From NCBI GenBank assembly GCA_020629635.1, contig JAHDCX010000019.1, positions 1-59,425 on the forward strand: a DNA stretch of 59,425 bases, read 5' to 3'. The stretch comes from Acidimicrobiales bacterium. Lineage in GTDB: Bacteria; Actinomycetota; Acidimicrobiia; Acidimicrobiales; SHLQ01. Below the pieces are notes generated by a model. The model was not told where the DNA came from and searched no databases. It was given only the letters and a program-made list of their open reading frames with translations. The position numbers and the translations under genes were made by a program. Below, in pieces: positions 1-59,425 of the stretch. Every line of letters starts with the position of its first letter. Positions within the stretch are counted from its first letter, which is position 1.

Positions 1-2201
1 TTGTCCATCTGGACGAACCGGCCGAGGTTGGCTTCGAACGGGTCGTAGATCGGCCGGTACTCGCGGGCCCAGGAGCCAAAGCTCTTCTCGAGGCGGAGCG
101 AGTCGAGCGTCTTGGAGCCGAACAGGCGGATGCCCAGATCGGCTCCGGCTTCCATGAGTTGGTCGAACACGTAGCGCTCGTAGCTGGCAGGCATCCAGAA
201 CTCATAGCCCAAGTCGCCGGAGTAGGTGACCCGTCCGCAGTGGACGCGGGCCCACCCGATGTCGAGCTGCTTGTAGGCCATGAATCTGAAGCCGTCGGCG
301 GAAACGTCGGCGTCGGTGACGCGTTCGAGCAGTTCGCGGCTCTTCGGGCCGGCGATGGACAGGCCGCACATCTCGTAGCCGAGTGACCGGTAGGTGACCG
401 AGCCATCGGTGGGCAGGAGCGATTCGAAGTAGCGCTGGTAGTAGCGGGTGGCCACGCCCGAGCCGAACATCATGAACCGTTCGCCATCCCCGGTCACGTT
501 GCCGGTGGCGCCACCCGTGAACGTGGTGAGCGGGCCTTCGGGTTCGCCAGGCGTTGCGGGCAGGCAGGCGACGGTCAGGTCGCCGATGAGCTTGCCGTTG
601 TGGTTGGTCATCGGCGTGAGCGACATCCGCCCCGCCTTGGGGATGCGACCGGCGAGCGTGCGGTCCAACCACTCGCGGGCACCCGGGCCGTTGAACACGA
701 ACTTGGCGAAGCCGGTCGTCTCCATCATGCCGACGCCCTCGCGCACGGCCATCGTCTCCTCGGCCACCTGATCCCAGGCGTTGGAGCGATACCAGGTGAA
801 CTCCTCGACCGGCTCTTCGCCCTCGGCCTGATACCACTGGGCTGATTCGAGCCCGTAGCTGTTGCCCCACACGGCGTTGGCGTCGACCAACTTGTCGTAG
901 ATCGGCGAGGTCTGCAGGTTGCGACCCTCGGGCAAGAACTCGTTGGGGAACTGAATGCGGAAGCGACGGCCGTAGTTCTCGCGCACCTTGGCGTTCGTGA
1001 ACGACATCGTGTTGAAGTCGCCGAAGCGGGCGATGTCCATACCCCAGATGTCGTGGCCCGGGTCGCCTTCGGTCATCCAGTTGGCGAGCGCAAGACCCAC
1101 GCCGCCGCCCTGGGACAGGCCGGCCATGATGGCGGTGGCCGACCAGTAGTTGGGCAGGCCGCGCACCGGACCGAGGCACGGGTTGCCGTCGGGGGAGAAC
1201 ACGAACGGGCCGTTCACGACCGAACGAATTCCGGCCTCCTGGAAGATCGGGAAGTGCTCGAAACCCCGAGCCAGATGGTCGGCCAGGTGCTCCAGGTCCG
1301 GCGGCAGCAGTTGCATGCCGAACTCCCACGGCGTCTGCTTGGGCGACCACGGAATGCCGTTGGGTTCATACGTGCCGAGCAGCAGACCGCCCGCCTCCTG
1401 GCGCATGTAGATCTCGCCCCCGAAGTCGACCGCGTGGAGCACTTCCTTGCCGGTGCTCTTGTTGATCTCGGCGACCTCGGGCAGGTCCTCGGTGAGGATG
1501 TACTGGTGGGCCATCGCGAGGATCGGCAACTCGAGGCCGACCATGCGCCCCACCTCACGACCCCACAAGCCACCCGCGTTGACCACGTGCTCGCAATGGA
1601 TCTGCTCGAGCTCCTCGCCCGTCGACGTCTTGATCGTCTGGAGGTCCCACCCGCCGTCGGCGGCCCGGTTCATGGAGCGCACCCACGTGTCGCGATACAC
1701 CTCGGCGCCGTTCATGCGGGCGGCCTTGGCATACGCGTTGGTGACGCCGGTCGGGTCGACGTGGCCCTCGTGCGCGTCCCACATCGCGCCCACGAAGAAC
1801 TTCTCGTCGAAGATCGGATGGATCTCCTTGGCCTCGGCCACCGAGATCAGCTCGGTCTCCATGCCGAGGTACCGGCCCTTGGCGTGGGTGGCCTTCAGCC
1901 AGTCGGCACGCTCGGGCGTGTCGGCGAGCATCACGCCGCCGGTGATGTGGATGCCGCAGTCCTGGCCGGAGATCTCCTCGATCTCCTTGTACAGCTCGAT
2001 CGTGTACTGCTGCAGCTTGGCGACGTTGGGGTCGCCGTTGAGCGTGTGCATACCACCGGCCGAATGCCAGGTGGACCCGGCGGTCAGCTCGGTCCGTTCG
2101 AGCAGGACCACATCGGTCCAACCGTTCTTCGTCAGGTGATAGAGAATCGAAGCCCCCACCACACCGCCACCGATGACAACGACCTGCGTGTTCGTCTTCA
2201 T
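1..2201 (-). CDS. FAD-dependent dimethylglycine/sarcosine dehydrogenase family protein (C-terminus outside window)
   Basis: About 733 residues are visible and the 3' end runs off the left edge; family members are usually 800-830 residues, so roughly 80 are missing. The N-terminus shows an FAD-binding Rossmann fingerprint (VVVIGGGVVGASILYHL) followed by LTAGSTWHSAGG, whose His corresponds to the covalent-FAD His of the dimethylglycine/sarcosine dehydrogenase family. An FAD oxidoreductase domain (about 1-370) is followed by FAO_M and GcvT-like folate-binding domains, and the last visible residues (YDPFEANLGRF) are typical of GcvT-type C-termini. The expected role is oxidative N-demethylation of a methylated glycine with transfer of the one-carbon unit to tetrahydrofolate. 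The ATG at 2199-2201 sits 6 nt after a TACTGT box. The substrate cannot be told from sequence; dimethylglycine, sarcosine or a betaine breakdown product are all possible. Confidence 0.9.
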   Translation of the reverse strand, partial: MKTNTQVVVIGGGVVGASILYHLTKNGWTDVVLLERTELTAGSTWHSAGGMHTLNGDPNVAKLQQYTIELYKEIEEISGQDCGIHITGGVMLADTPERADWLKATHAKGRYLGMETELISVAEAKEIHPIFDEKFFVGAMWDAHEGHVDPTGVTNAYAKAARMNGAEVYRDTWVRSMNRAADGGWDLQTIKTSTGEELEQIHCEHVVNAGGLWGREVGRMVGLELPILAMAHQYILTEDLPEVAEINKSTGKEVLHAVDFGGEIYMRQEAGGLLLGTYEPNGIPWSPKQTPWEFGMQLLPPDLEHLADHLARGFEHFPIFQEAGIRSVVNGPFVFSPDGNPCLGPVRGLPNYWSATAIMAGLSQGGGVGLALANWMTEGDPGHDIWGMDIARFGDFNTMSFTNAKVRENYGRRFRIQFPNEFLPEGRNLQTSPIYDKLVDANAVWGNSYGLESAQWYQAEGEEPVEEFTWYRSNAWDQVAEETMAVREGVGMMETTGFAKFVFNGPGAREWLDRTLAGRIPKAGRMSLTPMTNHNGKLIGDLTVACLPATPGEPEGPLTTFTGGATGNVTGDGERFMMFGSGVATRYYQRYFESLLPTDGSVTYRSLGYEMCGLSIAGPKSRELLERVTDADVSADGFRFMAYKQLDIGWARVHCGRVTYSGDLGYEFWMPASYERYVFDQLMEAGADLGIRLFGSKTLDSLRLEKSFGSWAREYRPIYDPFEANLGRFVQMD

Positions 2202-2207
2202 GCGAGC

Positions 2208-2213
2208 ACAGTA
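2208..2213 (-). promoter_or_regulatory. -10 box of a leaderless promoter, dehydrogenase gene
   Basis: TACTGT on the minus strand, followed by 6 nt and then the ATG at 2201. The same xANNNT plus 6-8 nt spacing recurs before many starts in this window, which implies transcription begins at or next to the start codon. Confidence 0.55.
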
Positions 2214-2323
2214 ACGAACTGACCCATCGGATCTCGATATCGATCAGTGATGCGGTGGGTGCTGGCTCGTCTCAATCTCCGCCAGGTGACGTGGGGTCAG
2301 GCACGCATCATTAACAACTCGAC

Positions 2324-2731
2324 CTACGGGGTGACGATCGGATGGCCGCCACCGGCCCAGGCGAGGATCCCGCCGTCGACATCGGCGACGTCGGTGAAGC
2401 CCAGGTCGCGCATCATCTCCAGCGTCTGGCCGCTGCGATTTCCGGAACGGCAATACAGCAGGTACGGCTTGTCGGGGTCGAGCTCGGCCAGCTGCGCGGC
2501 GAAGTCGGCCTCGTAGAAGTCGAGCATCGTTGCGCCTTCGAGATGCCCCTCCGCAAATTCTTCGGGAGTGCGAACATCGAGGATCACGAGGTCGGCAGGC
2601 GGCTCGGCTTGAATCGACGCACCGTCGGCTGCGGACACGAGCCGGAGCCCACCGGCGTCGCTGTCGCCATCCCCGCCGCAGGCAGCGAGCAGGGTCGACA
2701 GGGCGATGATGAAACCGAGGCATCTGCGCAT
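2324..2731 (-). CDS. Rhodanese-domain lipoprotein
   Basis: 135 residues. A lipoprotein signal peptide ends in LLAAC with the lipidated Cys at 18. A single rhodanese domain follows (about 35-135), with LDVRTPEEFAEGHLEGA and the active-site loop CRSGNRS; the sulfur-carrying Cys is residue 94. Small single-domain rhodaneses outside the membrane usually carry persulfide sulfur or handle thiosulfate-type donors; the actual donor is unknown. The gene lies upstream of the dehydrogenase on the same strand with a 122-bp gap, and that dehydrogenase has its own promoter-like box, so they need not be one operon. CAGGCT lies 6 nt upstream of the ATG. Confidence 0.85.
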   Translation of the reverse strand: MRRCLGFIIALSTLLAACGGDGDSDAGGLRLVSAADGASIQAEPPADLVILDVRTPEEFAEGHLEGATMLDFYEADFAAQLAELDPDKPYLLYCRSGNRSGQTLEMMRDLGFTDVADVDGGILAWAGGGHPIVTP

Positions 2732-2808
2732 GCGAAAAGCCTGCCACGTCGCAGCGAGGAAACGGCAGACCCACGGGCGACGGCCGGCAGCCGTGCCACA
2801 CTTGCCCT

Positions 2809-3615
2809 ATGCGTCGACTCGTCGTACTGGCCGTCTTGCTGGCGGCCGCGTGTTCAGGCTCGGAGCCTGATCCGGGGTCCGCCCCGGCGAACGCCGAAGC
2901 GGCAGGTTCAGAACAGCTCGACGCCTCCACGACAGCGGCGGCGGGAGCCGACGAGGCGACGTCGACCGAATCAACAACAACGGTCGTCGCTCCCGACGAT
3001 TTGGCACCAGCTGTTCGCGTTCCGGTTGCGCCCAGCGACGGAGAGCCAACCAACTGGATTGCTCGAGTGGCGATGACCGACACGGCCGTCGATCTCACCT
3101 GGTCGGCGGTCGAGAACACGGACCGTTACGAGGTGTGGCGCATCCCGACCGCCGAGGCCGACTACGACGCCATTGCCGAAGGCGACTTCGGCGCAGCCTC
3201 GCTCGTCTACGACGGCGACGATCTCGTCACGACGGACACCACCGTCGAGCCGGACACTTTCTATACCTACGTCTTGATCGCCTGGAGCGGAGATGCAGTC
3301 AGCGCGCCGCGATGGACCGAAGCCCTGACCGTGTTCGACGAGATCCCGCCCTCGCCGATCACGGGGCTGACCGCCGAGGTCACCGACGACGGCGTTCTGC
3401 TCTCGTGGAACCGATCGACCGACAACGTCGAGTTCGCGGCGTACAACGTCTCGCTCGACGACGGTGACCAGCGCACCTACATCGGGGGCGGAGCTGACGA
3501 GTCCGCCACGTCGTTCCTCGATCCCGAGCCACTCGACGGTCCTCGAACGTATGAGGTGGTCGCCGTCGACTTCCACGACAACCGTTCCGACCCCGCCCAG
3601 ATCACCGTGGGCTAA
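2809..3615 (+). CDS. Lipoprotein with two fibronectin type III-like domains
   Basis: 268 residues. The N-terminus MRRLVVLAVLLAAAC is a lipoprotein signal with the lipid-anchored Cys at 15, followed by a low-complexity Ser/Thr/Ala/Glu linker to about residue 70. Two FN3-like beta-sandwiches follow: one around AVDLTWSAVENTDRYEVWRIP and one around GVLLSWNRSTDNVEFAAYNV. It is expected on the outer face of the membrane as a binding or scaffold protein; no catalytic motif is visible. It is divergent from the rhodanese gene. CACACT lies 6 nt before the ATG. The TAA stop at 3613-3615 is followed with no spacer by the first palindromic element. Confidence 0.75.
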   Translation: MRRLVVLAVLLAAACSGSEPDPGSAPANAEAAGSEQLDASTTAAAGADEATSTESTTTVVAPDDLAPAVRVPVAPSDGEPTNWIARVAMTDTAVDLTWSAVENTDRYEVWRIPTAEADYDAIAEGDFGAASLVYDGDDLVTTDTTVEPDTFYTYVLIAWSGDAVSAPRWTEALTVFDEIPPSPITGLTAEVTDDGVLLSWNRSTDNVEFAAYNVSLDDGDQRTYIGGGADESATSFLDPEPLDGPRTYEVVAVDFHDNRSDPAQITVG

Positions 3616-3698
3616 ATGGGGTCAAGTCTGACATAGCAAGAGGTTGGGCCAATCGGGCGGCAAGAGGGAACCTCTTGCTATGTCAGACTTGACCCCAT
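3616..3698. repeat. Palindromic REP/MITE-like element, copy 1
   Basis: Perfect 30-bp inverted arms at 3616-3645 and 3669-3698 (outer end ATGGGGTCAAGTCTGACA) surround a 23-nt loop. A second copy lies at 12870-12953 with identical arms and a similar 24-nt loop in the same orientation. The GGGGTCA-type termini resemble REP sequences mobilised by RAYT/IS200-like transposases, but no transposase is present here. The transcript would fold into a very stable hairpin that could act as a bidirectional terminator or an mRNA-end stabiliser. Confidence 0.85.
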
Positions 3699-3749
3699 GG
3701 GGGTTTGACTCAATGCCGTTTGGCTTGAGATTTCGGCGGGTGGGGCCGA

Positions 3750-6700
3750 TTGGCCTATGTGAGCGCACCTTCCTCTGGCCAGACACCCGCGCACCAAACG
3801 CGCTTTCGATTGCGCTACCTCGCCCAGTTCGTGGTCGGTGTGCTCGTGGCGACCACGCTCGTTGTCGTTCCTGCGGCGCAGTCCGAGGCACAGGCCAACC
3901 CGAAGTGGGAGTGCGACGGCACGCCGATCCTCATGCGTGGAGGACGGTTCCACTACATCGTCCCCGACCCTGCCGTCCCCGGAAACCTCACAATTCAACC
4001 GATCCCCGGAACCAGCGGGATCTGGAACTCCACGGCCTACGACCCGACCACCGACTACGTGTACGGCGTCGGCAGCGTCGGTGGCGAGAAGACGGTGCGT
4101 GCCTACGACGCCAACGGCGGGATCGTCTTCGACACGCAGATTCAAGATCCCTATCCCGACGATGCCGGCACCTACGCCGGAACCGTGCTCGGCGACGGCC
4201 GCTACATCATCCACTCCGTTGGCAACGGCAACGGCAGCCGCGGCTGGTACGCCGGTCAGCGCTTCAACCTCTGGGCGATCGATCCCGCGACCGGAGCAGC
4301 AACCCATGTCGGTTCGACGCCGGTCAACTTCGCCGACTTCTCCTACAACCCGCTCGACGGATACCTCTACCAGGTCGTCAACCGGGTGCTCTACAAGGTC
4401 GACCCCAACACCGGCGCAACCACCAGCACGGCGATGCCCGGCACGTTCCCCAACGGGAGCTTTGGCGCGTCGTGGTTCGACGCGGCAGGGTTCCTCTACC
4501 TGTTCCGAAACTCGCCGGGCGACATCTTCAAGGTCGACCCGGCCGATACGTCGACGTGGGTCGAAGTGGGCGAAGTCGGCGCCGATGGTGGCACCGATGG
4601 CGGATCGTGCGTGAGCCAGATTGACATCAAGAAGGACGTCGTCGACGCAACGGGCGCACCCGTGCTTCCGCAAGACCGCGTCTATGCCGCGGGCGACACG
4701 GTCACCTACAAGTTCACGCTCATCAACAACGGCCTCCCCACCCAGAACCTCCGCGCCGACCTCTGCGATCTTCTTCCGGCGGACGGCCGCACCTATACCG
4801 GTGCTTGGACTTCGACCGACGGAACCGCGGTCATGACGAGTGGGGGAGCGGCTGGCGACACGAGCTTCTGCCTCGACGTCAACATGCCCTCCAGCCTTTG
4901 GACCGATCCTGCCAATCCGGGCTCGACACCGACAGAGGTCACGATCGACGTCGTACTCGGTGACGACGTCCTGCCCGGCACCCTCGAGAATCAGGCCACC
5001 CTCGACTACGACCAAGACGGCACGGTCGACGTGCTCTCTGATGACCCCGGCGACGGCTCCGACCCGAGAGACCCCACCACGATCGAGGTTCGTGGCGCGT
5101 TTGAAGTGACCAAGACCGTCGAGGGGCACCCGGCCGACAACAACGCCGACACCTTTGCCATCACCGTCTCCTGCACGACGGCGACCGGCGCATCGCATAC
5201 GGTCGCGGCGGCGTCGATCACCGACGACACGACCGGCACGGCGTGGACCGGGGCCGGAACCAACACCTTCGCCATCTCGAACGGCGACCGTGTACGAGTC
5301 GGCGACATCCCCGGCGGCTCGACCTGCACCGCCACCGAGACCACCTCGACCGCCTATGCCACGTCGACGACCTCGACCGACGGAACGGCATTAGCCGACG
5401 CGGGCACCGTCATCATCGACCAGGCATCGGATGATGAAGTGATCGCCTTCACCAACCGCACGGGGAGTTTCCGGCTGATCAAACGCACCGACGTCAGCGG
5501 CTCCCCACTCCCCATCGACGAAGACGGCACCTTCAGCTTCGACATCGACTGCGACAACGGCCTCACCCAGACGATCAGCTTCGTCACCACCAATGGCAAT
5601 CGCACCCGGGTCTTCCCCAACACGCCGCTCATCGCCCACGGCGCCGAGTGCACCATCACCGAGAACGTCCCCGCCGGGTGGACGCTCACGAGCGCCAACG
5701 ACCAGTTCGTCGGGATCGAGAGCGGAGCCGAGCCGACGGTGACCTTCGACAACGAGCGACAGTTCGCTCCGCTCACCGTCACGAAATCGATCGTGGGCTT
5801 GCCCGCAGGCGACGATCCGACCGCTTACTCCTTCGACGTGAACGTCGTGTGCACCGGAGGATTCGAGCCCGACCCGTACAACGTCCCCGGACCGATCGCG
5901 ATCGCCACCGATGCGCCAATCGTCATCGACGACCTCCCGGTCGGAACCTCCTGCACGGTCACCGAGGTTCCTGCTCCTGGATTCAACACTCGCTATGCAC
6001 CCGACCAGACGGTCGCCGTTGCCGACGACGGCACAAGCACCGTCGCCATCACCAACAGCACCGGTTCGCTCATCATCGACAAGCGCACGATCGCCGCAAC
6101 GACCCACCCAATCGACCCCGTCGCCGACGTCGACTTCCGCCTCGACTGCACCTACCCCGACACCTCGACCACCTCGCAGACGTTCACGGTCACCGCCGAC
6201 GCACTCACCCCAACCGGGGCATCGGGCGGCGTGAGCCACACCGACATCGGCGTGCTCCCACCCGGCACCACCTGCACCGCGACCGAAACGGGCGCCCCCG
6301 CCGGCTGGTCGCTGACGAGCGACGGATCGGTCGCCCTTACCATCACCGAAGCCAACCCCGAACCGACCGCCACGTTCGAGAACACACGCGACACGGGCAC
6401 GCTCACCATCACCAAGGTTCTCGATGGTGTCCCGGCCGCTCTCGACCTTGACGCCGAGGACTTCGTCGTCGACGTCAGCTGCTCCGGCGGCTTCACCGTC
6501 GACCCCTACGTGATGAACGGACTCACCGTCTCCGTCGACACCCCACGGGTGATCGCCGACCTCCCCACCGGCGCCGACTGCACCGTCACTGAACGGGCCG
6601 ACCCGCGCTTCTCTTCGACCGTCGCCCCGGCGACCGTCAGCATCGACACCGATGGCGAGTCGGTCGTCCTCACCAACACGACGTCGACCTTCAGCCTCAC

Positions 6701-9700
6701 GAAGAACACCACGTCGAGCACGATCGTCGACGACATCGACGGCAGCTTCGACTTCGCCATCACGTGCACCAACGGCGGATCGGTGATCGTCGACGAGACG
6801 GTCACCATCGCCACCACCAGTGGCACCGGCAGCGCATCGGCCGCCGACCTCCCACTCGTCCCGCCCGGATCTGTGTGCACCGTCGACGAGACCGTGCCCG
6901 CCGGGTGGACACTCACCGACCGCACGGGCGGCTCGACGAGTGGTGCGACCGGCATCGAGGTCACCACTGTCGCCACCGGCTCGACCCTCGCCTTCGAGAA
7001 CACGCTCGACACGGCATCGCTCACGATCACGAAGGACGTCACCGGCGCACCCGTCACCGCTGCGCTCGAAGCCACCACCTTCGTCGTCAACGTGACCTGC
7101 ACCGGAAACGTGCCCGGCGGAACCTGGACCTCCGGAGCGCAGAACCTCGTCGAAGGCACCGCCGTGGTCCTTGCCGGACTTCCCGTCGGCGCCGTCTGCA
7201 CGGTCGCCGAGACCGCCGACCAGCGATTCGTCACCACCTACGCTCCAGCTGACACGGTCACCATCGCCGCGGCCGGGTCGACCGTCGCCGTCGAGAACCA
7301 GACGTCGAGCCTGGCGATCACGAAGACCACCTCGGTCCCTGCTGGCGTCGACCCTGACGCCACATTCACCTTCGCCGTGTCCTGCGACACCGACGGAACG
7401 ATCGTCCACACCGAAACCGTCACGCTGACCACGAGTGGGGGCACGGCAACGTGGGGGCCGCCGGCCGCGCCCTTCGTCGCGCCCGGAACTGTCTGCACCA
7501 TCACCGAGACGCCACCTGCCGCATGGGCGCCGGTCGGGTCGGCCACCCAAACCGTCACCACCCTCGGCGCATCGAACGCCACGGCGAACTTCACCAACGA
7601 ACGAGCGGTCGCCGACCTCACGATCACCAAGACGCTTCTCGGCCCCGACGGCAGCGACTTCACGACCGAATCGTTCACCGTCGACGTGAGTTGCACGGGC
7701 GACTTCGCATCAAGCCCCCTCGTCGTCAACGACCTCGCCATCACCTCGCTCGCTCCCGCCGTCGTGCCAGACCTCCCGACCGGCGCCGTGTGCACGATCA
7801 CCGAAGACTTCGACAGCCGATTCCAAACGCTCTACTCACCCGACATCGGCGACGGCACCGCCGCCCAGGTGACCATCGCTGCGGGCGGCACCGAGGCCGG
7901 CATCACCAACGTGACCGGCAGCCTCGCCATCCGCAAAGACACGATCGCCCCATTCGACCATCCAATCGACCTGCTCCTCGACATCGACTACACCATCGAC
8001 TGCGGTGCAGCGTTCGGCGGCACACGCACCGTTTCGGTCGATGCCCTCTCGGGCGGCCAGGGCATCGGTGGCCTCACCTACAGCGAACTTCCGCCGATGC
8101 CGTCGGGCACCCTCTGCACGATCACCGAGACGGTGCCTACAGGTTGGACGGTCAACACCAACCCCCAACAGATCACGATCAGCCCGTCGGTCCCGGTCGC
8201 GGCGTTCGAGAACACCCGCAACGTCGGCACCCTGACCGTCGCCAAAGTCCTCGACGGCGTCCCCGCCGGCGTTGACCTCTCCACCGAAGCGTTCATCGTC
8301 GACGTCTCATGTTCGGGCGGGTTCACCGTCGACCCCTATGTCATCGCCGACCAGACGATCACCGCCACGACACCCCTCCTCATCGAGAACCTGCCGACCG
8401 GCGCCGTGTGCTCCGTGACGGAGGACGCCGACGCTCGCTTCGCCACGTCGATCACCGCGCCCGTCACGATCGATGCCGACGGCGAAACCGTGACCGTCAC
8501 CAACACGACGAGCACGGTCAGCATCACGAAGAACACGACGGGAGCGACGACCCACCCCGTCGAGCTCGACGGAACCTTCACCTTCGACGTCGACTGTGGC
8601 GCCGACTACACCGGAACGGTGATCCTCACGACCTCGGGCCAAACCGCATCGTGGGCGCTCACCGACTCACCACTCCTGCCGCCGGGCACCGTCTGCACCG
8701 TGACCGAGCAGGGGCCACCAGCCGGATGGTCCCTCACCACCGACGCCACGATCAGCCTCACCACCGACCCCGACACCGTTCAGACCGCCACCTTCGCCAA
8801 CACCCGCCTCACCGACACGCTCACGATCACGAAGAACATCATCGGCGCCCCGATCGACCTCTCGACCGAGACCTTCGACGTGACGATCAGCTGTACCGGT
8901 GGATTCACCGCCGAGCCCCACACACTCGGACCGTTCCCCCTCAGTGAAGTGAGCTCGGTCTCCATTGCGGATCTCCCCGTCGGAGCCGCCTGCGAAGTCA
9001 CCGAAGCCGGCGACCCTCGATTCACCCCCGCATACGACCCCGACGATCAGGTGGCGATCATCGCCGCAGGAGGAAGCGAGGTCGCGATCGACAACCGGAC
9101 CGCCTCGCTCACGGTCACCAAAGAGGTCGTCGCCGCCGACGATCAGCCCCTCGACGTGTCCGGGACCTTCCTCGTCGACGTCGACTGCACCGACGGCACC
9201 GAGCTCACCCTCACGATGAACGTCGTCGCCGGTGTCGCCGCCGTACAGCAATACCCGACCATCCCGCTTCTTCCCGACGGCACGGCGTGCACGATCACCG
9301 AGCAAGGCCCACCCGCGGGCTGGACCCTCCTCTCCGACAACGGCATCGAAGTCGTCCTCAGCTCCGAGAACCCGGGCGATATCACCCTCGTCAACCAGCG
9401 AGACACCGCAGATCTCGACATCACCAAGACCGTCATCGGCGCCCCCGCCGACCTCGATCTCACCACGACCACATTCACGGTCGACGTCAGTTGCACCGGC
9501 GACTTCACCAGCTCACCGCTGACGTTCAACGACCAGCCCATCAAACACGGCGAGACGATCACCATCCCCAATCTCCCAACCGGCAGCGTGTGCACCGTTG
9601 CCGAGGATCCCGACTCCCGTTTCGCCGTCACCTCGACACCCGCCGACGCTGCCACCACCGGCGTCACGATCGACGACGACGGCGAGACCGTCGCCATCGT

Positions 9701-12700
9701 CAACGCCACCGGCGAGATCATGATCGTGAAGAACACCGAAGTGTCGAGTGCTCACCCGATCGACGTCACCGGAGATTTCACCTTCGCCGTCGACTGCGGC
9801 ACCGCCCACATCGGCACCCACACCGTGCAGGCCACGACGGTCACCTCGGCCACCACCGCGACCGGCTTCCTCCGCTACGACGACCTCCCCGCAATCGCCG
9901 ACGGCACCTCATGCTCGATCACCGAACAGGGGCCGCCAGCCGGCTGGACCCTCAGTTCGACAAACCCCGTTTCGCTCACCGTCGACTCCAACGGCGTCCA
10001 GACTGCGTCGTTCACGAATGTGCGTGATGTGGGTGTGGTGACGGTGGAGAAGGTGTTGGTGGGTGTGCCGTCGGGTGTGGATCTGGATGGTGAGTTGTTT
10101 GGGGTGACGGTGTCGTGTTCGGGTGATTTTGTTGGTGGGTCGCATTCGGTGTCGGGTTCGGTGTCGGTGGATGTGCCGTTTGTGGTGTCGGATGTGCCGA
10201 CGGGTGCGGTGTGTTCGGTGTCGGAGACGCCGGATGCGCGGTTTGCGACGTCGGTGTCGTCTCCGGTGACGGTGGATGGTGATGGGGAGACGTTGACGGT
10301 GACGAACACGACGTCGACGTTGACGGTGTCGAAGGTGACGTCGGGTCCGGGGACGCATCCGTTGGATCTGGATGCGACGTTTGGTTTCGATGTGGATTGC
10401 GGGGCGCTCTTCGATGAGACCGTCGGGATCACGACGGCGACCCAGACCGGCAACTGGACCTCGCCGGCCACGCCACTCGTCCCGCCGGGCACGGCCTGCA
10501 CCATCAGCGAGAACGCCGCGACCGGCTGGACCCAAACCGCGCCCGACCCCCAGACCATCACGACCGACGCCGCCCTCGTGGCCAACGCGTCGTTCACGAA
10601 TGTGCGTGATGTTGGTGTGGTGACGGTGGAGAAGGTGTTGGTGGGTGTGCCGTCGGGTGTGGATCTGGATGGTGAGTTGTTTGGGGTGACGGTGTCGTGT
10701 TCGGGTGATTTTGTTGGTGGGTCGCATTCGGTGTCGGGTTCGGTGTCGGTGGATGTGCCGTTTGTGGTGTCGGATGTGCCGACGGGTGCGGTGTGTTCGG
10801 TGTCGGAGACGCCGGATGCGCGGTTTGCGACGTCGGTGTCGTCTCCGGTGACGGTGGATGGTGATGGGGAGACGTTGACGGTGACGAACACGACGTCGAC
10901 GTTGACGGTGTCGAAGGTGACGTCGGGTCCGGGGACGCATCCGTTGGATCTGGATGCGACGTTTGGTTTCGATGTGGATTGCGGGGCGCTCTTCGATGAG
11001 ATCGTTGCGATCACGACGTCGTCGCAGTCGGGGGAGTGGGCCACGCCGGCGACGCCGCTTGTCCCGCCGGGGACCTCCTGCACCATTAGCGAGCTCACCC
11101 CGCCGCCGGGTTGGACGTCGACGACCGCGCCGATCACGGTCGTGACCGACGCCGCCGAGATCGTTTCGGCCGAGTTCGAAAACACCCGCGACGTCGCCAC
11201 GCTCACGGTGACGAAGGTGCTCGACGGCGTTCCTGTCGGTCTCGACCTCGATGCCGTGCTTTTCGACATTGAGATCGTCTGCACCGGCGACTTTGACGGC
11301 GGCACCCACACTCTCGCGACGCAGGTTTCCGTCGATGCGCCGGTGACGATCGACGACCTGCCAACCAACGCCGTGTGCACGATCACCGAAGCCGACGACC
11401 CCCGCTTCGCGGTCGACTACGCACCTGCCAATGCGGATGAGACTGCCGCTGAGGTCACCGTCCTCGACACCGGAGCGGCTGCAACGATCACCAACACGAC
11501 CGGTGCGATCATCATCGCCAAGGAGACCGTCGTCGACAGCGCCCATCCCATCGACCCGACCGGCACCTTCTCCTTCGACATCGACTGCGGAGCCGCCTAC
11601 ACCGGCGTGCACGAACTGACGACGACCTTCACTACGGCGACCGGCGCAATGGCCTTTCTCACCTACACCGAGCTACCCCTCATCGCCGAAGGCACGACCT
11701 GCACGATCACCGAACTCGACGAGACCCCCGACTGGACGCTCGTCACGGACCGCAGCGTCGACCTCGTTGTCACGAGCGTCGACCCACAGACCGCGTCGTT
11801 CACGAACGACCGGGTGCTCGGCTCGCTCGTCGTCGACAAGATCGTCGAGGGCCCTGCCGATCTCGATCTCGACATCGAACCCTTCGAGATCACGATCACG
11901 TGCGTCGGCGGATTCACCGTCGACCCCTACACGATCACCACCACGATCACCGGCGACTCCGACGTCGTGATCGAGAACCTGCCCCGTGGCGCCGTCTGCG
12001 ACGTCACCGAGACCCCCGATCCCCGCTTCGCCACGACCTACCCCGATGTCGACGCTGAGATCGGATCCGACGACGCCCCGGCCCTCGATCCCGACGCGGA
12101 GCCCGCCGACCTGTCGATCCTCAACGCCACGGGCTCGTTCGTCATCGACAAAGAGACCTTCGTCGACTCGACCCGCCCCTTCGACCCCGACGACACCTTC
12201 ACCTTCGAGATCACCTGCGTTCATCCCGACGGAAGCGAATACGTCGAGACCATCACCATCTCGACCACCGACGGCGAGGGAACCTGGGCCTCGCCATTGC
12301 TCCCCGCCGGACACGAATGCACGATTGTGCTCCTTCCTCCCGACGGTTGGGTCGGCGTGGGCGTCACCACGGTCGATTTCGTCGTCGGCACCGACATCGA
12401 GGTGTTCGCCTTCGCCTCTGAGCGGACCGTCGTCGACCTGACAATCACCAAGACGCTGGCCTCGATCCCGAGCGGGCTCGACTTCGCCAACCGATCCTTC
12501 GACATCTCCGTCACGTGCGAAGGCGGCTTCGGCAGCGAGACCTATGTGATCCCCGGCGACCACGCCGTGTCCCAGGACGTGTCGGTCACGATCTCCGACC
12601 TGCCCGCAGCCTCGGAGTGCGTCATCGCCGAAGCCCCAGACGACGACGGATGGTTCACCGCCAGCTACGCGCCATCCGACACGATCACGCTGTCCGCCGA

Positions 12701-12890
12701 CGGCGACAACGACGTGACCGTCACCAACACCGGCACCGAGGACCTCGCCGAGTGGGCCCGCCGCCCCGTCGGACCGCTCGCCTTCAGCGGCTCGTCCGCC
12801 CAACACCTCGCCTGGTTCGGCTTCATCCTGCTCGCGGCAGGCGTCGCGCTCCTCGCCGCCCGCCGCCGCATGGGGTCAAGTCTGACATAG
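3750..12890 (+). CDS. Giant wall-anchored surface protein with 25 DUF5979-type modules
   Basis: 3046 residues from a TTG start; a GTG at 3759 is an equally plausible start and keeps the signal peptide. Order: signal peptide to about 49 (cleavage near AQA-NPK); a DUF6923-like propeller-type domain (about 50-290, GRFHYIVPDP); a DUF11-like domain (about 290-445); then residues 449-2994 as alternating A modules (ITKVLDGVPxxxDL...VSCSGGF...LPTGAxCTVTE) and B modules (TKxTxxxxHPID...FxxDC...PPGTxCTITE), 13 A and 12 B. Paired Cys and Lys/Asn positions fit disulfide- or isopeptide-stabilised sandwiches. The tail is LAFSG (3010-3014), a hydrophobic helix and RRR, resembling an LAxTG class-E sortase signal. 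The last six residues, MGSSLT, and the stop are encoded by the second palindromic element. Likely an adhesin or surface stalk; the ligand is unknown. Confidence 0.9.
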   Translation: MAYVSAPSSGQTPAHQTRFRLRYLAQFVVGVLVATTLVVVPAAQSEAQANPKWECDGTPILMRGGRFHYIVPDPAVPGNLTIQPIPGTSGIWNSTAYDPTTDYVYGVGSVGGEKTVRAYDANGGIVFDTQIQDPYPDDAGTYAGTVLGDGRYIIHSVGNGNGSRGWYAGQRFNLWAIDPATGAATHVGSTPVNFADFSYNPLDGYLYQVVNRVLYKVDPNTGATTSTAMPGTFPNGSFGASWFDAAGFLYLFRNSPGDIFKVDPADTSTWVEVGEVGADGGTDGGSCVSQIDIKKDVVDATGAPVLPQDRVYAAGDTVTYKFTLINNGLPTQNLRADLCDLLPADGRTYTGAWTSTDGTAVMTSGGAAGDTSFCLDVNMPSSLWTDPANPGSTPTEVTIDVVLGDDVLPGTLENQATLDYDQDGTVDVLSDDPGDGSDPRDPTTIEVRGAFEVTKTVEGHPADNNADTFAITVSCTTATGASHTVAAASITDDTTGTAWTGAGTNTFAISNGDRVRVGDIPGGSTCTATETTSTAYATSTTSTDGTALADAGTVIIDQASDDEVIAFTNRTGSFRLIKRTDVSGSPLPIDEDGTFSFDIDCDNGLTQTISFVTTNGNRTRVFPNTPLIAHGAECTITENVPAGWTLTSANDQFVGIESGAEPTVTFDNERQFAPLTVTKSIVGLPAGDDPTAYSFDVNVVCTGGFEPDPYNVPGPIAIATDAPIVIDDLPVGTSCTVTEVPAPGFNTRYAPDQTVAVADDGTSTVAITNSTGSLIIDKRTIAATTHPIDPVADVDFRLDCTYPDTSTTSQTFTVTADALTPTGASGGVSHTDIGVLPPGTTCTATETGAPAGWSLTSDGSVALTITEANPEPTATFENTRDTGTLTITKVLDGVPAALDLDAEDFVVDVSCSGGFTVDPYVMNGLTVSVDTPRVIADLPTGADCTVTERADPRFSSTVAPATVSIDTDGESVVLTNTTSTFSLTKNTTSSTIVDDIDGSFDFAITCTNGGSVIVDETVTIATTSGTGSASAADLPLVPPGSVCTVDETVPAGWTLTDRTGGSTSGATGIEVTTVATGSTLAFENTLDTASLTITKDVTGAPVTAALEATTFVVNVTCTGNVPGGTWTSGAQNLVEGTAVVLAGLPVGAVCTVAETADQRFVTTYAPADTVTIAAAGSTVAVENQTSSLAITKTTSVPAGVDPDATFTFAVSCDTDGTIVHTETVTLTTSGGTATWGPPAAPFVAPGTVCTITETPPAAWAPVGSATQTVTTLGASNATANFTNERAVADLTITKTLLGPDGSDFTTESFTVDVSCTGDFASSPLVVNDLAITSLAPAVVPDLPTGAVCTITEDFDSRFQTLYSPDIGDGTAAQVTIAAGGTEAGITNVTGSLAIRKDTIAPFDHPIDLLLDIDYTIDCGAAFGGTRTVSVDALSGGQGIGGLTYSELPPMPSGTLCTITETVPTGWTVNTNPQQITISPSVPVAAFENTRNVGTLTVAKVLDGVPAGVDLSTEAFIVDVSCSGGFTVDPYVIADQTITATTPLLIENLPTGAVCSVTEDADARFATSITAPVTIDADGETVTVTNTTSTVSITKNTTGATTHPVELDGTFTFDVDCGADYTGTVILTTSGQTASWALTDSPLLPPGTVCTVTEQGPPAGWSLTTDATISLTTDPDTVQTATFANTRLTDTLTITKNIIGAPIDLSTETFDVTISCTGGFTAEPHTLGPFPLSEVSSVSIADLPVGAACEVTEAGDPRFTPAYDPDDQVAIIAAGGSEVAIDNRTASLTVTKEVVAADDQPLDVSGTFLVDVDCTDGTELTLTMNVVAGVAAVQQYPTIPLLPDGTACTITEQGPPAGWTLLSDNGIEVVLSSENPGDITLVNQRDTADLDITKTVIGAPADLDLTTTTFTVDVSCTGDFTSSPLTFNDQPIKHGETITIPNLPTGSVCTVAEDPDSRFAVTSTPADAATTGVTIDDDGETVAIVNATGEIMIVKNTEVSSAHPIDVTGDFTFAVDCGTAHIGTHTVQATTVTSATTATGFLRYDDLPAIADGTSCSITEQGPPAGWTLSSTNPVSLTVDSNGVQTASFTNVRDVGVVTVEKVLVGVPSGVDLDGELFGVTVSCSGDFVGGSHSVSGSVSVDVPFVVSDVPTGAVCSVSETPDARFATSVSSPVTVDGDGETLTVTNTTSTLTVSKVTSGPGTHPLDLDATFGFDVDCGALFDETVGITTATQTGNWTSPATPLVPPGTACTISENAATGWTQTAPDPQTITTDAALVANASFTNVRDVGVVTVEKVLVGVPSGVDLDGELFGVTVSCSGDFVGGSHSVSGSVSVDVPFVVSDVPTGAVCSVSETPDARFATSVSSPVTVDGDGETLTVTNTTSTLTVSKVTSGPGTHPLDLDATFGFDVDCGALFDEIVAITTSSQSGEWATPATPLVPPGTSCTISELTPPPGWTSTTAPITVVTDAAEIVSAEFENTRDVATLTVTKVLDGVPVGLDLDAVLFDIEIVCTGDFDGGTHTLATQVSVDAPVTIDDLPTNAVCTITEADDPRFAVDYAPANADETAAEVTVLDTGAAATITNTTGAIIIAKETVVDSAHPIDPTGTFSFDIDCGAAYTGVHELTTTFTTATGAMAFLTYTELPLIAEGTTCTITELDETPDWTLVTDRSVDLVVTSVDPQTASFTNDRVLGSLVVDKIVEGPADLDLDIEPFEITITCVGGFTVDPYTITTTITGDSDVVIENLPRGAVCDVTETPDPRFATTYPDVDAEIGSDDAPALDPDAEPADLSILNATGSFVIDKETFVDSTRPFDPDDTFTFEITCVHPDGSEYVETITISTTDGEGTWASPLLPAGHECTIVLLPPDGWVGVGVTTVDFVVGTDIEVFAFASERTVVDLTITKTLASIPSGLDFANRSFDISVTCEGGFGSETYVIPGDHAVSQDVSVTISDLPAASECVIAEAPDDDGWFTASYAPSDTITLSADGDNDVTVTNTGTEDLAEWARRPVGPLAFSGSSAQHLAWFGFILLAAGVALLAARRRMGSSLT
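10005..10419 (+). repeat. 415-bp near-perfect direct repeat, copy 1 (foreign codon usage)
   Basis: Covers the end of one B module, a full A module and the first part of the next B module. It differs from copy 2 at one base (G at 10031 against T at 10613, silent in Val). Nearly every third position is G or T (GTG, GGT, GAT, TCG, ACG), whereas flanking modules use C (GTC, GGC, GAC, ACC). The switch is abrupt at both borders. Confidence 0.9.
10587..11001 (+). repeat. 415-bp near-perfect direct repeat, copy 2
   Basis: Offset exactly 582 bp from copy 1 with a single silent mismatch. The 167 bp between the copies and the sequence after copy 2 both return to C-ending codons and encode different second halves of a B module. 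Confidence 0.9.
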
Positions 12891-12953
12891 CAAGAGGTTG
12901 GGCCAATTCGGACGGCAAGAGGAAACCTCTTGCTATGTCAGACTTGACCCCAT
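12870..12953. repeat. Palindromic REP/MITE-like element, copy 2
   Basis: Arms at 12870-12899 and 12924-12953 are identical to those of copy 1; the 24-nt loop differs by a few bases. The left arm supplies the last codons and TAG stop (12888-12890) of the first giant gene. The right arm abuts the TGA stop of the minus-strand GNAT gene at 12954, so the element separates two convergent genes with no spare base. Confidence 0.85.
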
Positions 12954-13379
12954 TCACTCGTCGGGGATGAGGCGTTTGCCCATCGAGACGGCTGCGTCGA
13001 TCTCGTAGCCGAGGGATTTGTAGAACTCGATGGCGTCGTCGTTGCCGAGCCGGACCTGCAGGTTCAGCTTGGGGCAACCGAGCGACCGCAGGCGTTCTTC
13101 GGCCTCGGCCATCAGCGCCCGGCCCAGCCCGGTGCCACGGTGCGTCGGGTCGACCGCGACGTAGTTCGCCCAGCCACGATGGCCGTCATACCCGACGAGC
13201 GCAGAGCCGATGATCCCGCCCGACTCGTCGACGGCGACAAGCTGCGCAACCCCATCGGCGCGGCTTCGCTCGATGTCACGATGCGGATCGTTCCACGACC
13301 GCACCAACCCACACCGGTCCCAGAGGTCGACAACGCCGTCGACATCGCGATCATCGAGATTCCGAAGCTCGTGTGCCAT
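12954..13379 (-). CDS. GNAT family N-acetyltransferase (YpeA-like)
   Basis: 141 residues, the length of a minimal single-domain GNAT. Motif A is VAVDPTHRGTGLGRALM; the R-G-T-G-L-G loop at about 81-86 binds the acetyl-CoA pyrophosphate. The C-terminal part NDDAIEFYKSLGYE is motif B of the RimI/YpeA type. Expected to transfer acetyl from acetyl-CoA to an amine; substrate unknown. It is convergent with the first giant gene across the second palindromic element. CATGAT lies 8 nt upstream of the ATG, a weaker match to the promoter pattern seen elsewhere. Confidence 0.9.
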   Translation of the reverse strand: MAHELRNLDDRDVDGVVDLWDRCGLVRSWNDPHRDIERSRADGVAQLVAVDESGGIIGSALVGYDGHRGWANYVAVDPTHRGTGLGRALMAEAEERLRSLGCPKLNLQVRLGNDDAIEFYKSLGYEIDAAVSMGKRLIPDE

Positions 13380-13468
13380 GGATGTCGATCATGGCGCGTG
13401 CGGCACGAGGCCGCACGTTGAAGGACCGGGCCGTTGACCTCGCCTCCCGAAGCCATCATGCTCAGTGG

Positions 13469-13942
13469 GTGGCACGAACCCGGATCATCGGACCAGGTGG
13501 CTTCCTCGTGTTCTCGGGGCTCGCATTCATGGGCTTCTGGCTGGCTCGATTGATCGCCGAGCCGAACGCCGGAGTCGAGACGATCGTCGTCCTTCCGCTC
13601 TCGGCGATGATCGTCTGGCGCTTCCTTCGAGTCGGCGTGTTCGTCGATGGTCAGGACATTCTGCTCCGAAACATGTGGGGCGAAGAGCGCTGGCCAGCGG
13701 AACGCGTGCAGCTGCGCGGCGGCGTCGTCGACGACATCTCGGAGTTCGACCGCTTCACCGGCGGCCACACCTCGCAGTACCGGGCCCGAGTCGGCGATCA
13801 GTTCGCAACTCGGACGTTCCTGCGGCACCGCTTCTTCGTCGACGGCGAAGAACACGACATCGACGCCATGTATGGACGAGTGCCGAAGAGCCAGACCAAG
13901 GCTGCCGAGAAGATTCGTGCGGCCCTCTCGAGCGTGGCCTGA
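13469..13942 (+). CDS. Small membrane protein, PH-like C-terminal domain
   Basis: 157 residues from the GTG at 13469. The frame is open upstream to 13373, with ATG candidates at 13382 and 13391 that would overlap the promoter of the divergent GNAT gene. The later start is preferred because CATGCT lies 6 nt before it, matching the leaderless pattern of the window, and because the protein then begins directly with its first membrane helix (FLVFSGLAFMGFWLARLI). A second helix (IVVLPLSAMIVWRFLRVG) is followed by a cytoplasmic beta-rich region (VDGQDILLRNMWGEERWPAERV) that resembles bacterial PH-like domains. No catalytic residues are recognisable and the function is unknown. Confidence 0.7.
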   Translation: MARTRIIGPGGFLVFSGLAFMGFWLARLIAEPNAGVETIVVLPLSAMIVWRFLRVGVFVDGQDILLRNMWGEERWPAERVQLRGGVVDDISEFDRFTGGHTSQYRARVGDQFATRTFLRHRFFVDGEEHDIDAMYGRVPKSQTKAAEKIRAALSSVA

Positions 13943-13945
13943 CCG

Positions 13946-15460
13946 TCAGGCTTCCGGACCGTCGAGGATGTTGGCGTACACCCAGTCGTTGTAGCGGACG
14001 CCTTCGGGGAGCACATGGCCTGTCGCCTGATCGGCAGGCACGTGGCGCCACGCCGGCGGGTCGAGCGTGCGAAGGAACGCACGTCGCCGCTGGCTCTCCA
14101 ACACCTGGTTGGTCAGGTTCTCGACATCCCAACGGCCGTGCAGCAACGCATCCATCTCGGCGACCGTCGACGCATGCGCAGGATCGTCGGCAAGGTTCGT
14201 CAACTCGTCGGGATCGGCGGCAAGGTCGAACAGCTGGGACGGATCGCAACCGCTCCACACGTACTTGATCGCCCCCCGCTTGGCCATCACGATCGGTGCG
14301 GTTGCCCCCTCCGAGAGGTTCTCGCCGAACACCATGTCGGGGCGGTCCTCATCGGCGAGCAGTGAGGTTCCGTCTATGACGTCGACGGGCTCGGGCACCG
14401 ACGTCGCCCGTCCGGCAATGTCGAGAAACGTCGGCAACAGGTCGACGAGCGACGTGTTCGCCGCCACCCGGCCCGGCTCGACCTCGCCCGGCCAGCACAC
14501 CATCAACGGCACACGGGTCGAGTCCTCGAAGAACGACCGCTTGTACCAGAGGCCCCGCTCGCCCAGCATGTCGCCGTGATCGGTCGTGAACACGATCACC
14601 GTGTCGTCGGCCATGCCCGTCCGCTTCAGAGTGGCCAACAACTCGCCGACGAGCCGATCCACGTAGCTCACCGACCCGTAGTAGCCGTGGCGAGCGGTCC
14701 GGACCTGGGCATCGGTTGGCGCGAAGTTCGCCAACCCGTACTGCTGGAGCAACCGTACCGAATACGGATCGGGGTCGACGATGGGCCCAACCCTCGGGGT
14801 GTCGATCTCGTCGTGGTCGTACCGATCCCAGTCCTCGTGACTGCACTGGTACGGGTCGTGTGGATGCGTGAACGACACGGTCAGGTGCCACGGCTGTCCG
14901 GCGTCGAGTCCGACTCGGCGGGCGAGGTCGTACAGCTTGCGAGTGGACCGATGCAGCACCTCGTCGTCGTAGTCCATCTGCACGTTGCGAGCACATGGGC
15001 CGGCGAGCGTGAACGACCGAGCGTCGTTGCTGTGCTGCTCGGTCACCTCGTTCCAGTCGCCGGTCCACGCAAAGCTCGACGGGTAGATGTCGGTGGTGAG
15101 GCGCTCGTCGAAGCCGTGCAGCTGGTCGGCGCCGACGAAGTGCATCTTGCCCGCAAGACACGTGTGGTACCCGGCAGCCTTCAGGTAGTGCGCAAAGGTC
15201 GGGATTGCGCTCGGGAACTCGGCGCCGTTGTCGAACGCGCCGACCTCCGACGCCAGACGCCCCGACATCATCGAGAACCGGCTCGGCGCGCACAACGCAA
15301 AGTTCGTGTACGCCGCGTCGAAGACGAGCGAGCGATCAGCCAACGCATCGATGTTGGGTGTCTTGGCAACGGTGTTGCCGTACGTCGGCAAGAACGAGGC
15401 CGCCAGCTGATCGACCTGAATCAACAGGATGTTCGCCGGAGCGGCGTGCGCAGACGTCAT
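13946..15460 (-). CDS. betC: Choline-sulfatase (type I sulfatase)
   Basis: 504 residues, the usual length of choline-sulfatase. The sulfatase signature LCAPSRFSMMSGR carries the Cys (residue 57) that is converted to formylglycine. Metal-site residues are visible early (VDQLA) and late (TTDHGDMLGERG), with GKMHFVG and FFEDSTRVPLM nearby. Stretches such as ASEVGAFDNGAEF and GFDERLTTDIYPSSF are characteristic of the choline-O-sulfate hydrolases. It hydrolyses choline sulfate to choline and sulfate, giving betaine precursor or sulfur; no export signal is seen. It lies 13 bp downstream of the 2OG oxygenase and also has its own CAGACT box inside that gap. Confidence 0.88.
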   Translation of the reverse strand: MTSAHAAPANILLIQVDQLAASFLPTYGNTVAKTPNIDALADRSLVFDAAYTNFALCAPSRFSMMSGRLASEVGAFDNGAEFPSAIPTFAHYLKAAGYHTCLAGKMHFVGADQLHGFDERLTTDIYPSSFAWTGDWNEVTEQHSNDARSFTLAGPCARNVQMDYDDEVLHRSTRKLYDLARRVGLDAGQPWHLTVSFTHPHDPYQCSHEDWDRYDHDEIDTPRVGPIVDPDPYSVRLLQQYGLANFAPTDAQVRTARHGYYGSVSYVDRLVGELLATLKRTGMADDTVIVFTTDHGDMLGERGLWYKRSFFEDSTRVPLMVCWPGEVEPGRVAANTSLVDLLPTFLDIAGRATSVPEPVDVIDGTSLLADEDRPDMVFGENLSEGATAPIVMAKRGAIKYVWSGCDPSQLFDLAADPDELTNLADDPAHASTVAEMDALLHGRWDVENLTNQVLESQRRRAFLRTLDPPAWRHVPADQATGHVLPEGVRYNDWVYANILDGPEA

Positions 15461-15467
15461 GCTCGCG

Positions 15468-15473
15468 AGTCTG
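15468..15473 (-). promoter_or_regulatory. -10 box of a leaderless promoter, choline-sulfatase gene
   Basis: CAGACT on the minus strand, 7 nt before the ATG at 15460. It abuts the stop codon of the upstream oxygenase gene, so the sulfatase can be expressed independently of the upstream pair. Confidence 0.5.
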
Positions 15474-16148
15474 TCAGCCGTTGAGTCGGCTGGCCGACTC
15501 GCTCGCGGTCGAAACGGCGATCGCCGCGACCAACGACAGCCGCCGAGACCGCCCGCCGTTCATCGCCGTGTGGAAGGCGCGCGTGTCCGTGAAGTACACC
15601 GATCCGTCCGCCGGGAGGTGCGTCACGTGATTGGCGACCACGAACAACGATCCCGGATCGGCGACGATCGGGATGTGCAACCGTGGCTCGGGATCCCGGT
15701 GCCAGCTGTTGGCGTTGAACGGATCCTTGCCGAGCAGGCGAACCCGCCCGATCGGCGCCCACGACCGGAGGAGCTCGATCACTTCGGCCACAGAAGTGCC
15801 CTCGATCGACGGGTCGAGCTCGGTGAACCTCGACTCGTCCACGAGCGGCTCGTGTGCGACGTCATCGCCATCTGAGGTTCGGGTCCAGTACCGACCCGAG
15901 AGCTCATCGCTCGTGACCGGCCGATCCACTCCTGGCCGTCGTGTCAGCAACCGCGTATGGAACCCTTCGCCCTGGTCGTCCGCATTGCCGAGAAGGCGCT
16001 CGGCATCACGCCGAAGCCGGTCGACGTCGACCGTCAGGTCCAGGCGGCGAATGTGCGGAGACGGGACGAATCGCCCCGCCGTGTCTTCGTCGGGCGGTCG
16101 CGAGATGGCGTCTGCGAGGTCCGTGACGCCGAGCGGCACGTCCAGCAT
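15474..16148 (-). CDS. Aspartyl/asparaginyl beta-hydroxylase-like Fe(II)/2OG oxygenase
   Basis: 224 residues. The C-terminal half has the double-stranded beta-helix signature of the Asp/Asn hydroxylase family: H150-R-D152 (NSWHRDPEPRLHIPI) with a distal H193 (AFHTAMN) forms the Fe(II) triad, and the Arg-rich segment after it (GGRSRRLSLVAA) supplies the 2-oxoglutarate-binding Arg. Bacterial members act on small molecules or peptides; the substrate is not predictable. It starts 4 bp after the stop of the PPOX gene, so the two are almost certainly cotranscribed, with the sulfatase next. Confidence 0.8.
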   Translation of the reverse strand: MLDVPLGVTDLADAISRPPDEDTAGRFVPSPHIRRLDLTVDVDRLRRDAERLLGNADDQGEGFHTRLLTRRPGVDRPVTSDELSGRYWTRTSDGDDVAHEPLVDESRFTELDPSIEGTSVAEVIELLRSWAPIGRVRLLGKDPFNANSWHRDPEPRLHIPIVADPGSLFVVANHVTHLPADGSVYFTDTRAFHTAMNGGRSRRLSLVAAIAVSTASESASRLNG

Positions 16149-16152
16149 CGTG

Positions 16153-16539
16153 TCAGTCGAGGGTGATGACGACGGCGGTGTCGGTGCCGGAGTCCTTGCC
16201 CATGGCCTTGCGCACCTTGCCGACCATCGTGATCATCGTGAACTGGATGCCGTACTTCTTCTTGACGAGCGCGGCGACCCGCTCGAACTCGGGGCCCTGC
16301 GAAGCGACGGCGGCTCCCTCGACCACCTCGGTGCCTTCTCGCACACTGCCCTTCGCGTCGCAGGGCTGCAGCGTGACGCGAGGATCGTTGGCGAGACGCT
16401 TGACCTTCCAGCTCGACGAGAAGGTGGTGAATCCGAGCTTCCCGTCGCCGGCGTCGACCACCCACACCGGGGTTGGCTTGGGTCGACCGTCCTTCGTGAA
16501 CGTCGTGAGGCTCAGGTATTTCTCATCCGCAAGTGCCAT
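16153..16539 (-). CDS. PPOX class F420-dependent oxidoreductase
   Basis: 128 residues from the ATG at 16539; the frame stays open 12 codons further upstream, but the chosen ATG begins the conserved core (MALADEKYLSLTTF) and has CAGACT 6 nt in front. The core KDGRPKPTPVWVV and KVKRLANDPRVTLQPCD match the split-barrel flavin/deazaflavin-binding fold of small F420-dependent PPOX proteins, which use F420H2 or bind flavin/biliverdin. The enzyme is probably a cytoplasmic reductase of unknown substrate. It is the first gene of the PPOX-oxygenase pair. Confidence 0.85.
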   Translation of the reverse strand: MALADEKYLSLTTFTKDGRPKPTPVWVVDAGDGKLGFTTFSSSWKVKRLANDPRVTLQPCDAKGSVREGTEVVEGAAVASQGPEFERVAALVKKKYGIQFTMITMVGKVRKAMGKDSGTDTAVVITLD

Positions 16540-16545
16540 GGCCCG

Positions 16546-16551
16546 AGTCTG
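16546..16551 (-). promoter_or_regulatory. -10 box of a leaderless promoter, PPOX gene
   Basis: CAGACT on the minus strand, 6 nt before the ATG at 16539. It is identical to the boxes in front of the sulfatase and DUF2237 genes. Confidence 0.5.
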
Positions 16552-16571
16552 CCAGCCTTCAGCGGCGCAAC

Positions 16572-17894
16572 TCAATCGGCGAGCTGACCGTGAGCGACGA
16601 ACAGGTTTCGCATGTAGCGATCGACTCGGGTGAACGTGCCCCGAAAGCGGATCTCGTCTCCGCGGGCCACCGCAGCGTCCTCGGGCAACTGCACGACGGC
16701 GTGAATCCGATTCGATACGAGCCGTCCGTCGCCGATCTGGCCGATTTCGACCGTGGCCTTGATACCCGGCGTCCGTCCGAAATCGCTGTCGGTGGCGAAG
16801 GCGCGCATCCGGTCGACCCTTCCCGTCCAGGTGACGGTCGTGCCCTCGTACGCCTCGAGGAAGCGCTCCTCGACCTCGTAACCCATCCGGTTCGACTCGA
16901 AGAGATCGGCGATGACCGAAGCCTGGTCGAGTGCCGTGGCCGATTCAGGGAGCGCAGGCGGCTCCGGAACGACCATCTCCTCGCCCACGTCCACGTCCGC
17001 CGATGGTTCGTCGATCTCGGGCGGGGAGGGGAGGGGTGCGTGAGGGGGCGCAGGTTGGGACTGGGCGAAGGCGTCCCACGCCCGGATCTCGGGGTCGACT
17101 CGATCCTCGTCGATGCTCGCCAAGACGACGTGTGCCTCGTGGCCCTGACCCATGGCGACGCGCGCTTCGGCTTCGAGCAGCTGCGAGAACGAGTTCGGCG
17201 AACCGGCGGCGGTGTACGTGTCGTTGATCTCGTGCAGCGCGTCGGCCGCCTGAGCGAGGTCTCCCTGCGCCTGCATCTGAAGCGCGACGTCGACGTCGTT
17301 CGGCGCAGACATCAACAGCCCCATGTCGACCAATCGATGCACATTGGCGACGAGTGCCTCCGTCGAGCGTTCGGTGCCCTTGCGGTGCACCTCGATCAGC
17401 CGTTCGCTGACCGAGGCGTGATCCCAGTGTTCGAGCAGCGACATCACGGCCATGCGGCGCGTCGGGTTGAGGAATGCGGCCACCGCGGTCGGGTCGTCGG
17501 TGTCGATGACGACGGTCTTGTCGAACACGGCATCGCCGACCAGCACGTCCTTGCGGCCGGCGAAGATCCTCGTGATCCCGCTGAGCGCATGCTGGCGGAC
17601 CAGCGTCATCGGTGGTCCGGCCGGCGGATGGTGGATGCGGTACTGGGTGTAGGTGGTGTTGTTGTCGCCGCTGCCCTTCTTGATCGTCGTCACTTCGACG
17701 AAGAGCGTCTTGACCGTGCCCTGAAGGCGCGGCGGCGTTGCCAACGATCCGGGCGAATGGGTGACGCCAAGTGTCTTGCCCGCCTGACGCCACGCTTCCT
17801 GGGTCTGGTTGTGCATGTTGACACCGAAGATGACGGCGCCGCCGATGCCGGCGAGAAACATGACGGGAAACGCCAGTCCGATCAGAACCTCCAT
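16572..17894 (-). CDS. Membrane-anchored protein of unknown function
   Basis: 440 residues from the ATG at 17894, chosen because the upstream extension would overlap the DUF2237 gene and is Arg/Ser-rich junk. An N-terminal helix (LIGLAFPVMFLAGIGGAVIFGV) anchors it. The middle section has a beta-rich domain (about 45-130) and helical stretches (SLLEHWDHASVSERLIEVH; TEALVANVHRLVDMGLLMSAP). After a Pro-rich acidic linker (about 290-330) there is a C-terminal OB-like region (TTVTWTGRVDRMRAF...GDEIRFRGTFTRVDRYM). No catalytic motif or family was recognised. It is 46 bp downstream of the DUF2237 gene on the same strand. Confidence 0.7.
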   Translation of the reverse strand: MEVLIGLAFPVMFLAGIGGAVIFGVNMHNQTQEAWRQAGKTLGVTHSPGSLATPPRLQGTVKTLFVEVTTIKKGSGDNNTTYTQYRIHHPPAGPPMTLVRQHALSGITRIFAGRKDVLVGDAVFDKTVVIDTDDPTAVAAFLNPTRRMAVMSLLEHWDHASVSERLIEVHRKGTERSTEALVANVHRLVDMGLLMSAPNDVDVALQMQAQGDLAQAADALHEINDTYTAAGSPNSFSQLLEAEARVAMGQGHEAHVVLASIDEDRVDPEIRAWDAFAQSQPAPPHAPLPSPPEIDEPSADVDVGEEMVVPEPPALPESATALDQASVIADLFESNRMGYEVEERFLEAYEGTTVTWTGRVDRMRAFATDSDFGRTPGIKATVEIGQIGDGRLVSNRIHAVVQLPEDAAVARGDEIRFRGTFTRVDRYMRNLFVAHGQLAD

Positions 17895-17940
17895 GACCGC
17901 TCCGATCGGCACGAGTGCCGCAACGTTGACCGCGAGGGGT

Positions 17941-18297
17941 TCACACCGCGTGGGCGCGAAGGTCGGCGAGATCGATCCATTCGAGCGCCTGGGCGTGCGT
18001 GGCCTCGAGCACGACCTTGGGGGCGACGCCGGCGTCGAGCGCCTCGACCCACCGACTCGCACACAGACACCAGCGATCTCCCGCGCTCAGTCCGTCGAAC
18101 CCGTACTCGGGTCGTGGGGTCGACAGGTCGTTCCCCTGAGCCTTCGAGAACCGCAGGAAGTCGTTCGTCACGACCGCACACACGATGTGGAATCCACCGT
18201 CCTGAGGGTGGTGCTCACAGCATCCAGACCGAGTGAATCCCGTCAGCGGATCGGTGCTGCAGGTCTCGAGCGTGCCTCCCAGCACGTTCAACGCCAT
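17941..18297 (-). CDS. DUF2237 family protein
   Basis: 118 residues, full length for the family. The hallmarks MALNVLGGTLETC, GFTRSGCCEHHPQDGG, HIVCAVVTNDFLRFSKAQGNDLSTPRP and GDRWCLCASRWVEA are all present, with several conserved Cys that could bind metal. The biochemical function of the family is unknown. CAGACT lies 6 nt before the ATG. It is divergent from the helicase-nuclease operon, whose first start codon is 58 bp away. Confidence 0.88.
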   Translation of the reverse strand: MALNVLGGTLETCSTDPLTGFTRSGCCEHHPQDGGFHIVCAVVTNDFLRFSKAQGNDLSTPRPEYGFDGLSAGDRWCLCASRWVEALDAGVAPKVVLEATHAQALEWIDLADLRAHAV

Positions 18298-18303
18298 GGG
18301 GCA

Positions 18304-18309
18304 AGTCTG
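18304..18309 (-). promoter_or_regulatory. -10 box of a leaderless promoter, DUF2237 gene
   Basis: CAGACT on the minus strand, 6 nt before the ATG at 18297. Confidence 0.5.
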
Positions 18310-18342
18310 CCCGGACCAGGCGATGATGACACTCCCCGCACC

Positions 18343-18348
18343 TACGAT
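18343..18348 (+). promoter_or_regulatory. -10 box of a leaderless promoter, helicase-nuclease operon
   Basis: TACGAT followed by exactly 7 nt and the ATG at 18356. It supports that ATG over the longer open frame that begins at 18233. Confidence 0.6.
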
Positions 18349-18355
18349 CTCTTCG

Positions 18356-21300
18356 ATGCGTGCGGAGGAGACAACCACTCGAAGCGCTCGAGTCGGTCGG
18401 CGGTGGGCCGTCGAGATCCACCGCGCGGTGCGCGTACTCCAAGCGGACGACCCCCTCGCCGAGGTGACCGTCCTGGTTCCGTCGAACACTGCCGGGCTGT
18501 CGATTCGGCGACTCATCGGTGCCGGAACATTCGACGAAGCGGACGCGCCGGTGGCCGGCATCATCAACGTGTCGTTCGCCACCCCCTTCCAGTTGGCGGC
18601 CACGCTTGCGGCGCCGACGCTTGCGTCGTCGGGCCAGCGGCCGCTCACCACCGCCGTTCTCGCCGCAGCGACACGGCACGTCCTTCGCGCAGAGGGAAAC
18701 CGGTTCGCGTCGGTGGCCGGCCACGTCGCCACGGAGATGGCCATCGTGCGGGCCTACGCCGAGCTTTCCCAGCTCGCCCCGGATCGGCTGCAGCGGCTCG
18801 CCGAACACGGGTCACCGCGGACGATCGATCTCGTCGCGTTGGTGCGAGCGATCGGCGAGCATCTCCGCTCGATCGACGGAGGCCTCCACGACGAGGCCGC
18901 GGTCTTCGCCGCGGCGACCTCGGTTCTTCGAGCAGGCGGAGCCGCCACGAACCCGTCGCTGCGAGTCGTCTTTGCCGATCCGCTCGATGCCGGGCCGGCG
19001 GGACGTCCGTTCCTTCGGGCCCTCGCCTCGGTCGCCGATCACCACGATGTCGTCGCCGTGACCGGCGACGCCGCTGTCGATCGCGACACGTGGCGCTGGG
19101 TCCACGATCGGGGTCCCCGAGACCGGCCCGATTCGAGCGTGCTGTCGCTGCAGTCCGAACCCCGCGCCGAGCTCCCGCTGCCAGACACGATGATCCCTGC
19201 GGCCGACGCCGACGACGAGTGTCGAGTCGTCGTCCGCCGAGTCATCGAACGCCTCACCGCCGGCACGCCAGCGCACCGGATCGCCGTGTTCCATCCGATC
19301 GCGGATCCCTATGCGCGGACGCTGCGCGAGCACTTCGAGGCCGCCCGGGTGCCCACGGCCGGGCCGGATCATCGCACGCTCGCCGACTCGATGGTCGGGC
19401 GTCTTCTGCGTCGATTGATCGACATCGCCGCCACGTCGTCGGAGGATCGTCGGGCATCGTTCGACCGCGCAACGGTCCTCGCCCTCGTCGAGTCGGGCCC
19501 CTTGCGCGGGCCCGATGGCCGAAGGCTCCGCGCCGGGTCCTGGGAGTCGATCTCGCGCCAAGCCGGCGTCGTCGGCGGCCTCGACGACTGGCGAATCAAA
19601 CTCACGAGATTCGCCGATGTGCGGACCAACGAGATCGACGATCCCCGCAACGAGGATCGCAGCACGGGGTGGATCGACGCACGACGCCGAGAACGAGCAG
19701 GTTCGCTCGCGATGCTCGAGTTCGTCGAGTTCCTTCACGAAGCCACGAGCCCTGACCAGCTCGGCTCCACCTGGCGCTCGCGTGCGGACTGGGCGACCGG
19801 CATGCTCGACCAGCTGTTACCGCCGGTCAATCGACGCACCGCCTGGCCCGAACAAGAGGTCGTCGCCGCGGAGCGGATCGAGGTCCTCCTCGGACGGGTG
19901 TCCGTCCTCGACACCGTCGACGCCGACGGCGACCTCGCCGCCTTCATCCGCGCGGTCGATCTCGAACTCGATGGTCCGGCCGGCAGCCGGGGCCGATTCG
20001 GCAGCGGCGTGCACGTCGGTCCGCTGGCCGGTTCGATCGGACTCGACTTCGACCACGTCTTCATCGTCGGCCTCGCCGAAGGAACCCATCCACGCCCGAT
20101 CCGAGAAGACACCCTCCTCCCTGACGACCAGCGAGCGCTCGTCGAACCCGACCTCGCCCGACGGTCGGAACGCCTGCTGCTCGAGCGACGACGACATCTC
20201 CACGCGGTGGCGGCCGGCACCGTCTCGACGACCGTCGTCGCCCCGATGGGCGACGCCCGCAACGGACGTGAACGCACCGTCTCCCGCTGGTGGTTGGAGG
20301 CATTGCGAGGAGGTGGCGCCGCCGAGACCGTCACCACCCAGGACTGGAGGTCGGTCGAGGTCGAGGGTCTCGAACCGGTGCGGTCCTTCAGCTCGTCCCT
20401 GATCGACTCGGCCCGACGCGGCACGGCGATGAGCAAGCCCGACGCCGTCGTGGCCGACGTCCTCTCCCGCGGTGGCGCGGCCGTCGACGAAGCCGACTGT
20501 GTTGCGGTCGTCGGTCGGGGCATCGCAACCCTGCGCGGCCGCACGGCCCCGTTCGGGCGGCACAATGGCCACGTCCCGTCCGTCGACTCCCTGTCCGTTG
20601 CGGGATCGGTCGTCTCGGCGAGCCGCCTCGAAACGTGGGCTCAATGCCCCCGCCGCTATCTCTTCGGCTACGTCCTGGGACTCGGCGTCATCGAGGCCCC
20701 CGACGTGGTCACCGAGATCTCCGCACTCGAGCGGGGCTCGCTCGTGCACGCCGTCCTCGAACGCTTCATTGCTGACGCACTCCCGGGCGCTCCGCATTCG
20801 CTCGCCCGTCCGGACACGCCGTGGTCCGAAGCCGATCGCCTCCGTCTCCTCGCCCACGCCGACGATTGCTTCGACGAGTGGGAGGCCAACGGCCTGACCG
20901 GTCGACCGCTGCTGTGGGCGATCGAGAAGGAACGCCTTCGCAACGACCTGATCCGATTCCTCGAACGGGACCACGAGCTGCGCTCACTGCACGACATGAC
21001 CCCCGCCGCAGTCGAGCTCGCAATCGGCTTCGACACCCCCGACGGCTCGTCGACCGACCCGGCCGTCTTCGAACTCGACGACGGCCGGACCGTGCGCTTT
21101 CGGGGATTCGCCGATCGAATCGACCGTCGCGCGGCCGACGGCTCGCCGATCGTCATCGACTACAAAACCGGCAGCGCAAAGCTCGATCGCAAGAAGGCAC
21201 AGACCCGCCTCGGCGAGGACCCGGTCGCGGGCGGGACCAAGCTGCAGTTGGGCGTGTACGCCCAAGCCGCGATGCAGCACTACGGCACGAATCGCGCCGA

Positions 21301-21613
21301 CGCGCACTACTTCTACGTCTCGGGCCGCGGCGGCTTCGAAACGGCCGGCTATCCCTTCACCTCCGCGGAGCGGCGTCGCTTCGTCGACGCCCTGACCGTC
21401 ATCGTCGACGGCATCGGCGACGGGCTCTTCCCCCCGAACCCCGGCAACTGGGGCTCGTTTCGTAGCACGTTCGAGAACTGCTTCTACTGCGATTTCGATC
21501 CGATCTGCTCACACGATCGTCTCCTCGAACATGACCGGGCCGTGGCCGACGAACGGCTCAGTGGCTGGAACTGGATGAAGGACCCCGAGCCGTTCGAAGG
21601 AGGGGAGTGGTGA
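18356..21613 (+). CDS. AddB-like PD-(D/E)XK nuclease, subunit of a RecBCD/AddAB-type complex
   Basis: 1085 residues. The N-terminal half is helicase-like in layout (VTVLVPSNTAGLSIRRL; LDFDHVFIVGLAEGTHP) but no Walker A GxGxGKT is visible, so this subunit probably does not hydrolyse ATP. The C-terminal third is a RecB-family nuclease: SRLETWAQCPRRYLFGY, ERGSLVHAVLERFI and the catalytic IVIDYKTG. The Cys of AQCPRRY plus the terminal CFYCDFDPIC are the four ligands expected for an AddB-type Fe-S cluster. It would resect double-strand breaks together with the next gene product. Its stop overlaps the following start (GTGA), indicating translational coupling. Confidence 0.85.
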   Translation: MRAEETTTRSARVGRRWAVEIHRAVRVLQADDPLAEVTVLVPSNTAGLSIRRLIGAGTFDEADAPVAGIINVSFATPFQLAATLAAPTLASSGQRPLTTAVLAAATRHVLRAEGNRFASVAGHVATEMAIVRAYAELSQLAPDRLQRLAEHGSPRTIDLVALVRAIGEHLRSIDGGLHDEAAVFAAATSVLRAGGAATNPSLRVVFADPLDAGPAGRPFLRALASVADHHDVVAVTGDAAVDRDTWRWVHDRGPRDRPDSSVLSLQSEPRAELPLPDTMIPAADADDECRVVVRRVIERLTAGTPAHRIAVFHPIADPYARTLREHFEAARVPTAGPDHRTLADSMVGRLLRRLIDIAATSSEDRRASFDRATVLALVESGPLRGPDGRRLRAGSWESISRQAGVVGGLDDWRIKLTRFADVRTNEIDDPRNEDRSTGWIDARRRERAGSLAMLEFVEFLHEATSPDQLGSTWRSRADWATGMLDQLLPPVNRRTAWPEQEVVAAERIEVLLGRVSVLDTVDADGDLAAFIRAVDLELDGPAGSRGRFGSGVHVGPLAGSIGLDFDHVFIVGLAEGTHPRPIREDTLLPDDQRALVEPDLARRSERLLLERRRHLHAVAAGTVSTTVVAPMGDARNGRERTVSRWWLEALRGGGAAETVTTQDWRSVEVEGLEPVRSFSSSLIDSARRGTAMSKPDAVVADVLSRGGAAVDEADCVAVVGRGIATLRGRTAPFGRHNGHVPSVDSLSVAGSVVSASRLETWAQCPRRYLFGYVLGLGVIEAPDVVTEISALERGSLVHAVLERFIADALPGAPHSLARPDTPWSEADRLRLLAHADDCFDEWEANGLTGRPLLWAIEKERLRNDLIRFLERDHELRSLHDMTPAAVELAIGFDTPDGSSTDPAVFELDDGRTVRFRGFADRIDRRAADGSPIVIDYKTGSAKLDRKKAQTRLGEDPVAGGTKLQLGVYAQAAMQHYGTNRADAHYFYVSGRGGFETAGYPFTSAERRRFVDALTVIVDGIGDGLFPPNPGNWGSFRSTFENCFYCDFDPICSHDRLLEHDRAVADERLSGWNWMKDPEPFEGGEW

Positions 21614-24600
21614 CCACACGTTCCGCCGAACCCGTCGACCAGCAGGCGCGCGACATCATCAGTGGTCCCGCAGATCTTCACCGCACCCTCTTCGTCGAGG
21701 CCGGCGCCGGTAGCGGCAAGACGCGGGCCCTCGTCGATCGAATCGTGCAGCTCGTCCTCACCGACGATGACGCTCAGCGCTGTCGACTGGCCTCGATCGC
21801 CGCGATCACGTTCACCGAAGCCGCGGCATCCGAGCTGCGAGAGCGGATCCGAATCCGTTTCGAGGCCCGTCTTCGAGACGCTCGCGAAGCTGGGGATGTC
21901 ATCACCGAGACTCGTTGCCTCGAAGCCCTCGACGACGCCGACGTGGCGGCCGTGTCGACCCTCCACGCCTTCGCCCAGCGGCTGCTCTCGGAGTATCCGG
22001 TCGAGGTCGGGATCCCGCCGCGCGTGGAGGTGGTCGACGAGGTACAGAGCCAGATCGAGTTCGACGATCGTTGGTCGGCGTTCATCGATGGCCTCTTCGA
22101 CGATGTCGACCTCGAGGCGCTGATCGTTCGGAGCGCCCTGCTCGGGGTCGGGATCGGGGACAAGCGGTCGCAGTTCCGTCAGCTCGCCCAGGTCTTCGAC
22201 GACAACTGGGATCGGCTCGTCGACCTTCCTGAGCGTTCGATGCGGCCGCGGTCTGTCGATTGGATCCCGCTGCTCGACGCGATCGAGAACTTCGTCGACC
22301 AGGCGGACGACTGCGTGGACCCGACCGACCACCTCCTCGCACGGATGCACAGCATCGAGCTCCGCACGCTTCGTGAAGGGACCGAGCACGATCGGGTACG
22401 CGGGCTCGAGGTGGTCACCAAGTGGAAGTTCGGGCGGTGTGGTCGCAAGGCGAGTTGGCGCAGCGACATCGCCGAGATTCGAGAGCTCGGTGAGGTCATC
22501 GTCGAACGCGCCGCGTCCATCCGCGCCGAGCTCGTCAACGAGACGATTCGGCTCTTGGCCGACCGGATCGCCCGATTCACCGTCACGTCCGCCCAGGCCC
22601 GCCGCGCCGAAGGGCGTCTCGAGTTCCACGATCTTCTCGTGCTGGCACGACAGCTTCTTCGGGATTCGGTCGAAGCGCGCCGAGCGCTGTCGTCCCGCTA
22701 TCGGGTCCTCATGCTCGACGAATTCCAGGACACCGATCCGATCCAAACCGAACTTGCCTTCTGGCTGACCGACGTGGTCACCGACGAGACGGCGGAGAAC
22801 CGCGACGCCGGGGCCCTTCAACCGGCCGAAGGGCGACTCTTCATGGTTGGAGACCCGAAGCAGTCGATCTATCGCTTCCGCCGCGCCGACATCGATCTCT
22901 TCCTGCGAACCCGCAATCAGTTCGAGGACGGCCGCCTCGAGCTCGTGACGAACTTTCGGACCGTCCCCGAGGTGATCGACTTCGTCAATGCGTTCTTCGC
23001 CAGGCTCATGCCGACGGAGACCCCGACCCAACCGGCTTACACCGCACTCGTCGCCCACCGGCAGGGCGATGTCGATCATCGGCCGGTCGTCTTCGGCTCC
23101 GGAGTGGAAGGACCGGCAGGGGAGACTCGCGCGGCCGAAGCGGACTCGGTAGCGGCGCTCATCGCCGACATCCGAGCCGCCCCCGAGCGCTGGCGGGTGA
23201 CCGATCCAGCGACCGGCGACTGGCGGCTCCCAAGGCTTGCCGACATCGCCATCCTGCTCCCGACCCGCACCTCGCTTCCGCAGTTGACCGCTGCGCTCGA
23301 CCGCCATGGACTCGCCCACAAGGCCGACACCGGCACGCTCGTGTACGAGACGCAGGAGGTTCGCGACGTCGTGGCCGCAATGCACGCGATCGACGATGCC
23401 TCTGACCAGATTCATCTGGTGGCGGCCCTTCGGTCGCCGCTGTATGGCTGCACCGACGCAGACCTGGTGCGTTGGCGTGAGATCGGTGGAGCGTTTGACC
23501 ATCGATCGGGTGTGCCACCCGAGGGCGCGGACTCGCCGGTGGCCGAGGCCATGGAGCATCTGGCGTCGCTCGCCGCCGACCGGTGGTGGCGTGAACCGAG
23601 TCAACTCGTCCAACAATTGATCGACGACCGTCTGGCGCTCGCGATCGCCGCGGCGGACACTCGACCACGCGATACGTGGCGGCGACTTCGGTACGTCGTC
23701 GATCAGGCGAGGGCGTTTGCCGAGGCCGGTGGCGGCGACCTTCGAGCGTGGCTTCGATGGGTGCAGCTCCAGGGTGCCGATGGCTCCAGAGCGCACGAGC
23801 CGATGCTTCCCGAACCCGATGACGACGCCGTGCGAATCCTGACGATCCACGGGTCGAAGGGTCTCGAGTTCCCGATCACGATCGTGTCCGGACTGACCAC
23901 CCGAACCGACGCCGCTCGTCCGGGTCTGGCGGTCCGATGGGTGGAGGAGGCCGAGCTGCCAGAGGTCTCATTCACATCGTCGACACGGACCGACCGATTC
24001 GATGCGTTCGACGACCTCGAGGCGCAGATGGATCACGAGGAAAAGCGGCGACTGCTCTACGTCGGTCTGACACGGGCACGCGATCACCTGCTCGTGAGTG
24101 CCTTCCACCCGCTGACGGCACGCGGCGAGCCGTTCTCATCCCATGGGGCCGACGTGGCCGCGTTCGCCGATTCGCTCGATCCGGGTGAGCGGCTCGTCCG
24201 ACGAGTCGCCGGGTCCGACGGCGACGGGCGTACGAATCTCGAGGGTCTGCACGGCATCCCCGAAGAACGACCACCCGTCCAACCCAGCCTGTTCGACGAC
24301 GTGGCGCCGATCGACACGTCGCCCAGCCAGAGAACGCTCGACGTGCGCGAAACTCCGCCGCAGGATTCGGCGATCCATGCGTTGGCCGACGGACTGCTGC
24401 CGACGGTGTCGATCGACCGGTTCGACCGTGACCGCGATGCGATCGTGCGCGCCGCCGGAGGCCCGCCCGCCTTCTCGGCCACCACCATCGCCGCCCGCGG
24501 GCACCAGCCCGACCGAGACGACGACGAACCCCAGGACGACTACGACGACACCGCCGAGGCCCTACCGCCGCAGACCTTCCGGCGCGGTCGCGCCGGTACG

Positions 24601-25125
24601 GCGATCGGCACGGCCGTTCACGACGTCCTCCAACACATCGATCTCCGCGCCCCCGAGACGTCCGACATTGCATCGCTCGCCCGCGCCGCCGCCTGGAACG
24701 AGTCGGTTCCGGGTGAGGTGAGGACGATCGAAGCGTCGGTGCGCGCCGCACTCGACTCGCCAACGGTGGCGCAATGCCGGACGGCTCGACACTGGAAGGA
24801 GTGCTACGTCGCCGCGCCAGTGGATGGGCTCACGATCGAGGGATACGTCGATCTGCTCGTCGAGGCCGACGATGGACTCGTGGTTGTCGACTACAAGACG
24901 GATGCGGTGTCGAATGCTGCGGACATCGACGCAAAGCTCGCCCGATACGCCCTTCAGGGTGCGGCCTATGCGGTCGCCGTCGAGCGCTCGACGGGCCGCA
25001 GTGTGGTTGCCGTCGAGTTCGTCTTCGCTGCCGCATCGGGGGCGATCGTTCGCCGGATCGAAGACCTCGCCACCTCGATGGCTCGCGTTCGGGAGGCGGT
25101 CGCCGAATTACACTCGTCGCCATGA
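21607..25125 (+). CDS. AddA-like UvrD-family helicase with C-terminal RecB nuclease domain
   Basis: 1172 residues from GTG at 21607; the GTG at 21610 is the alternative. Walker A EAGAGSGKT spans 31-39. Motif II is DEFQDTDPIQ, motif IV LVTNFRT, motif V ILTIHGSKGLEFP and motif VI LLYVGLTRARDHL: a complete SF1A motor. The C-terminus carries the nuclease elements GTAVHDVLQHID, EGYVDLLVEADDGLVVVDYKTD and LQGAAYAVAVE. With the upstream gene this makes a two-nuclease, one-motor enzyme as in AddAB, for end processing at double-strand breaks. It overlaps both neighbours by a few bases. Confidence 0.9.
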   Translation: MVTTRSAEPVDQQARDIISGPADLHRTLFVEAGAGSGKTRALVDRIVQLVLTDDDAQRCRLASIAAITFTEAAASELRERIRIRFEARLRDAREAGDVITETRCLEALDDADVAAVSTLHAFAQRLLSEYPVEVGIPPRVEVVDEVQSQIEFDDRWSAFIDGLFDDVDLEALIVRSALLGVGIGDKRSQFRQLAQVFDDNWDRLVDLPERSMRPRSVDWIPLLDAIENFVDQADDCVDPTDHLLARMHSIELRTLREGTEHDRVRGLEVVTKWKFGRCGRKASWRSDIAEIRELGEVIVERAASIRAELVNETIRLLADRIARFTVTSAQARRAEGRLEFHDLLVLARQLLRDSVEARRALSSRYRVLMLDEFQDTDPIQTELAFWLTDVVTDETAENRDAGALQPAEGRLFMVGDPKQSIYRFRRADIDLFLRTRNQFEDGRLELVTNFRTVPEVIDFVNAFFARLMPTETPTQPAYTALVAHRQGDVDHRPVVFGSGVEGPAGETRAAEADSVAALIADIRAAPERWRVTDPATGDWRLPRLADIAILLPTRTSLPQLTAALDRHGLAHKADTGTLVYETQEVRDVVAAMHAIDDASDQIHLVAALRSPLYGCTDADLVRWREIGGAFDHRSGVPPEGADSPVAEAMEHLASLAADRWWREPSQLVQQLIDDRLALAIAAADTRPRDTWRRLRYVVDQARAFAEAGGGDLRAWLRWVQLQGADGSRAHEPMLPEPDDDAVRILTIHGSKGLEFPITIVSGLTTRTDAARPGLAVRWVEEAELPEVSFTSSTRTDRFDAFDDLEAQMDHEEKRRLLYVGLTRARDHLLVSAFHPLTARGEPFSSHGADVAAFADSLDPGERLVRRVAGSDGDGRTNLEGLHGIPEERPPVQPSLFDDVAPIDTSPSQRTLDVRETPPQDSAIHALADGLLPTVSIDRFDRDRDAIVRAAGGPPAFSATTIAARGHQPDRDDDEPQDDYDDTAEALPPQTFRRGRAGTAIGTAVHDVLQHIDLRAPETSDIASLARAAAWNESVPGEVRTIEASVRAALDSPTVAQCRTARHWKECYVAAPVDGLTIEGYVDLLVEADDGLVVVDYKTDAVSNAADIDAKLARYALQGAAYAVAVERSTGRSVVAVEFVFAAASGAIVRRIEDLATSMARVREAVAELHSSP

Positions 25126-25664
25126 GTGGCCAGATGGCAGACCTGATCGTGATCGACGATGTCGAATGGGCAATCGCCGAACCCGTTCCGGGAGTGCTCT
25201 TCGATCCGCGAGATCACGGTGTTCACCCGGTGATGATGCACACTGCCAACACCCGTGGTGCGCTCGCGCGGTTCCGAATCGACAACGGGCGCCTCCTACT
25301 CTCCGATCTGCAGGTCGGCGCTGACGAACAGCCGGCGTCGATCAACGGCGTCGAGCCGACGACAGACGAGCACGGAACGATCTGGACCTACCTCGATGTC
25401 GATCTGGCGATCGAGTGGACCGGTGACCTTCTGGCGGGTGCCGATCCGATTCCGGACCTCTACGTCCATGCGGGGATCCCGTCGGTGCATCACTACGAGC
25501 AAGTGCTCGCGCTCGACATCGAGGCAGGACAGGTCGTCGGGACCGAGGACCGGACCGAAGCCGTGGCTCAGTACCGGGCGTCTGATGACGATGACGAGGG
25601 AGCGTTCGAACGTCTGCTCCGCTCGATCCGGATGCGACTGCCCGGCGCAGACAACGACGTCTGA
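25122..25664 (+). CDS. Small protein of unknown function in the helicase-nuclease operon
   Basis: 180 residues. The ATG overlaps the TGA of the helicase gene (ATGA), so it is cotranslated with it. The sequence has no signal peptide or membrane helix and no family was recognised. It appears as a compact alpha/beta protein with IAEPVPGVLFDPRDHGVHPVMM and AGIPSVHHYEQVLALDIEAGQVV, and an acidic C-terminal tail. The tight coupling suggests an accessory or regulatory role for the nuclease complex, but it could be an unrelated passenger. Confidence 0.75.
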   Translation: MSGQMADLIVIDDVEWAIAEPVPGVLFDPRDHGVHPVMMHTANTRGALARFRIDNGRLLLSDLQVGADEQPASINGVEPTTDEHGTIWTYLDVDLAIEWTGDLLAGADPIPDLYVHAGIPSVHHYEQVLALDIEAGQVVGTEDRTEAVAQYRASDDDDEGAFERLLRSIRMRLPGADNDV

Positions 25665-25709
25665 TCCGGCGCGGACGCCGACGTCTGGACCGCAGCGAGC
25701 GGCGGTCGT

Positions 25710-26624
25710 TCAGCGAGCCGAGATGATGTTCACTTCGGTGATGATCGTGGCGTCGGCGGGGATCGCCCCCGACGGATCATCGATTCCCATCTCCGGGGGG
25801 ATCACGAGCCGAACGAGATCGCCGACCCGTCGCCCCAGGAGACCTTCGTCCCAGGCTTCGAGCACCTGCGGCGGATCCGACCCGATCGTCACGGGGACGG
25901 GTCGGCCGCCCGCCCACGACGAGTCGAACACCTCGCCGGTCGTCTGCAGCATCGCGACGTAGTGGACCTCGATGACGTCTCCGGGTTCGACGACAGCTCC
26001 GTCGCCCTCCTCGAGCACCGTGACCTCGAGCTCGGTGACCGGAGCGGGAGCGTTCTGGACGTCCGGGGGAGACACCACCGTGAGGAGGTCGACGACGAAC
26101 ACGAGGGCTGACCCAGCCGGAATGTCCGCACCGACAGCCTGGTCGCCGTAGGCGAGGCCCGACGGAATGCTCAGCAGGCGACGACCGCCTTCCTGCATCC
26201 CGTCGATCCCCTGATCCCAACCTTGGATCACCATCCCCGTGCCGAGGGTGAAGGAGAACGGTTCGCCTCGATCCCAGCTGGCGTCGAACTGGCCGCCGTC
26301 GGAATGACGGACGCCCACGTACTCCATCACGAGGAAGTCTCCGGCTGTCGCGGTTCGCCCATCACCCACGATCAGATCATCGATCACCAGCTCGGTTGGT
26401 GCCGGCCCTTCGGGAACCACCACATCGGGCTTCCCGCCGTCGGCGTCATCGTCTCCGGCGTCGGTCGAGGCTGCAGCCTCGGTGGTCGAGGTCTCCTCGG
26501 ACGAGGTATCGGCGGCGGTGGACTCGTCCTCCGAAGTTGTCGTCGGGTCCTCGCCAGACGAGGAACACGACGCGGCGAACGCAACGAGAACGGCGAGGAA
26601 GATGGCGAAGAGGCGGCGAGACAT
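25710..26624 (-). CDS. Lipoprotein with two FKBP-type peptidyl-prolyl isomerase domains
   Basis: 304 residues. The lipoprotein signal ends AFAASC with the anchored Cys at 20, followed by a Ser/Thr/Glu-rich linker to about 75. FKBP domain 1 (about 88-195) has the family signature, including GQFDASWDRGEPFSFTLG, VIQGWDQGIDGMQEGG and RRLLSIPSGLAYGDQAVG. Domain 2 (about 205-304) keeps GEVFDSSW, VLEAWDEGLLGRRVGD and RLVIPPEMG and is more divergent. Expected to assist folding of exported proteins at the outer membrane face, which may be relevant to the large Pro-containing surface proteins made nearby. TACCGT lies 8 nt before the ATG. Confidence 0.88.
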   Translation of the reverse strand: MSRRLFAIFLAVLVAFAASCSSSGEDPTTTSEDESTAADTSSEETSTTEAAASTDAGDDDADGGKPDVVVPEGPAPTELVIDDLIVGDGRTATAGDFLVMEYVGVRHSDGGQFDASWDRGEPFSFTLGTGMVIQGWDQGIDGMQEGGRRLLSIPSGLAYGDQAVGADIPAGSALVFVVDLLTVVSPPDVQNAPAPVTELEVTVLEEGDGAVVEPGDVIEVHYVAMLQTTGEVFDSSWAGGRPVPVTIGSDPPQVLEAWDEGLLGRRVGDLVRLVIPPEMGIDDPSGAIPADATIITEVNIISAR

Positions 26625-26662
26625 CGTCGATCACGGTAGAGACTCCTCGGACGTTCGAGGGG

Positions 26663-26668
26663 TATGGT
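26663..26668 (+). promoter_or_regulatory. -10 box of a leaderless promoter, glycosylase gene
   Basis: TATGGT followed by 8 nt and the ATG at 26677. A GGGG run in the spacer could instead serve as a weak ribosome-binding site for the ATG at 26698. Confidence 0.4.
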
Positions 26669-26676
26669 CCGGGGCG

Positions 26677-27891
26677 ATGCGAACAGGCGTGTGGAACATG
26701 TCGGCGGACGTCGCCAGGCGAGTCAGTCTCGGGGCTCAGGGATTTGCCGATCCTCGGCCGTCCGGGACGGTCGACCGGCGGCACCTGCGGCGGGTCATGG
26801 GGCGGATGAAAGTCCTGCAGCTCGACAGCGTTCCGGTGGTCATCCGAACCCAATACCTTCCGCTGCACTCCCGGCTCGGGCCCTACGACACCGACCTGCT
26901 CGACCGGATCGCCTACCACCACGACGAGTGGTTCGAGGCGTGGGCGCACGAGGCCTCGTTGCTGCCCGTCGAGTCCGAGCCATCGTTTCGATGGGCGAAG
27001 GAACGGGCGCGGCAGGGCTGGACCTGGAAGGGCCTTCACCGCTTGGCACAAGACGAACCCGGGTACATCCAGGCCGTGCTCGACGAGGTCCGAGAGCGGG
27101 GCGCCGTGAGCGGCGGCGACCTGAGCGACCCCCGCCCCATCGCGCAGCGGGGCGACGGTTGGTGGAATCGATCCCTCGGCGTGTCGGCGCTCGATTGGCT
27201 CTTCCGGATCGGCGAGATCGGGATACGTCGGACCCCGAGCTTCGAGCGGGTGTTCTCGCCGCTCGAAGACATCGTCCCTGCAGAGATTCGTGCCCAACCG
27301 ACCCCGGCCGAAGATGAGGCACAGCGCACGCTCACGCTCGAATCCGTGCGAGCGGTCGGCGTCGGCACCGTGCAGGACATCGCCGACATCTACCGGCTTC
27401 CGATCCGCGAGATTCGTTCTCGCCTCGTCGAGCTGGTCGAGAACGGCGACGTCGTCGACGCAACCGTCGCTGGCTGGGATGCTCCCGCGTTTGCCGACCC
27501 CGAAGCGAAGATCCCGCGCACGATCACCGGCTCGACGGTTCTGTCGCCGTTCGACCCGGTCGTCTGGAAGCGAGACCGGCTCGAACGGATCCACGGAATG
27601 GAGTATCGGATCGAGATCTACGTGCCGGCCGACAAGCGGCGCTGGGGCTACTACGTCCTTCCGGTGATGATCGACGGGCATGTGGTGGCGCGCGTCGACG
27701 TCAAGACCCACCGCGCGGAACGGCGGCTCGAGGTTCGAGCCGCGTGGGCCGAACCGGACTTCGGCCCCGAACATCTCGAGCCGACGGCGTCGGCGCTCGA
27801 TGATCTGACCCAACTGGTGGGGGCGGACGCGTGGACGGTCTGCGAGCAGGGGGACCTCGCGGCCCAGTTGGGGGACCTGGCGGGCAGGTAG
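26677..27891 (+). CDS. YcaQ-like DNA glycosylase (HTH_42 / winged-helix family)
   Basis: 404 residues, usual for the family. The N-terminus has ARRVSLGAQGF and the conserved VLQLDSVPVVIRTQYLPLHSR segment. The Gln-Leu-Asp at 48-50 corresponds to the Q-phi-D motif that marks the YcaQ-like subgroup rather than the Q-phi-Q AlkZ-like subgroup. Three winged-helix segments and a C-terminal beta-barrel (TVLSPFDPVVWKRDRLERI, RWGYYVLPVMIDGHVVARVD) follow. Such enzymes excise alkylated bases, with subgroups that unhook interstrand crosslinks. The gene stands alone between the FKBP lipoprotein and the second giant gene. Confidence 0.88.
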   Translation: MRTGVWNMSADVARRVSLGAQGFADPRPSGTVDRRHLRRVMGRMKVLQLDSVPVVIRTQYLPLHSRLGPYDTDLLDRIAYHHDEWFEAWAHEASLLPVESEPSFRWAKERARQGWTWKGLHRLAQDEPGYIQAVLDEVRERGAVSGGDLSDPRPIAQRGDGWWNRSLGVSALDWLFRIGEIGIRRTPSFERVFSPLEDIVPAEIRAQPTPAEDEAQRTLTLESVRAVGVGTVQDIADIYRLPIREIRSRLVELVENGDVVDATVAGWDAPAFADPEAKIPRTITGSTVLSPFDPVVWKRDRLERIHGMEYRIEIYVPADKRRWGYYVLPVMIDGHVVARVDVKTHRAERRLEVRAAWAEPDFGPEHLEPTASALDDLTQLVGADAWTVCEQGDLAAQLGDLAGR

Positions 27892-27900
27892 ATCGACGTG

Positions 27901-27913
27901 TTCACAATGTGAA
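27901..27913. promoter_or_regulatory. 13-bp palindrome upstream of the second giant gene
   Basis: TTCACAATGTGAA, two perfect 6-bp half-sites around one central A, 22 bp before the ATG at 27935 and 10 bp after the preceding stop codon. It has the symmetry of a repressor operator. No regulator is encoded beside it, and a short palindrome can arise by chance. Confidence 0.3.
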
Positions 27914-27934
27914 GTGATGGGCCGATGGGACTGA

Positions 27935-30900
27935 ATGTTCCCGCGTCCCACTCCGCCGAGCAGTCGTCACCACGGCCGATTCGGCGTTCTCCTCTCGCGT
28001 TCGTTCGCTGTGGCCCAGCGCAGCCTCGTGCGCCCACTTGGCGCAATCACGGCCTTTGCGCTCGTCGCGACCGTCGTGTCGGTGCTGCCAGCGTTGGCGG
28101 CAACCCCCCCGGCGATCTCGGGCACGCTGTTCCGTGACGTCAATGCCAACGATGCGTTCGACGCGGGCGAACCTCCCTTGGCCGGCGTCGAAGTCGTGCT
28201 GCGCGACGCGGTGAGTGGCCTCGTCGTGGCTGGGCCGATCATCACGGCTGCCGATGGGATCTATACCTTCGAGAATCTGCCTCCCGGCGATTACGTCGTC
28301 GACATCGATGCCCCGGTCAACTATCTCGTCTCGGGCGCCTCGCCGGACAACGCCTTCACGCCCACCGGAGACGGGACAACAGGTCGCACCGCACCGATCA
28401 CCGTCGGTCCGACAGATGACCTCATCGTCGATGGCCTCATCCGGCCACGACCCGAGCTCCTCCTCGGCTACTTCGCCACTGGACTCGTCGATGGCTCGCC
28501 GACCTTCAACACCACCGGCACCTGTGCGAGCCCGACAGACGCATCCATCGACGGCGATGACTGCGGCGACAGCAACGGCGTGTTGCGCAACAACGACACG
28601 CTGGTCTCGAACGTGTCGGTCGTCGCCGACAACTACGAGCCCGGCGCGCCCGACCTGCAGAACGTGATCTTCGAGCAGACGATCTTTCCCGGCCCTGGCG
28701 CCGACGTGAACTTCGACCGCATTCCGGCGATCTGCAATCCGCCCGTCGGCGGGTCCAACCCGCCGTCGACCATCGTGACCAATCCGGACGGCTCCATCGT
28801 GCTCACGTGCAATCTGGGAGTCATGACCGAAGGCGCCGCCAAGACGTTCAGTACCACCATCGTGCCCTCAGGCACGTCGGAGAACGGCTCGACCTTCAGC
28901 GTCGAACAGCGCGTCTACTCCGTCGACGACGACGGCTTGGACAACGCCGTCCCCCAGGAGCTCGACACCCCGTTCGATGACTTCACGGTCTCGGCCGGAC
29001 CGGCCTACGACCTCATCAAGAATCGCTTCCACAACATCGACGCCATCACCCGGACGATCGACGGCGAGACGCTGCAGGGCTACCTCACCTACTTCACCTT
29101 CGGAATCGGCGCGACTCGTGCGGTCGGTGTCGAGGAGCTGCAGCAACCGATCTCGATCATGGATTCGATCACGGCGGTCGGTCCCGACGGTGTCAGCGCC
29201 GTGCCCTCCTTCGAGTACTACATCACCGAGTGTCGACCGAACCCGACCTTGTGGGGCGAGACCGTGCTGGGGGTCGAGACCTACTACGGAAACTCCCAGC
29301 CGATCGAGCGGAAGGTCGTCGACTCCGGCACCTGTACCTACAACCGCCCGACGCCCGGCGACGTCGATTCACCGTACGAGCTGACCCTCCAGGGCATCGA
29401 CATGTCGGGTCTGCGGTATCCGACCGAGCAGGTCAATGGAGCTGACCTGTCGGCCGGTCCGTACTACGTCGGCTACTACCGTGTGCAGGTCTTCATCCCG
29501 TACCGCGCGATCGAACCGACCGATGGCGATCCCAACAACAACCAGGGGTCCATCCAGCTCACCAATGAGCTATACGACTTCGATCCGGACTCGCCCACCG
29601 GTACGTCGAACTTCGGAGCAGGATTCGAGCCCGGATACAACGGTGCGCTCATGGAGGACGGCAGTCGCTCCAACAACATCGTCGGCCCGACCACCTACGA
29701 GCTCCGCGTTCGAGGGACGTGGACCAAGTACCTGCGCGGCGGCGTGAACAACGTCAACGGCGTCAGCAATCCGCTGATCTCCGGACAGACCGGATCGCAT
29801 TCGGGTGACGGCGAACTCGAACCCGGTCAGACCATGCACGGCCTGATCCCGTTCACGAACACCGGATCGACGATCATGACCAACCCTCGTGTGTGCGACG
29901 TCTTCGACAACTCGACGATGGTCCTCACCAACAACAGCCACGACGGCGGCCACGCCTTCGTCGGCCGGTACAAGCGAGTGCCGACGTACGAGACGAGCTG
30001 GCCGACCGAATGGGTCGTCGAGTACGCCGCGGCCGATCTTTCCGGGGTCGACCCGCTCGACAACAACGCCGACGGGGTCCTCGACCGCGACCTGACCACC
30101 GGGCGCTACCTCGGCGACTGGTCAGACCAGGCGGCGGTGCGATGCTCCGACATCCCCGACACCGACTACCAGACCGATCCCACCCTCGTCCCGGGTGGGA
30201 TCGACGCGGTCAATGTCGTTCGGGTCCGGCCCGTCGACGCGAACACCACCCTCGAACCCGGAGAGCAGGTCCGTCTCGTCGTACCGCTCGAAGCGCGAGA
30301 CACGTTCTTCGGAGGCCCGCACGCAGGAGACCCGATTCCGACGGGCACTGTCCTCGCCAACTATGGCGCCGTCCGCAGCGATCAGTGGGGAGCGGGCTGG
30401 ACGGCACGGAACTACCTGCCCTCACCCGAGACCACGAACGGCGACGGCGACCGAGTGACACTCACGCGGGCGCAAATCCGGTTGCAGAAGCACACGCTCG
30501 AACCGGCGACGGCGGTCGGCGAGACCGGCTCGACCATCGCTGGCCAGCAGATCGTGTGGGAGCTGATCCCCACCGTGATCTCGTCGAACGGTGCCGCCGT
30601 CGCCAGCAACGTCGTGATCACCGACATCCTCCCGCCCGAGGCGTCCTACAACGACGCGTGTACGGCTTCGTATCCAGGGGGTACTCCCGCGGACCTCATC
30701 CAGCCGAACACCCCGTCAGCTGGATACACGACGTTGATCTGGAACATGGGCGACCTCCCGTCCAACACCGCCATCCCACCACTCATCATCTGCACCGACT
30801 CCGATCCGCTGGCCCCCAACGGTGCCTCGGTCGTGAACTACGCCGAAATGGAGTCCGACAACACCGTCTCGGTACTGCGTCAGCGCTCGGACGAACACAC

Positions 30901-33900
30901 AATCCTTCTGGAGCAAGTGGGGTCGATCCAGGCATCGAAGACGGTCGACCTGACCCTCGACGACGTGGGCGATGATCAGGTGCACACGCTGGGCTTCGGC
31001 AACTTCTCGGCGAACTTCACCGTCGAGCCCCCGGTCGTCATCGACGTCCTTCCCTGGAATGGCGACGGAACCCCGGGCAACCCGAATTTCCGTGATCCGG
31101 CCAGCGATTTCTCCGGGACCATCGAGCTGACCGGCCCGCCGACAGTGACCTGGTTCGACGGCACGACGCCGGTCGCAGGCGACCCGTTCCCGTCGTTGGG
31201 TGACTTCGTCTACTCCGCGGACGCACCCAGCACGATCACTCTGGACCCCGACGCGGACGCGGCGGCGAACACGACGACGTGGTGCTCAGAGAGCGGTGGC
31301 ACGTTCACACAGGTCTCCGGACCCGTTGGTGGCGTCTGCCCGACGGCCTGGGGAGACGTGACGGCGTTCAAGTTCTCCTCGAACTACGACCTCGCCCGCG
31401 ATGGTGACCCCCGACAGGGCATGAACATCGAGATCACCCTCCAGGCCGACAACAACGAGCCCGGCGACGTGTACACCAATCGTTTCGGGGTGGACTCGCC
31501 ATCGCTGCCGGCTGCTCAGTTCCTTCGGTCGAACAACGTCACCGTGCGGGTCGCGAGCTACTCGATCGGCGACTTCGTGTTTGTCGATGCCGATGGCGAC
31601 GGCGCCTTCGATCCCACCATCGATGTGCCCGCCCCCGATGGCGTGGTCGTCGAACTTCGGCGACCGGACGGAACCTTTGTGGCCTCCACCTCCACAACGG
31701 TGCTCGGCGGCGGCCGCTACCTCTTTCCACAGCTCGACTCCGGCGACTACATCGTCACGCTCCCCGCCTTCAACTTCGCTCCTGGAGCGCCGCTCGCGGA
31801 CTGGGTGGTCACCCCGACGACGGGGGCCGAGAACGATGACGACAACGAGACCGTCGATCAGCATGGATTCACGATCGGCTCCGAGGCCGTCGACGGCGTC
31901 ACCACCTCGACACTGACGCTCTCGGCGATTCCGCCGGGTCCGGGCCAGATTCCCGTCGGCGAGGAGCCGACCGGAGACAATCTGGCAGGGATCACCGATC
32001 TCACACTCGACGACTTCTCGAATCTCACCCTCGACATTGGTCTCATCGGTCCGCCCGATGTCCAGATCATCAAAGAGGTCTGCACGCCGGGCAGCGCCTG
32101 CTCGCCAACAGCAGCCATCGGTGACGACGGCTGGGCACAGAGCGCAACCGTGCCGTTCAACGATGACGGGACGTTCCGAATCACCGTCATCAACACCGGT
32201 TGGCAGATTCTCCAGAACCTCGAGGTGACCGACGCCGTCACCCCCGACTGCGACGCAACACCGGCCACCGAAGGGGGGCTCACTTCGCTTGCACCGACCC
32301 GCTCGGTGTCTTGGACCTGCACCTACACAAACGTCCGCAACGACGTTCTCAACACTGCCAGCGTCGAAGGCACCGGTTTGCTCGGCGAGATGGTGAGCGA
32401 CAGCGACTCGGCCGAGATCGAAACGCCCGCGTCGGACCCTGACGTGGAGATCGAGAAGTACGTCAACGGTCAGACCGCCGACAATGCCCCCGGGATCTAC
32501 GTCGGAACGGGTTCGGCGTTGTCGTTCACGTTCGACGTCACGAACCCCGGCACCGTCCCGCTCGAGAACGTGGAGGTGGTCGACGATGGAGGGACGCCCG
32601 CGGACCTCGGCGACGACACCACCTACACCATCGCTGACCTCGTCTCGGGCGACACCGATGGCGACAATCGGCTCGATCCCGGCGAAACCTGGCGATTCGG
32701 TCCCCTCAACGACACCGCGTCCTCGGGGATCTTCACCAACTGGGCGACCGTCACCGGCGATCCGACGAATGGCGCGGCAGAAGTCACCGACAGCGACCCC
32801 GCCAACGCCTTTGGCTCTGATGGCGGCATCGCCGTCGTGAAGTACGTGAACGGCGACGACGCAGACACCGCTCCGGGCATCTGGGTCCCGGTCGGAGGCG
32901 CCGTCACGTGGACGTACGACGTCACGAACACAGGCAACGTCGCCCTCGGCAACGTTGGTGTGAGCGACGACAACGCGACGCCGGGATCCACCGGTGATGA
33001 CTTCACCGCCGCCTACCAATCCGGTGACACCAACACCAACGGCCTGCTCGACCTCGGCGAAACCTGGCGCTTCGAGGCCACGGGCACGGCCTCGACGGGG
33101 TTGCACACCAACATCGCAACGGCTTCGGGGACGACGCCGACCGTGACCAACCCTGACGGCTCCACCAGCGCAGGGACGACGCTCACCGCCACCGAGATCG
33201 CCAACTACACCGGCGTTGACGCCCAGATCGCGATCGAGAAGTCGACCAACACCGTCGACGCCGACGTCCAACCCGGCGTGTACGTTCCGACCGGATCGAC
33301 CGTGACGTGGGAGTACCTCGTCACGAACCCCGGGAACGCACCGGTTGGCTCGATCCAGGTGACTGACGACAACGGCACACCAGGGACCGCAGCAGATGAC
33401 GTGTCGCCCGTCTTCCAGTCCGGCGATTCCGACGGCGACGGACTCCTCGATCCTGGAGAGACCTGGACCTACCGCCTCACCGGCCCCGCCCCATCTGGCG
33501 CGTACACGAATCTGGGTTCGGTGACCGGACGGGGGCCGTCGACGACGAACCCCGATGGGTCGACGACCGCTGGCGTGGCGGTGAGTGACGACGACCCATC
33601 GAATCTCACCGGCTCGACGCCTGGCATCCAAGTCGTCAAGACGGTCAATGGCGACGATGCCAACAGTGCTCCCGGTGTCTATACGACGGTCGGTGGCGCC
33701 CTCACCTGGACCTACACCGTGACCAACACCGGCACCGTGCCCCTGTCGGGCGTGTCGGTCGCCGATGACAACGGCACACCCGCGACCGGCGACGACTTCA
33801 CGGCCACCTATCAGTCGGGCGACACGAACACGAACGCTCTCCTCGACGTCGGCGAGACCTGGACCTACACGGCGACTGGTACGCAACCGTCCGGCCAGTA

Positions 33901-36900
33901 CACCAACAACGCCACGGCGACCGGCACCGGACCGGACACGACCAACCCGGATGGAACGACCACAACGGGGCAGACCGTGGTCGACGGCGATCCGGCATCG
34001 TCGTATGGCTACGTCGCGGGGATCGACATCGAGAAGTCGATCAATGGCATCGACGCCGACACCGCCCCAGGTGTCTACATCCCGACCGGTTCGACCCAAT
34101 CCTGGACCTACACAGTGACAAACACGGGCAACGTGGCGCTCGGGTCCATCGTCGTCACCGACGACGCCGCAACGGCAGCGACGGGCGATGACTTTGCGCC
34201 CACCTTCCAGTCCGGCGATACCGACGCCGACGGTCAGCTCGACGTGGGAGAGACGTGGATCTACACGGCCACGGGCACCCAACCCGCTGGCCAGTACACC
34301 AATGTTGCCGACGTGCAGGGTGTGCCGCCGGCGATCACCGCTCCAGGCGGAGCCGTCGTGCCGGCAACGCCCGTCACCGACGATGATCCAGCCAACTCGT
34401 TCGGATCGAGCCCTGGCCTCACCGTCGTGAAATCCGTGAATGGCGACGACGCGAACTCGGCTCCCGGCGTATTCGTCGATCCGGGCGACCCGATCACGTT
34501 CACCTACGTGGTGACCAACACCGGCAACGTCGACCTCACCGGGGTGACCTTGTCGGACGACGCTGGCACTGCCGCGACCGGCGATGACTTCGCTCCGACC
34601 CTCGTGTTGGGCGACACGGACAACGACGGCGTTCTCGATGTCGGTGAAGTCTGGACATACACCGCGACCGACACGGCCGTCGTCGGTCAATACACGAATA
34701 CCGCATCGGTCAGCGGTAATGCACCGGGCACGACCAATCCCGATGGTTCGACCACTCCAGGCGTCACCCTCGAAGACGATGACGTGGCGAACGCCTTTGG
34801 TGTCGACCCGGGCATCGACGTCGTCAAGTCGGTGAATGGCGACGACGCGAACTCCGCTCCGGGAATCTATGTGACTGTCAGCGGACCGCTCACCTGGACC
34901 TATGAGGTCACGAACACCGGCAACATCGCCCTCGCATCGGTCGGGGTGAACGATGATGCTGGCACCGCGGCCACAGGCGACGACTTCGCCGCGACCTATC
35001 AGTCCGGTGACCTCAACAATGACGGCCTCCTCGATGTCGGCGAAACGTGGATCTTCACGGCGACCGGCACCGCAACGGTCGGGCCATACGAGAACAACGG
35101 CGTCGCCTCCGGCACGAGCCCCGAAGTCACGAACGCCGACGGCTCAACGGCTGGGGACATCACCGTGTCCGCGGACGATCCCGCGAACCATGTGGGCGTC
35201 GACGCCCAGATCGTCATCGAGAAGTCCACGAACACCGTCGATGCCGACATCCAGCCAGGCGTGTACGTCCCGACGAGTGAAGCGGTGACCTGGGAGTACG
35301 TCGTCACCAACCCCGGCAACTCTCCGATTTCGACGGTTCGAGTCGTCGACGACAACGGTACGCCTGGCGTCGCCGGCGACGACGTGTCGCCGGTTTACCA
35401 GTCCGGCGACACGAACGGCGACGGCCTGCTCGATCCGACCGAGACGTGGCGATACCGCCTCGCCGGCAACGCCACCTCCGGTCCGTACACGAACCTCGGC
35501 TCGGTGACGGGGCGTGGACCGTCCACGACCAACCCCGACGGTTCGACGACGACTGGCGTCGGCGTCAGCGACGATGATCCATCCAATCTCACGGGATCAA
35601 CACCCGGCATCCAGATCGTCAAGGCTGTCAACGGCGACGACGCCAACACCGCCCCCGGCATCTACACAACAGTTGGCGGCGCGCTGACGTGGACCTACTC
35701 CGTCACCAACACGGGGACCGTGCCACTTTCGGGAGTGACCGTCACCGACGACAACGGAACGGCCGCCACCGGTGACGACACGACGCTCACCGTCGCCGAC
35801 CTCGTCTCCGGCGACACGAACGCCGATGGGCTCCTCGACGTCGGTGAGACGTGGACCTTCTCGCTCAGCGGCACGCAACCGAGCGGTGCGTACATGAACA
35901 CCGCGACGACGACCGGAACCGGACCATCGACGACCGACGTCGACGGCTCGACGACGCCAGGAACGTCGGTGTCCGACGACGATGTCGCCCATTCATACGG
36001 CTACGTCGCCGGTATCGACGTCGAGAAGTCGGTCAACACCGTCGACGCCGACTCGGCCCCCGGCATCTACATCCCCACGGGCGCGTCTCAGACCTGGACG
36101 TACACCGTGACGAACACCGGGAACGTCGCCCTCGCAAACGTGACCCTCTCCGACGATGCCGGTACCGCTGGCGCGACCGGCGATGACTTCGCTCCAGCGC
36201 TTCAATCAGGCGACACCGACGGCGACGGCCAGCTCGACGTCGGCGAAACGTGGATCTACACCGCAACGGGCACGCAACCCGCCGGGCAGTACACGAACCT
36301 CGCCGATGTCGCTGGCACACCGCCGGCAATCACGGCACCGGACGGCTCGACGACCGCCCCAACCCCGGTCACCGACGACGACCCGGCCAATTCGTTCGGT
36401 TCGTCACCAGCCGTCAGCGTGGTCAAGTCCGTGAACGGCCAAGACGCCAACACCGCACCGGGCATCATGGTCGAGCCCGGCGATCCCATCTCCTTCAGCT
36501 ACGTCGTCACCAACACCGGGAACGTCGACCTGTCGGGCGTGGTCCTCACCGACGACGCAGGGACGGCCGCCACCGGCGACGACTTCTCTCCGACGCTCAC
36601 AGCCGGCGACACCGACAACGACGGCGTCCTCGACGTCGGCGAGATCTGGACGTACACCGCAACCTCGACCGCGACGACGGGTCAGTACACGAACATCGGC
36701 GACGTCGAGGCCACCGGCCCGACCACGACAAACCCCGACGGAACGACAACGGCCGGCGAAACCGTCACCGATGACGATCCCGCCAACGCCTACGGCATCG
36801 ACCCCGCCATCGCCGTCACGAAGCTCGTCAACGGCGCTGACGCCAACAGCGCCCCTGGCGTCTACATCCCGACCGGCGACGCGATCGTCTGGACGTACCA

Positions 36901-39900
36901 GGTCACGAACCCTGGAAACACCGCGCTCGCATCGGTCGGCGTGACCGACGATGCCGGCACTCCGGGATCGATCGGCGATGACTTCGCCGCCACCTTCCAG
37001 TCGGGCGACACCGACAACGACGGACTTCTCGACCCCGGCGAGACGTGGATCTTCACGGCCAACGGCACCGCCGTCGACGGTCCGTACACGAACGAAGGGT
37101 TGGCGACAGGCACCGCGCCGGACGTGACCAACGCTGATGGCTCGACGACTGCAGGCGAGACCGTCACCGATGACGACCCCGCCAACCACGTCGGATCTGC
37201 ACCCGACATCGACGTCGAGAAGTCGACGAACTCCATCGACGCCGACACCGCACCCGGCGTCTACATCCCGACGGGCGGCGCAGTCACTTGGACCTACACC
37301 GTCACGAATCCCGGCACCGTGCCGCTCAGCGACGTCGAGGTTGTCGACGACGCCGGCACCGCGGCGACGGGAGACGACTGGACGCTGACCGTGGCCGATC
37401 TCATCTCCGGGGACACCGACAACGACGGGCTCTTGGACCCCGGCGAAACCTGGATCCTGCGCGCGACCGGAACCGCCGATCGGGGCCCCTACCAAAACAC
37501 TGCCGACGCCACCGGTACGGCGCCAACGACGCAGAACGCGGACGGATCCACGACCCCTGGCGTCGACGTCGGGGATGACGATCCGTCCAATCTCACCGGC
37601 TCGACGCCGGGCATCGATCTGGTGAAGGCGGTCAACGACCGCGACTCCAACACGGCGCCGGGGATCAACATCGTCGCTGGCGCGCCGGTGGAGTGGACGT
37701 TCACGGCGACGAACACCGGAAGCGTGCCGCTCAGCGATGTCGAGGTCACCGACGACGCCGGCACGCCCGCCGTCCTCGGGGACGACTTTGTGCTGGGCGC
37801 CGCCGATCTGGCCTCCGGCGACACCGACTCCGACGGCCAACTCGACGTCGGGGAGACCTGGGTCTGGATCGTCGCCGATACGGCGGTCACCGGCGGCTTC
37901 GTCAACACCGCCGACATCGAAGGCACCGCACCAGCGACCACGAACCCGAACGGTTCGACGACTCCCGGTGTCGTCGTGACCGACGAGGACCCGGCCGCCT
38001 ACTGGGGAACAACGAGCGGCATCCGCGTCGAAAAGGCCACCAACGGCGCAGATGCCGACACCGCACCCGGCGTCTGGATTGACGCTGGAGACCCGGTCGT
38101 CTGGACGTACATCGTCACCAATACCGGAAACGTGCAACTCGCCGACGTCGAGCTCACCGATGACGCCGGTACGAGTGGAGACGCAGGAGACGACCTCGTG
38201 ATGGGCGTCGCTGACCTGCTCACCGGAGACACGGATGGTGACGGCAACCTCGACCCGGACGAGGTCTGGGTGTTCGAGCAGGCCGGAACCGCCGCATCCG
38301 GGGCCTACGTCAACCTCGCGGATGTGTCCGGACGGGCACCCGACACGGTCAACGCCGACGGATCCGTGACTGGCGGTGTCCTCGTGATCGACGAAGACCC
38401 ATCCAACCACTTCGGCATCGAGCCGGCGCTCGAACTGCAGAAGTACGTGAACACCGTCGACGCCGACGTTGCCCCGGGTGTGTACATCGCAGGCGGAGAC
38501 CCAATCATCTGGTCCATCGTCTTGACCAACACCGGCAACGCTCCACTCGACGATGTCGAGGTCATCGACGACGCTGGGACGCCCGACGATCCCGCCGACG
38601 ACGAGACCCTGACGGCGGCGAATCTCGCGTCGGGCGACACGGATCTCGACGGGATCCTCGATGCCGGTGAATCCTGGACGTGGACGCTCGGCGGGACCGC
38701 GCTCGACGGACCGTTCGTCAACACCGCCGCAGGATCGGCCGCAGCACCCGACACGACGGACACGTCCGGCGTCGTCTCGCCAGGCGTTGTGCTCGAAGAC
38801 GACGATCCGGCGCATCACCACGCCTCGGTCCCGTCGCTCGAGGTCGAGAAGTACGTCGAAGGAGAAGACGCGGACACAGCCACAGGGCCTTTCATCCCCT
38901 TCGCCGACATCGTCGACTGGACCTACGACGTCACCAACACCGGCAACGTGGCGTTGAGCGACCTCGAACTCGTCGACGACGCCGGCAGCGTCGGCGACGC
39001 AACCGACGATTGGACGCTGACCAGCGCGGACGTGTTGGCGGGAGACGACAACGACGACGGTGTCCTCGACCCCGGGGAGACCTGGTCGTTCTCCGCCTCT
39101 GGTGTGGCGGACTTCGGTCCGTACGTGAACGTCGCCGAAGTCACGGCGACCGCGCCCGACACCGTCGGCTTCGACGGCCGCACCATCGATGGGGCGGTCC
39201 TGAATGCCGACGACCCGGCACACCACGTCGGGTTCTCGTCAGGGGTCGTCATCGAGAAGGCGGTGAACGACGATCCGGCCGACGACGCTCCCGGTCTGCT
39301 CGTCCCCGCCGGTGACGACGTCGCCTGGACCTACCGAGTCATCAACACGAGTGAGACGTGGTTGACGAACGTCGTCGTCACCGACGACCAAGGCGTGGCG
39401 GTCTCGTGTCCTCAGGACTGGCTCGCCCCATTCGACGACGCGCTCGGTCGTCACGAGATGATCTGCACCGGCGGCCCGGAGCCTGCGGCACCCGGTGCCT
39501 ATGTCAACGTCGGTACGGTGACGGGAGTCCCGCACGTTCCTTCGCCGAGCGCCGATCCCAACGACGTCGACCCCCAAAGCGACCTGGTTCCCGTCGTCGA
39601 CGCGGACGGCAACCCCGTCGAGCAGCCGACCGCAAGCGACCCTGCTCATCACTTTGGTACGGCGCCGGCGATCGAGCTCGTGAAGGAGGTCTGCCTCGAT
39701 CCAGAGACGGGCTGCCCGATCAATGACGAGGACGCATGGGTGAGCTTCACTCAACTTCCGACCGGCGCCGACGTCACGTGGCGACTCGTCGTCACCAACA
39801 CGGGCAACATCGACCTGTCGAACGTCGCCGTCGAAGATTCGGTCACGCCCGCATGCGCTCGCACGTTCGACACCCTCGCGCCCGGAGCATCCGAACAGTG

Positions 39901-40519
39901 GACCTGCGACGAAGTGCTTCCCATCATCGACGAGCCCCGCACCAACGAGGCGACGGTCGTCGCGATCGATCCGCTGGGCAACGAGCTGACTGCGACGGAC
40001 CGGGCGACGGTCGCCTCTCCCGCCGACCTGTCGGTGACGAAACGACTCGAGCAGGTCGCTCCTCACCGCCCCGGCGATGTGGTCGACTTCGAGGTCGAAG
40101 TCTGGAACCGTGGCATGCGCACGCTCCTCGACGTGACGATCGAGGACTCTCCGGCGTCAGGGTTTGAACTCGTCGAGGGTCAACTCGGCGGAGCCGAGGT
40201 GGTCGATGGCACGCTCGTGTGGGAGATCAACGAGCTCGTACCGGACGAACGGGTGGTCCTCGCCTATCAGCTCCGGATCGTGTCCATCGGCGATCTCGAC
40301 AATCGGGTCGTTGCCGAAGTGTCGGCGCTGACGAATCCACCCGGACTCACCGATGAGTTCGACAACGACACGGATTCGATCACCATCGTCAGCACTCGGC
40401 CGCCTCGACCCCTCGCGCTGACCGGAACCGAGGCAGGTCGACTCGTCCAGTTCGCTCTGGCGCTGATGGCGGGCGGTGTCCTGCTGCTCCTCGCCAGCCG
40501 TCGCCGGCGAGAGTCGTAG
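27935..40519 (+). CDS. Giant wall-anchored surface protein with SdrD-B domains, ~18 long modules and LALTG sorting tail
   Basis: 4194 residues. The ATG at 27935 gives a signal peptide ending near PALAA-TPP (about 55). Order: SdrD-B/Cna-B-like domain (about 59-135, SGTLFRDVNANDAFDAGEPP); several large DUF11-like sandwiches (about 150-1200); a second SdrD-B domain (about 1207-1300, IGDFVFVDADGDGAFDP); a DUF11-like unit; about 18 modules of ~133 residues (1503-3908), each with VNGxDADxAPGxY, WTYxVTNTGNVxL, SGDTDxDGxLDxGETW and a G-x-Y-x-N turn; then more DUF11-like units. The tail is LALTG (4160-4164), a hydrophobic helix and RRRRES, an LAxTG class-E sortase-type signal. Probably a long surface fibre or adhesin. 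No sortase gene is in the window. Confidence 0.9.
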   Translation: MFPRPTPPSSRHHGRFGVLLSRSFAVAQRSLVRPLGAITAFALVATVVSVLPALAATPPAISGTLFRDVNANDAFDAGEPPLAGVEVVLRDAVSGLVVAGPIITAADGIYTFENLPPGDYVVDIDAPVNYLVSGASPDNAFTPTGDGTTGRTAPITVGPTDDLIVDGLIRPRPELLLGYFATGLVDGSPTFNTTGTCASPTDASIDGDDCGDSNGVLRNNDTLVSNVSVVADNYEPGAPDLQNVIFEQTIFPGPGADVNFDRIPAICNPPVGGSNPPSTIVTNPDGSIVLTCNLGVMTEGAAKTFSTTIVPSGTSENGSTFSVEQRVYSVDDDGLDNAVPQELDTPFDDFTVSAGPAYDLIKNRFHNIDAITRTIDGETLQGYLTYFTFGIGATRAVGVEELQQPISIMDSITAVGPDGVSAVPSFEYYITECRPNPTLWGETVLGVETYYGNSQPIERKVVDSGTCTYNRPTPGDVDSPYELTLQGIDMSGLRYPTEQVNGADLSAGPYYVGYYRVQVFIPYRAIEPTDGDPNNNQGSIQLTNELYDFDPDSPTGTSNFGAGFEPGYNGALMEDGSRSNNIVGPTTYELRVRGTWTKYLRGGVNNVNGVSNPLISGQTGSHSGDGELEPGQTMHGLIPFTNTGSTIMTNPRVCDVFDNSTMVLTNNSHDGGHAFVGRYKRVPTYETSWPTEWVVEYAAADLSGVDPLDNNADGVLDRDLTTGRYLGDWSDQAAVRCSDIPDTDYQTDPTLVPGGIDAVNVVRVRPVDANTTLEPGEQVRLVVPLEARDTFFGGPHAGDPIPTGTVLANYGAVRSDQWGAGWTARNYLPSPETTNGDGDRVTLTRAQIRLQKHTLEPATAVGETGSTIAGQQIVWELIPTVISSNGAAVASNVVITDILPPEASYNDACTASYPGGTPADLIQPNTPSAGYTTLIWNMGDLPSNTAIPPLIICTDSDPLAPNGASVVNYAEMESDNTVSVLRQRSDEHTILLEQVGSIQASKTVDLTLDDVGDDQVHTLGFGNFSANFTVEPPVVIDVLPWNGDGTPGNPNFRDPASDFSGTIELTGPPTVTWFDGTTPVAGDPFPSLGDFVYSADAPSTITLDPDADAAANTTTWCSESGGTFTQVSGPVGGVCPTAWGDVTAFKFSSNYDLARDGDPRQGMNIEITLQADNNEPGDVYTNRFGVDSPSLPAAQFLRSNNVTVRVASYSIGDFVFVDADGDGAFDPTIDVPAPDGVVVELRRPDGTFVASTSTTVLGGGRYLFPQLDSGDYIVTLPAFNFAPGAPLADWVVTPTTGAENDDDNETVDQHGFTIGSEAVDGVTTSTLTLSAIPPGPGQIPVGEEPTGDNLAGITDLTLDDFSNLTLDIGLIGPPDVQIIKEVCTPGSACSPTAAIGDDGWAQSATVPFNDDGTFRITVINTGWQILQNLEVTDAVTPDCDATPATEGGLTSLAPTRSVSWTCTYTNVRNDVLNTASVEGTGLLGEMVSDSDSAEIETPASDPDVEIEKYVNGQTADNAPGIYVGTGSALSFTFDVTNPGTVPLENVEVVDDGGTPADLGDDTTYTIADLVSGDTDGDNRLDPGETWRFGPLNDTASSGIFTNWATVTGDPTNGAAEVTDSDPANAFGSDGGIAVVKYVNGDDADTAPGIWVPVGGAVTWTYDVTNTGNVALGNVGVSDDNATPGSTGDDFTAAYQSGDTNTNGLLDLGETWRFEATGTASTGLHTNIATASGTTPTVTNPDGSTSAGTTLTATEIANYTGVDAQIAIEKSTNTVDADVQPGVYVPTGSTVTWEYLVTNPGNAPVGSIQVTDDNGTPGTAADDVSPVFQSGDSDGDGLLDPGETWTYRLTGPAPSGAYTNLGSVTGRGPSTTNPDGSTTAGVAVSDDDPSNLTGSTPGIQVVKTVNGDDANSAPGVYTTVGGALTWTYTVTNTGTVPLSGVSVADDNGTPATGDDFTATYQSGDTNTNALLDVGETWTYTATGTQPSGQYTNNATATGTGPDTTNPDGTTTTGQTVVDGDPASSYGYVAGIDIEKSINGIDADTAPGVYIPTGSTQSWTYTVTNTGNVALGSIVVTDDAATAATGDDFAPTFQSGDTDADGQLDVGETWIYTATGTQPAGQYTNVADVQGVPPAITAPGGAVVPATPVTDDDPANSFGSSPGLTVVKSVNGDDANSAPGVFVDPGDPITFTYVVTNTGNVDLTGVTLSDDAGTAATGDDFAPTLVLGDTDNDGVLDVGEVWTYTATDTAVVGQYTNTASVSGNAPGTTNPDGSTTPGVTLEDDDVANAFGVDPGIDVVKSVNGDDANSAPGIYVTVSGPLTWTYEVTNTGNIALASVGVNDDAGTAATGDDFAATYQSGDLNNDGLLDVGETWIFTATGTATVGPYENNGVASGTSPEVTNADGSTAGDITVSADDPANHVGVDAQIVIEKSTNTVDADIQPGVYVPTSEAVTWEYVVTNPGNSPISTVRVVDDNGTPGVAGDDVSPVYQSGDTNGDGLLDPTETWRYRLAGNATSGPYTNLGSVTGRGPSTTNPDGSTTTGVGVSDDDPSNLTGSTPGIQIVKAVNGDDANTAPGIYTTVGGALTWTYSVTNTGTVPLSGVTVTDDNGTAATGDDTTLTVADLVSGDTNADGLLDVGETWTFSLSGTQPSGAYMNTATTTGTGPSTTDVDGSTTPGTSVSDDDVAHSYGYVAGIDVEKSVNTVDADSAPGIYIPTGASQTWTYTVTNTGNVALANVTLSDDAGTAGATGDDFAPALQSGDTDGDGQLDVGETWIYTATGTQPAGQYTNLADVAGTPPAITAPDGSTTAPTPVTDDDPANSFGSSPAVSVVKSVNGQDANTAPGIMVEPGDPISFSYVVTNTGNVDLSGVVLTDDAGTAATGDDFSPTLTAGDTDNDGVLDVGEIWTYTATSTATTGQYTNIGDVEATGPTTTNPDGTTTAGETVTDDDPANAYGIDPAIAVTKLVNGADANSAPGVYIPTGDAIVWTYQVTNPGNTALASVGVTDDAGTPGSIGDDFAATFQSGDTDNDGLLDPGETWIFTANGTAVDGPYTNEGLATGTAPDVTNADGSTTAGETVTDDDPANHVGSAPDIDVEKSTNSIDADTAPGVYIPTGGAVTWTYTVTNPGTVPLSDVEVVDDAGTAATGDDWTLTVADLISGDTDNDGLLDPGETWILRATGTADRGPYQNTADATGTAPTTQNADGSTTPGVDVGDDDPSNLTGSTPGIDLVKAVNDRDSNTAPGINIVAGAPVEWTFTATNTGSVPLSDVEVTDDAGTPAVLGDDFVLGAADLASGDTDSDGQLDVGETWVWIVADTAVTGGFVNTADIEGTAPATTNPNGSTTPGVVVTDEDPAAYWGTTSGIRVEKATNGADADTAPGVWIDAGDPVVWTYIVTNTGNVQLADVELTDDAGTSGDAGDDLVMGVADLLTGDTDGDGNLDPDEVWVFEQAGTAASGAYVNLADVSGRAPDTVNADGSVTGGVLVIDEDPSNHFGIEPALELQKYVNTVDADVAPGVYIAGGDPIIWSIVLTNTGNAPLDDVEVIDDAGTPDDPADDETLTAANLASGDTDLDGILDAGESWTWTLGGTALDGPFVNTAAGSAAAPDTTDTSGVVSPGVVLEDDDPAHHHASVPSLEVEKYVEGEDADTATGPFIPFADIVDWTYDVTNTGNVALSDLELVDDAGSVGDATDDWTLTSADVLAGDDNDDGVLDPGETWSFSASGVADFGPYVNVAEVTATAPDTVGFDGRTIDGAVLNADDPAHHVGFSSGVVIEKAVNDDPADDAPGLLVPAGDDVAWTYRVINTSETWLTNVVVTDDQGVAVSCPQDWLAPFDDALGRHEMICTGGPEPAAPGAYVNVGTVTGVPHVPSPSADPNDVDPQSDLVPVVDADGNPVEQPTASDPAHHFGTAPAIELVKEVCLDPETGCPINDEDAWVSFTQLPTGADVTWRLVVTNTGNIDLSNVAVEDSVTPACARTFDTLAPGASEQWTCDEVLPIIDEPRTNEATVVAIDPLGNELTATDRATVASPADLSVTKRLEQVAPHRPGDVVDFEVEVWNRGMRTLLDVTIEDSPASGFELVEGQLGGAEVVDGTLVWEINELVPDERVVLAYQLRIVSIGDLDNRVVAEVSALTNPPGLTDEFDNDTDSITIVSTRPPRPLALTGTEAGRLVQFALALMAGGVLLLLASRRRRES
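32440..39660 (+). repeat. Array of ~18 modules (about 400 bp each) in the second giant gene
   Basis: Each module opens with a variant of the EKSVNGxDADTAPGVY motif and closes with a DDDPxN linker. Linker types recur every fifth module: the linker SNLTGSTPG follows modules 3, 8 and 13, at 33.60, 35.58 and 37.59 kb (spacings 1983 and 2004 bp). SYGYVAG follows 4 and 9, and SFGSSP follows 5 and 10. Confidence 0.8.
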
Positions 40520-40544
40520 TCGGCTCCTCCGCGCCGGTCCTCAG

Positions 40545-40550
40545 TAGTCT
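40545..40550 (+). promoter_or_regulatory. -10 box of a leaderless promoter, GH13 gene
   Basis: TAGTCT, then exactly 7 nt, then the GTG at 40558. This fixes the GTG start, which has no ribosome-binding site. Confidence 0.6.
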
Positions 40551-40557
40551 TTCGTCC

Positions 40558-42063
40558 GTGTCCGACCACGCGCCCACGCCCCGATCCGCGCCGCCCAACT
40601 GGGTCCGCGACGCGGTCTTCTATCAGATCTTCCCGGACCGATTCGGTCGATCCGGGATGGTGGATCTCGGTGTTCGAATCGAGGACTGGGATGCACCACC
40701 CAGCTTTCACGGCTACAAGGGTGGCGATCTGTGGGGAGTCATCGATCGCCTCGGTCACCTCGAGGACCTCGGAGTCACGGCGATCTGGCTCAACCCGATC
40801 TTTCAGAGCGCCTCGAACCACCGCTACCACACCCACGACTATCACCGGATCGATCCCATCCTCGGCGGGGACGCCGCGTTCGACGCACTCGTCGACGCCG
40901 TGCACGACCGAGGCATGCGACTGATACTCGACGGTGTTTTCAATCACGCGAGCCGCGGCTTCTTCCCGTTCTCCGACATCGCCGAGCACCAGGAGAAATC
41001 TGCGTTCGTCGATTGGTTCCGGGTCCGGGAGTTCCCCATCGCCCCGTACGACGAATCGACGCCGGCGACCTATGACGCCTGGTGGGGCCTCCACGCGCTG
41101 CCCGCATTCAACACGGAGCATGAGGCGGTCCGGGAGTTTCTGTGGGGTGTTGGCCAACACTGGATCGAGCGGGGAGCCGACGGCTGGCGACTGGACGTGC
41201 CGAACGAGATCGCCACGCCTGGATTCTGGGACGAGTTCCGAGCGCGAGTCCGCCGCGCCAACCCCAACGCCTACATCACCGGCGAGATCTGGAGCGAAGC
41301 AACCGAGTGGGTCGGGGAGGGCAAGCCCTTCGACGGCGTCATGAACTACAAGCTCACGACGGCGATCATCGCCTTCGCCGTCGGCAACCGGCTCAACCCC
41401 GAGGCCATCCTCGACAATCACGACTACGACATCACGCCGGGCCTTCACGCAGGAGAGTTCGCCGACCGAATGGACTGGCTCGCAGACATCTACGACCCGT
41501 CGACCCGCGGTGCGATGTTGAACCTGCTCGATTCGCACGACACCGCCCGGATCCAAACGATCGCCAACGACGACCCCGACCTCGTCCGACTCGCGCTCCT
41601 CCTGCTGTTCGTCATGCCGGGAGCGCCGTGCCTCTACTACGGGACCGAAGTCGGCCTCGCAGGGGGTCCCGACCCGGATTGCCGCCGTGGAATGCTCTGG
41701 GACGCGGAGGATCAGGATCTGGAGCTCCTCGAATTCGTCCGCACGCTCGTCGCGCTACGTCACGAGACGCCAGCGCTGCGAGACCCGGCGATGGAACGAA
41801 TCGGCCCCGAACCCGGATCCGACTTCGGTCGAACCTGGGTCGCCGCTCGTGGATCTGGCGACCAGCGGGTGCTGATCGCCGTCAATCATGCAGACGAACC
41901 AGACGACGTCCCGCTTCGGTCGGGCGTGGTCGACCCGGCCGCGGAGCGGCTTCACGGGAGCGCTCACCTGGTCGACTCGTCCGCGACTGGACGACCGGGC
42001 CGGGCGGTCACGATCGTCCTGCCGCCTCGCAGCTGGGGGATCTGGAGCGCGCCCGATGACTGA
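40558..42063 (+). CDS. GH13 alpha-glucosidase / cyclomaltodextrinase-type hydrolase
   Basis: 501 residues, GTG start. The GH13 (beta/alpha)8 barrel is intact: DAVFYQIFPDRFGRSG at the N-terminus, LDGVFNHAS (region I), GWRLDVPNE with nucleophile D213 (region II), TGEIW with acid/base E243 (region III) and LDSHDT with D328 (region IV). The opening and the MNYKLTTA segment resemble neopullulanase/cyclomaltodextrinase and maltogenic enzymes. It has no signal peptide, so it likely cleaves cytoplasmic maltodextrins or glycogen breakdown products, which fits the glycogen genes 2-8 kb away. Its stop overlaps the start of the YbaK gene by 8 bp. Confidence 0.88.
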   Translation: MSDHAPTPRSAPPNWVRDAVFYQIFPDRFGRSGMVDLGVRIEDWDAPPSFHGYKGGDLWGVIDRLGHLEDLGVTAIWLNPIFQSASNHRYHTHDYHRIDPILGGDAAFDALVDAVHDRGMRLILDGVFNHASRGFFPFSDIAEHQEKSAFVDWFRVREFPIAPYDESTPATYDAWWGLHALPAFNTEHEAVREFLWGVGQHWIERGADGWRLDVPNEIATPGFWDEFRARVRRANPNAYITGEIWSEATEWVGEGKPFDGVMNYKLTTAIIAFAVGNRLNPEAILDNHDYDITPGLHAGEFADRMDWLADIYDPSTRGAMLNLLDSHDTARIQTIANDDPDLVRLALLLLFVMPGAPCLYYGTEVGLAGGPDPDCRRGMLWDAEDQDLELLEFVRTLVALRHETPALRDPAMERIGPEPGSDFGRTWVAARGSGDQRVLIAVNHADEPDDVPLRSGVVDPAAERLHGSAHLVDSSATGRPGRAVTIVLPPRSWGIWSAPDD

Positions 42064-42526
42064 TGCGGTTGATCGAGTCGTTGCCGCAGCCGCGGAACAC
42101 GACCTCGTCCTCGACGTCGTCGAGTACCCCGACGGAACCCGGACGGCGGCCGATGCCGCGGCGGCCGTTGGCTGCGAGATCGGTCAGATCGTGAAGTCGC
42201 TGATCTTCGCGGTCGACGACGAGATCGTGCTCGCCCTCACGTCGGGCGCCAACCGGGTCGACACCGACGCGCTGGTGGAGCTCGCTGGGGGAGAAGCCAG
42301 CCGTCGAGTCGATGCCGACGCGGTGCGCACGGTGACGGGATTCGCGATTGGCGGTGTACCACCGTTTGGGCATCTCCAACCCGTACGTGCCTTCTTCGAC
42401 CCGTCCCTCCTGGCGTACGACTCGGTGTGGGCTGCAGCGGGTACGCCACGGCACGTCTTTCCGATCGACCCCAGCCGCCTTCTCGAAATCACCGGTGCAG
42501 CGGTCGGCGACTTCTCCGATCGTTGA
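42056..42526 (+). CDS. YbaK/EbsC family aminoacyl-tRNA deacylase-like protein
   Basis: 156 residues, the full length of a stand-alone YbaK/ProX domain. The conserved Lys of IVKSLIF (K47) is where the family positions its catalytic Lys, followed by ALTSGANRVD and a glycine-rich FAIGGVPPFGH loop, then GTPRHVFPIDP. These enzymes hydrolyse mischarged tRNAs, such as Cys-tRNA-Pro. The gene overlaps the GH13 coding region by 8 bp, so expression is probably coupled, although no functional link is apparent. The exact tRNA substrate is unknown. Confidence 0.85.
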   Translation: MTDAVDRVVAAAAEHDLVLDVVEYPDGTRTAADAAAAVGCEIGQIVKSLIFAVDDEIVLALTSGANRVDTDALVELAGGEASRRVDADAVRTVTGFAIGGVPPFGHLQPVRAFFDPSLLAYDSVWAAAGTPRHVFPIDPSRLLEITGAAVGDFSDR

Positions 42527-42541
42527 GCCGCCGGGACATCC

Positions 42542-43378
42542 TCAGAAGAGGCTGTCGAGACGATCCGCCACCCCGGCGCGATGCGTCGGGTCGGCGTCGG
42601 TTGCGGCGAGATCACCGATCCAGCTGATCGACACGGTGTTGTTGCGCACGAGCCACGCATCGGTCCCGGTCGCGAGGTCGCTCAGATCACCCCAGCTCAT
42701 CTTGAGCGAGTAGGTCTCGGGCTCGTCGTCGTCGGTCTCGACGAGCGAGCCGGACACGAGCTTGCGAGGCGGATCCGTGCCGACAGGAGCTTCCTGCCAC
42801 CCTGCAAGCTCATGGAGCGGACGACTCGGCGCGTTGCAGTTCAGCACGACGGGCCTGGGCGGAGGGGCAGCGAGCAAGCCGGACACGACGGCTCGAGCCA
42901 CGGCGGCACCGGTGTCCCACTCCATTGCGGCGACGATGTCGGGCCAGGTCTGCCCTTCGAAGTCTGCGCCGTTGAAGCCGAGACTGACCGCCACCCCACT
43001 CGCGCCCCGATTGCGGCCGGTGAGCGCAGCGCCCAGCGTCCCGGAGTGGTACACCGACCAGCCAACGTTCTGACCCGGATTGATGCCCGAGACCACCAGG
43101 TCGAACGGGCGATCGTCGAACGTGCCGAGCTGGGCGTACATGACGCAGAGCGCGGGTGGTCCGGTGACGGCCCACGCCTCGATCGACTCGAGTCCGTCGA
43201 GATGGCGGCGTGTCGCCGTTGGCTCGCCGTGGGTGAGCGTGCCAAGTGATGCGCCTGCGCCCGAGTACTCGGTGTCGGGGGCGACGATGGTCACCTCGCC
43301 GAAATCGGTCATCGCTGCGGCGAGGGCATGCAGGCCCAGCGAATCGATGCCGTCGTCGTTGGTGACGAGAATGCGCAT
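42542..43378 (-). CDS. surE: 5'/3'-nucleotidase SurE
   Basis: 278 residues from the ATG at 43378, where the family-defining N-terminus MRILVTNDDG begins; the frame is open upstream, but that extension is not conserved. Metal ligands are the DD pair (residues 8-9), Ser in the TEYSGAG loop (about 39) and Asn in VSGINPGQNVG. The loop HSGTLGAA is also typical. It removes phosphate from nucleoside monophosphates in the cytoplasm. A GGAG ribosome-binding site about 10 nt upstream makes this one of the few genes here with a conventional leader. It is convergent with the YbaK gene, 15 bp away. Confidence 0.93.
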   Translation of the reverse strand: MRILVTNDDGIDSLGLHALAAAMTDFGEVTIVAPDTEYSGAGASLGTLTHGEPTATRRHLDGLESIEAWAVTGPPALCVMYAQLGTFDDRPFDLVVSGINPGQNVGWSVYHSGTLGAALTGRNRGASGVAVSLGFNGADFEGQTWPDIVAAMEWDTGAAVARAVVSGLLAAPPPRPVVLNCNAPSRPLHELAGWQEAPVGTDPPRKLVSGSLVETDDDEPETYSLKMSWGDLSDLATGTDAWLVRNNTVSISWIGDLAATDADPTHRAGVADRLDSLF

Positions 43379-43480
43379 TCGAATGGTTCTCCGGGGCAGG
43401 GGGTGTCGGGCCGACCCTACCAAGGTGCCCGTCGACGCCAGTCGTCCGCGCGGGCGGTTCGACTGCTATGACTTGCTCTC

Positions 43481-44530
43481 ATGGATGTCCCGTTCGACGA
43501 GATCATCGACCCGCACATTCACTTGTTCGATGTTGCGGGCACGCCACGGCCCACGAGGCCGCTCGCTCGGTTGTTCGGGTGGAACGAGACGGTGTTGCGA
43601 ACGATGGCCAAGCGGATGTTTCCGCGGTCGACCTACGACTTCTTCGGGGCGCGCAACCATCTCGTCACCGACTACCTGCCCACCGACTACCGAACCGACA
43701 CCTCGTCTGCCTCGGTCGGTCGCTATGTCCACGTGCAAGCCGGGTGGAAGGACCGCAAGCCGCTCGATTGCGTCGGTGAGACCCGCTGGCTGGAGAGCCT
43801 CGACGACTCGCCGGCGGGCATCGTCGCCTACGCGGACTGTCATCTCGGTCCGAGAATCGGCGAGGTGCTGGATGCACACGTCGCGGCCAGTTCTGCCATG
43901 CGCGGTATCCGGCACATGCTGGCAAACCACCCGGCCCCGGGCGTGATGGATTTCACCGATGACGACGAGCTCGCCGAGAACTTCTTGTTCCGCTCGGGGT
44001 ACCGGCGACTCGCAGAACACGATCTTTCCTTCGACGCCTGGTGTTACAGCCACCAGCTCTTCGACGTGGCCGACCTGGCGCGTGCCCATCCCGAAGTGCC
44101 CCTCGTCCTCTGCCACCTCGGAACACCGGTCGGTTTCGGGGGTGAATTCGCTGGCGTCGGAACGAGCGAACAGGAACGGGCCCGAATTGGTGACCAGTGG
44201 CGAGCCGGCATCACCGCGCTCGCCGAGATCGACCACGTGCACGTCAAGATCAGTGGCCTGCTGATGCCGTGTCTCGGCTTCGGCTACGAACACGACGACA
44301 CCGATCCAACCGTGTCCGAGCTCGTCGATCGCCTCGGTCCGCTCGTCCGTCACGCCATCGGAGCGTTCGGGCCCGAGCGGTGCATGTTCGCCTCGAACTT
44401 CCCGGTCGACAAGGTTTCGGTGAGCTACCCCACGCTCGTTGCGGCGATGCTCGAACTCACCGATCAGGACGGTACCGACGCCCAAGCCGAGATGTTCGCC
44501 GGCACGGCGGCCCGCTTCTACCGACTCTGA
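43481..44530 (+). CDS. Amidohydrolase family 2 protein
   Basis: 349 residues. The N-terminal IIDPHIHLFD contains the metal-binding HxH (H12, H14). CHLGTP and FASNFPVDK occupy the positions of the third His and the C-terminal acidic residue of the amidohydrolase-2 barrel. Members include metal-dependent lactonases and decarboxylases, so the substrate cannot be assigned. It has no signal peptide. It is divergent from surE (about 100 bp apart) and convergent with the RTX-DUF3152 gene, whose stop is 6 bp beyond its own. Confidence 0.85.
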   Translation: MDVPFDEIIDPHIHLFDVAGTPRPTRPLARLFGWNETVLRTMAKRMFPRSTYDFFGARNHLVTDYLPTDYRTDTSSASVGRYVHVQAGWKDRKPLDCVGETRWLESLDDSPAGIVAYADCHLGPRIGEVLDAHVAASSAMRGIRHMLANHPAPGVMDFTDDDELAENFLFRSGYRRLAEHDLSFDAWCYSHQLFDVADLARAHPEVPLVLCHLGTPVGFGGEFAGVGTSEQERARIGDQWRAGITALAEIDHVHVKISGLLMPCLGFGYEHDDTDPTVSELVDRLGPLVRHAIGAFGPERCMFASNFPVDKVSVSYPTLVAAMLELTDQDGTDAQAEMFAGTAARFYRL

Positions 44531-44536
44531 CGTCGC

Positions 44537-45583
44537 TCACCCAGATGGAAAGGGCCATCCGTTCGGCTCGCAGGAGCCGACCGATTTCGTCTGCTGCATC
44601 ATGACCGGCGCAGGCGCCCCTGCGGCCGGACAACCAACATGGCCGTATCCGAGTGCGTGACCGAGCTCGTGGTTGAGTAGGTAGGCGCGATACTCGTCGA
44701 GCGAGGAAGTCCAATGAGCGACGGCTCCGGTCCACCGGTCGGCGTTGAGCCACAGCGTGGATCTCGAGCGGCACGACAACCATCCGTTGGTCCGAAGCGG
44801 CGCGCACGCCCGATCGACCGAATTCGGCGTCGCAACGACGACTCGCACCTCTGCGTCCCCGGTGACCCGGCGGAAGCGGCGATCCCCGGTGGTCCAACCC
44901 CGTGGGTCGGCGAGGATTCGGTCGACCTGGTCGCCCACCGTGACCGGGTCGATCCCGGTGGCCGCCTCGACCTCGACCCGAAGCCGGAGCACGGCGCCGT
45001 CGCTGCCGAACGTCTCCGATGGGCGAGCGGCGATCGCAAACCCGGTGGACGTCGTGGCGCACCATTCGTTCTCGTGCTGGTCGATGCAGCTCGGCGACCC
45101 CGGTCCCGGGTCCAGGTGATCGAGGCCGGGGCCTCCCCGCAACTCGTCGTCGCCGGCTCCGCCGAACAATCGGTCGTGTCCGCGGCCGCCTCGCAACGAG
45201 TCCGCCGCTTGTCCGCCGTACAGATCGTCGTCGCCTGACGAGCCCGCCAGCGCATCTGTTCCTGCGCCGCCGTGGAGCACGTCGTCGCCCGGGCCGCCCG
45301 TGAGGGTGTCGTCGCCGCGGCCCCCGCATATGACATCATCCCCGCCGAGGCCGGCGATCCGATCGTTGCCACCCAGGCCGACGATCACGTCCGCGTCGGG
45401 AGTCCCCTCGATGACGTCGTGACCTCTCGTGCCCGCGATCGTCGCAATCTTCCCGTCACATCGCAGGACCAGCGATTCGACGGGCTGACCAACGGCGATC
45501 GTCGAGGCGGCGACGGCCAGAGCCACGATCGCCCTCGATGATCGGCGAAGCGGTGACGCTCGCCATCGTGGGTCATTCGCCAC
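44537..45583 (-). CDS. Secreted RTX-repeat protein with DUF3152 metalloprotease-like domain
   Basis: 348 residues from the GTG at 45583, which overlaps the end of glgB by 11 bp. An N-terminal signal helix (RAIVALAVAASTIAVG) leads into an RTX/hemolysin-type Ca2+-binding block (about 45-145) of GGxGxDxL nonapeptides. The C-terminal DUF3152 domain (about 175-348) includes HELGHALGYGH, a zinc-protease motif with a third His, and ends with two paired Cys segments. It looks like an exported Ca2+-dependent metallopeptidase; no substrate is known for the family. Coupling to glgB is unusual for a secreted protein. Confidence 0.82.
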   Translation of the reverse strand: MANDPRWRASPLRRSSRAIVALAVAASTIAVGQPVESLVLRCDGKIATIAGTRGHDVIEGTPDADVIVGLGGNDRIAGLGGDDVICGGRGDDTLTGGPGDDVLHGGAGTDALAGSSGDDDLYGGQAADSLRGGRGHDRLFGGAGDDELRGGPGLDHLDPGPGSPSCIDQHENEWCATTSTGFAIAARPSETFGSDGAVLRLRVEVEAATGIDPVTVGDQVDRILADPRGWTTGDRRFRRVTGDAEVRVVVATPNSVDRACAPLRTNGWLSCRSRSTLWLNADRWTGAVAHWTSSLDEYRAYLLNHELGHALGYGHVGCPAAGAPAPVMMQQTKSVGSCEPNGWPFPSG

Positions 45584-48500
45584 GGTGCCGAAGGAAGGTG
45601 ATCGAGAGTCCCGGAAGATCCAGCCACACGGCCTGCTCGTAGCCGTTGTGATGGTGCGGGGTCGTCTCGTACCAGGGAGGGTGTTCGTAACCGCCACCGC
45701 CGAAGCGGAGGTCGTCGCTCGAGGCGAGGATTTCCCAACGTCCCGCCTGCGGTGCACCGGTCATGATGCCCGAGCGGTGGACCGGTGTGGCGTTGACCGC
45801 CACGATCACGTCGTCGCCGGACAGGTCGGATCGACGGAAGCTGTAGATGCTGCGTTCGGCGTCGTTTGCGTCGATCCAGCCGAAGCCTTCCGGCACGGTG
45901 TCGCCAGCGTGGAGGGCCGGGGTTTCGACGTAGATGCGGTTGCACTGGGCGACCCACTGCAGCACGCCCTCGTGTGGTTCGAAGGCGGTGAGGTGCCACG
46001 GAAGGCTCTCGTCGTGGTTCCATTCGGTCCACGGTGCGAGCTCACTGCCCATGAAGAGGAGCTTTTTGCCCGGGGTGGCGTACTGCCATCCGAGGAGTAG
46101 CCGGAGGTTCGCGAAGCGTTGCCACTCGTCGCCGGGCATCTTGTTGAGCAACGAACCCTTGCCGTGGACGACCTCGTCGTGTGAGAGCGGAAGAACGTAG
46201 TTCTCGCTGCTTGCGTACATCGCCCGGAACGTCAGGGAGTTGTGGTGGAACTGGCGGTGGATCGGCTCTTTCTCGAAGTACTCGAGGGTGTCGTTCATCC
46301 ACCCCATGTCCCACTTGTAGCCGAAGCCGAGGCCACCCTGATCGGTCGGCTTCGTCACGCCGGGCCACGCGGTCGACTCTTCGGCGATCATCAAGATGTC
46401 GGGATGTGCGGCGTACATCTCGTGGTTGAGCTGCTGCAGGAAAGCGATCGCCTCGAGGTTTTCCCGTCCGCCGTAGCGGTTCGGAACCCAATCGTCTCCG
46501 CGGCTGTAGTCGCGGTAGAGCATGGAGGCGACGGCGTCGACCCGAAGTCCGTCGATGTGGAACGCTTCGAGCCAGAAACGGGCGCTCGAGAGCAGGAAAC
46601 TCCGGACCTCGTGTCTGCCGTAGTTGAAGATCGAGCTCTTCCAGTCGGGATGAAAGCCCTCGCGGGGGTCGGCGTGCTCATAGAGCTGGGTTCCGTCGAA
46701 GGCGTTGAGCGCGAACTCATCGGTGGGGAAGTGGGAGGGGACCCAGTCGAGAATCACTCCGACGCCGGCCTGGTGGAACGCGTCGATGAGCATCATCAGC
46801 TCGTTGGGATCTCCGTAGCGAGACGTTGCGGCGAAGTAGCCGGTGGTCTGGTACCCCCAGGACGCATAGAGCGGGTGTTCGGTGATCGGGAGCAGCTCGA
46901 CGTGCGTGAATCCCATCTCGGCGACGTGATCGACGAGCGCCTCGACGTGTTCGGCATACGTCAGGAACCGATCGCCCTCGTCGGAGACGCGCCGCCACGA
47001 ACCGAGGTGCACCTCGTAGATCGAGATGGGTTTGTCCCACCGGTTCGTCTCGCCACGAGTGTTCATCCATCGGTCGTCGGACCACTCGAACCACAGCTCG
47101 GTGACAACCGATGCGGTTGCCGGTGGAACCTCCATCGCGAATGCCATCGGGTCGGTTTTCTCGACGACCGACCCATGGGCACCGGCGACGCGGTACTTGT
47201 AGCGGGTGCCGGTGCCAACGCCGGGAACCCACGCGTCCCACACACCCGACGAACCAACACGGCGCATCGGTTCGCCGGGATGCGTCCAGCCATTGAAGTC
47301 ACCGACGACGTGGACCTCGTGTGCGTTGGGTGCCCAGACACTGAATCGGGTTCCGGCGCGGCCGTCGACGGTGTCGATACGCCCGCCCAGCGCATGCCAC
47401 AGGCGAGAGTGGCTTCCCTCGTTGAACCAATGCTGCTCGTCGGCGCCGAACCACCAGCCGGGCGGAGGCCAGCTCGACGACGAGCCACGCCGCTCGGCGC
47501 GTGCGCGATCAAGCACCGGGAACAACGCTTCGGAGCGCTGGTCGACCAGCACGAGCGATGCCTCGGAATGGCCGAGGCGTTCGGCGCTGGTGTCGACCAC
47601 GGCCACCGATCCTGGGGTCGGTGACCCGTCAGGGTCGTGATGCTCGACGTGGACCTCGGCGATTGAGGCCATCCACATCGTGTCTCGGAGTCGATCGCGC
47701 CCTCCTCCGAGATCCTCGCCGATCACGGCACAGTCGTGACGGTGAGAAAGCAGGTTGATGATCGCGACGAGTTCTTCTATCGGCTGATCGACCCAGACGC
47801 CGTCCGCCGGGTCGCCGAGATGCCACCACTCCCGGTCGAGTCCGGAGAGATGTTCGATGCGGACGATGTCCGCGAGCGCCATCCACGCGTCGAGGCGGGC
47901 GATCGTTGTCGCGTGATGTGCGAGGCGCCGTTCCGCGGCGGTGTCCGACAACGGGGACCAGCGCTGTCCAGTCGGAAACGTCGCATCCGGCGGAAGGCCG
48001 AGTTCGATCGATTCAGCGCCTGCCACTGGGGGAGCGGTCGTCAGCGAGCGCGTCGACACGGCGATGGCCAGACGTCGTCCTGCAGATTTGGCCGCTGCGG
48101 CGAGCCGAACATGGTGAGGTGTCGGTCCGTCGGCCTCCAGCGGCGACGGCACTGCAAGCACTGCGCCGCCCGCTTCAGCAACACGGCGAGCCACCTCGTC
48201 GGGATCGGCGACGTCGTCTCCAACATCGACGCCCCAGGAATACTCGGTCGGATCGAGACCGCGTGCGCGCTCGGGAGCGGAGATGACGAGTGCGGTCGAG
48301 ACGTCGTCGACACCGAAGACATCGAAGGAGTACAAGCCGAAGTCGAGGTCGAGTTCGACCTGATCGTCGTCGGCGAATCCACGCACGGCCTCGGTGGAGG
48401 TGTCGAGCGACGTGCACGTCCACGGCCGACCGCTCCAGATTTCGTTGGTCGTGACCCGAAGCCGTCCGCCCCAGGCCACGATCACGGGAGGCAACGCCTC

Positions 48501-48716
48501 GGCATCTGTCGTCGCTCGATGTCGCTCGAGGGCCCGGTGTGCATCTTCGACGACGTCGACCCGATGACCGAGGCGCCGAAGAACGGCGCAACGGACCGCG
48601 TCCGACGCGCGCACCAGGGCCCCCGAAGAATCGATGCGTTGTACGTCGATGCCTGCCAGCGCTTCGAGTTCGTCGAGCGGTCCGTGATCGTCCATTGCGT
48701 CCAGTCTGGTCGACAA
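45573..48716 (-). CDS. glgB: MalQ-like domain fused to 1,4-alpha-glucan branching enzyme GlgB
   Basis: 1047 residues, against 620-760 for a normal GlgB. Residues 1-400 have the layout of bacterial 4-alpha-glucanotransferase (GH77), from LAGIDVQRIDSSGALVRASD to RLDAWMALADIVRIEH and VIGEDLGG. The nucleophile Asp of the RxDH motif is Glu288, and the late HD motif is not recognisable, so this part is probably inactive. Residues 425-1047 form a complete GlgB: CBM48 (about 450-540), GH13 barrel with nucleophile D727 (GLRVDAV), acid/base E779 (IAEEST), D847 (LSHDEVVHGKG), and a C-terminal beta domain. It would introduce alpha-1,6 branches into glycogen. It lies 52 bp downstream of glgA. Confidence 0.9.
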   Translation of the reverse strand: MSTRLDAMDDHGPLDELEALAGIDVQRIDSSGALVRASDAVRCAVLRRLGHRVDVVEDAHRALERHRATTDAEALPPVIVAWGGRLRVTTNEIWSGRPWTCTSLDTSTEAVRGFADDDQVELDLDFGLYSFDVFGVDDVSTALVISAPERARGLDPTEYSWGVDVGDDVADPDEVARRVAEAGGAVLAVPSPLEADGPTPHHVRLAAAAKSAGRRLAIAVSTRSLTTAPPVAGAESIELGLPPDATFPTGQRWSPLSDTAAERRLAHHATTIARLDAWMALADIVRIEHLSGLDREWWHLGDPADGVWVDQPIEELVAIINLLSHRHDCAVIGEDLGGGRDRLRDTMWMASIAEVHVEHHDPDGSPTPGSVAVVDTSAERLGHSEASLVLVDQRSEALFPVLDRARAERRGSSSSWPPPGWWFGADEQHWFNEGSHSRLWHALGGRIDTVDGRAGTRFSVWAPNAHEVHVVGDFNGWTHPGEPMRRVGSSGVWDAWVPGVGTGTRYKYRVAGAHGSVVEKTDPMAFAMEVPPATASVVTELWFEWSDDRWMNTRGETNRWDKPISIYEVHLGSWRRVSDEGDRFLTYAEHVEALVDHVAEMGFTHVELLPITEHPLYASWGYQTTGYFAATSRYGDPNELMMLIDAFHQAGVGVILDWVPSHFPTDEFALNAFDGTQLYEHADPREGFHPDWKSSIFNYGRHEVRSFLLSSARFWLEAFHIDGLRVDAVASMLYRDYSRGDDWVPNRYGGRENLEAIAFLQQLNHEMYAAHPDILMIAEESTAWPGVTKPTDQGGLGFGYKWDMGWMNDTLEYFEKEPIHRQFHHNSLTFRAMYASSENYVLPLSHDEVVHGKGSLLNKMPGDEWQRFANLRLLLGWQYATPGKKLLFMGSELAPWTEWNHDESLPWHLTAFEPHEGVLQWVAQCNRIYVETPALHAGDTVPEGFGWIDANDAERSIYSFRRSDLSGDDVIVAVNATPVHRSGIMTGAPQAGRWEILASSDDLRFGGGGYEHPPWYETTPHHHNGYEQAVWLDLPGLSITFLRHRGE

Positions 48717-48768
48717 CGGCGATCGACGGTGGCCAAGCCAACGTGGCGCCCGTCTCTGCCGCTGCGGC

Positions 48769-50223
48769 TCAGCGGGTGCCGTACAACCCCAGGTACGCCG
48801 ACGAAGGGGCCGCCCACGACCAGTCCGCGGTCATTCCTCGCCGCTGGATCGAGGCGCGCTTGCGGCCGTTCTGCCAGCCGCGCGTTGCACGATGTACGGC
48901 ATCGAGCAGCGACATCGATGTCGGTGCCGTCGCCACGTAGCCGGTGCCGGTGCGCGGGTGACGATCGGTGTCGGTGACCGTGTCACGCAGTCCCCCGACG
49001 TCGGTCACGACCGGGATCGTCCCGCAGGTCATCGCCTGCATCTGCGTCAATCCGCAGGGTTCGAAACGACTGGGCACCAACAACATGTCCGAACCGGCAA
49101 CCACGAGATGTGCGAGCTTCTCGTCGTACCCCCCGAACACGTGCACATCGTGGGGATGTCGAGCCGCCGTGTCTTGGGCGAGTCGGGTGAGCTCGGGAGA
49201 TCCAGAGCCGATCATGACGAGCTTTGCGGGCAGCGATGGCAGGAACGGCGCAAGCTCGAGTGCGAGATCGATCCCCTTCTGGTGGACGAACCGGGCGACG
49301 ACGCCGAGCACGGGGCCCTTGTCGTGTTCGAAGCCGGCGAGTCGTAGTAGCTCCTTGCGGCAGATCTCCTTGCCGGCCAGATCGTCGTGGTCGAAGGTGA
49401 CCGGCAACATCGGGTCTTCCGCTGGACTCCAGAGGCCGATGTCGATGCCATTGCGGATGCCGACGAGGGCGTCGCCACGAGCGATGAGTCGTTCGTGAAG
49501 CCCGAATCCGCCGTCTCGACTGATCACTTCGGTGGCATAGCTCTCGCTCACCATCACGATGTGATCGGCGAGGCTGATGCCGCCTGCCAGGGGATTGAAC
49601 GCCCCGTCATGAACGAACGCGTCGCCGTGCACGCCCCACCGGTGCCGCCAGGCGGGGTCCGTCTGCCCCTGATAGGCGAGATTGTGAACCGTCAGGATCG
49701 ATCGTTGCTCGGGCGCAAGGAGACCGATCGCTGCCGCCGAATGCCAGTCGTTGCAGTGGACGACGTCGGGGCGGGTCTGAGCAGCGATCGCCGCGACCGC
49801 CGTCGAGAACACGAGGAAGAAGTGGTCGCTGTCGGGCCAACCGGTACCGGTCTCGGGATCGACATAGGGGTGTCGGCGGGCGGAGCCTTCGAACGAGATC
49901 AGCGTCAGCGGTCCCGATCGTGGCGACCAGCCGGTGCGAACGGTCACCTCCGGACACCAGCTCGGCAGTCCGACAAGGGGGATCTCCCGGGCTTCCACTA
50001 GCTCGATCAAGCCGTAGTCGGGCATCACCACCGACACATCGACTCCCATCGAGCGAAGACAGCCGACCAGTCCGGATGACGCCTCGCTCAGCCCACCGAC
50101 CTTGATCTCGGGCGCGTATTCGGCAGTGGCGAACAGCACGGAGGTCGCGGTGGGTGTCTGGACAGGAGTGGTGGTGAGGTCGATGGTGCGGGAAAGAAGT
50201 TCGACATCACTCACGGGGTCCAC
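48769..50223 (-). CDS. glgA: Glycogen synthase (GT5)
   Basis: 484 residues from GTG at 50223; a GTG at 50214 is possible. The N-terminal Rossmann domain has the nucleotide-sugar loop EIKVGGLSEASSG (KVGGL at 41-45), then DVVHCNDWHSAA and ILTVHNLAYQG. The C-terminal domain has VARFVHQKGID and the conserved SRFEPCGLTQMQAM with VTDVGGLRDTV. It transfers glucose from ADP-glucose (or UDP-glucose) to glycogen non-reducing ends. It is the first gene of glgA-malQ/glgB-RTX, and no glgC or glgP is in the window. Confidence 0.93.
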   Translation of the reverse strand: MDPVSDVELLSRTIDLTTTPVQTPTATSVLFATAEYAPEIKVGGLSEASSGLVGCLRSMGVDVSVVMPDYGLIELVEAREIPLVGLPSWCPEVTVRTGWSPRSGPLTLISFEGSARRHPYVDPETGTGWPDSDHFFLVFSTAVAAIAAQTRPDVVHCNDWHSAAAIGLLAPEQRSILTVHNLAYQGQTDPAWRHRWGVHGDAFVHDGAFNPLAGGISLADHIVMVSESYATEVISRDGGFGLHERLIARGDALVGIRNGIDIGLWSPAEDPMLPVTFDHDDLAGKEICRKELLRLAGFEHDKGPVLGVVARFVHQKGIDLALELAPFLPSLPAKLVMIGSGSPELTRLAQDTAARHPHDVHVFGGYDEKLAHLVVAGSDMLLVPSRFEPCGLTQMQAMTCGTIPVVTDVGGLRDTVTDTDRHPRTGTGYVATAPTSMSLLDAVHRATRGWQNGRKRASIQRRGMTADWSWAAPSSAYLGLYGTR

Positions 50224-50327
50224 ATCGGGTCGCTTACGTGCCCCATGAGCGGAACGTGCGAATTTGTCCGACCGATTTCGCTATCCGTCCACCGACCTCG
50301 ATGTTCCGTCAAGGAAGACGGTGACAC

Positions 50328-53204
50328 TCAGTCCTGGAACACGGTGCCATTGTCGATCAGGTCGACGCTGCCGTCTCCGCTGAGGGTGTCTTCGCCCGCC
50401 GGGTCGATGAGAACATCTGCACCCCGGCCGCCTTCGACCACGTCGGTTGCCCAACCCCCCTGGAGCAGGTCGCCGCCGTTCCCGCCGAGCAACGTGTCAC
50501 GGCCCCGTCGGCCGTCCAGCACGTCGTTACCGACGCCGCCGTCCAACGTGTCGTGCCCCTCGCCGCCGAGGAGAAGGTCGTGCCCGCGGTCGCCGCCCAA
50601 GACATCCGCACCGGGGCCGCCCCCGACCGTGTCCGAGCCGCTGCCACCGAAGGCGGTGTCGTTGCCGGCCCCACCCAGGATCAGGTCGTCGCCACTGTCC
50701 CCCCACAACTCGTCGTGACCGCCGGCGCCGACCAGACGGTCGTCTCCAGCACCGCCTCGGAGCTCGTCGGCGCCCGAGCCGCCGATCAGGACGTCGTTGC
50801 CCTCTCCGCCGAGGATCACGTCGTCTCCTCCCAATCCGCAGATGACGTCATCGCCCGGGGTGCCGACGAGACGGTCGTCTCCGGCCGTACCAACGATCGA
50901 GCAGATGACGCCGATTACCGGCTCGCACGCGTCGCCGATCCCGTTGTCGTTGGCGTCGTCCTGGTACCGGTTACTCGCTGCCGGGCAGTTGTCGACGAGG
51001 TCCGGGATGCTGTCGCGATCCGCGTCCGCCGTGGGCCCGTCTGCCGGGTCGGCGTCGCAATGATCAGGGAGGCCATCGAGATCGGAATCGGCGAGCGTCG
51101 TCGTCACGACGAGCGGGCACGGATCCACGTCGTCGTCGAGCCCGTCGTCATCGTCGTCACGATCGCAGGCGTCGCCCAGCCCGTCTCCGTCGAGGTCGGT
51201 CGAGAACGGGTCGAACAGCGTCGGGCAGTTGTCGATCCCGGCGCCATCACCGTCGAGCGATGCGTCGATGAGCACCGCTCGTTCGATCGACGTCGAGGAG
51301 TCGCCGATCGTCGACACCGTCAGGTCGAGCCTGGTGAGGCCGACGCCGACGGTGTCGGGCGGGATCTCGGCACGCTGCCCGACCGCCACGACTCGATCGT
51401 CGATCGACCACGAGACCGTTACCTCGATCGGAAATGCGACCTCGATGATCGCCTGCACGGGAAGCGGCTCTCCGACGCGCGCCACGAGTTCGGGTTCGGT
51501 GACGACGTCGAGCAGCCCACTCGGGATGGGGAGATCGTCGAGCCAGTTCTCGGCGTCGGTCGTCTCTGCGGCAAGGATCCGGATCGGCGCGAGAGCGTCG
51601 ATTGTCGCCAAGCTCTCGGCAGCGTCGGTCGATTCGACCACAAGCGTGATCGTCACACCGTCTGGCGGCACGAGATCGAGCTCGGCGAGCATCCCCGCGA
51701 GGTCCGGGCTGAGCGCGGAGTCCGGCAGGGCGATGAGGAGCTGCGCTCCCGGGGTCGTCCAGTCCAGCTCCACGGCGCGTTCGATCGCTGCAGTGATCGT
51801 GGCTGGGGTGGACGCTCCGGGTTCATCGAGGACGTCCAGGAATGCCCGAAGGTCTTCGTCCGAGGCAACGAACTCGGTGGTCGCCGCCATCGGCACGTCT
51901 TGGAGCGCCACAACATCGAGGTCGAGCGGCGGATCCACAGGCACCTCGTCGAGACCAGGCACTGGCTCGATCTCTGCTTGGGGTTCGGGTTCTGGTTGGG
52001 GTTCGGGTTCTGGTTGGGGTTGGGGTTGGGGTTCGGGTTCTGGTTCTGGTTGGGGTTCGGGTTCTGGTTGGGGTTCGGGTTCGGGTTCGGGTTCTGGTTG
52101 GGGTTCGGGTTCTGGTTGGGGTTCGGGTTCTGGTTGGGGTTCGGGTTCTGGCTCCGGTTGGGGTTCTGGCTCCGGTTGGGGTTCGGGCTCCGGTTGGGGT
52201 TCAGGCTCGAGGACGGCGCCGATCGGAACGACCGCCACCGTCGTCGTCCGTCGTGTCTCGGTGAAAGCTGCCCACCACGCGGCAGAGGCCGCAGAAGTCG
52301 CGTTGCGCAGCATCGCGCCGTCCTGTCCGGCCGGGACGACGACCGCGACCTGGAGTGGATCGAACGGTGGATCGACGATCGGCGACGGCGTTGGAAGAAG
52401 AACATCGAGAACACCAGCGACTGCGTCGGCGCCCGCCGCGTTCAGGACTGCCGGAACGGCGGTGGAGCGAAGCCACGGATCCGTCGCGTCCAGCTCGTGT
52501 CCGGTGAAGGAGCTTCGAAGATCGACCAGAATGATCGGGAGATCGGTGAGCGAGTCGACGATGGCTTGCTGAAGGTCTGCCGATGCGTCCACCACTCCGT
52601 TCACGGCGGCGGCCCGACGTGATCCGTCTTCCAGGATGTGAGGCGCCGAAACGACGACGATCGTGGCGTTCTCTGCGGTCCTCGCAATCTGCTGGAGCGC
52701 CGCCCGCCACGAGAAGAACGCATTCGCAACCGAGGCGCGCGCCTGAGTGGCCGCCGCGGCGCAGTCCGAATCGTTGGCGGTGAGGTCCTCGAGACAGGAG
52801 GTTCGGACCGGCTCCCAGTCGAATTCGAGTGCTCGGCCGCCGATGAAGACGACCTCGGTGTTGGGGTCGAGCTGAGGGATCTGCTCTCGGGTGAGATCCG
52901 GAACCTGTGCGCCGTAGCACGCCAGATTGTCGATGGCGACGAGCTCGCCCAGCTGATGGGCCGCGCGATGGACCGGGCTCGATGCGGAGCGGAGGCATGG
53001 ACCCGACTCGAGCGGAGCCAGCCCGGAGCCGGCCAGGAGTTCGTCGCCGAGCACGGCAACCCGAGTGAAACCGATTACCCGCTCAGCCTGTTCAGAAACG
53101 GTGTCCGTCGCCGGAGTGACGTCTTGGGCCCCGACGAACCCGACCGAGACGGTCGCGACAGCGAGAAGACTCCAAATGGACAAGAGAGCAGACCTGCGGC
53201 GCAC
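50328..53204 (-). CDS. Secreted multidomain protein: degenerate SGNH, Pro-Glu spacer, TSP3 and RTX Ca2+-binding repeats
   Basis: 958 residues, GTG start with TAGGGT 6 nt upstream. A signal peptide ([20 protein letters not shown]) is followed by an SGNH-hydrolase-like domain (about 45-275). Its GDS motif reads [11 protein letters not shown], so the catalytic Ser is replaced by Glu, and no C-terminal DxxH is seen; it is probably non-enzymatic. A PEPQ/PE spacer covers about 333-410. A second domain (about 420-640) has no assignment. Thrombospondin type 3-like Ca2+ loops ([12 protein letters not shown] and similar, about 655-760) and RTX nonapeptides (GGxGxDxL, about 775-945) complete it. It has the build of a Ca2+-dependent extracellular structural or binding protein. 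Confidence 0.85.
51977..52206 (-). repeat. Pro/Glu (PEPEPQ) tandem repeat tract
   Basis: About 230 bp of 6- to 18-bp in-frame tandem units encode the PE/PQ spacer. The plus (non-coding) strand is a run of GGGTTC, GGGTTCTGG and TTGGGG blocks, rich in G3-G4 runs that could form G-quadruplexes. Units are multiples of 6 bp, so copy-number change keeps the frame. Confidence 0.85.
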
Positions 53205-53210
53205 GGCCCA

Positions 53211-53216
53211 ACCCTA
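53211..53216 (-). promoter_or_regulatory. -10 box of a leaderless promoter, secreted RTX protein gene
   Basis: TAGGGT on the minus strand, 6 nt before the GTG at 53204. Confidence 0.45.
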
Positions 53217-53307
53217 CGTGGGCGAATCGCGCCGATCGTGCCACCCACCGTGTGAGTTGCGTGTGGTTTGGGCTCATGAACCGCTTCAGAATGTCGATGT
53301 TTGGGGC

Positions 53308-54606
53308 ATGAGCGGATCCGCTGAGCTCCCCGTCAACCTGCCGACCGCACCGACGACGGTCGCCGAACTCGGCATCCCCGAGACGATGATCGAGGATCTG
53401 CTCCTCCAGCGTCTCGTCCTCGACGGTCGATCATCAGTCACCCGACTCGCCGATGCCTCCGCCTTGTCGGTCGGCATCGTCGACGCCGCGGTCGATCGAC
53501 TCCGCCAGCTCCTCATGCTCGAGATCCAGGGCATGGAAGGGCGCGACTACGTGCTCGCCCCAACCGAGAAGGGCAAGCAGGAGGCGACGAGCCGATCCCT
53601 CGCCTGCAGCTACGCCGGCGCCGCACCGGTCTCGCTCGACGAGTATCAACGCGTCGTCGACGGCCAGCGTCGTCGCTCCAAGGTCACCCGTCAGGTGCTC
53701 AACGCTGCGTTCGCCGACATGGTCATCCCGGACCGATTCCTCGACGACCTCGGACCCGCGCTCGTCTCGACGGACGCGTTGTTCCTCTACGGACCCCCCG
53801 GAACTGGCAAGACCAGCCTCGCCGAGCGACTCGCCAACATGTACGGCGACGTCATCCTCGTACCGCGAGCCGTCGAAGCCGATCGCCAGATCATCTCGGT
53901 GTTCGATCCAGCCATCCACGATGTGGTTTCACCGCAGCCCCCAGGCCTCGACGGGCGCTGGGTCCAGTGCCGACGTCCGTGCGTGATCGCCGGCGGCGAG
54001 CTCAGTGAAGGCCAGCTCGAGCTGCAGCGAGACCCCAGCACAGGCATCTATCGTGCGCCGCTCCAGATGAAGGCCAACAACGGCATCTTCGTGATCGACG
54101 ACTTCGGCCGTCAGCGGATGAGTCCAGAAGCGATCCTCAATCGCTGGATCGTTCCGTTGTCACGTCAGATCGACTTCCTGACCATGGCGCACGGCGGTTC
54201 GATCACCGTGCCCTTCGACGCAAAGATCGTCTTTTCCTCGAACCTTCGTCCCGAATCGCTCGGCGACGAAGCCTTCACCCGCCGTATTCCGAACAAGGTG
54301 TTCGTCGGCTCGATCGATGATCTCCAGTTCGACCAGATCCTTGCCCTGGTCTGCAAGGCGAAGGGCATCGCATGCAATCAGGAGTCCGCCGACTACTTGA
54401 AGGGGCTGATTCGTCAACAGACGCACGCTCCGCTGCGGCCGTACTATCCGGCGGACTTCGTCAAGACGCTGGTCTCCATCTGCGAATACGAGGACCGTCC
54501 GATGATTCTCGATCGCGGCGCGATCGATCGAGTGGCGAACATCTACTTCACCCAAGACCTCTCCGACGAAGGCTGGGAGACGGCGGCCCAGAGCATCGCC
54601 GCCTAG
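53308..54606 (+). CDS. AAA ATPase with N-terminal winged-helix domain
   Basis: 432 residues from the ATG at 53308. Residues about 25-100 look like a winged-helix DNA-binding or protein-binding domain (SSVTRLADASALSVGIVDAAVDRLRQLLML). The AAA core follows: Walker A GPPGTGKT (162-169), Walker B IFVIDDFGR (about 263-271), and a sensor/second-region stretch VFSSNLRPESLGDEAFTRRIP with a candidate Arg finger. A C-terminal helical lid (DYLKGLIRQQ...FVKTLVSIC) ends it. The substrate is unknown; similar proteins are sometimes linked to secretion or pilus machines, but none is encoded here. It is divergent from the RTX gene (103 bp apart). Confidence 0.82.
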   Translation: MSGSAELPVNLPTAPTTVAELGIPETMIEDLLLQRLVLDGRSSVTRLADASALSVGIVDAAVDRLRQLLMLEIQGMEGRDYVLAPTEKGKQEATSRSLACSYAGAAPVSLDEYQRVVDGQRRRSKVTRQVLNAAFADMVIPDRFLDDLGPALVSTDALFLYGPPGTGKTSLAERLANMYGDVILVPRAVEADRQIISVFDPAIHDVVSPQPPGLDGRWVQCRRPCVIAGGELSEGQLELQRDPSTGIYRAPLQMKANNGIFVIDDFGRQRMSPEAILNRWIVPLSRQIDFLTMAHGGSITVPFDAKIVFSSNLRPESLGDEAFTRRIPNKVFVGSIDDLQFDQILALVCKAKGIACNQESADYLKGLIRQQTHAPLRPYYPADFVKTLVSICEYEDRPMILDRGAIDRVANIYFTQDLSDEGWETAAQSIAA

Positions 54607-54632
54607 TACGACGGCCGGCGGCGCGTCTCGAT

Positions 54633-56312
54633 TCAGGTGACGGTGAACCGAATCGTGTGGTGACCCTCCGCACCGTTCGGTGCGGGCGCCACTGGCAGAG
54701 GAGACTGGGTCTTCCCTGAGCGGTCGGTGGCACGCACTCGAGCGATCCACTCACCGGGTGTTGCGTCCCAGTCGAGCCGCCACTGCAACCAGGTCTCGTC
54801 CGACGTCGGGTCGCCGAGGGTCGCGGGGAGCCAGATGTCGTCGGGACCGAACGCCTGATCCCGTGGCGTGAGCGCGACCTCGACGGCCTCGATGCCGACG
54901 GTGGGCGACCAGGCGACTCCGCCGAGCGCAGTCTGTCCCGCATCGATTCGAGTACCCCCTCGCGGGACATCGATGCGTGACTGCGTTTTGATCGGACCTT
55001 CCTTCGACCATCCACGGGGCATCCAGAATCCGTCGACGCCATCCCACTCCGTGATCGTGATGCGTTCGATCCACTTGGTGGCGGACACGTAGCCGTAGAG
55101 CCCAGCGACCACCAACCGCGCCGGAAAGCCATGATTGATGGGCAAGGGCTCGCCGTTCATCTCGAGCGCGAGCAGTGTCGTGCGCCCGTCGTAGGCGAGT
55201 TCGGTCGGGAATCCGCACGTCCATCCATCGACGCTTCGCGAAAACACCTGGGTGTTCGGCAGGGTCGGATCGACACCGGCCTCATCGAGCAGGTCGGTGA
55301 GCGGGATTCCCCGCCACACGGCGTTCCCGACCAGATCACCGCCCACCGGATTGCTCACGCACGACAACGTGACTTCACGTTCGACGAAGTCGCGGCTGAC
55401 AAGGTCGTCGTAGCTGAACGTCAGCTCTTGTTCGACCATGCCGTCGATGGTGAGGGTCCATGTCGCGGGGTCGACCTGGGGTTTCACCAGCGCGGTGTCG
55501 ATCAAATAGAACTCGTCACGCGGAGAGATCGGCGTGATGCGTGGGGACAGACCGGCGATGTCGAACCCGGGTTGGACGGGTGCCGTCGTCGTCGTACTCG
55601 ACGCCGCGCTTTCGCCAGCTTGGAGAATCGCATCCCGAGCTTCTTCGGCTGCGCTCGTCCGGCCGATCCGTCCAGCCCCGACCAGCGCTGCGGTACCGAC
55701 TGCCGCACCGCCGAACGCAAGGAAACGTCGCCGGTCGGCCTGTTGGCTCAACGCGGTGCCGGGGATGATCACGCCGGCCGAGTTGATCGGTCGATGTGCT
55801 GCTCGAAGCAGGACGAACACGACGGCGAAACCGATCAGCGCGGCGATGACGGCGACCAGCCAGGACGCGGCCGCTTCCGTCCCTTCGACTCGACTCGCCG
55901 CGACGGCACCGACAACCCCGAATGCGGCGAACGACGCAGCTCCGAAGCGTGCCGAGGTCCGTGAGCGAATGCCGACGAACCAGCCGATCGTCAGCGCGGT
56001 TGCGACAATTCCTGCAAGCAGGAGCGGTTTCTGCATCGAGCCGAGGGTGTTGATCGACGTGGCGACGAGCGAGCCCGGTGTCAGGTCGATCACGCCCTCG
56101 CCGACGGCAACCACGAGCGAGGTGACGTCATCGCTGAGCCGGTCGGCGAGCTCGCCGACCGCGAGCGCAGCCGCAGCGCCGAGCACTCCAGCCCACCCGG
56201 CCGACGATGCTGTGACCCGAGATCCGACTGGGTGACGCGGGTCGTCGTGCGCCTCGTTGCTCCGGGTCGGGTCGGGTTGCTCCATGTCGAGAGTGTCGAC
56301 GTCGCCAGACAT
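54633..56312 (-). CDS. Membrane-tethered molybdopterin-dependent oxidoreductase, sulfite oxidase family
   Basis: 559 residues. Four N-terminal membrane helices (about 38-58, 97-115, 122-140, 150-170) precede a Tat-like DRRRFLAFGG segment (193-202), which anchors the catalytic part outside the membrane. The SUOX-type Mo domain (about 250-430) has the Mo-ligand Cys at C318 in TLSCVSNPVGG, then WRGIPLTDLLDEAG and GFPARLVVAGLYGYVSATKW. A Mo-dimerisation beta-sandwich (about 440-559, GVAWSPTVGIEAVEV) follows. The family moves electrons from a sulfite, nitrate-like or sulfoxide substrate to the respiratory chain; the substrate is not identifiable. CACACT lies 7 nt before the ATG. Confidence 0.88.
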   Translation of the reverse strand: MSGDVDTLDMEQPDPTRSNEAHDDPRHPVGSRVTASSAGWAGVLGAAAALAVGELADRLSDDVTSLVVAVGEGVIDLTPGSLVATSINTLGSMQKPLLLAGIVATALTIGWFVGIRSRTSARFGAASFAAFGVVGAVAASRVEGTEAAASWLVAVIAALIGFAVVFVLLRAAHRPINSAGVIIPGTALSQQADRRRFLAFGGAAVGTAALVGAGRIGRTSAAEEARDAILQAGESAASSTTTTAPVQPGFDIAGLSPRITPISPRDEFYLIDTALVKPQVDPATWTLTIDGMVEQELTFSYDDLVSRDFVEREVTLSCVSNPVGGDLVGNAVWRGIPLTDLLDEAGVDPTLPNTQVFSRSVDGWTCGFPTELAYDGRTTLLALEMNGEPLPINHGFPARLVVAGLYGYVSATKWIERITITEWDGVDGFWMPRGWSKEGPIKTQSRIDVPRGGTRIDAGQTALGGVAWSPTVGIEAVEVALTPRDQAFGPDDIWLPATLGDPTSDETWLQWRLDWDATPGEWIARVRATDRSGKTQSPLPVAPAPNGAEGHHTIRFTVT

Positions 56313-56319
56313 GGGATTG

Positions 56320-56325
56320 AGTGTG
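56320..56325 (-). promoter_or_regulatory. -10 box of a leaderless promoter, molybdoenzyme gene
   Basis: CACACT on the minus strand, 7 nt before the ATG at 56312; 18 bp separate it from the opposite-strand box of rsgA. Confidence 0.45.
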
Positions 56326-56342
56326 CCAGAGCGGCCGATCGC

Positions 56343-56348
56343 TACAGT
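56343..56348 (+). promoter_or_regulatory. -10 box of a leaderless promoter, rsgA
   Basis: TACAGT, then exactly 7 nt, then the ATG at 56356. It supports 56356 rather than the out-of-frame ATG at 56352. Confidence 0.6.
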
Positions 56349-56355
56349 CGCATGG

Positions 56356-57384
56356 ATGGAGCGTTCCGCGATCGTTCATCTCGGCTGGGACGCCGAATGG
56401 GAGGCGGTACTCGTCAGCGCGAGTGCGACGGGTGAGCCGGGGCGGATTTCTCGAGTCGAGCGCGGGGAATGCGACGTCATCACCGAGGCTGGCTCGACGC
56501 GAGCGTTCTCCGATTCCTTGCGCGCCCAGTCGGCCGTCGCCCCGGTCACGGGTGACTGGGTGACGATCATCCCCGACGAAGGTGGTCTGCCATCGATCGA
56601 GCGAGTCCTCGATCGACGAACGCTGCTCGTGCGTCGCGACCCGGGCGAACGCGAGGAGTATCAGCCCCTCGCCGCCAATGTCGGCGTCGTCTTTTTGGCC
56701 CATGGCCACGATCGGCCCTTTCGGCCCGGCAAGCTCGAACGATTCCTCGTCCTTGCGTGGAACTCGGGCGCTCGGCCCGTGGTCCTGTTGACGAAAGCCG
56801 ACCTGGCGAATGATGCGCAGGTCGACGAGACGGCCGCAGTGGTCAAAGCGGTGGCGCCCGGAGTCGACGTGATCGCCGTGAGCGCCGAGTCGGGACGCGG
56901 CATCTCGTTGCTTCGTCAGCTCATCGCCGACGCGGGCACCGGTACGATTCTCGGCGAATCCGGAGCCGGCAAATCGACACTCGTCAACGCACTCGTCGGA
57001 GCGGAGGTCCAAGAAACGGCGTCGGTCCGGAGCGGAGATGCGAAGGGTCGTCACACGACGATCACCAGAGATCTGATCGTCCTCGAGTCCGGTGGTTGCA
57101 TCATCGACACGCCGGGCGTGCGAGCGGTCGGGTTGTGGGACGCGCATGACGCGCTCGAGCAGGTCTTTGCCGACATCGTGGACCTTGCGGCCGCGTGCCG
57201 CTTCAACGACTGCACCCACGATCACGAGCCGGGCTGCGCCGTGCGTGAGGCCGTCGAGGACGGTCGGATCGACGAGCGGCGTTTGCAACGTTACGTGGCG
57301 ATGCAAGCCGAACTTGAAGAATCCGATCGCCGTCAGATCGAACGAGAGCGGTCGAAACAACGAAATCGCATTCGTCGGCGGTGA
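56356..57384 (+). CDS. rsgA: Ribosome small subunit-dependent GTPase A
   Basis: 342 residues. The OB fold (1-105) precedes the circularly permuted GTPase, whose motif order G4-G5-G1-G3 is the family hallmark: LLTKADL (about 145-151), SAESG (176-180), GESGAGKST (200-208) and DTPGVR (251-256). The C-terminal zinc knuckle CRFNDCTHDHEPGC uses C281, C286, H288 and C294. It clears assembly factors from maturing 30S subunits. The gene ends 101 bp before ftsH on the same strand, and each has its own leaderless box. Confidence 0.94.
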   Translation: MERSAIVHLGWDAEWEAVLVSASATGEPGRISRVERGECDVITEAGSTRAFSDSLRAQSAVAPVTGDWVTIIPDEGGLPSIERVLDRRTLLVRRDPGEREEYQPLAANVGVVFLAHGHDRPFRPGKLERFLVLAWNSGARPVVLLTKADLANDAQVDETAAVVKAVAPGVDVIAVSAESGRGISLLRQLIADAGTGTILGESGAGKSTLVNALVGAEVQETASVRSGDAKGRHTTITRDLIVLESGGCIIDTPGVRAVGLWDAHDALEQVFADIVDLAAACRFNDCTHDHEPGCAVREAVEDGRIDERRLQRYVAMQAELEESDRRQIERERSKQRNRIRRR

Positions 57385-57472
57385 CGGAACACGGCTGATC
57401 CGGAGTCTGAGTGGGTCGTGTCGGCGCGGCCCATGGGCCGTTCGGCCATATCGCCACCCCGGTGAGTCGATC

Positions 57473-57478
57473 TACCCT
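57473..57478 (+). promoter_or_regulatory. -10 box of a leaderless promoter, ftsH
   Basis: TACCCT, then exactly 7 nt, then the GTG at 57486. The open frame extends further upstream to 57411, but this spacing selects the GTG. Confidence 0.6.
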
Positions 57479-57485
57479 CGCCCTT

Positions 57486-59345
57486 GTGAGCTCCACGACA
57501 CGACTCCGAATCCTCTTGACCCTTCTGGCGATCTCGACGAGCTTTCTCGTCTTCGTCACCTTTCGAGCCGATGCGCCGGCGGTCGAACTGATCGACGACG
57601 TGAGTTACAGCGCATTGATGGATCGAATCGACGACCGATCGGTGGCCGAAGTCGAGCTTCGCCATGGCTCGAGCATCGTCGGCGTGACCTTCGACGACGG
57701 AACCGTCGCCCAGTCCCTGATTCCGCCAGGCGCCTACGACCACTTCGTCGAAACCGTCCTGGTCGCGCCGAACAACATCGAGATCACGACGACTCCCGCT
57801 CCGTCGGGGGGCTACGACTGGGTGGGGTTGGCCATTCGCCTCGCCCCGCTTGCGTTGATGATCGTCCTCGTGGTCCTGATCCTCAGCCGCATGGGCGGGG
57901 GCGCGCAACGCAAGAAGTTCCGCAACCGCACCCGCAAGAGCGGTGCAGAGCTTCCGTCGGTCACCTTCGACGATGTTGCCGGTTCCGATGAGGCAGTCAC
58001 CGAACTCTCTGAGATCCGTGACTTCCTGCTCGATCCTTCTCGATTCGCCGAGATCGGTGCCCGGATCCCGAAGGGCGTCCTCCTCTACGGTCCTCCCGGC
58101 ACCGGCAAAACGCTGCTGGCCCGCGCCGTCGCTGGCGAGGCCGGCGTGCCCTTCTACACGCTGTCCGGCTCGGACTTCGTCGACCGGTATGTCGGTGTCG
58201 GTGCCAGCCGGGTCCGAGACCTCTTCGATGAAGCCAAGAAAGAAGCCCCGGCGATCATCTTCGTCGACGAGATCGACGCCGTCGGTCGCCACCGCGGCGG
58301 CGGATCGCAGGGCAACGAAGAACGCGAGCAGACGCTCAATCAGCTCCTCGTCGAGATGGATGGCTTCGACGTCGACACTGGCGTCATCTTCATCGCGGCG
58401 ACCAACCGGCCCGACATCCTCGATCCCGCCTTGCTCCGACCCGGCCGGTTCGACCGTCAGGTCGCCGTCGACCGTCCCGATGTGGAGGGGCGTCGTCGGA
58501 TTCTCGAAGTGCACGCCGACGGAAAGCCACTGGGCGGCGACGTGTCGGCAGAAACGATCGCCCGTCGGACCCCCGGATTCACCGGCGCCGACCTCGCCAA
58601 CTTGTTGAACGAGGCCGCGTTGTTGGCCGCTCGCCGCTCGAAGGAGCACATTGGTCAGGCCGAGCTCGACGATGCGCTGGACCGGGTCATCGCCGGACCG
58701 GAAAAGGGCTCGAACACGCTCTCCGAGAAAGAGAAGTACATCATCGCCTACCACGAGGCGGGTCACGCCATCGTCGGCCACGTGCTGCCGAACGCGGACC
58801 CGATTCACAAGGTGTCGATCATCGCCCGCGGAAAGGCACTCGGCTGGACCCTGGCATTGCCTGAGCGCGACAAGTTCATGAAGAGCCGCTCCGAGCTGAG
58901 CGACGAGATGGCCATGCTTCTCGGGGGACGCATCGCCGAAGAGATCATCTTTGGTGACCCGACGACGGGCGCGGCCAACGACCTCGAACGAGTGTCGGCG
59001 ATCGCACGATCGATGGTCACGACGTTCGGGATGGCACCCGCCCTCGGATTGCAGAAGTTCGGCGTCGGAATCGGCGAGGCATACGCCGGATCGACTGCGC
59101 GCAACTACTCCGACGAGCTTGCCTCACAGATCGACGACGAGGTTCGTTCGCTCGTCGACCTCGCCGCCCAGGAAGCCCGAGAGATCCTCACCCTCCATCG
59201 GCCGGTCTTGGACCGGATGGCCGAGGCACTCATCGAACATGAGACGTTGGACCGTGACGCCCTGAACGGGATCTTCGGTGATCTCCCAGTGTTCGAGCCC
59301 GCCGGCCGTCCCAGCGCCGAACCGGTGGTCGCCGACCTGCGATGA
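57486..59345 (+). CDS. ftsH: ATP-dependent zinc metalloprotease FtsH
   Basis: 619 residues from GTG at 57486. Two membrane helices (about 7-26 and 118-136) flank a short external domain. The AAA module has Walker A GPPGTGKT (202-209), Walker [10 protein letters not shown], and SRH with [18 protein letters not shown]. The pore loop is FVDRYVGVG where FVEMFVGVG is usual; the aromatic position is kept as Tyr. The protease site is HEAGH (423-427), with the third ligand in GAANDLERV. It degrades misfolded membrane and soluble proteins in a hexamer. The C-terminal tail is short. Confidence 0.94.
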
Positions 59346-59425
59346 ACCTGTGACCACCCGCACAGCCGGGTGTGAACCGCCCTGGGTGTGATGGAGGCTC
59401 AGCTCATTTGTTTCCAACCCCGGTT
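59346..59425. other. Sequence after ftsH, no gene called
   Basis: Eighty bases. A 6-bp hairpin (CACCCG at 59355-59360 with CGGGTG at 59367-59372) lacks a T-run. The octamer GGGTGTGA occurs at 59368-59375 and again at 59384-59391. An ATG at 59391 opens a frame of 11 codons to the window end; it may be the start of the next gene but cannot be supported. Confidence 0.3.

Follow-up and report, generated by a model that had tools for sequence, protein, structure and literature searches.

A gene for a giant surface protein in an Acidimicrobiales bacterium contains, twice, a 415-bp block whose codons end almost wholly in G or T, inside a reading frame that otherwise prefers C. How did the two copies arise, and where does their composition come from? 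The original prediction was that the block had been imported from a lineage whose codon preferences differ, or converted from an unseen paralogue, and then duplicated by recombination. We followed up these proposals in the window (the whole stretch of DNA analysed: 59,425 nucleotides of contig JAHDCX010000019.1, assembly GCA_020629635.1), in other contigs of the same genome (hereafter the host genome) and in other genomes.

Two near-identical blocks in a variable module zone

The gene encodes a protein of 3046 aa: DUF7601 and SpaA-like domains lie toward its N-terminus, DUF5979 modules follow in a long array, and a tail completes it. Searched against PF19407 (DUF5979), the protein scores 659 bits over 24 stretches (curated cut-off 25), which makes it a member of that family; the G/T block region by itself scores 38.8 bits. 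The C-terminus, as read by eye, consists of LAFSG, a hydrophobic stretch and RRRMG, and this tail scores 22.1 bits to NF058582 (cut-off 27). The gene's closest relatives are found in MAGs labelled as uncultured Acidimicrobiales. Like the DUF5979 fibrillar adhesin-like proteins, this is a long secreted protein with tandem modules and a weakly sortase-like tail; compared with them the protein is ordinary, and the oddity is confined to the DNA level. The features of the gene are as follows:

3750..12890, + strand: giant surface-protein gene (3046 aa; DUF7601, SpaA-like, DUF5979 array, weak sortase-like tail)
5682..9803, + strand: upstream modules, seven, with counterparts in equal order in other genera
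9948..11117, + strand: variable zone; two modules here and in G016, five in G014 and G004, six in G017
10005..10419, + strand: G/T-rich block copy 1, probable conversion recipient; the G/T composition ends exactly at both borders
10420..10586, + strand: 3' flank of copy 1, which is also the 167-bp spacer; codons end in C as usual; module resembles A-type, with weak typing
10587..11001, + strand: G/T-rich block copy 2, from which the conversion probably came; a single silent base separates it from copy 1
11002..11140, + strand: 3' flank of copy 2; B-type module, third-position G/T still 0.64-0.70 and fading
11118..12737, + strand: downstream modules, conserved among relatives

The window also contains a second giant surface gene (27935-40519, + strand; 4194 aa). 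It encodes ~18 DUF7507 domains, along with some of DUF11 and SdrD_B type, and ends in an LALTG tail; the repeats in it are old, and none is extreme in composition.

The predicted geometry of the blocks proved exact: each is 415 bp long, they are offset by 582 bp and separated by a spacer of 167 bp, and 414 of the 415 bases agree, the sole mismatch being 10031 G versus 10613 T (GTG/GTT, silent). Other pairs of modules in the gene reach at most ~60-77% identity, so their claimed divergence is borne out, and the spacer has indeed returned to C-ending codons. The further claim, that the change in composition is abrupt at every border, stands for both 5' borders and for the 3' end of copy 1; copy 2 fades out gradually at its 3' end, where a third-position G/T fraction of 0.64-0.70 persists for ~100-150 bp. 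The pair has the form of a gene conversion tract: near-identical sequence with sharp ends, between a spacer and outer flanks that have diverged.

The blocks lie in the only part of the giant gene (9948-11117) in which module number varies among the relatives that we compared. A tree of 87 modules, from this gene and those of relatives, includes two or three conserved downstream modules. Halves of adjacent modules are shared in G014, a patchwork of exchange, and the contigs of G003 and G018 stop within or beside the variable zone.

Base composition of the blocks and of other repeats

In each copy, G accounts for 67-68% of third positions, T for 28%, C for 4% and A for 0%; over the whole giant gene, third-position C amounts to 57.5%. 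The third-position G/T fraction is 0.956 in the patch versus 0.279 ± 0.040 outside the patches (maximum 0.423), as had been claimed. The description of this shift as one of codon usage was right about third positions and incomplete otherwise: G+T is also raised at first positions (0.743 versus 0.535 ± 0.041) and, more weakly, at second positions (0.478 versus 0.406 ± 0.035). A homologous patch in G016 has G+T fractions of 0.808 and 0.528 at first and second positions. TTG makes up 5 of 8 leucine codons in the host patch compared with 4 of 163 elsewhere, and 15 of 16 in the G016 patch compared with 22 of 171 elsewhere. Given the bias at all three codon positions and the use of TTG for leucine, the shift amounts to a strand-asymmetric DNA base composition and goes beyond codon choice. 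GC skew moves from about -0.3 to about +0.6 on entering the blocks, and pure G/T runs exceed the length that the host's G/T-ending codons would give (P = 0.012 in the host patch, <0.0005 in that of G016); counts of TGG in the two patches are not significantly increased.

Two simple causes can be rejected. C-to-T deamination is insufficient, as originally argued, since fourfold sites are nearly all G; GC-biased conversion would raise GC, which is 0.60 in the block against ~0.65 around it.

Patches of this kind recur at the same module position in the giant genes of two other genera, those of G016 and G014, and all of them are located in or at the copy-number-variable zone. At 84 residues that are identical between the host and G016 patches there are 15 silent exchanges between G and T; neither patch has a third-position A at these residues, and C occurs at 5 sites. 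A G017 module that is equally similar to the host patch has ordinary composition.

We also scanned reading frames for stretches whose third positions are extreme. A genome-wide NNK pattern returned mostly low-complexity and out-of-frame matches, and we instead sampled ~1.9 Mb directly in four genomes, which yielded few genes. Within 818 kb of the host genome no other in-frame stretch reached the level of the block; the next, and the only other G/T-extreme gene there, is this one, in which the skew covers two lipoyl domains and their linker:

L120:2185-4107 (contig C31 of the host genome), + strand: 2-oxoacid dehydrogenase E2 gene; third-position G/T up to 0.92

The two lipoyl domains of the host are 100% identical over 246 nt, compared with 76-80% in five relatives; their third-position G/T is 0.77, versus 0.38-0.52 in those relatives, which are ordinary. 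In six further genomes (G003, G005, G007, G009, G010 and G016) the E2 contig breaks inside a lipoyl domain, as expected if the copies were indistinguishable, and G/T climbs to 0.75-0.95 close to a break; on the downstream side in G016 it drops rapidly from 0.80 to 0.40-0.50. E2 genes with a diverged pair (G001, G004, G006, G013, G017), with a single domain (G012, G014, G018) or with a contig break in the linker (G008) are mostly at 0.2-0.7 G/T. Thus lipoyl pairs that are identical (host) or apparently so (the six, judged from their contig breaks) are G/T-rich in 7 of 7 genomes, and the remaining nine genomes are not. On a tree of the E2 catalytic domain the trait requires four changes, at least two of them forced by well-supported branches. 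Homogenised in-frame repeats are therefore associated with a G/T-rich coding strand in two unrelated genes.

A comparable relationship is seen within duplications. Third-position G/T rises with silent identity in the host (rho 0.89), in G016 (0.63) and weakly in G014 (0.34); these values are descriptive rather than proof, in that the gradient windows share sequence and identity is inflated where silent diversity is low. The two quantities are unrelated within the duplication of G017, and in G004 the sign is opposite: A and C are enriched where the copies have been homogenised (rho -0.70), which leaves the other strand as the G/T-rich one. Among in-frame repeats with high protein identity, those with a silent identity of at least 0.95 deviate in third-position G/T by +0.24 to +0.57; of the older repeats, most lie within ~0.2 of their gene's mean and a few reach 0.3.

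The association has exceptions. G017 contains recent-looking module duplications that lack a G/T bias, and a recent tandem array in the host genome lacks it too:

L128:9990-11210, + strand: triple tandem of a near-identical small gene, Flp-type pilin-like (MMTQFETLATWLKANTKSERGAAMVEYALLLALIA..., by eye), without G/T bias

The notion that any recent duplication yields the bias is accordingly rejected: the unbiased triple gene indicates that duplication as such is not the cause. A comparison of repeated genes with extreme third positions gave no excess in G016 and was dominated by genes already known; we do not count it as independent support.

Several other compositional extremes came to light. 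At 51970-52210 of the window, in a gene on the - strand, a low-complexity Pro-Glu/Pro-Gln repeat leaves the + strand almost G/T-only; its extremity has a different cause, namely simple sequence. Flanked by a 24-bp direct repeat, a G/T-only stretch covers one Fn3-like repeat of an Fn3-CBM60 gene in G016 (L154:16184-17824, - strand). An RHS-like fragment of the host genome (L119:3-1091, + strand; assigned by eye, with no Pfam match) has an A/C-ending patch of ~70 codons at the junction of its conserved core and variable tip. A/C-ending stretches, with G/T of 0.02-0.06, also occur in the HNH endonuclease genes L132:9025-10374 (+), L135:3-449 (+) and L208:6788-8194 (-), the first and last of which contain DUF222.

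Foreign origin, duplication and selection

The alternative that survives best, though we consider it doubtful, is import: G/T-rich modules would have come from a strongly strand-asymmetric source, either a mobile element or a lineage not yet sampled, recombined into the array at the conserved module borders, and then been converted between modules. The abrupt borders speak for this, and the composition of the block is unlike that of its host, as an import would be; yet relatives, and a second gene too, have similar patches in situ. Searches at both DNA and protein level found no donor or paralogue of the block in the host genome, in 397 genomes of the order, in 396 of the phylum, or among phages and plasmids. 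Exact peptide patterns, searched in the genomes of 84,980 species and in viral contigs, matched three loci (in G016, in G014 and in one ordinary relative) and no viral sequence, and G/T coding was not found in DUF5979 genes elsewhere in the phylum sample. In the collections searched there is thus neither an identifiable donor nor a closest match outside the host lineage, and both sources named by the original prediction, foreign lineage and unseen paralogue, failed to appear.

The choice between G and T bears on the same alternative. At fourfold sites (Val, Ser, Thr, Pro, Ala) the G:T ratio is 71:2 in the host patch versus 78:41 in the G016 patch (p = 3e-8), which renders a single donor unlikely: import would need at least two donors that differ in this choice. 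In G016, the patch makes the same choice as the remainder of the gene around it (440:184, p = 0.28). The host patch is more G-biased than its own gene (396:64, p = 0.004), so that the match to the host is just a rough one, a point in favour of import. So too is the module tree, in which the host and G016 patches are sisters even though G016 and G017 belong to one genus; that grouping may, however, reflect shared composition (the G016 row is flagged in the tree). Import also leaves unexplained the E2 lipoyl domains, for which the closest matches found are pieces of 85-87% identity in members of the same genus. Foreign import of the block is not supported.

That recombination made the two copies identical is supported by the agreement of 414 of 415 bases; what fared less well is the prediction that the recombination was a duplication. 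A tandem duplication of the 582-bp module with its block, after which the remaining 167 bp lost similarity, would account for an offset of exactly one module and sits well with the variation in module number among relatives, but it would require the 167-bp segments to have diverged while the blocks stayed nearly identical. The 3' flanks are informative here. That of copy 2 is clearly of a module type already distinct in G017, with identities of 0.58-0.64 to B-type and 0.37-0.46 to A-type modules. The flank of copy 1 lacks a clean type, as a duplication might leave it: it has A-type motifs, and its scores are ambiguous (0.50-0.52 to A, 0.55-0.57 to B). Since the copies appear to sit on old, pre-existing modules (copy 2 clearly, copy 1 weakly), gene conversion between two existing modules seems to fit better, and we regard tandem duplication as unlikely. 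The G/T tail extends past copy 2 and not past copy 1; the direction of conversion was probably from copy 2 to copy 1.

A further alternative, to which we attach rather little weight, is selection on RNA or translation for G/T-ending codons, whether for less structure or for slower decoding; a strong bias lowers silent differences, and the resulting low silent diversity would mimic homogenisation. Recoding with host codons does make the predicted mRNA more structured, from -52 to -59 kcal/mol per 150 nt for the host patch (~2 SD) and from -42 to -55 for the G016 patch (>5 SD). The host patch is, however, not less structured than the remainder of its gene (-56 versus -49 on average), and relief of mRNA structure, as an effect both weak and inconsistent, was rejected. 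Against selection of this type, first and second codon positions shift as well; where orthologous lipoyl domains form a diverged pair or occur singly, their codons are ordinary; and a single difference over 415 bp, together with the sharing of G and T alleles, means recent copying. Finally, an assembly error in the second copy or in copy number is very improbable: a 415-bp repeat is difficult for short reads, and relatives' homologues break in or near this zone, but the copies can be told apart by their flanks and by one base within a 59-kb contig, the composition shift is independent of copy number, and a similar patch occurs independently in G016.

Repeat homogenisation and the G/T strand

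We are left with a reading to which we give a probability of about one half: the block is a native DUF5979 module that was converted intragenically, and its G/T bias is a strand-asymmetric composition that accompanies the homogenisation of repeats in this family of Acidimicrobiales. The independent loci are few, namely two gene families and one possible Fn3 case (G016). According to this reading, the block would belong to the one zone in which the giant gene gains, loses and converts modules, and copy 2 would recently have overwritten the homologous 415 bp of its neighbour. Apilactobacillus kunkeei offers a parallel in giant1-3 (PMC12863079): these extracellular proteins, very long and rich in repeats, likewise diversified mainly by short intragenic recombination; the passages on giant1-3 describe no strand-asymmetric composition on exchanged tracts, whereas the block here is G/T-rich at all codon positions.

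We infer a causal link between recombination and bias, and its form is more tentative than the reading itself: a G/T-biased, strand-asymmetric conversion (or a recombination-coupled mutation) may possibly drive exchanging repeats to become G/T-rich at silent and non-silent sites alike, in unrelated genes and repeatedly. In its likeliest version, GT-rich single strands, which RecA would hold most stably, would exchange preferentially, and repeated conversion in favour of the G/T strand would drive silent sites, and some amino acids, toward G and T. Whichever way the repeats are oriented, such exchange could drive them toward a G/T strand. As a variant, error-prone repair synthesis might always copy the same strand; error-prone DnaE2/ImuB synthesis was considered as a cause from its mutation spectrum.

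RecA dissociates most slowly from TGG repeats, on which its filaments are most stable (PMC3763553). Works cited in that paper are described there as proposing that GT-rich DNA near Chi sites stabilises RecA filaments, and as offering codon usage to explain the GT-rich islands of E. coli. As there, we find GT-rich single strands in recombination-active DNA; by that account the E. coli islands are mild and attributed to codon usage, whereas the bias here is near total, very local and against host codon usage. GC-biased gene conversion also shifts composition where recombination is frequent. The present case differs from it: GC falls, and the change is strand-asymmetric, with G and T up and C and A down. 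In the open-access literature we found no description of strand-asymmetric conversion.

Abrupt islands of codon usage are routinely taken as evidence of horizontal transfer. If the reading given here is true, that practice would be unsafe for repeat proteins, in which such islands would instead be a record of recombination, marking the repeats that have been homogenised. It would also become directly testable whether RecA's preference for GT leaves a trace in genomes, in an E2 gene for which both trait-bearing and trait-free relatives are at hand.
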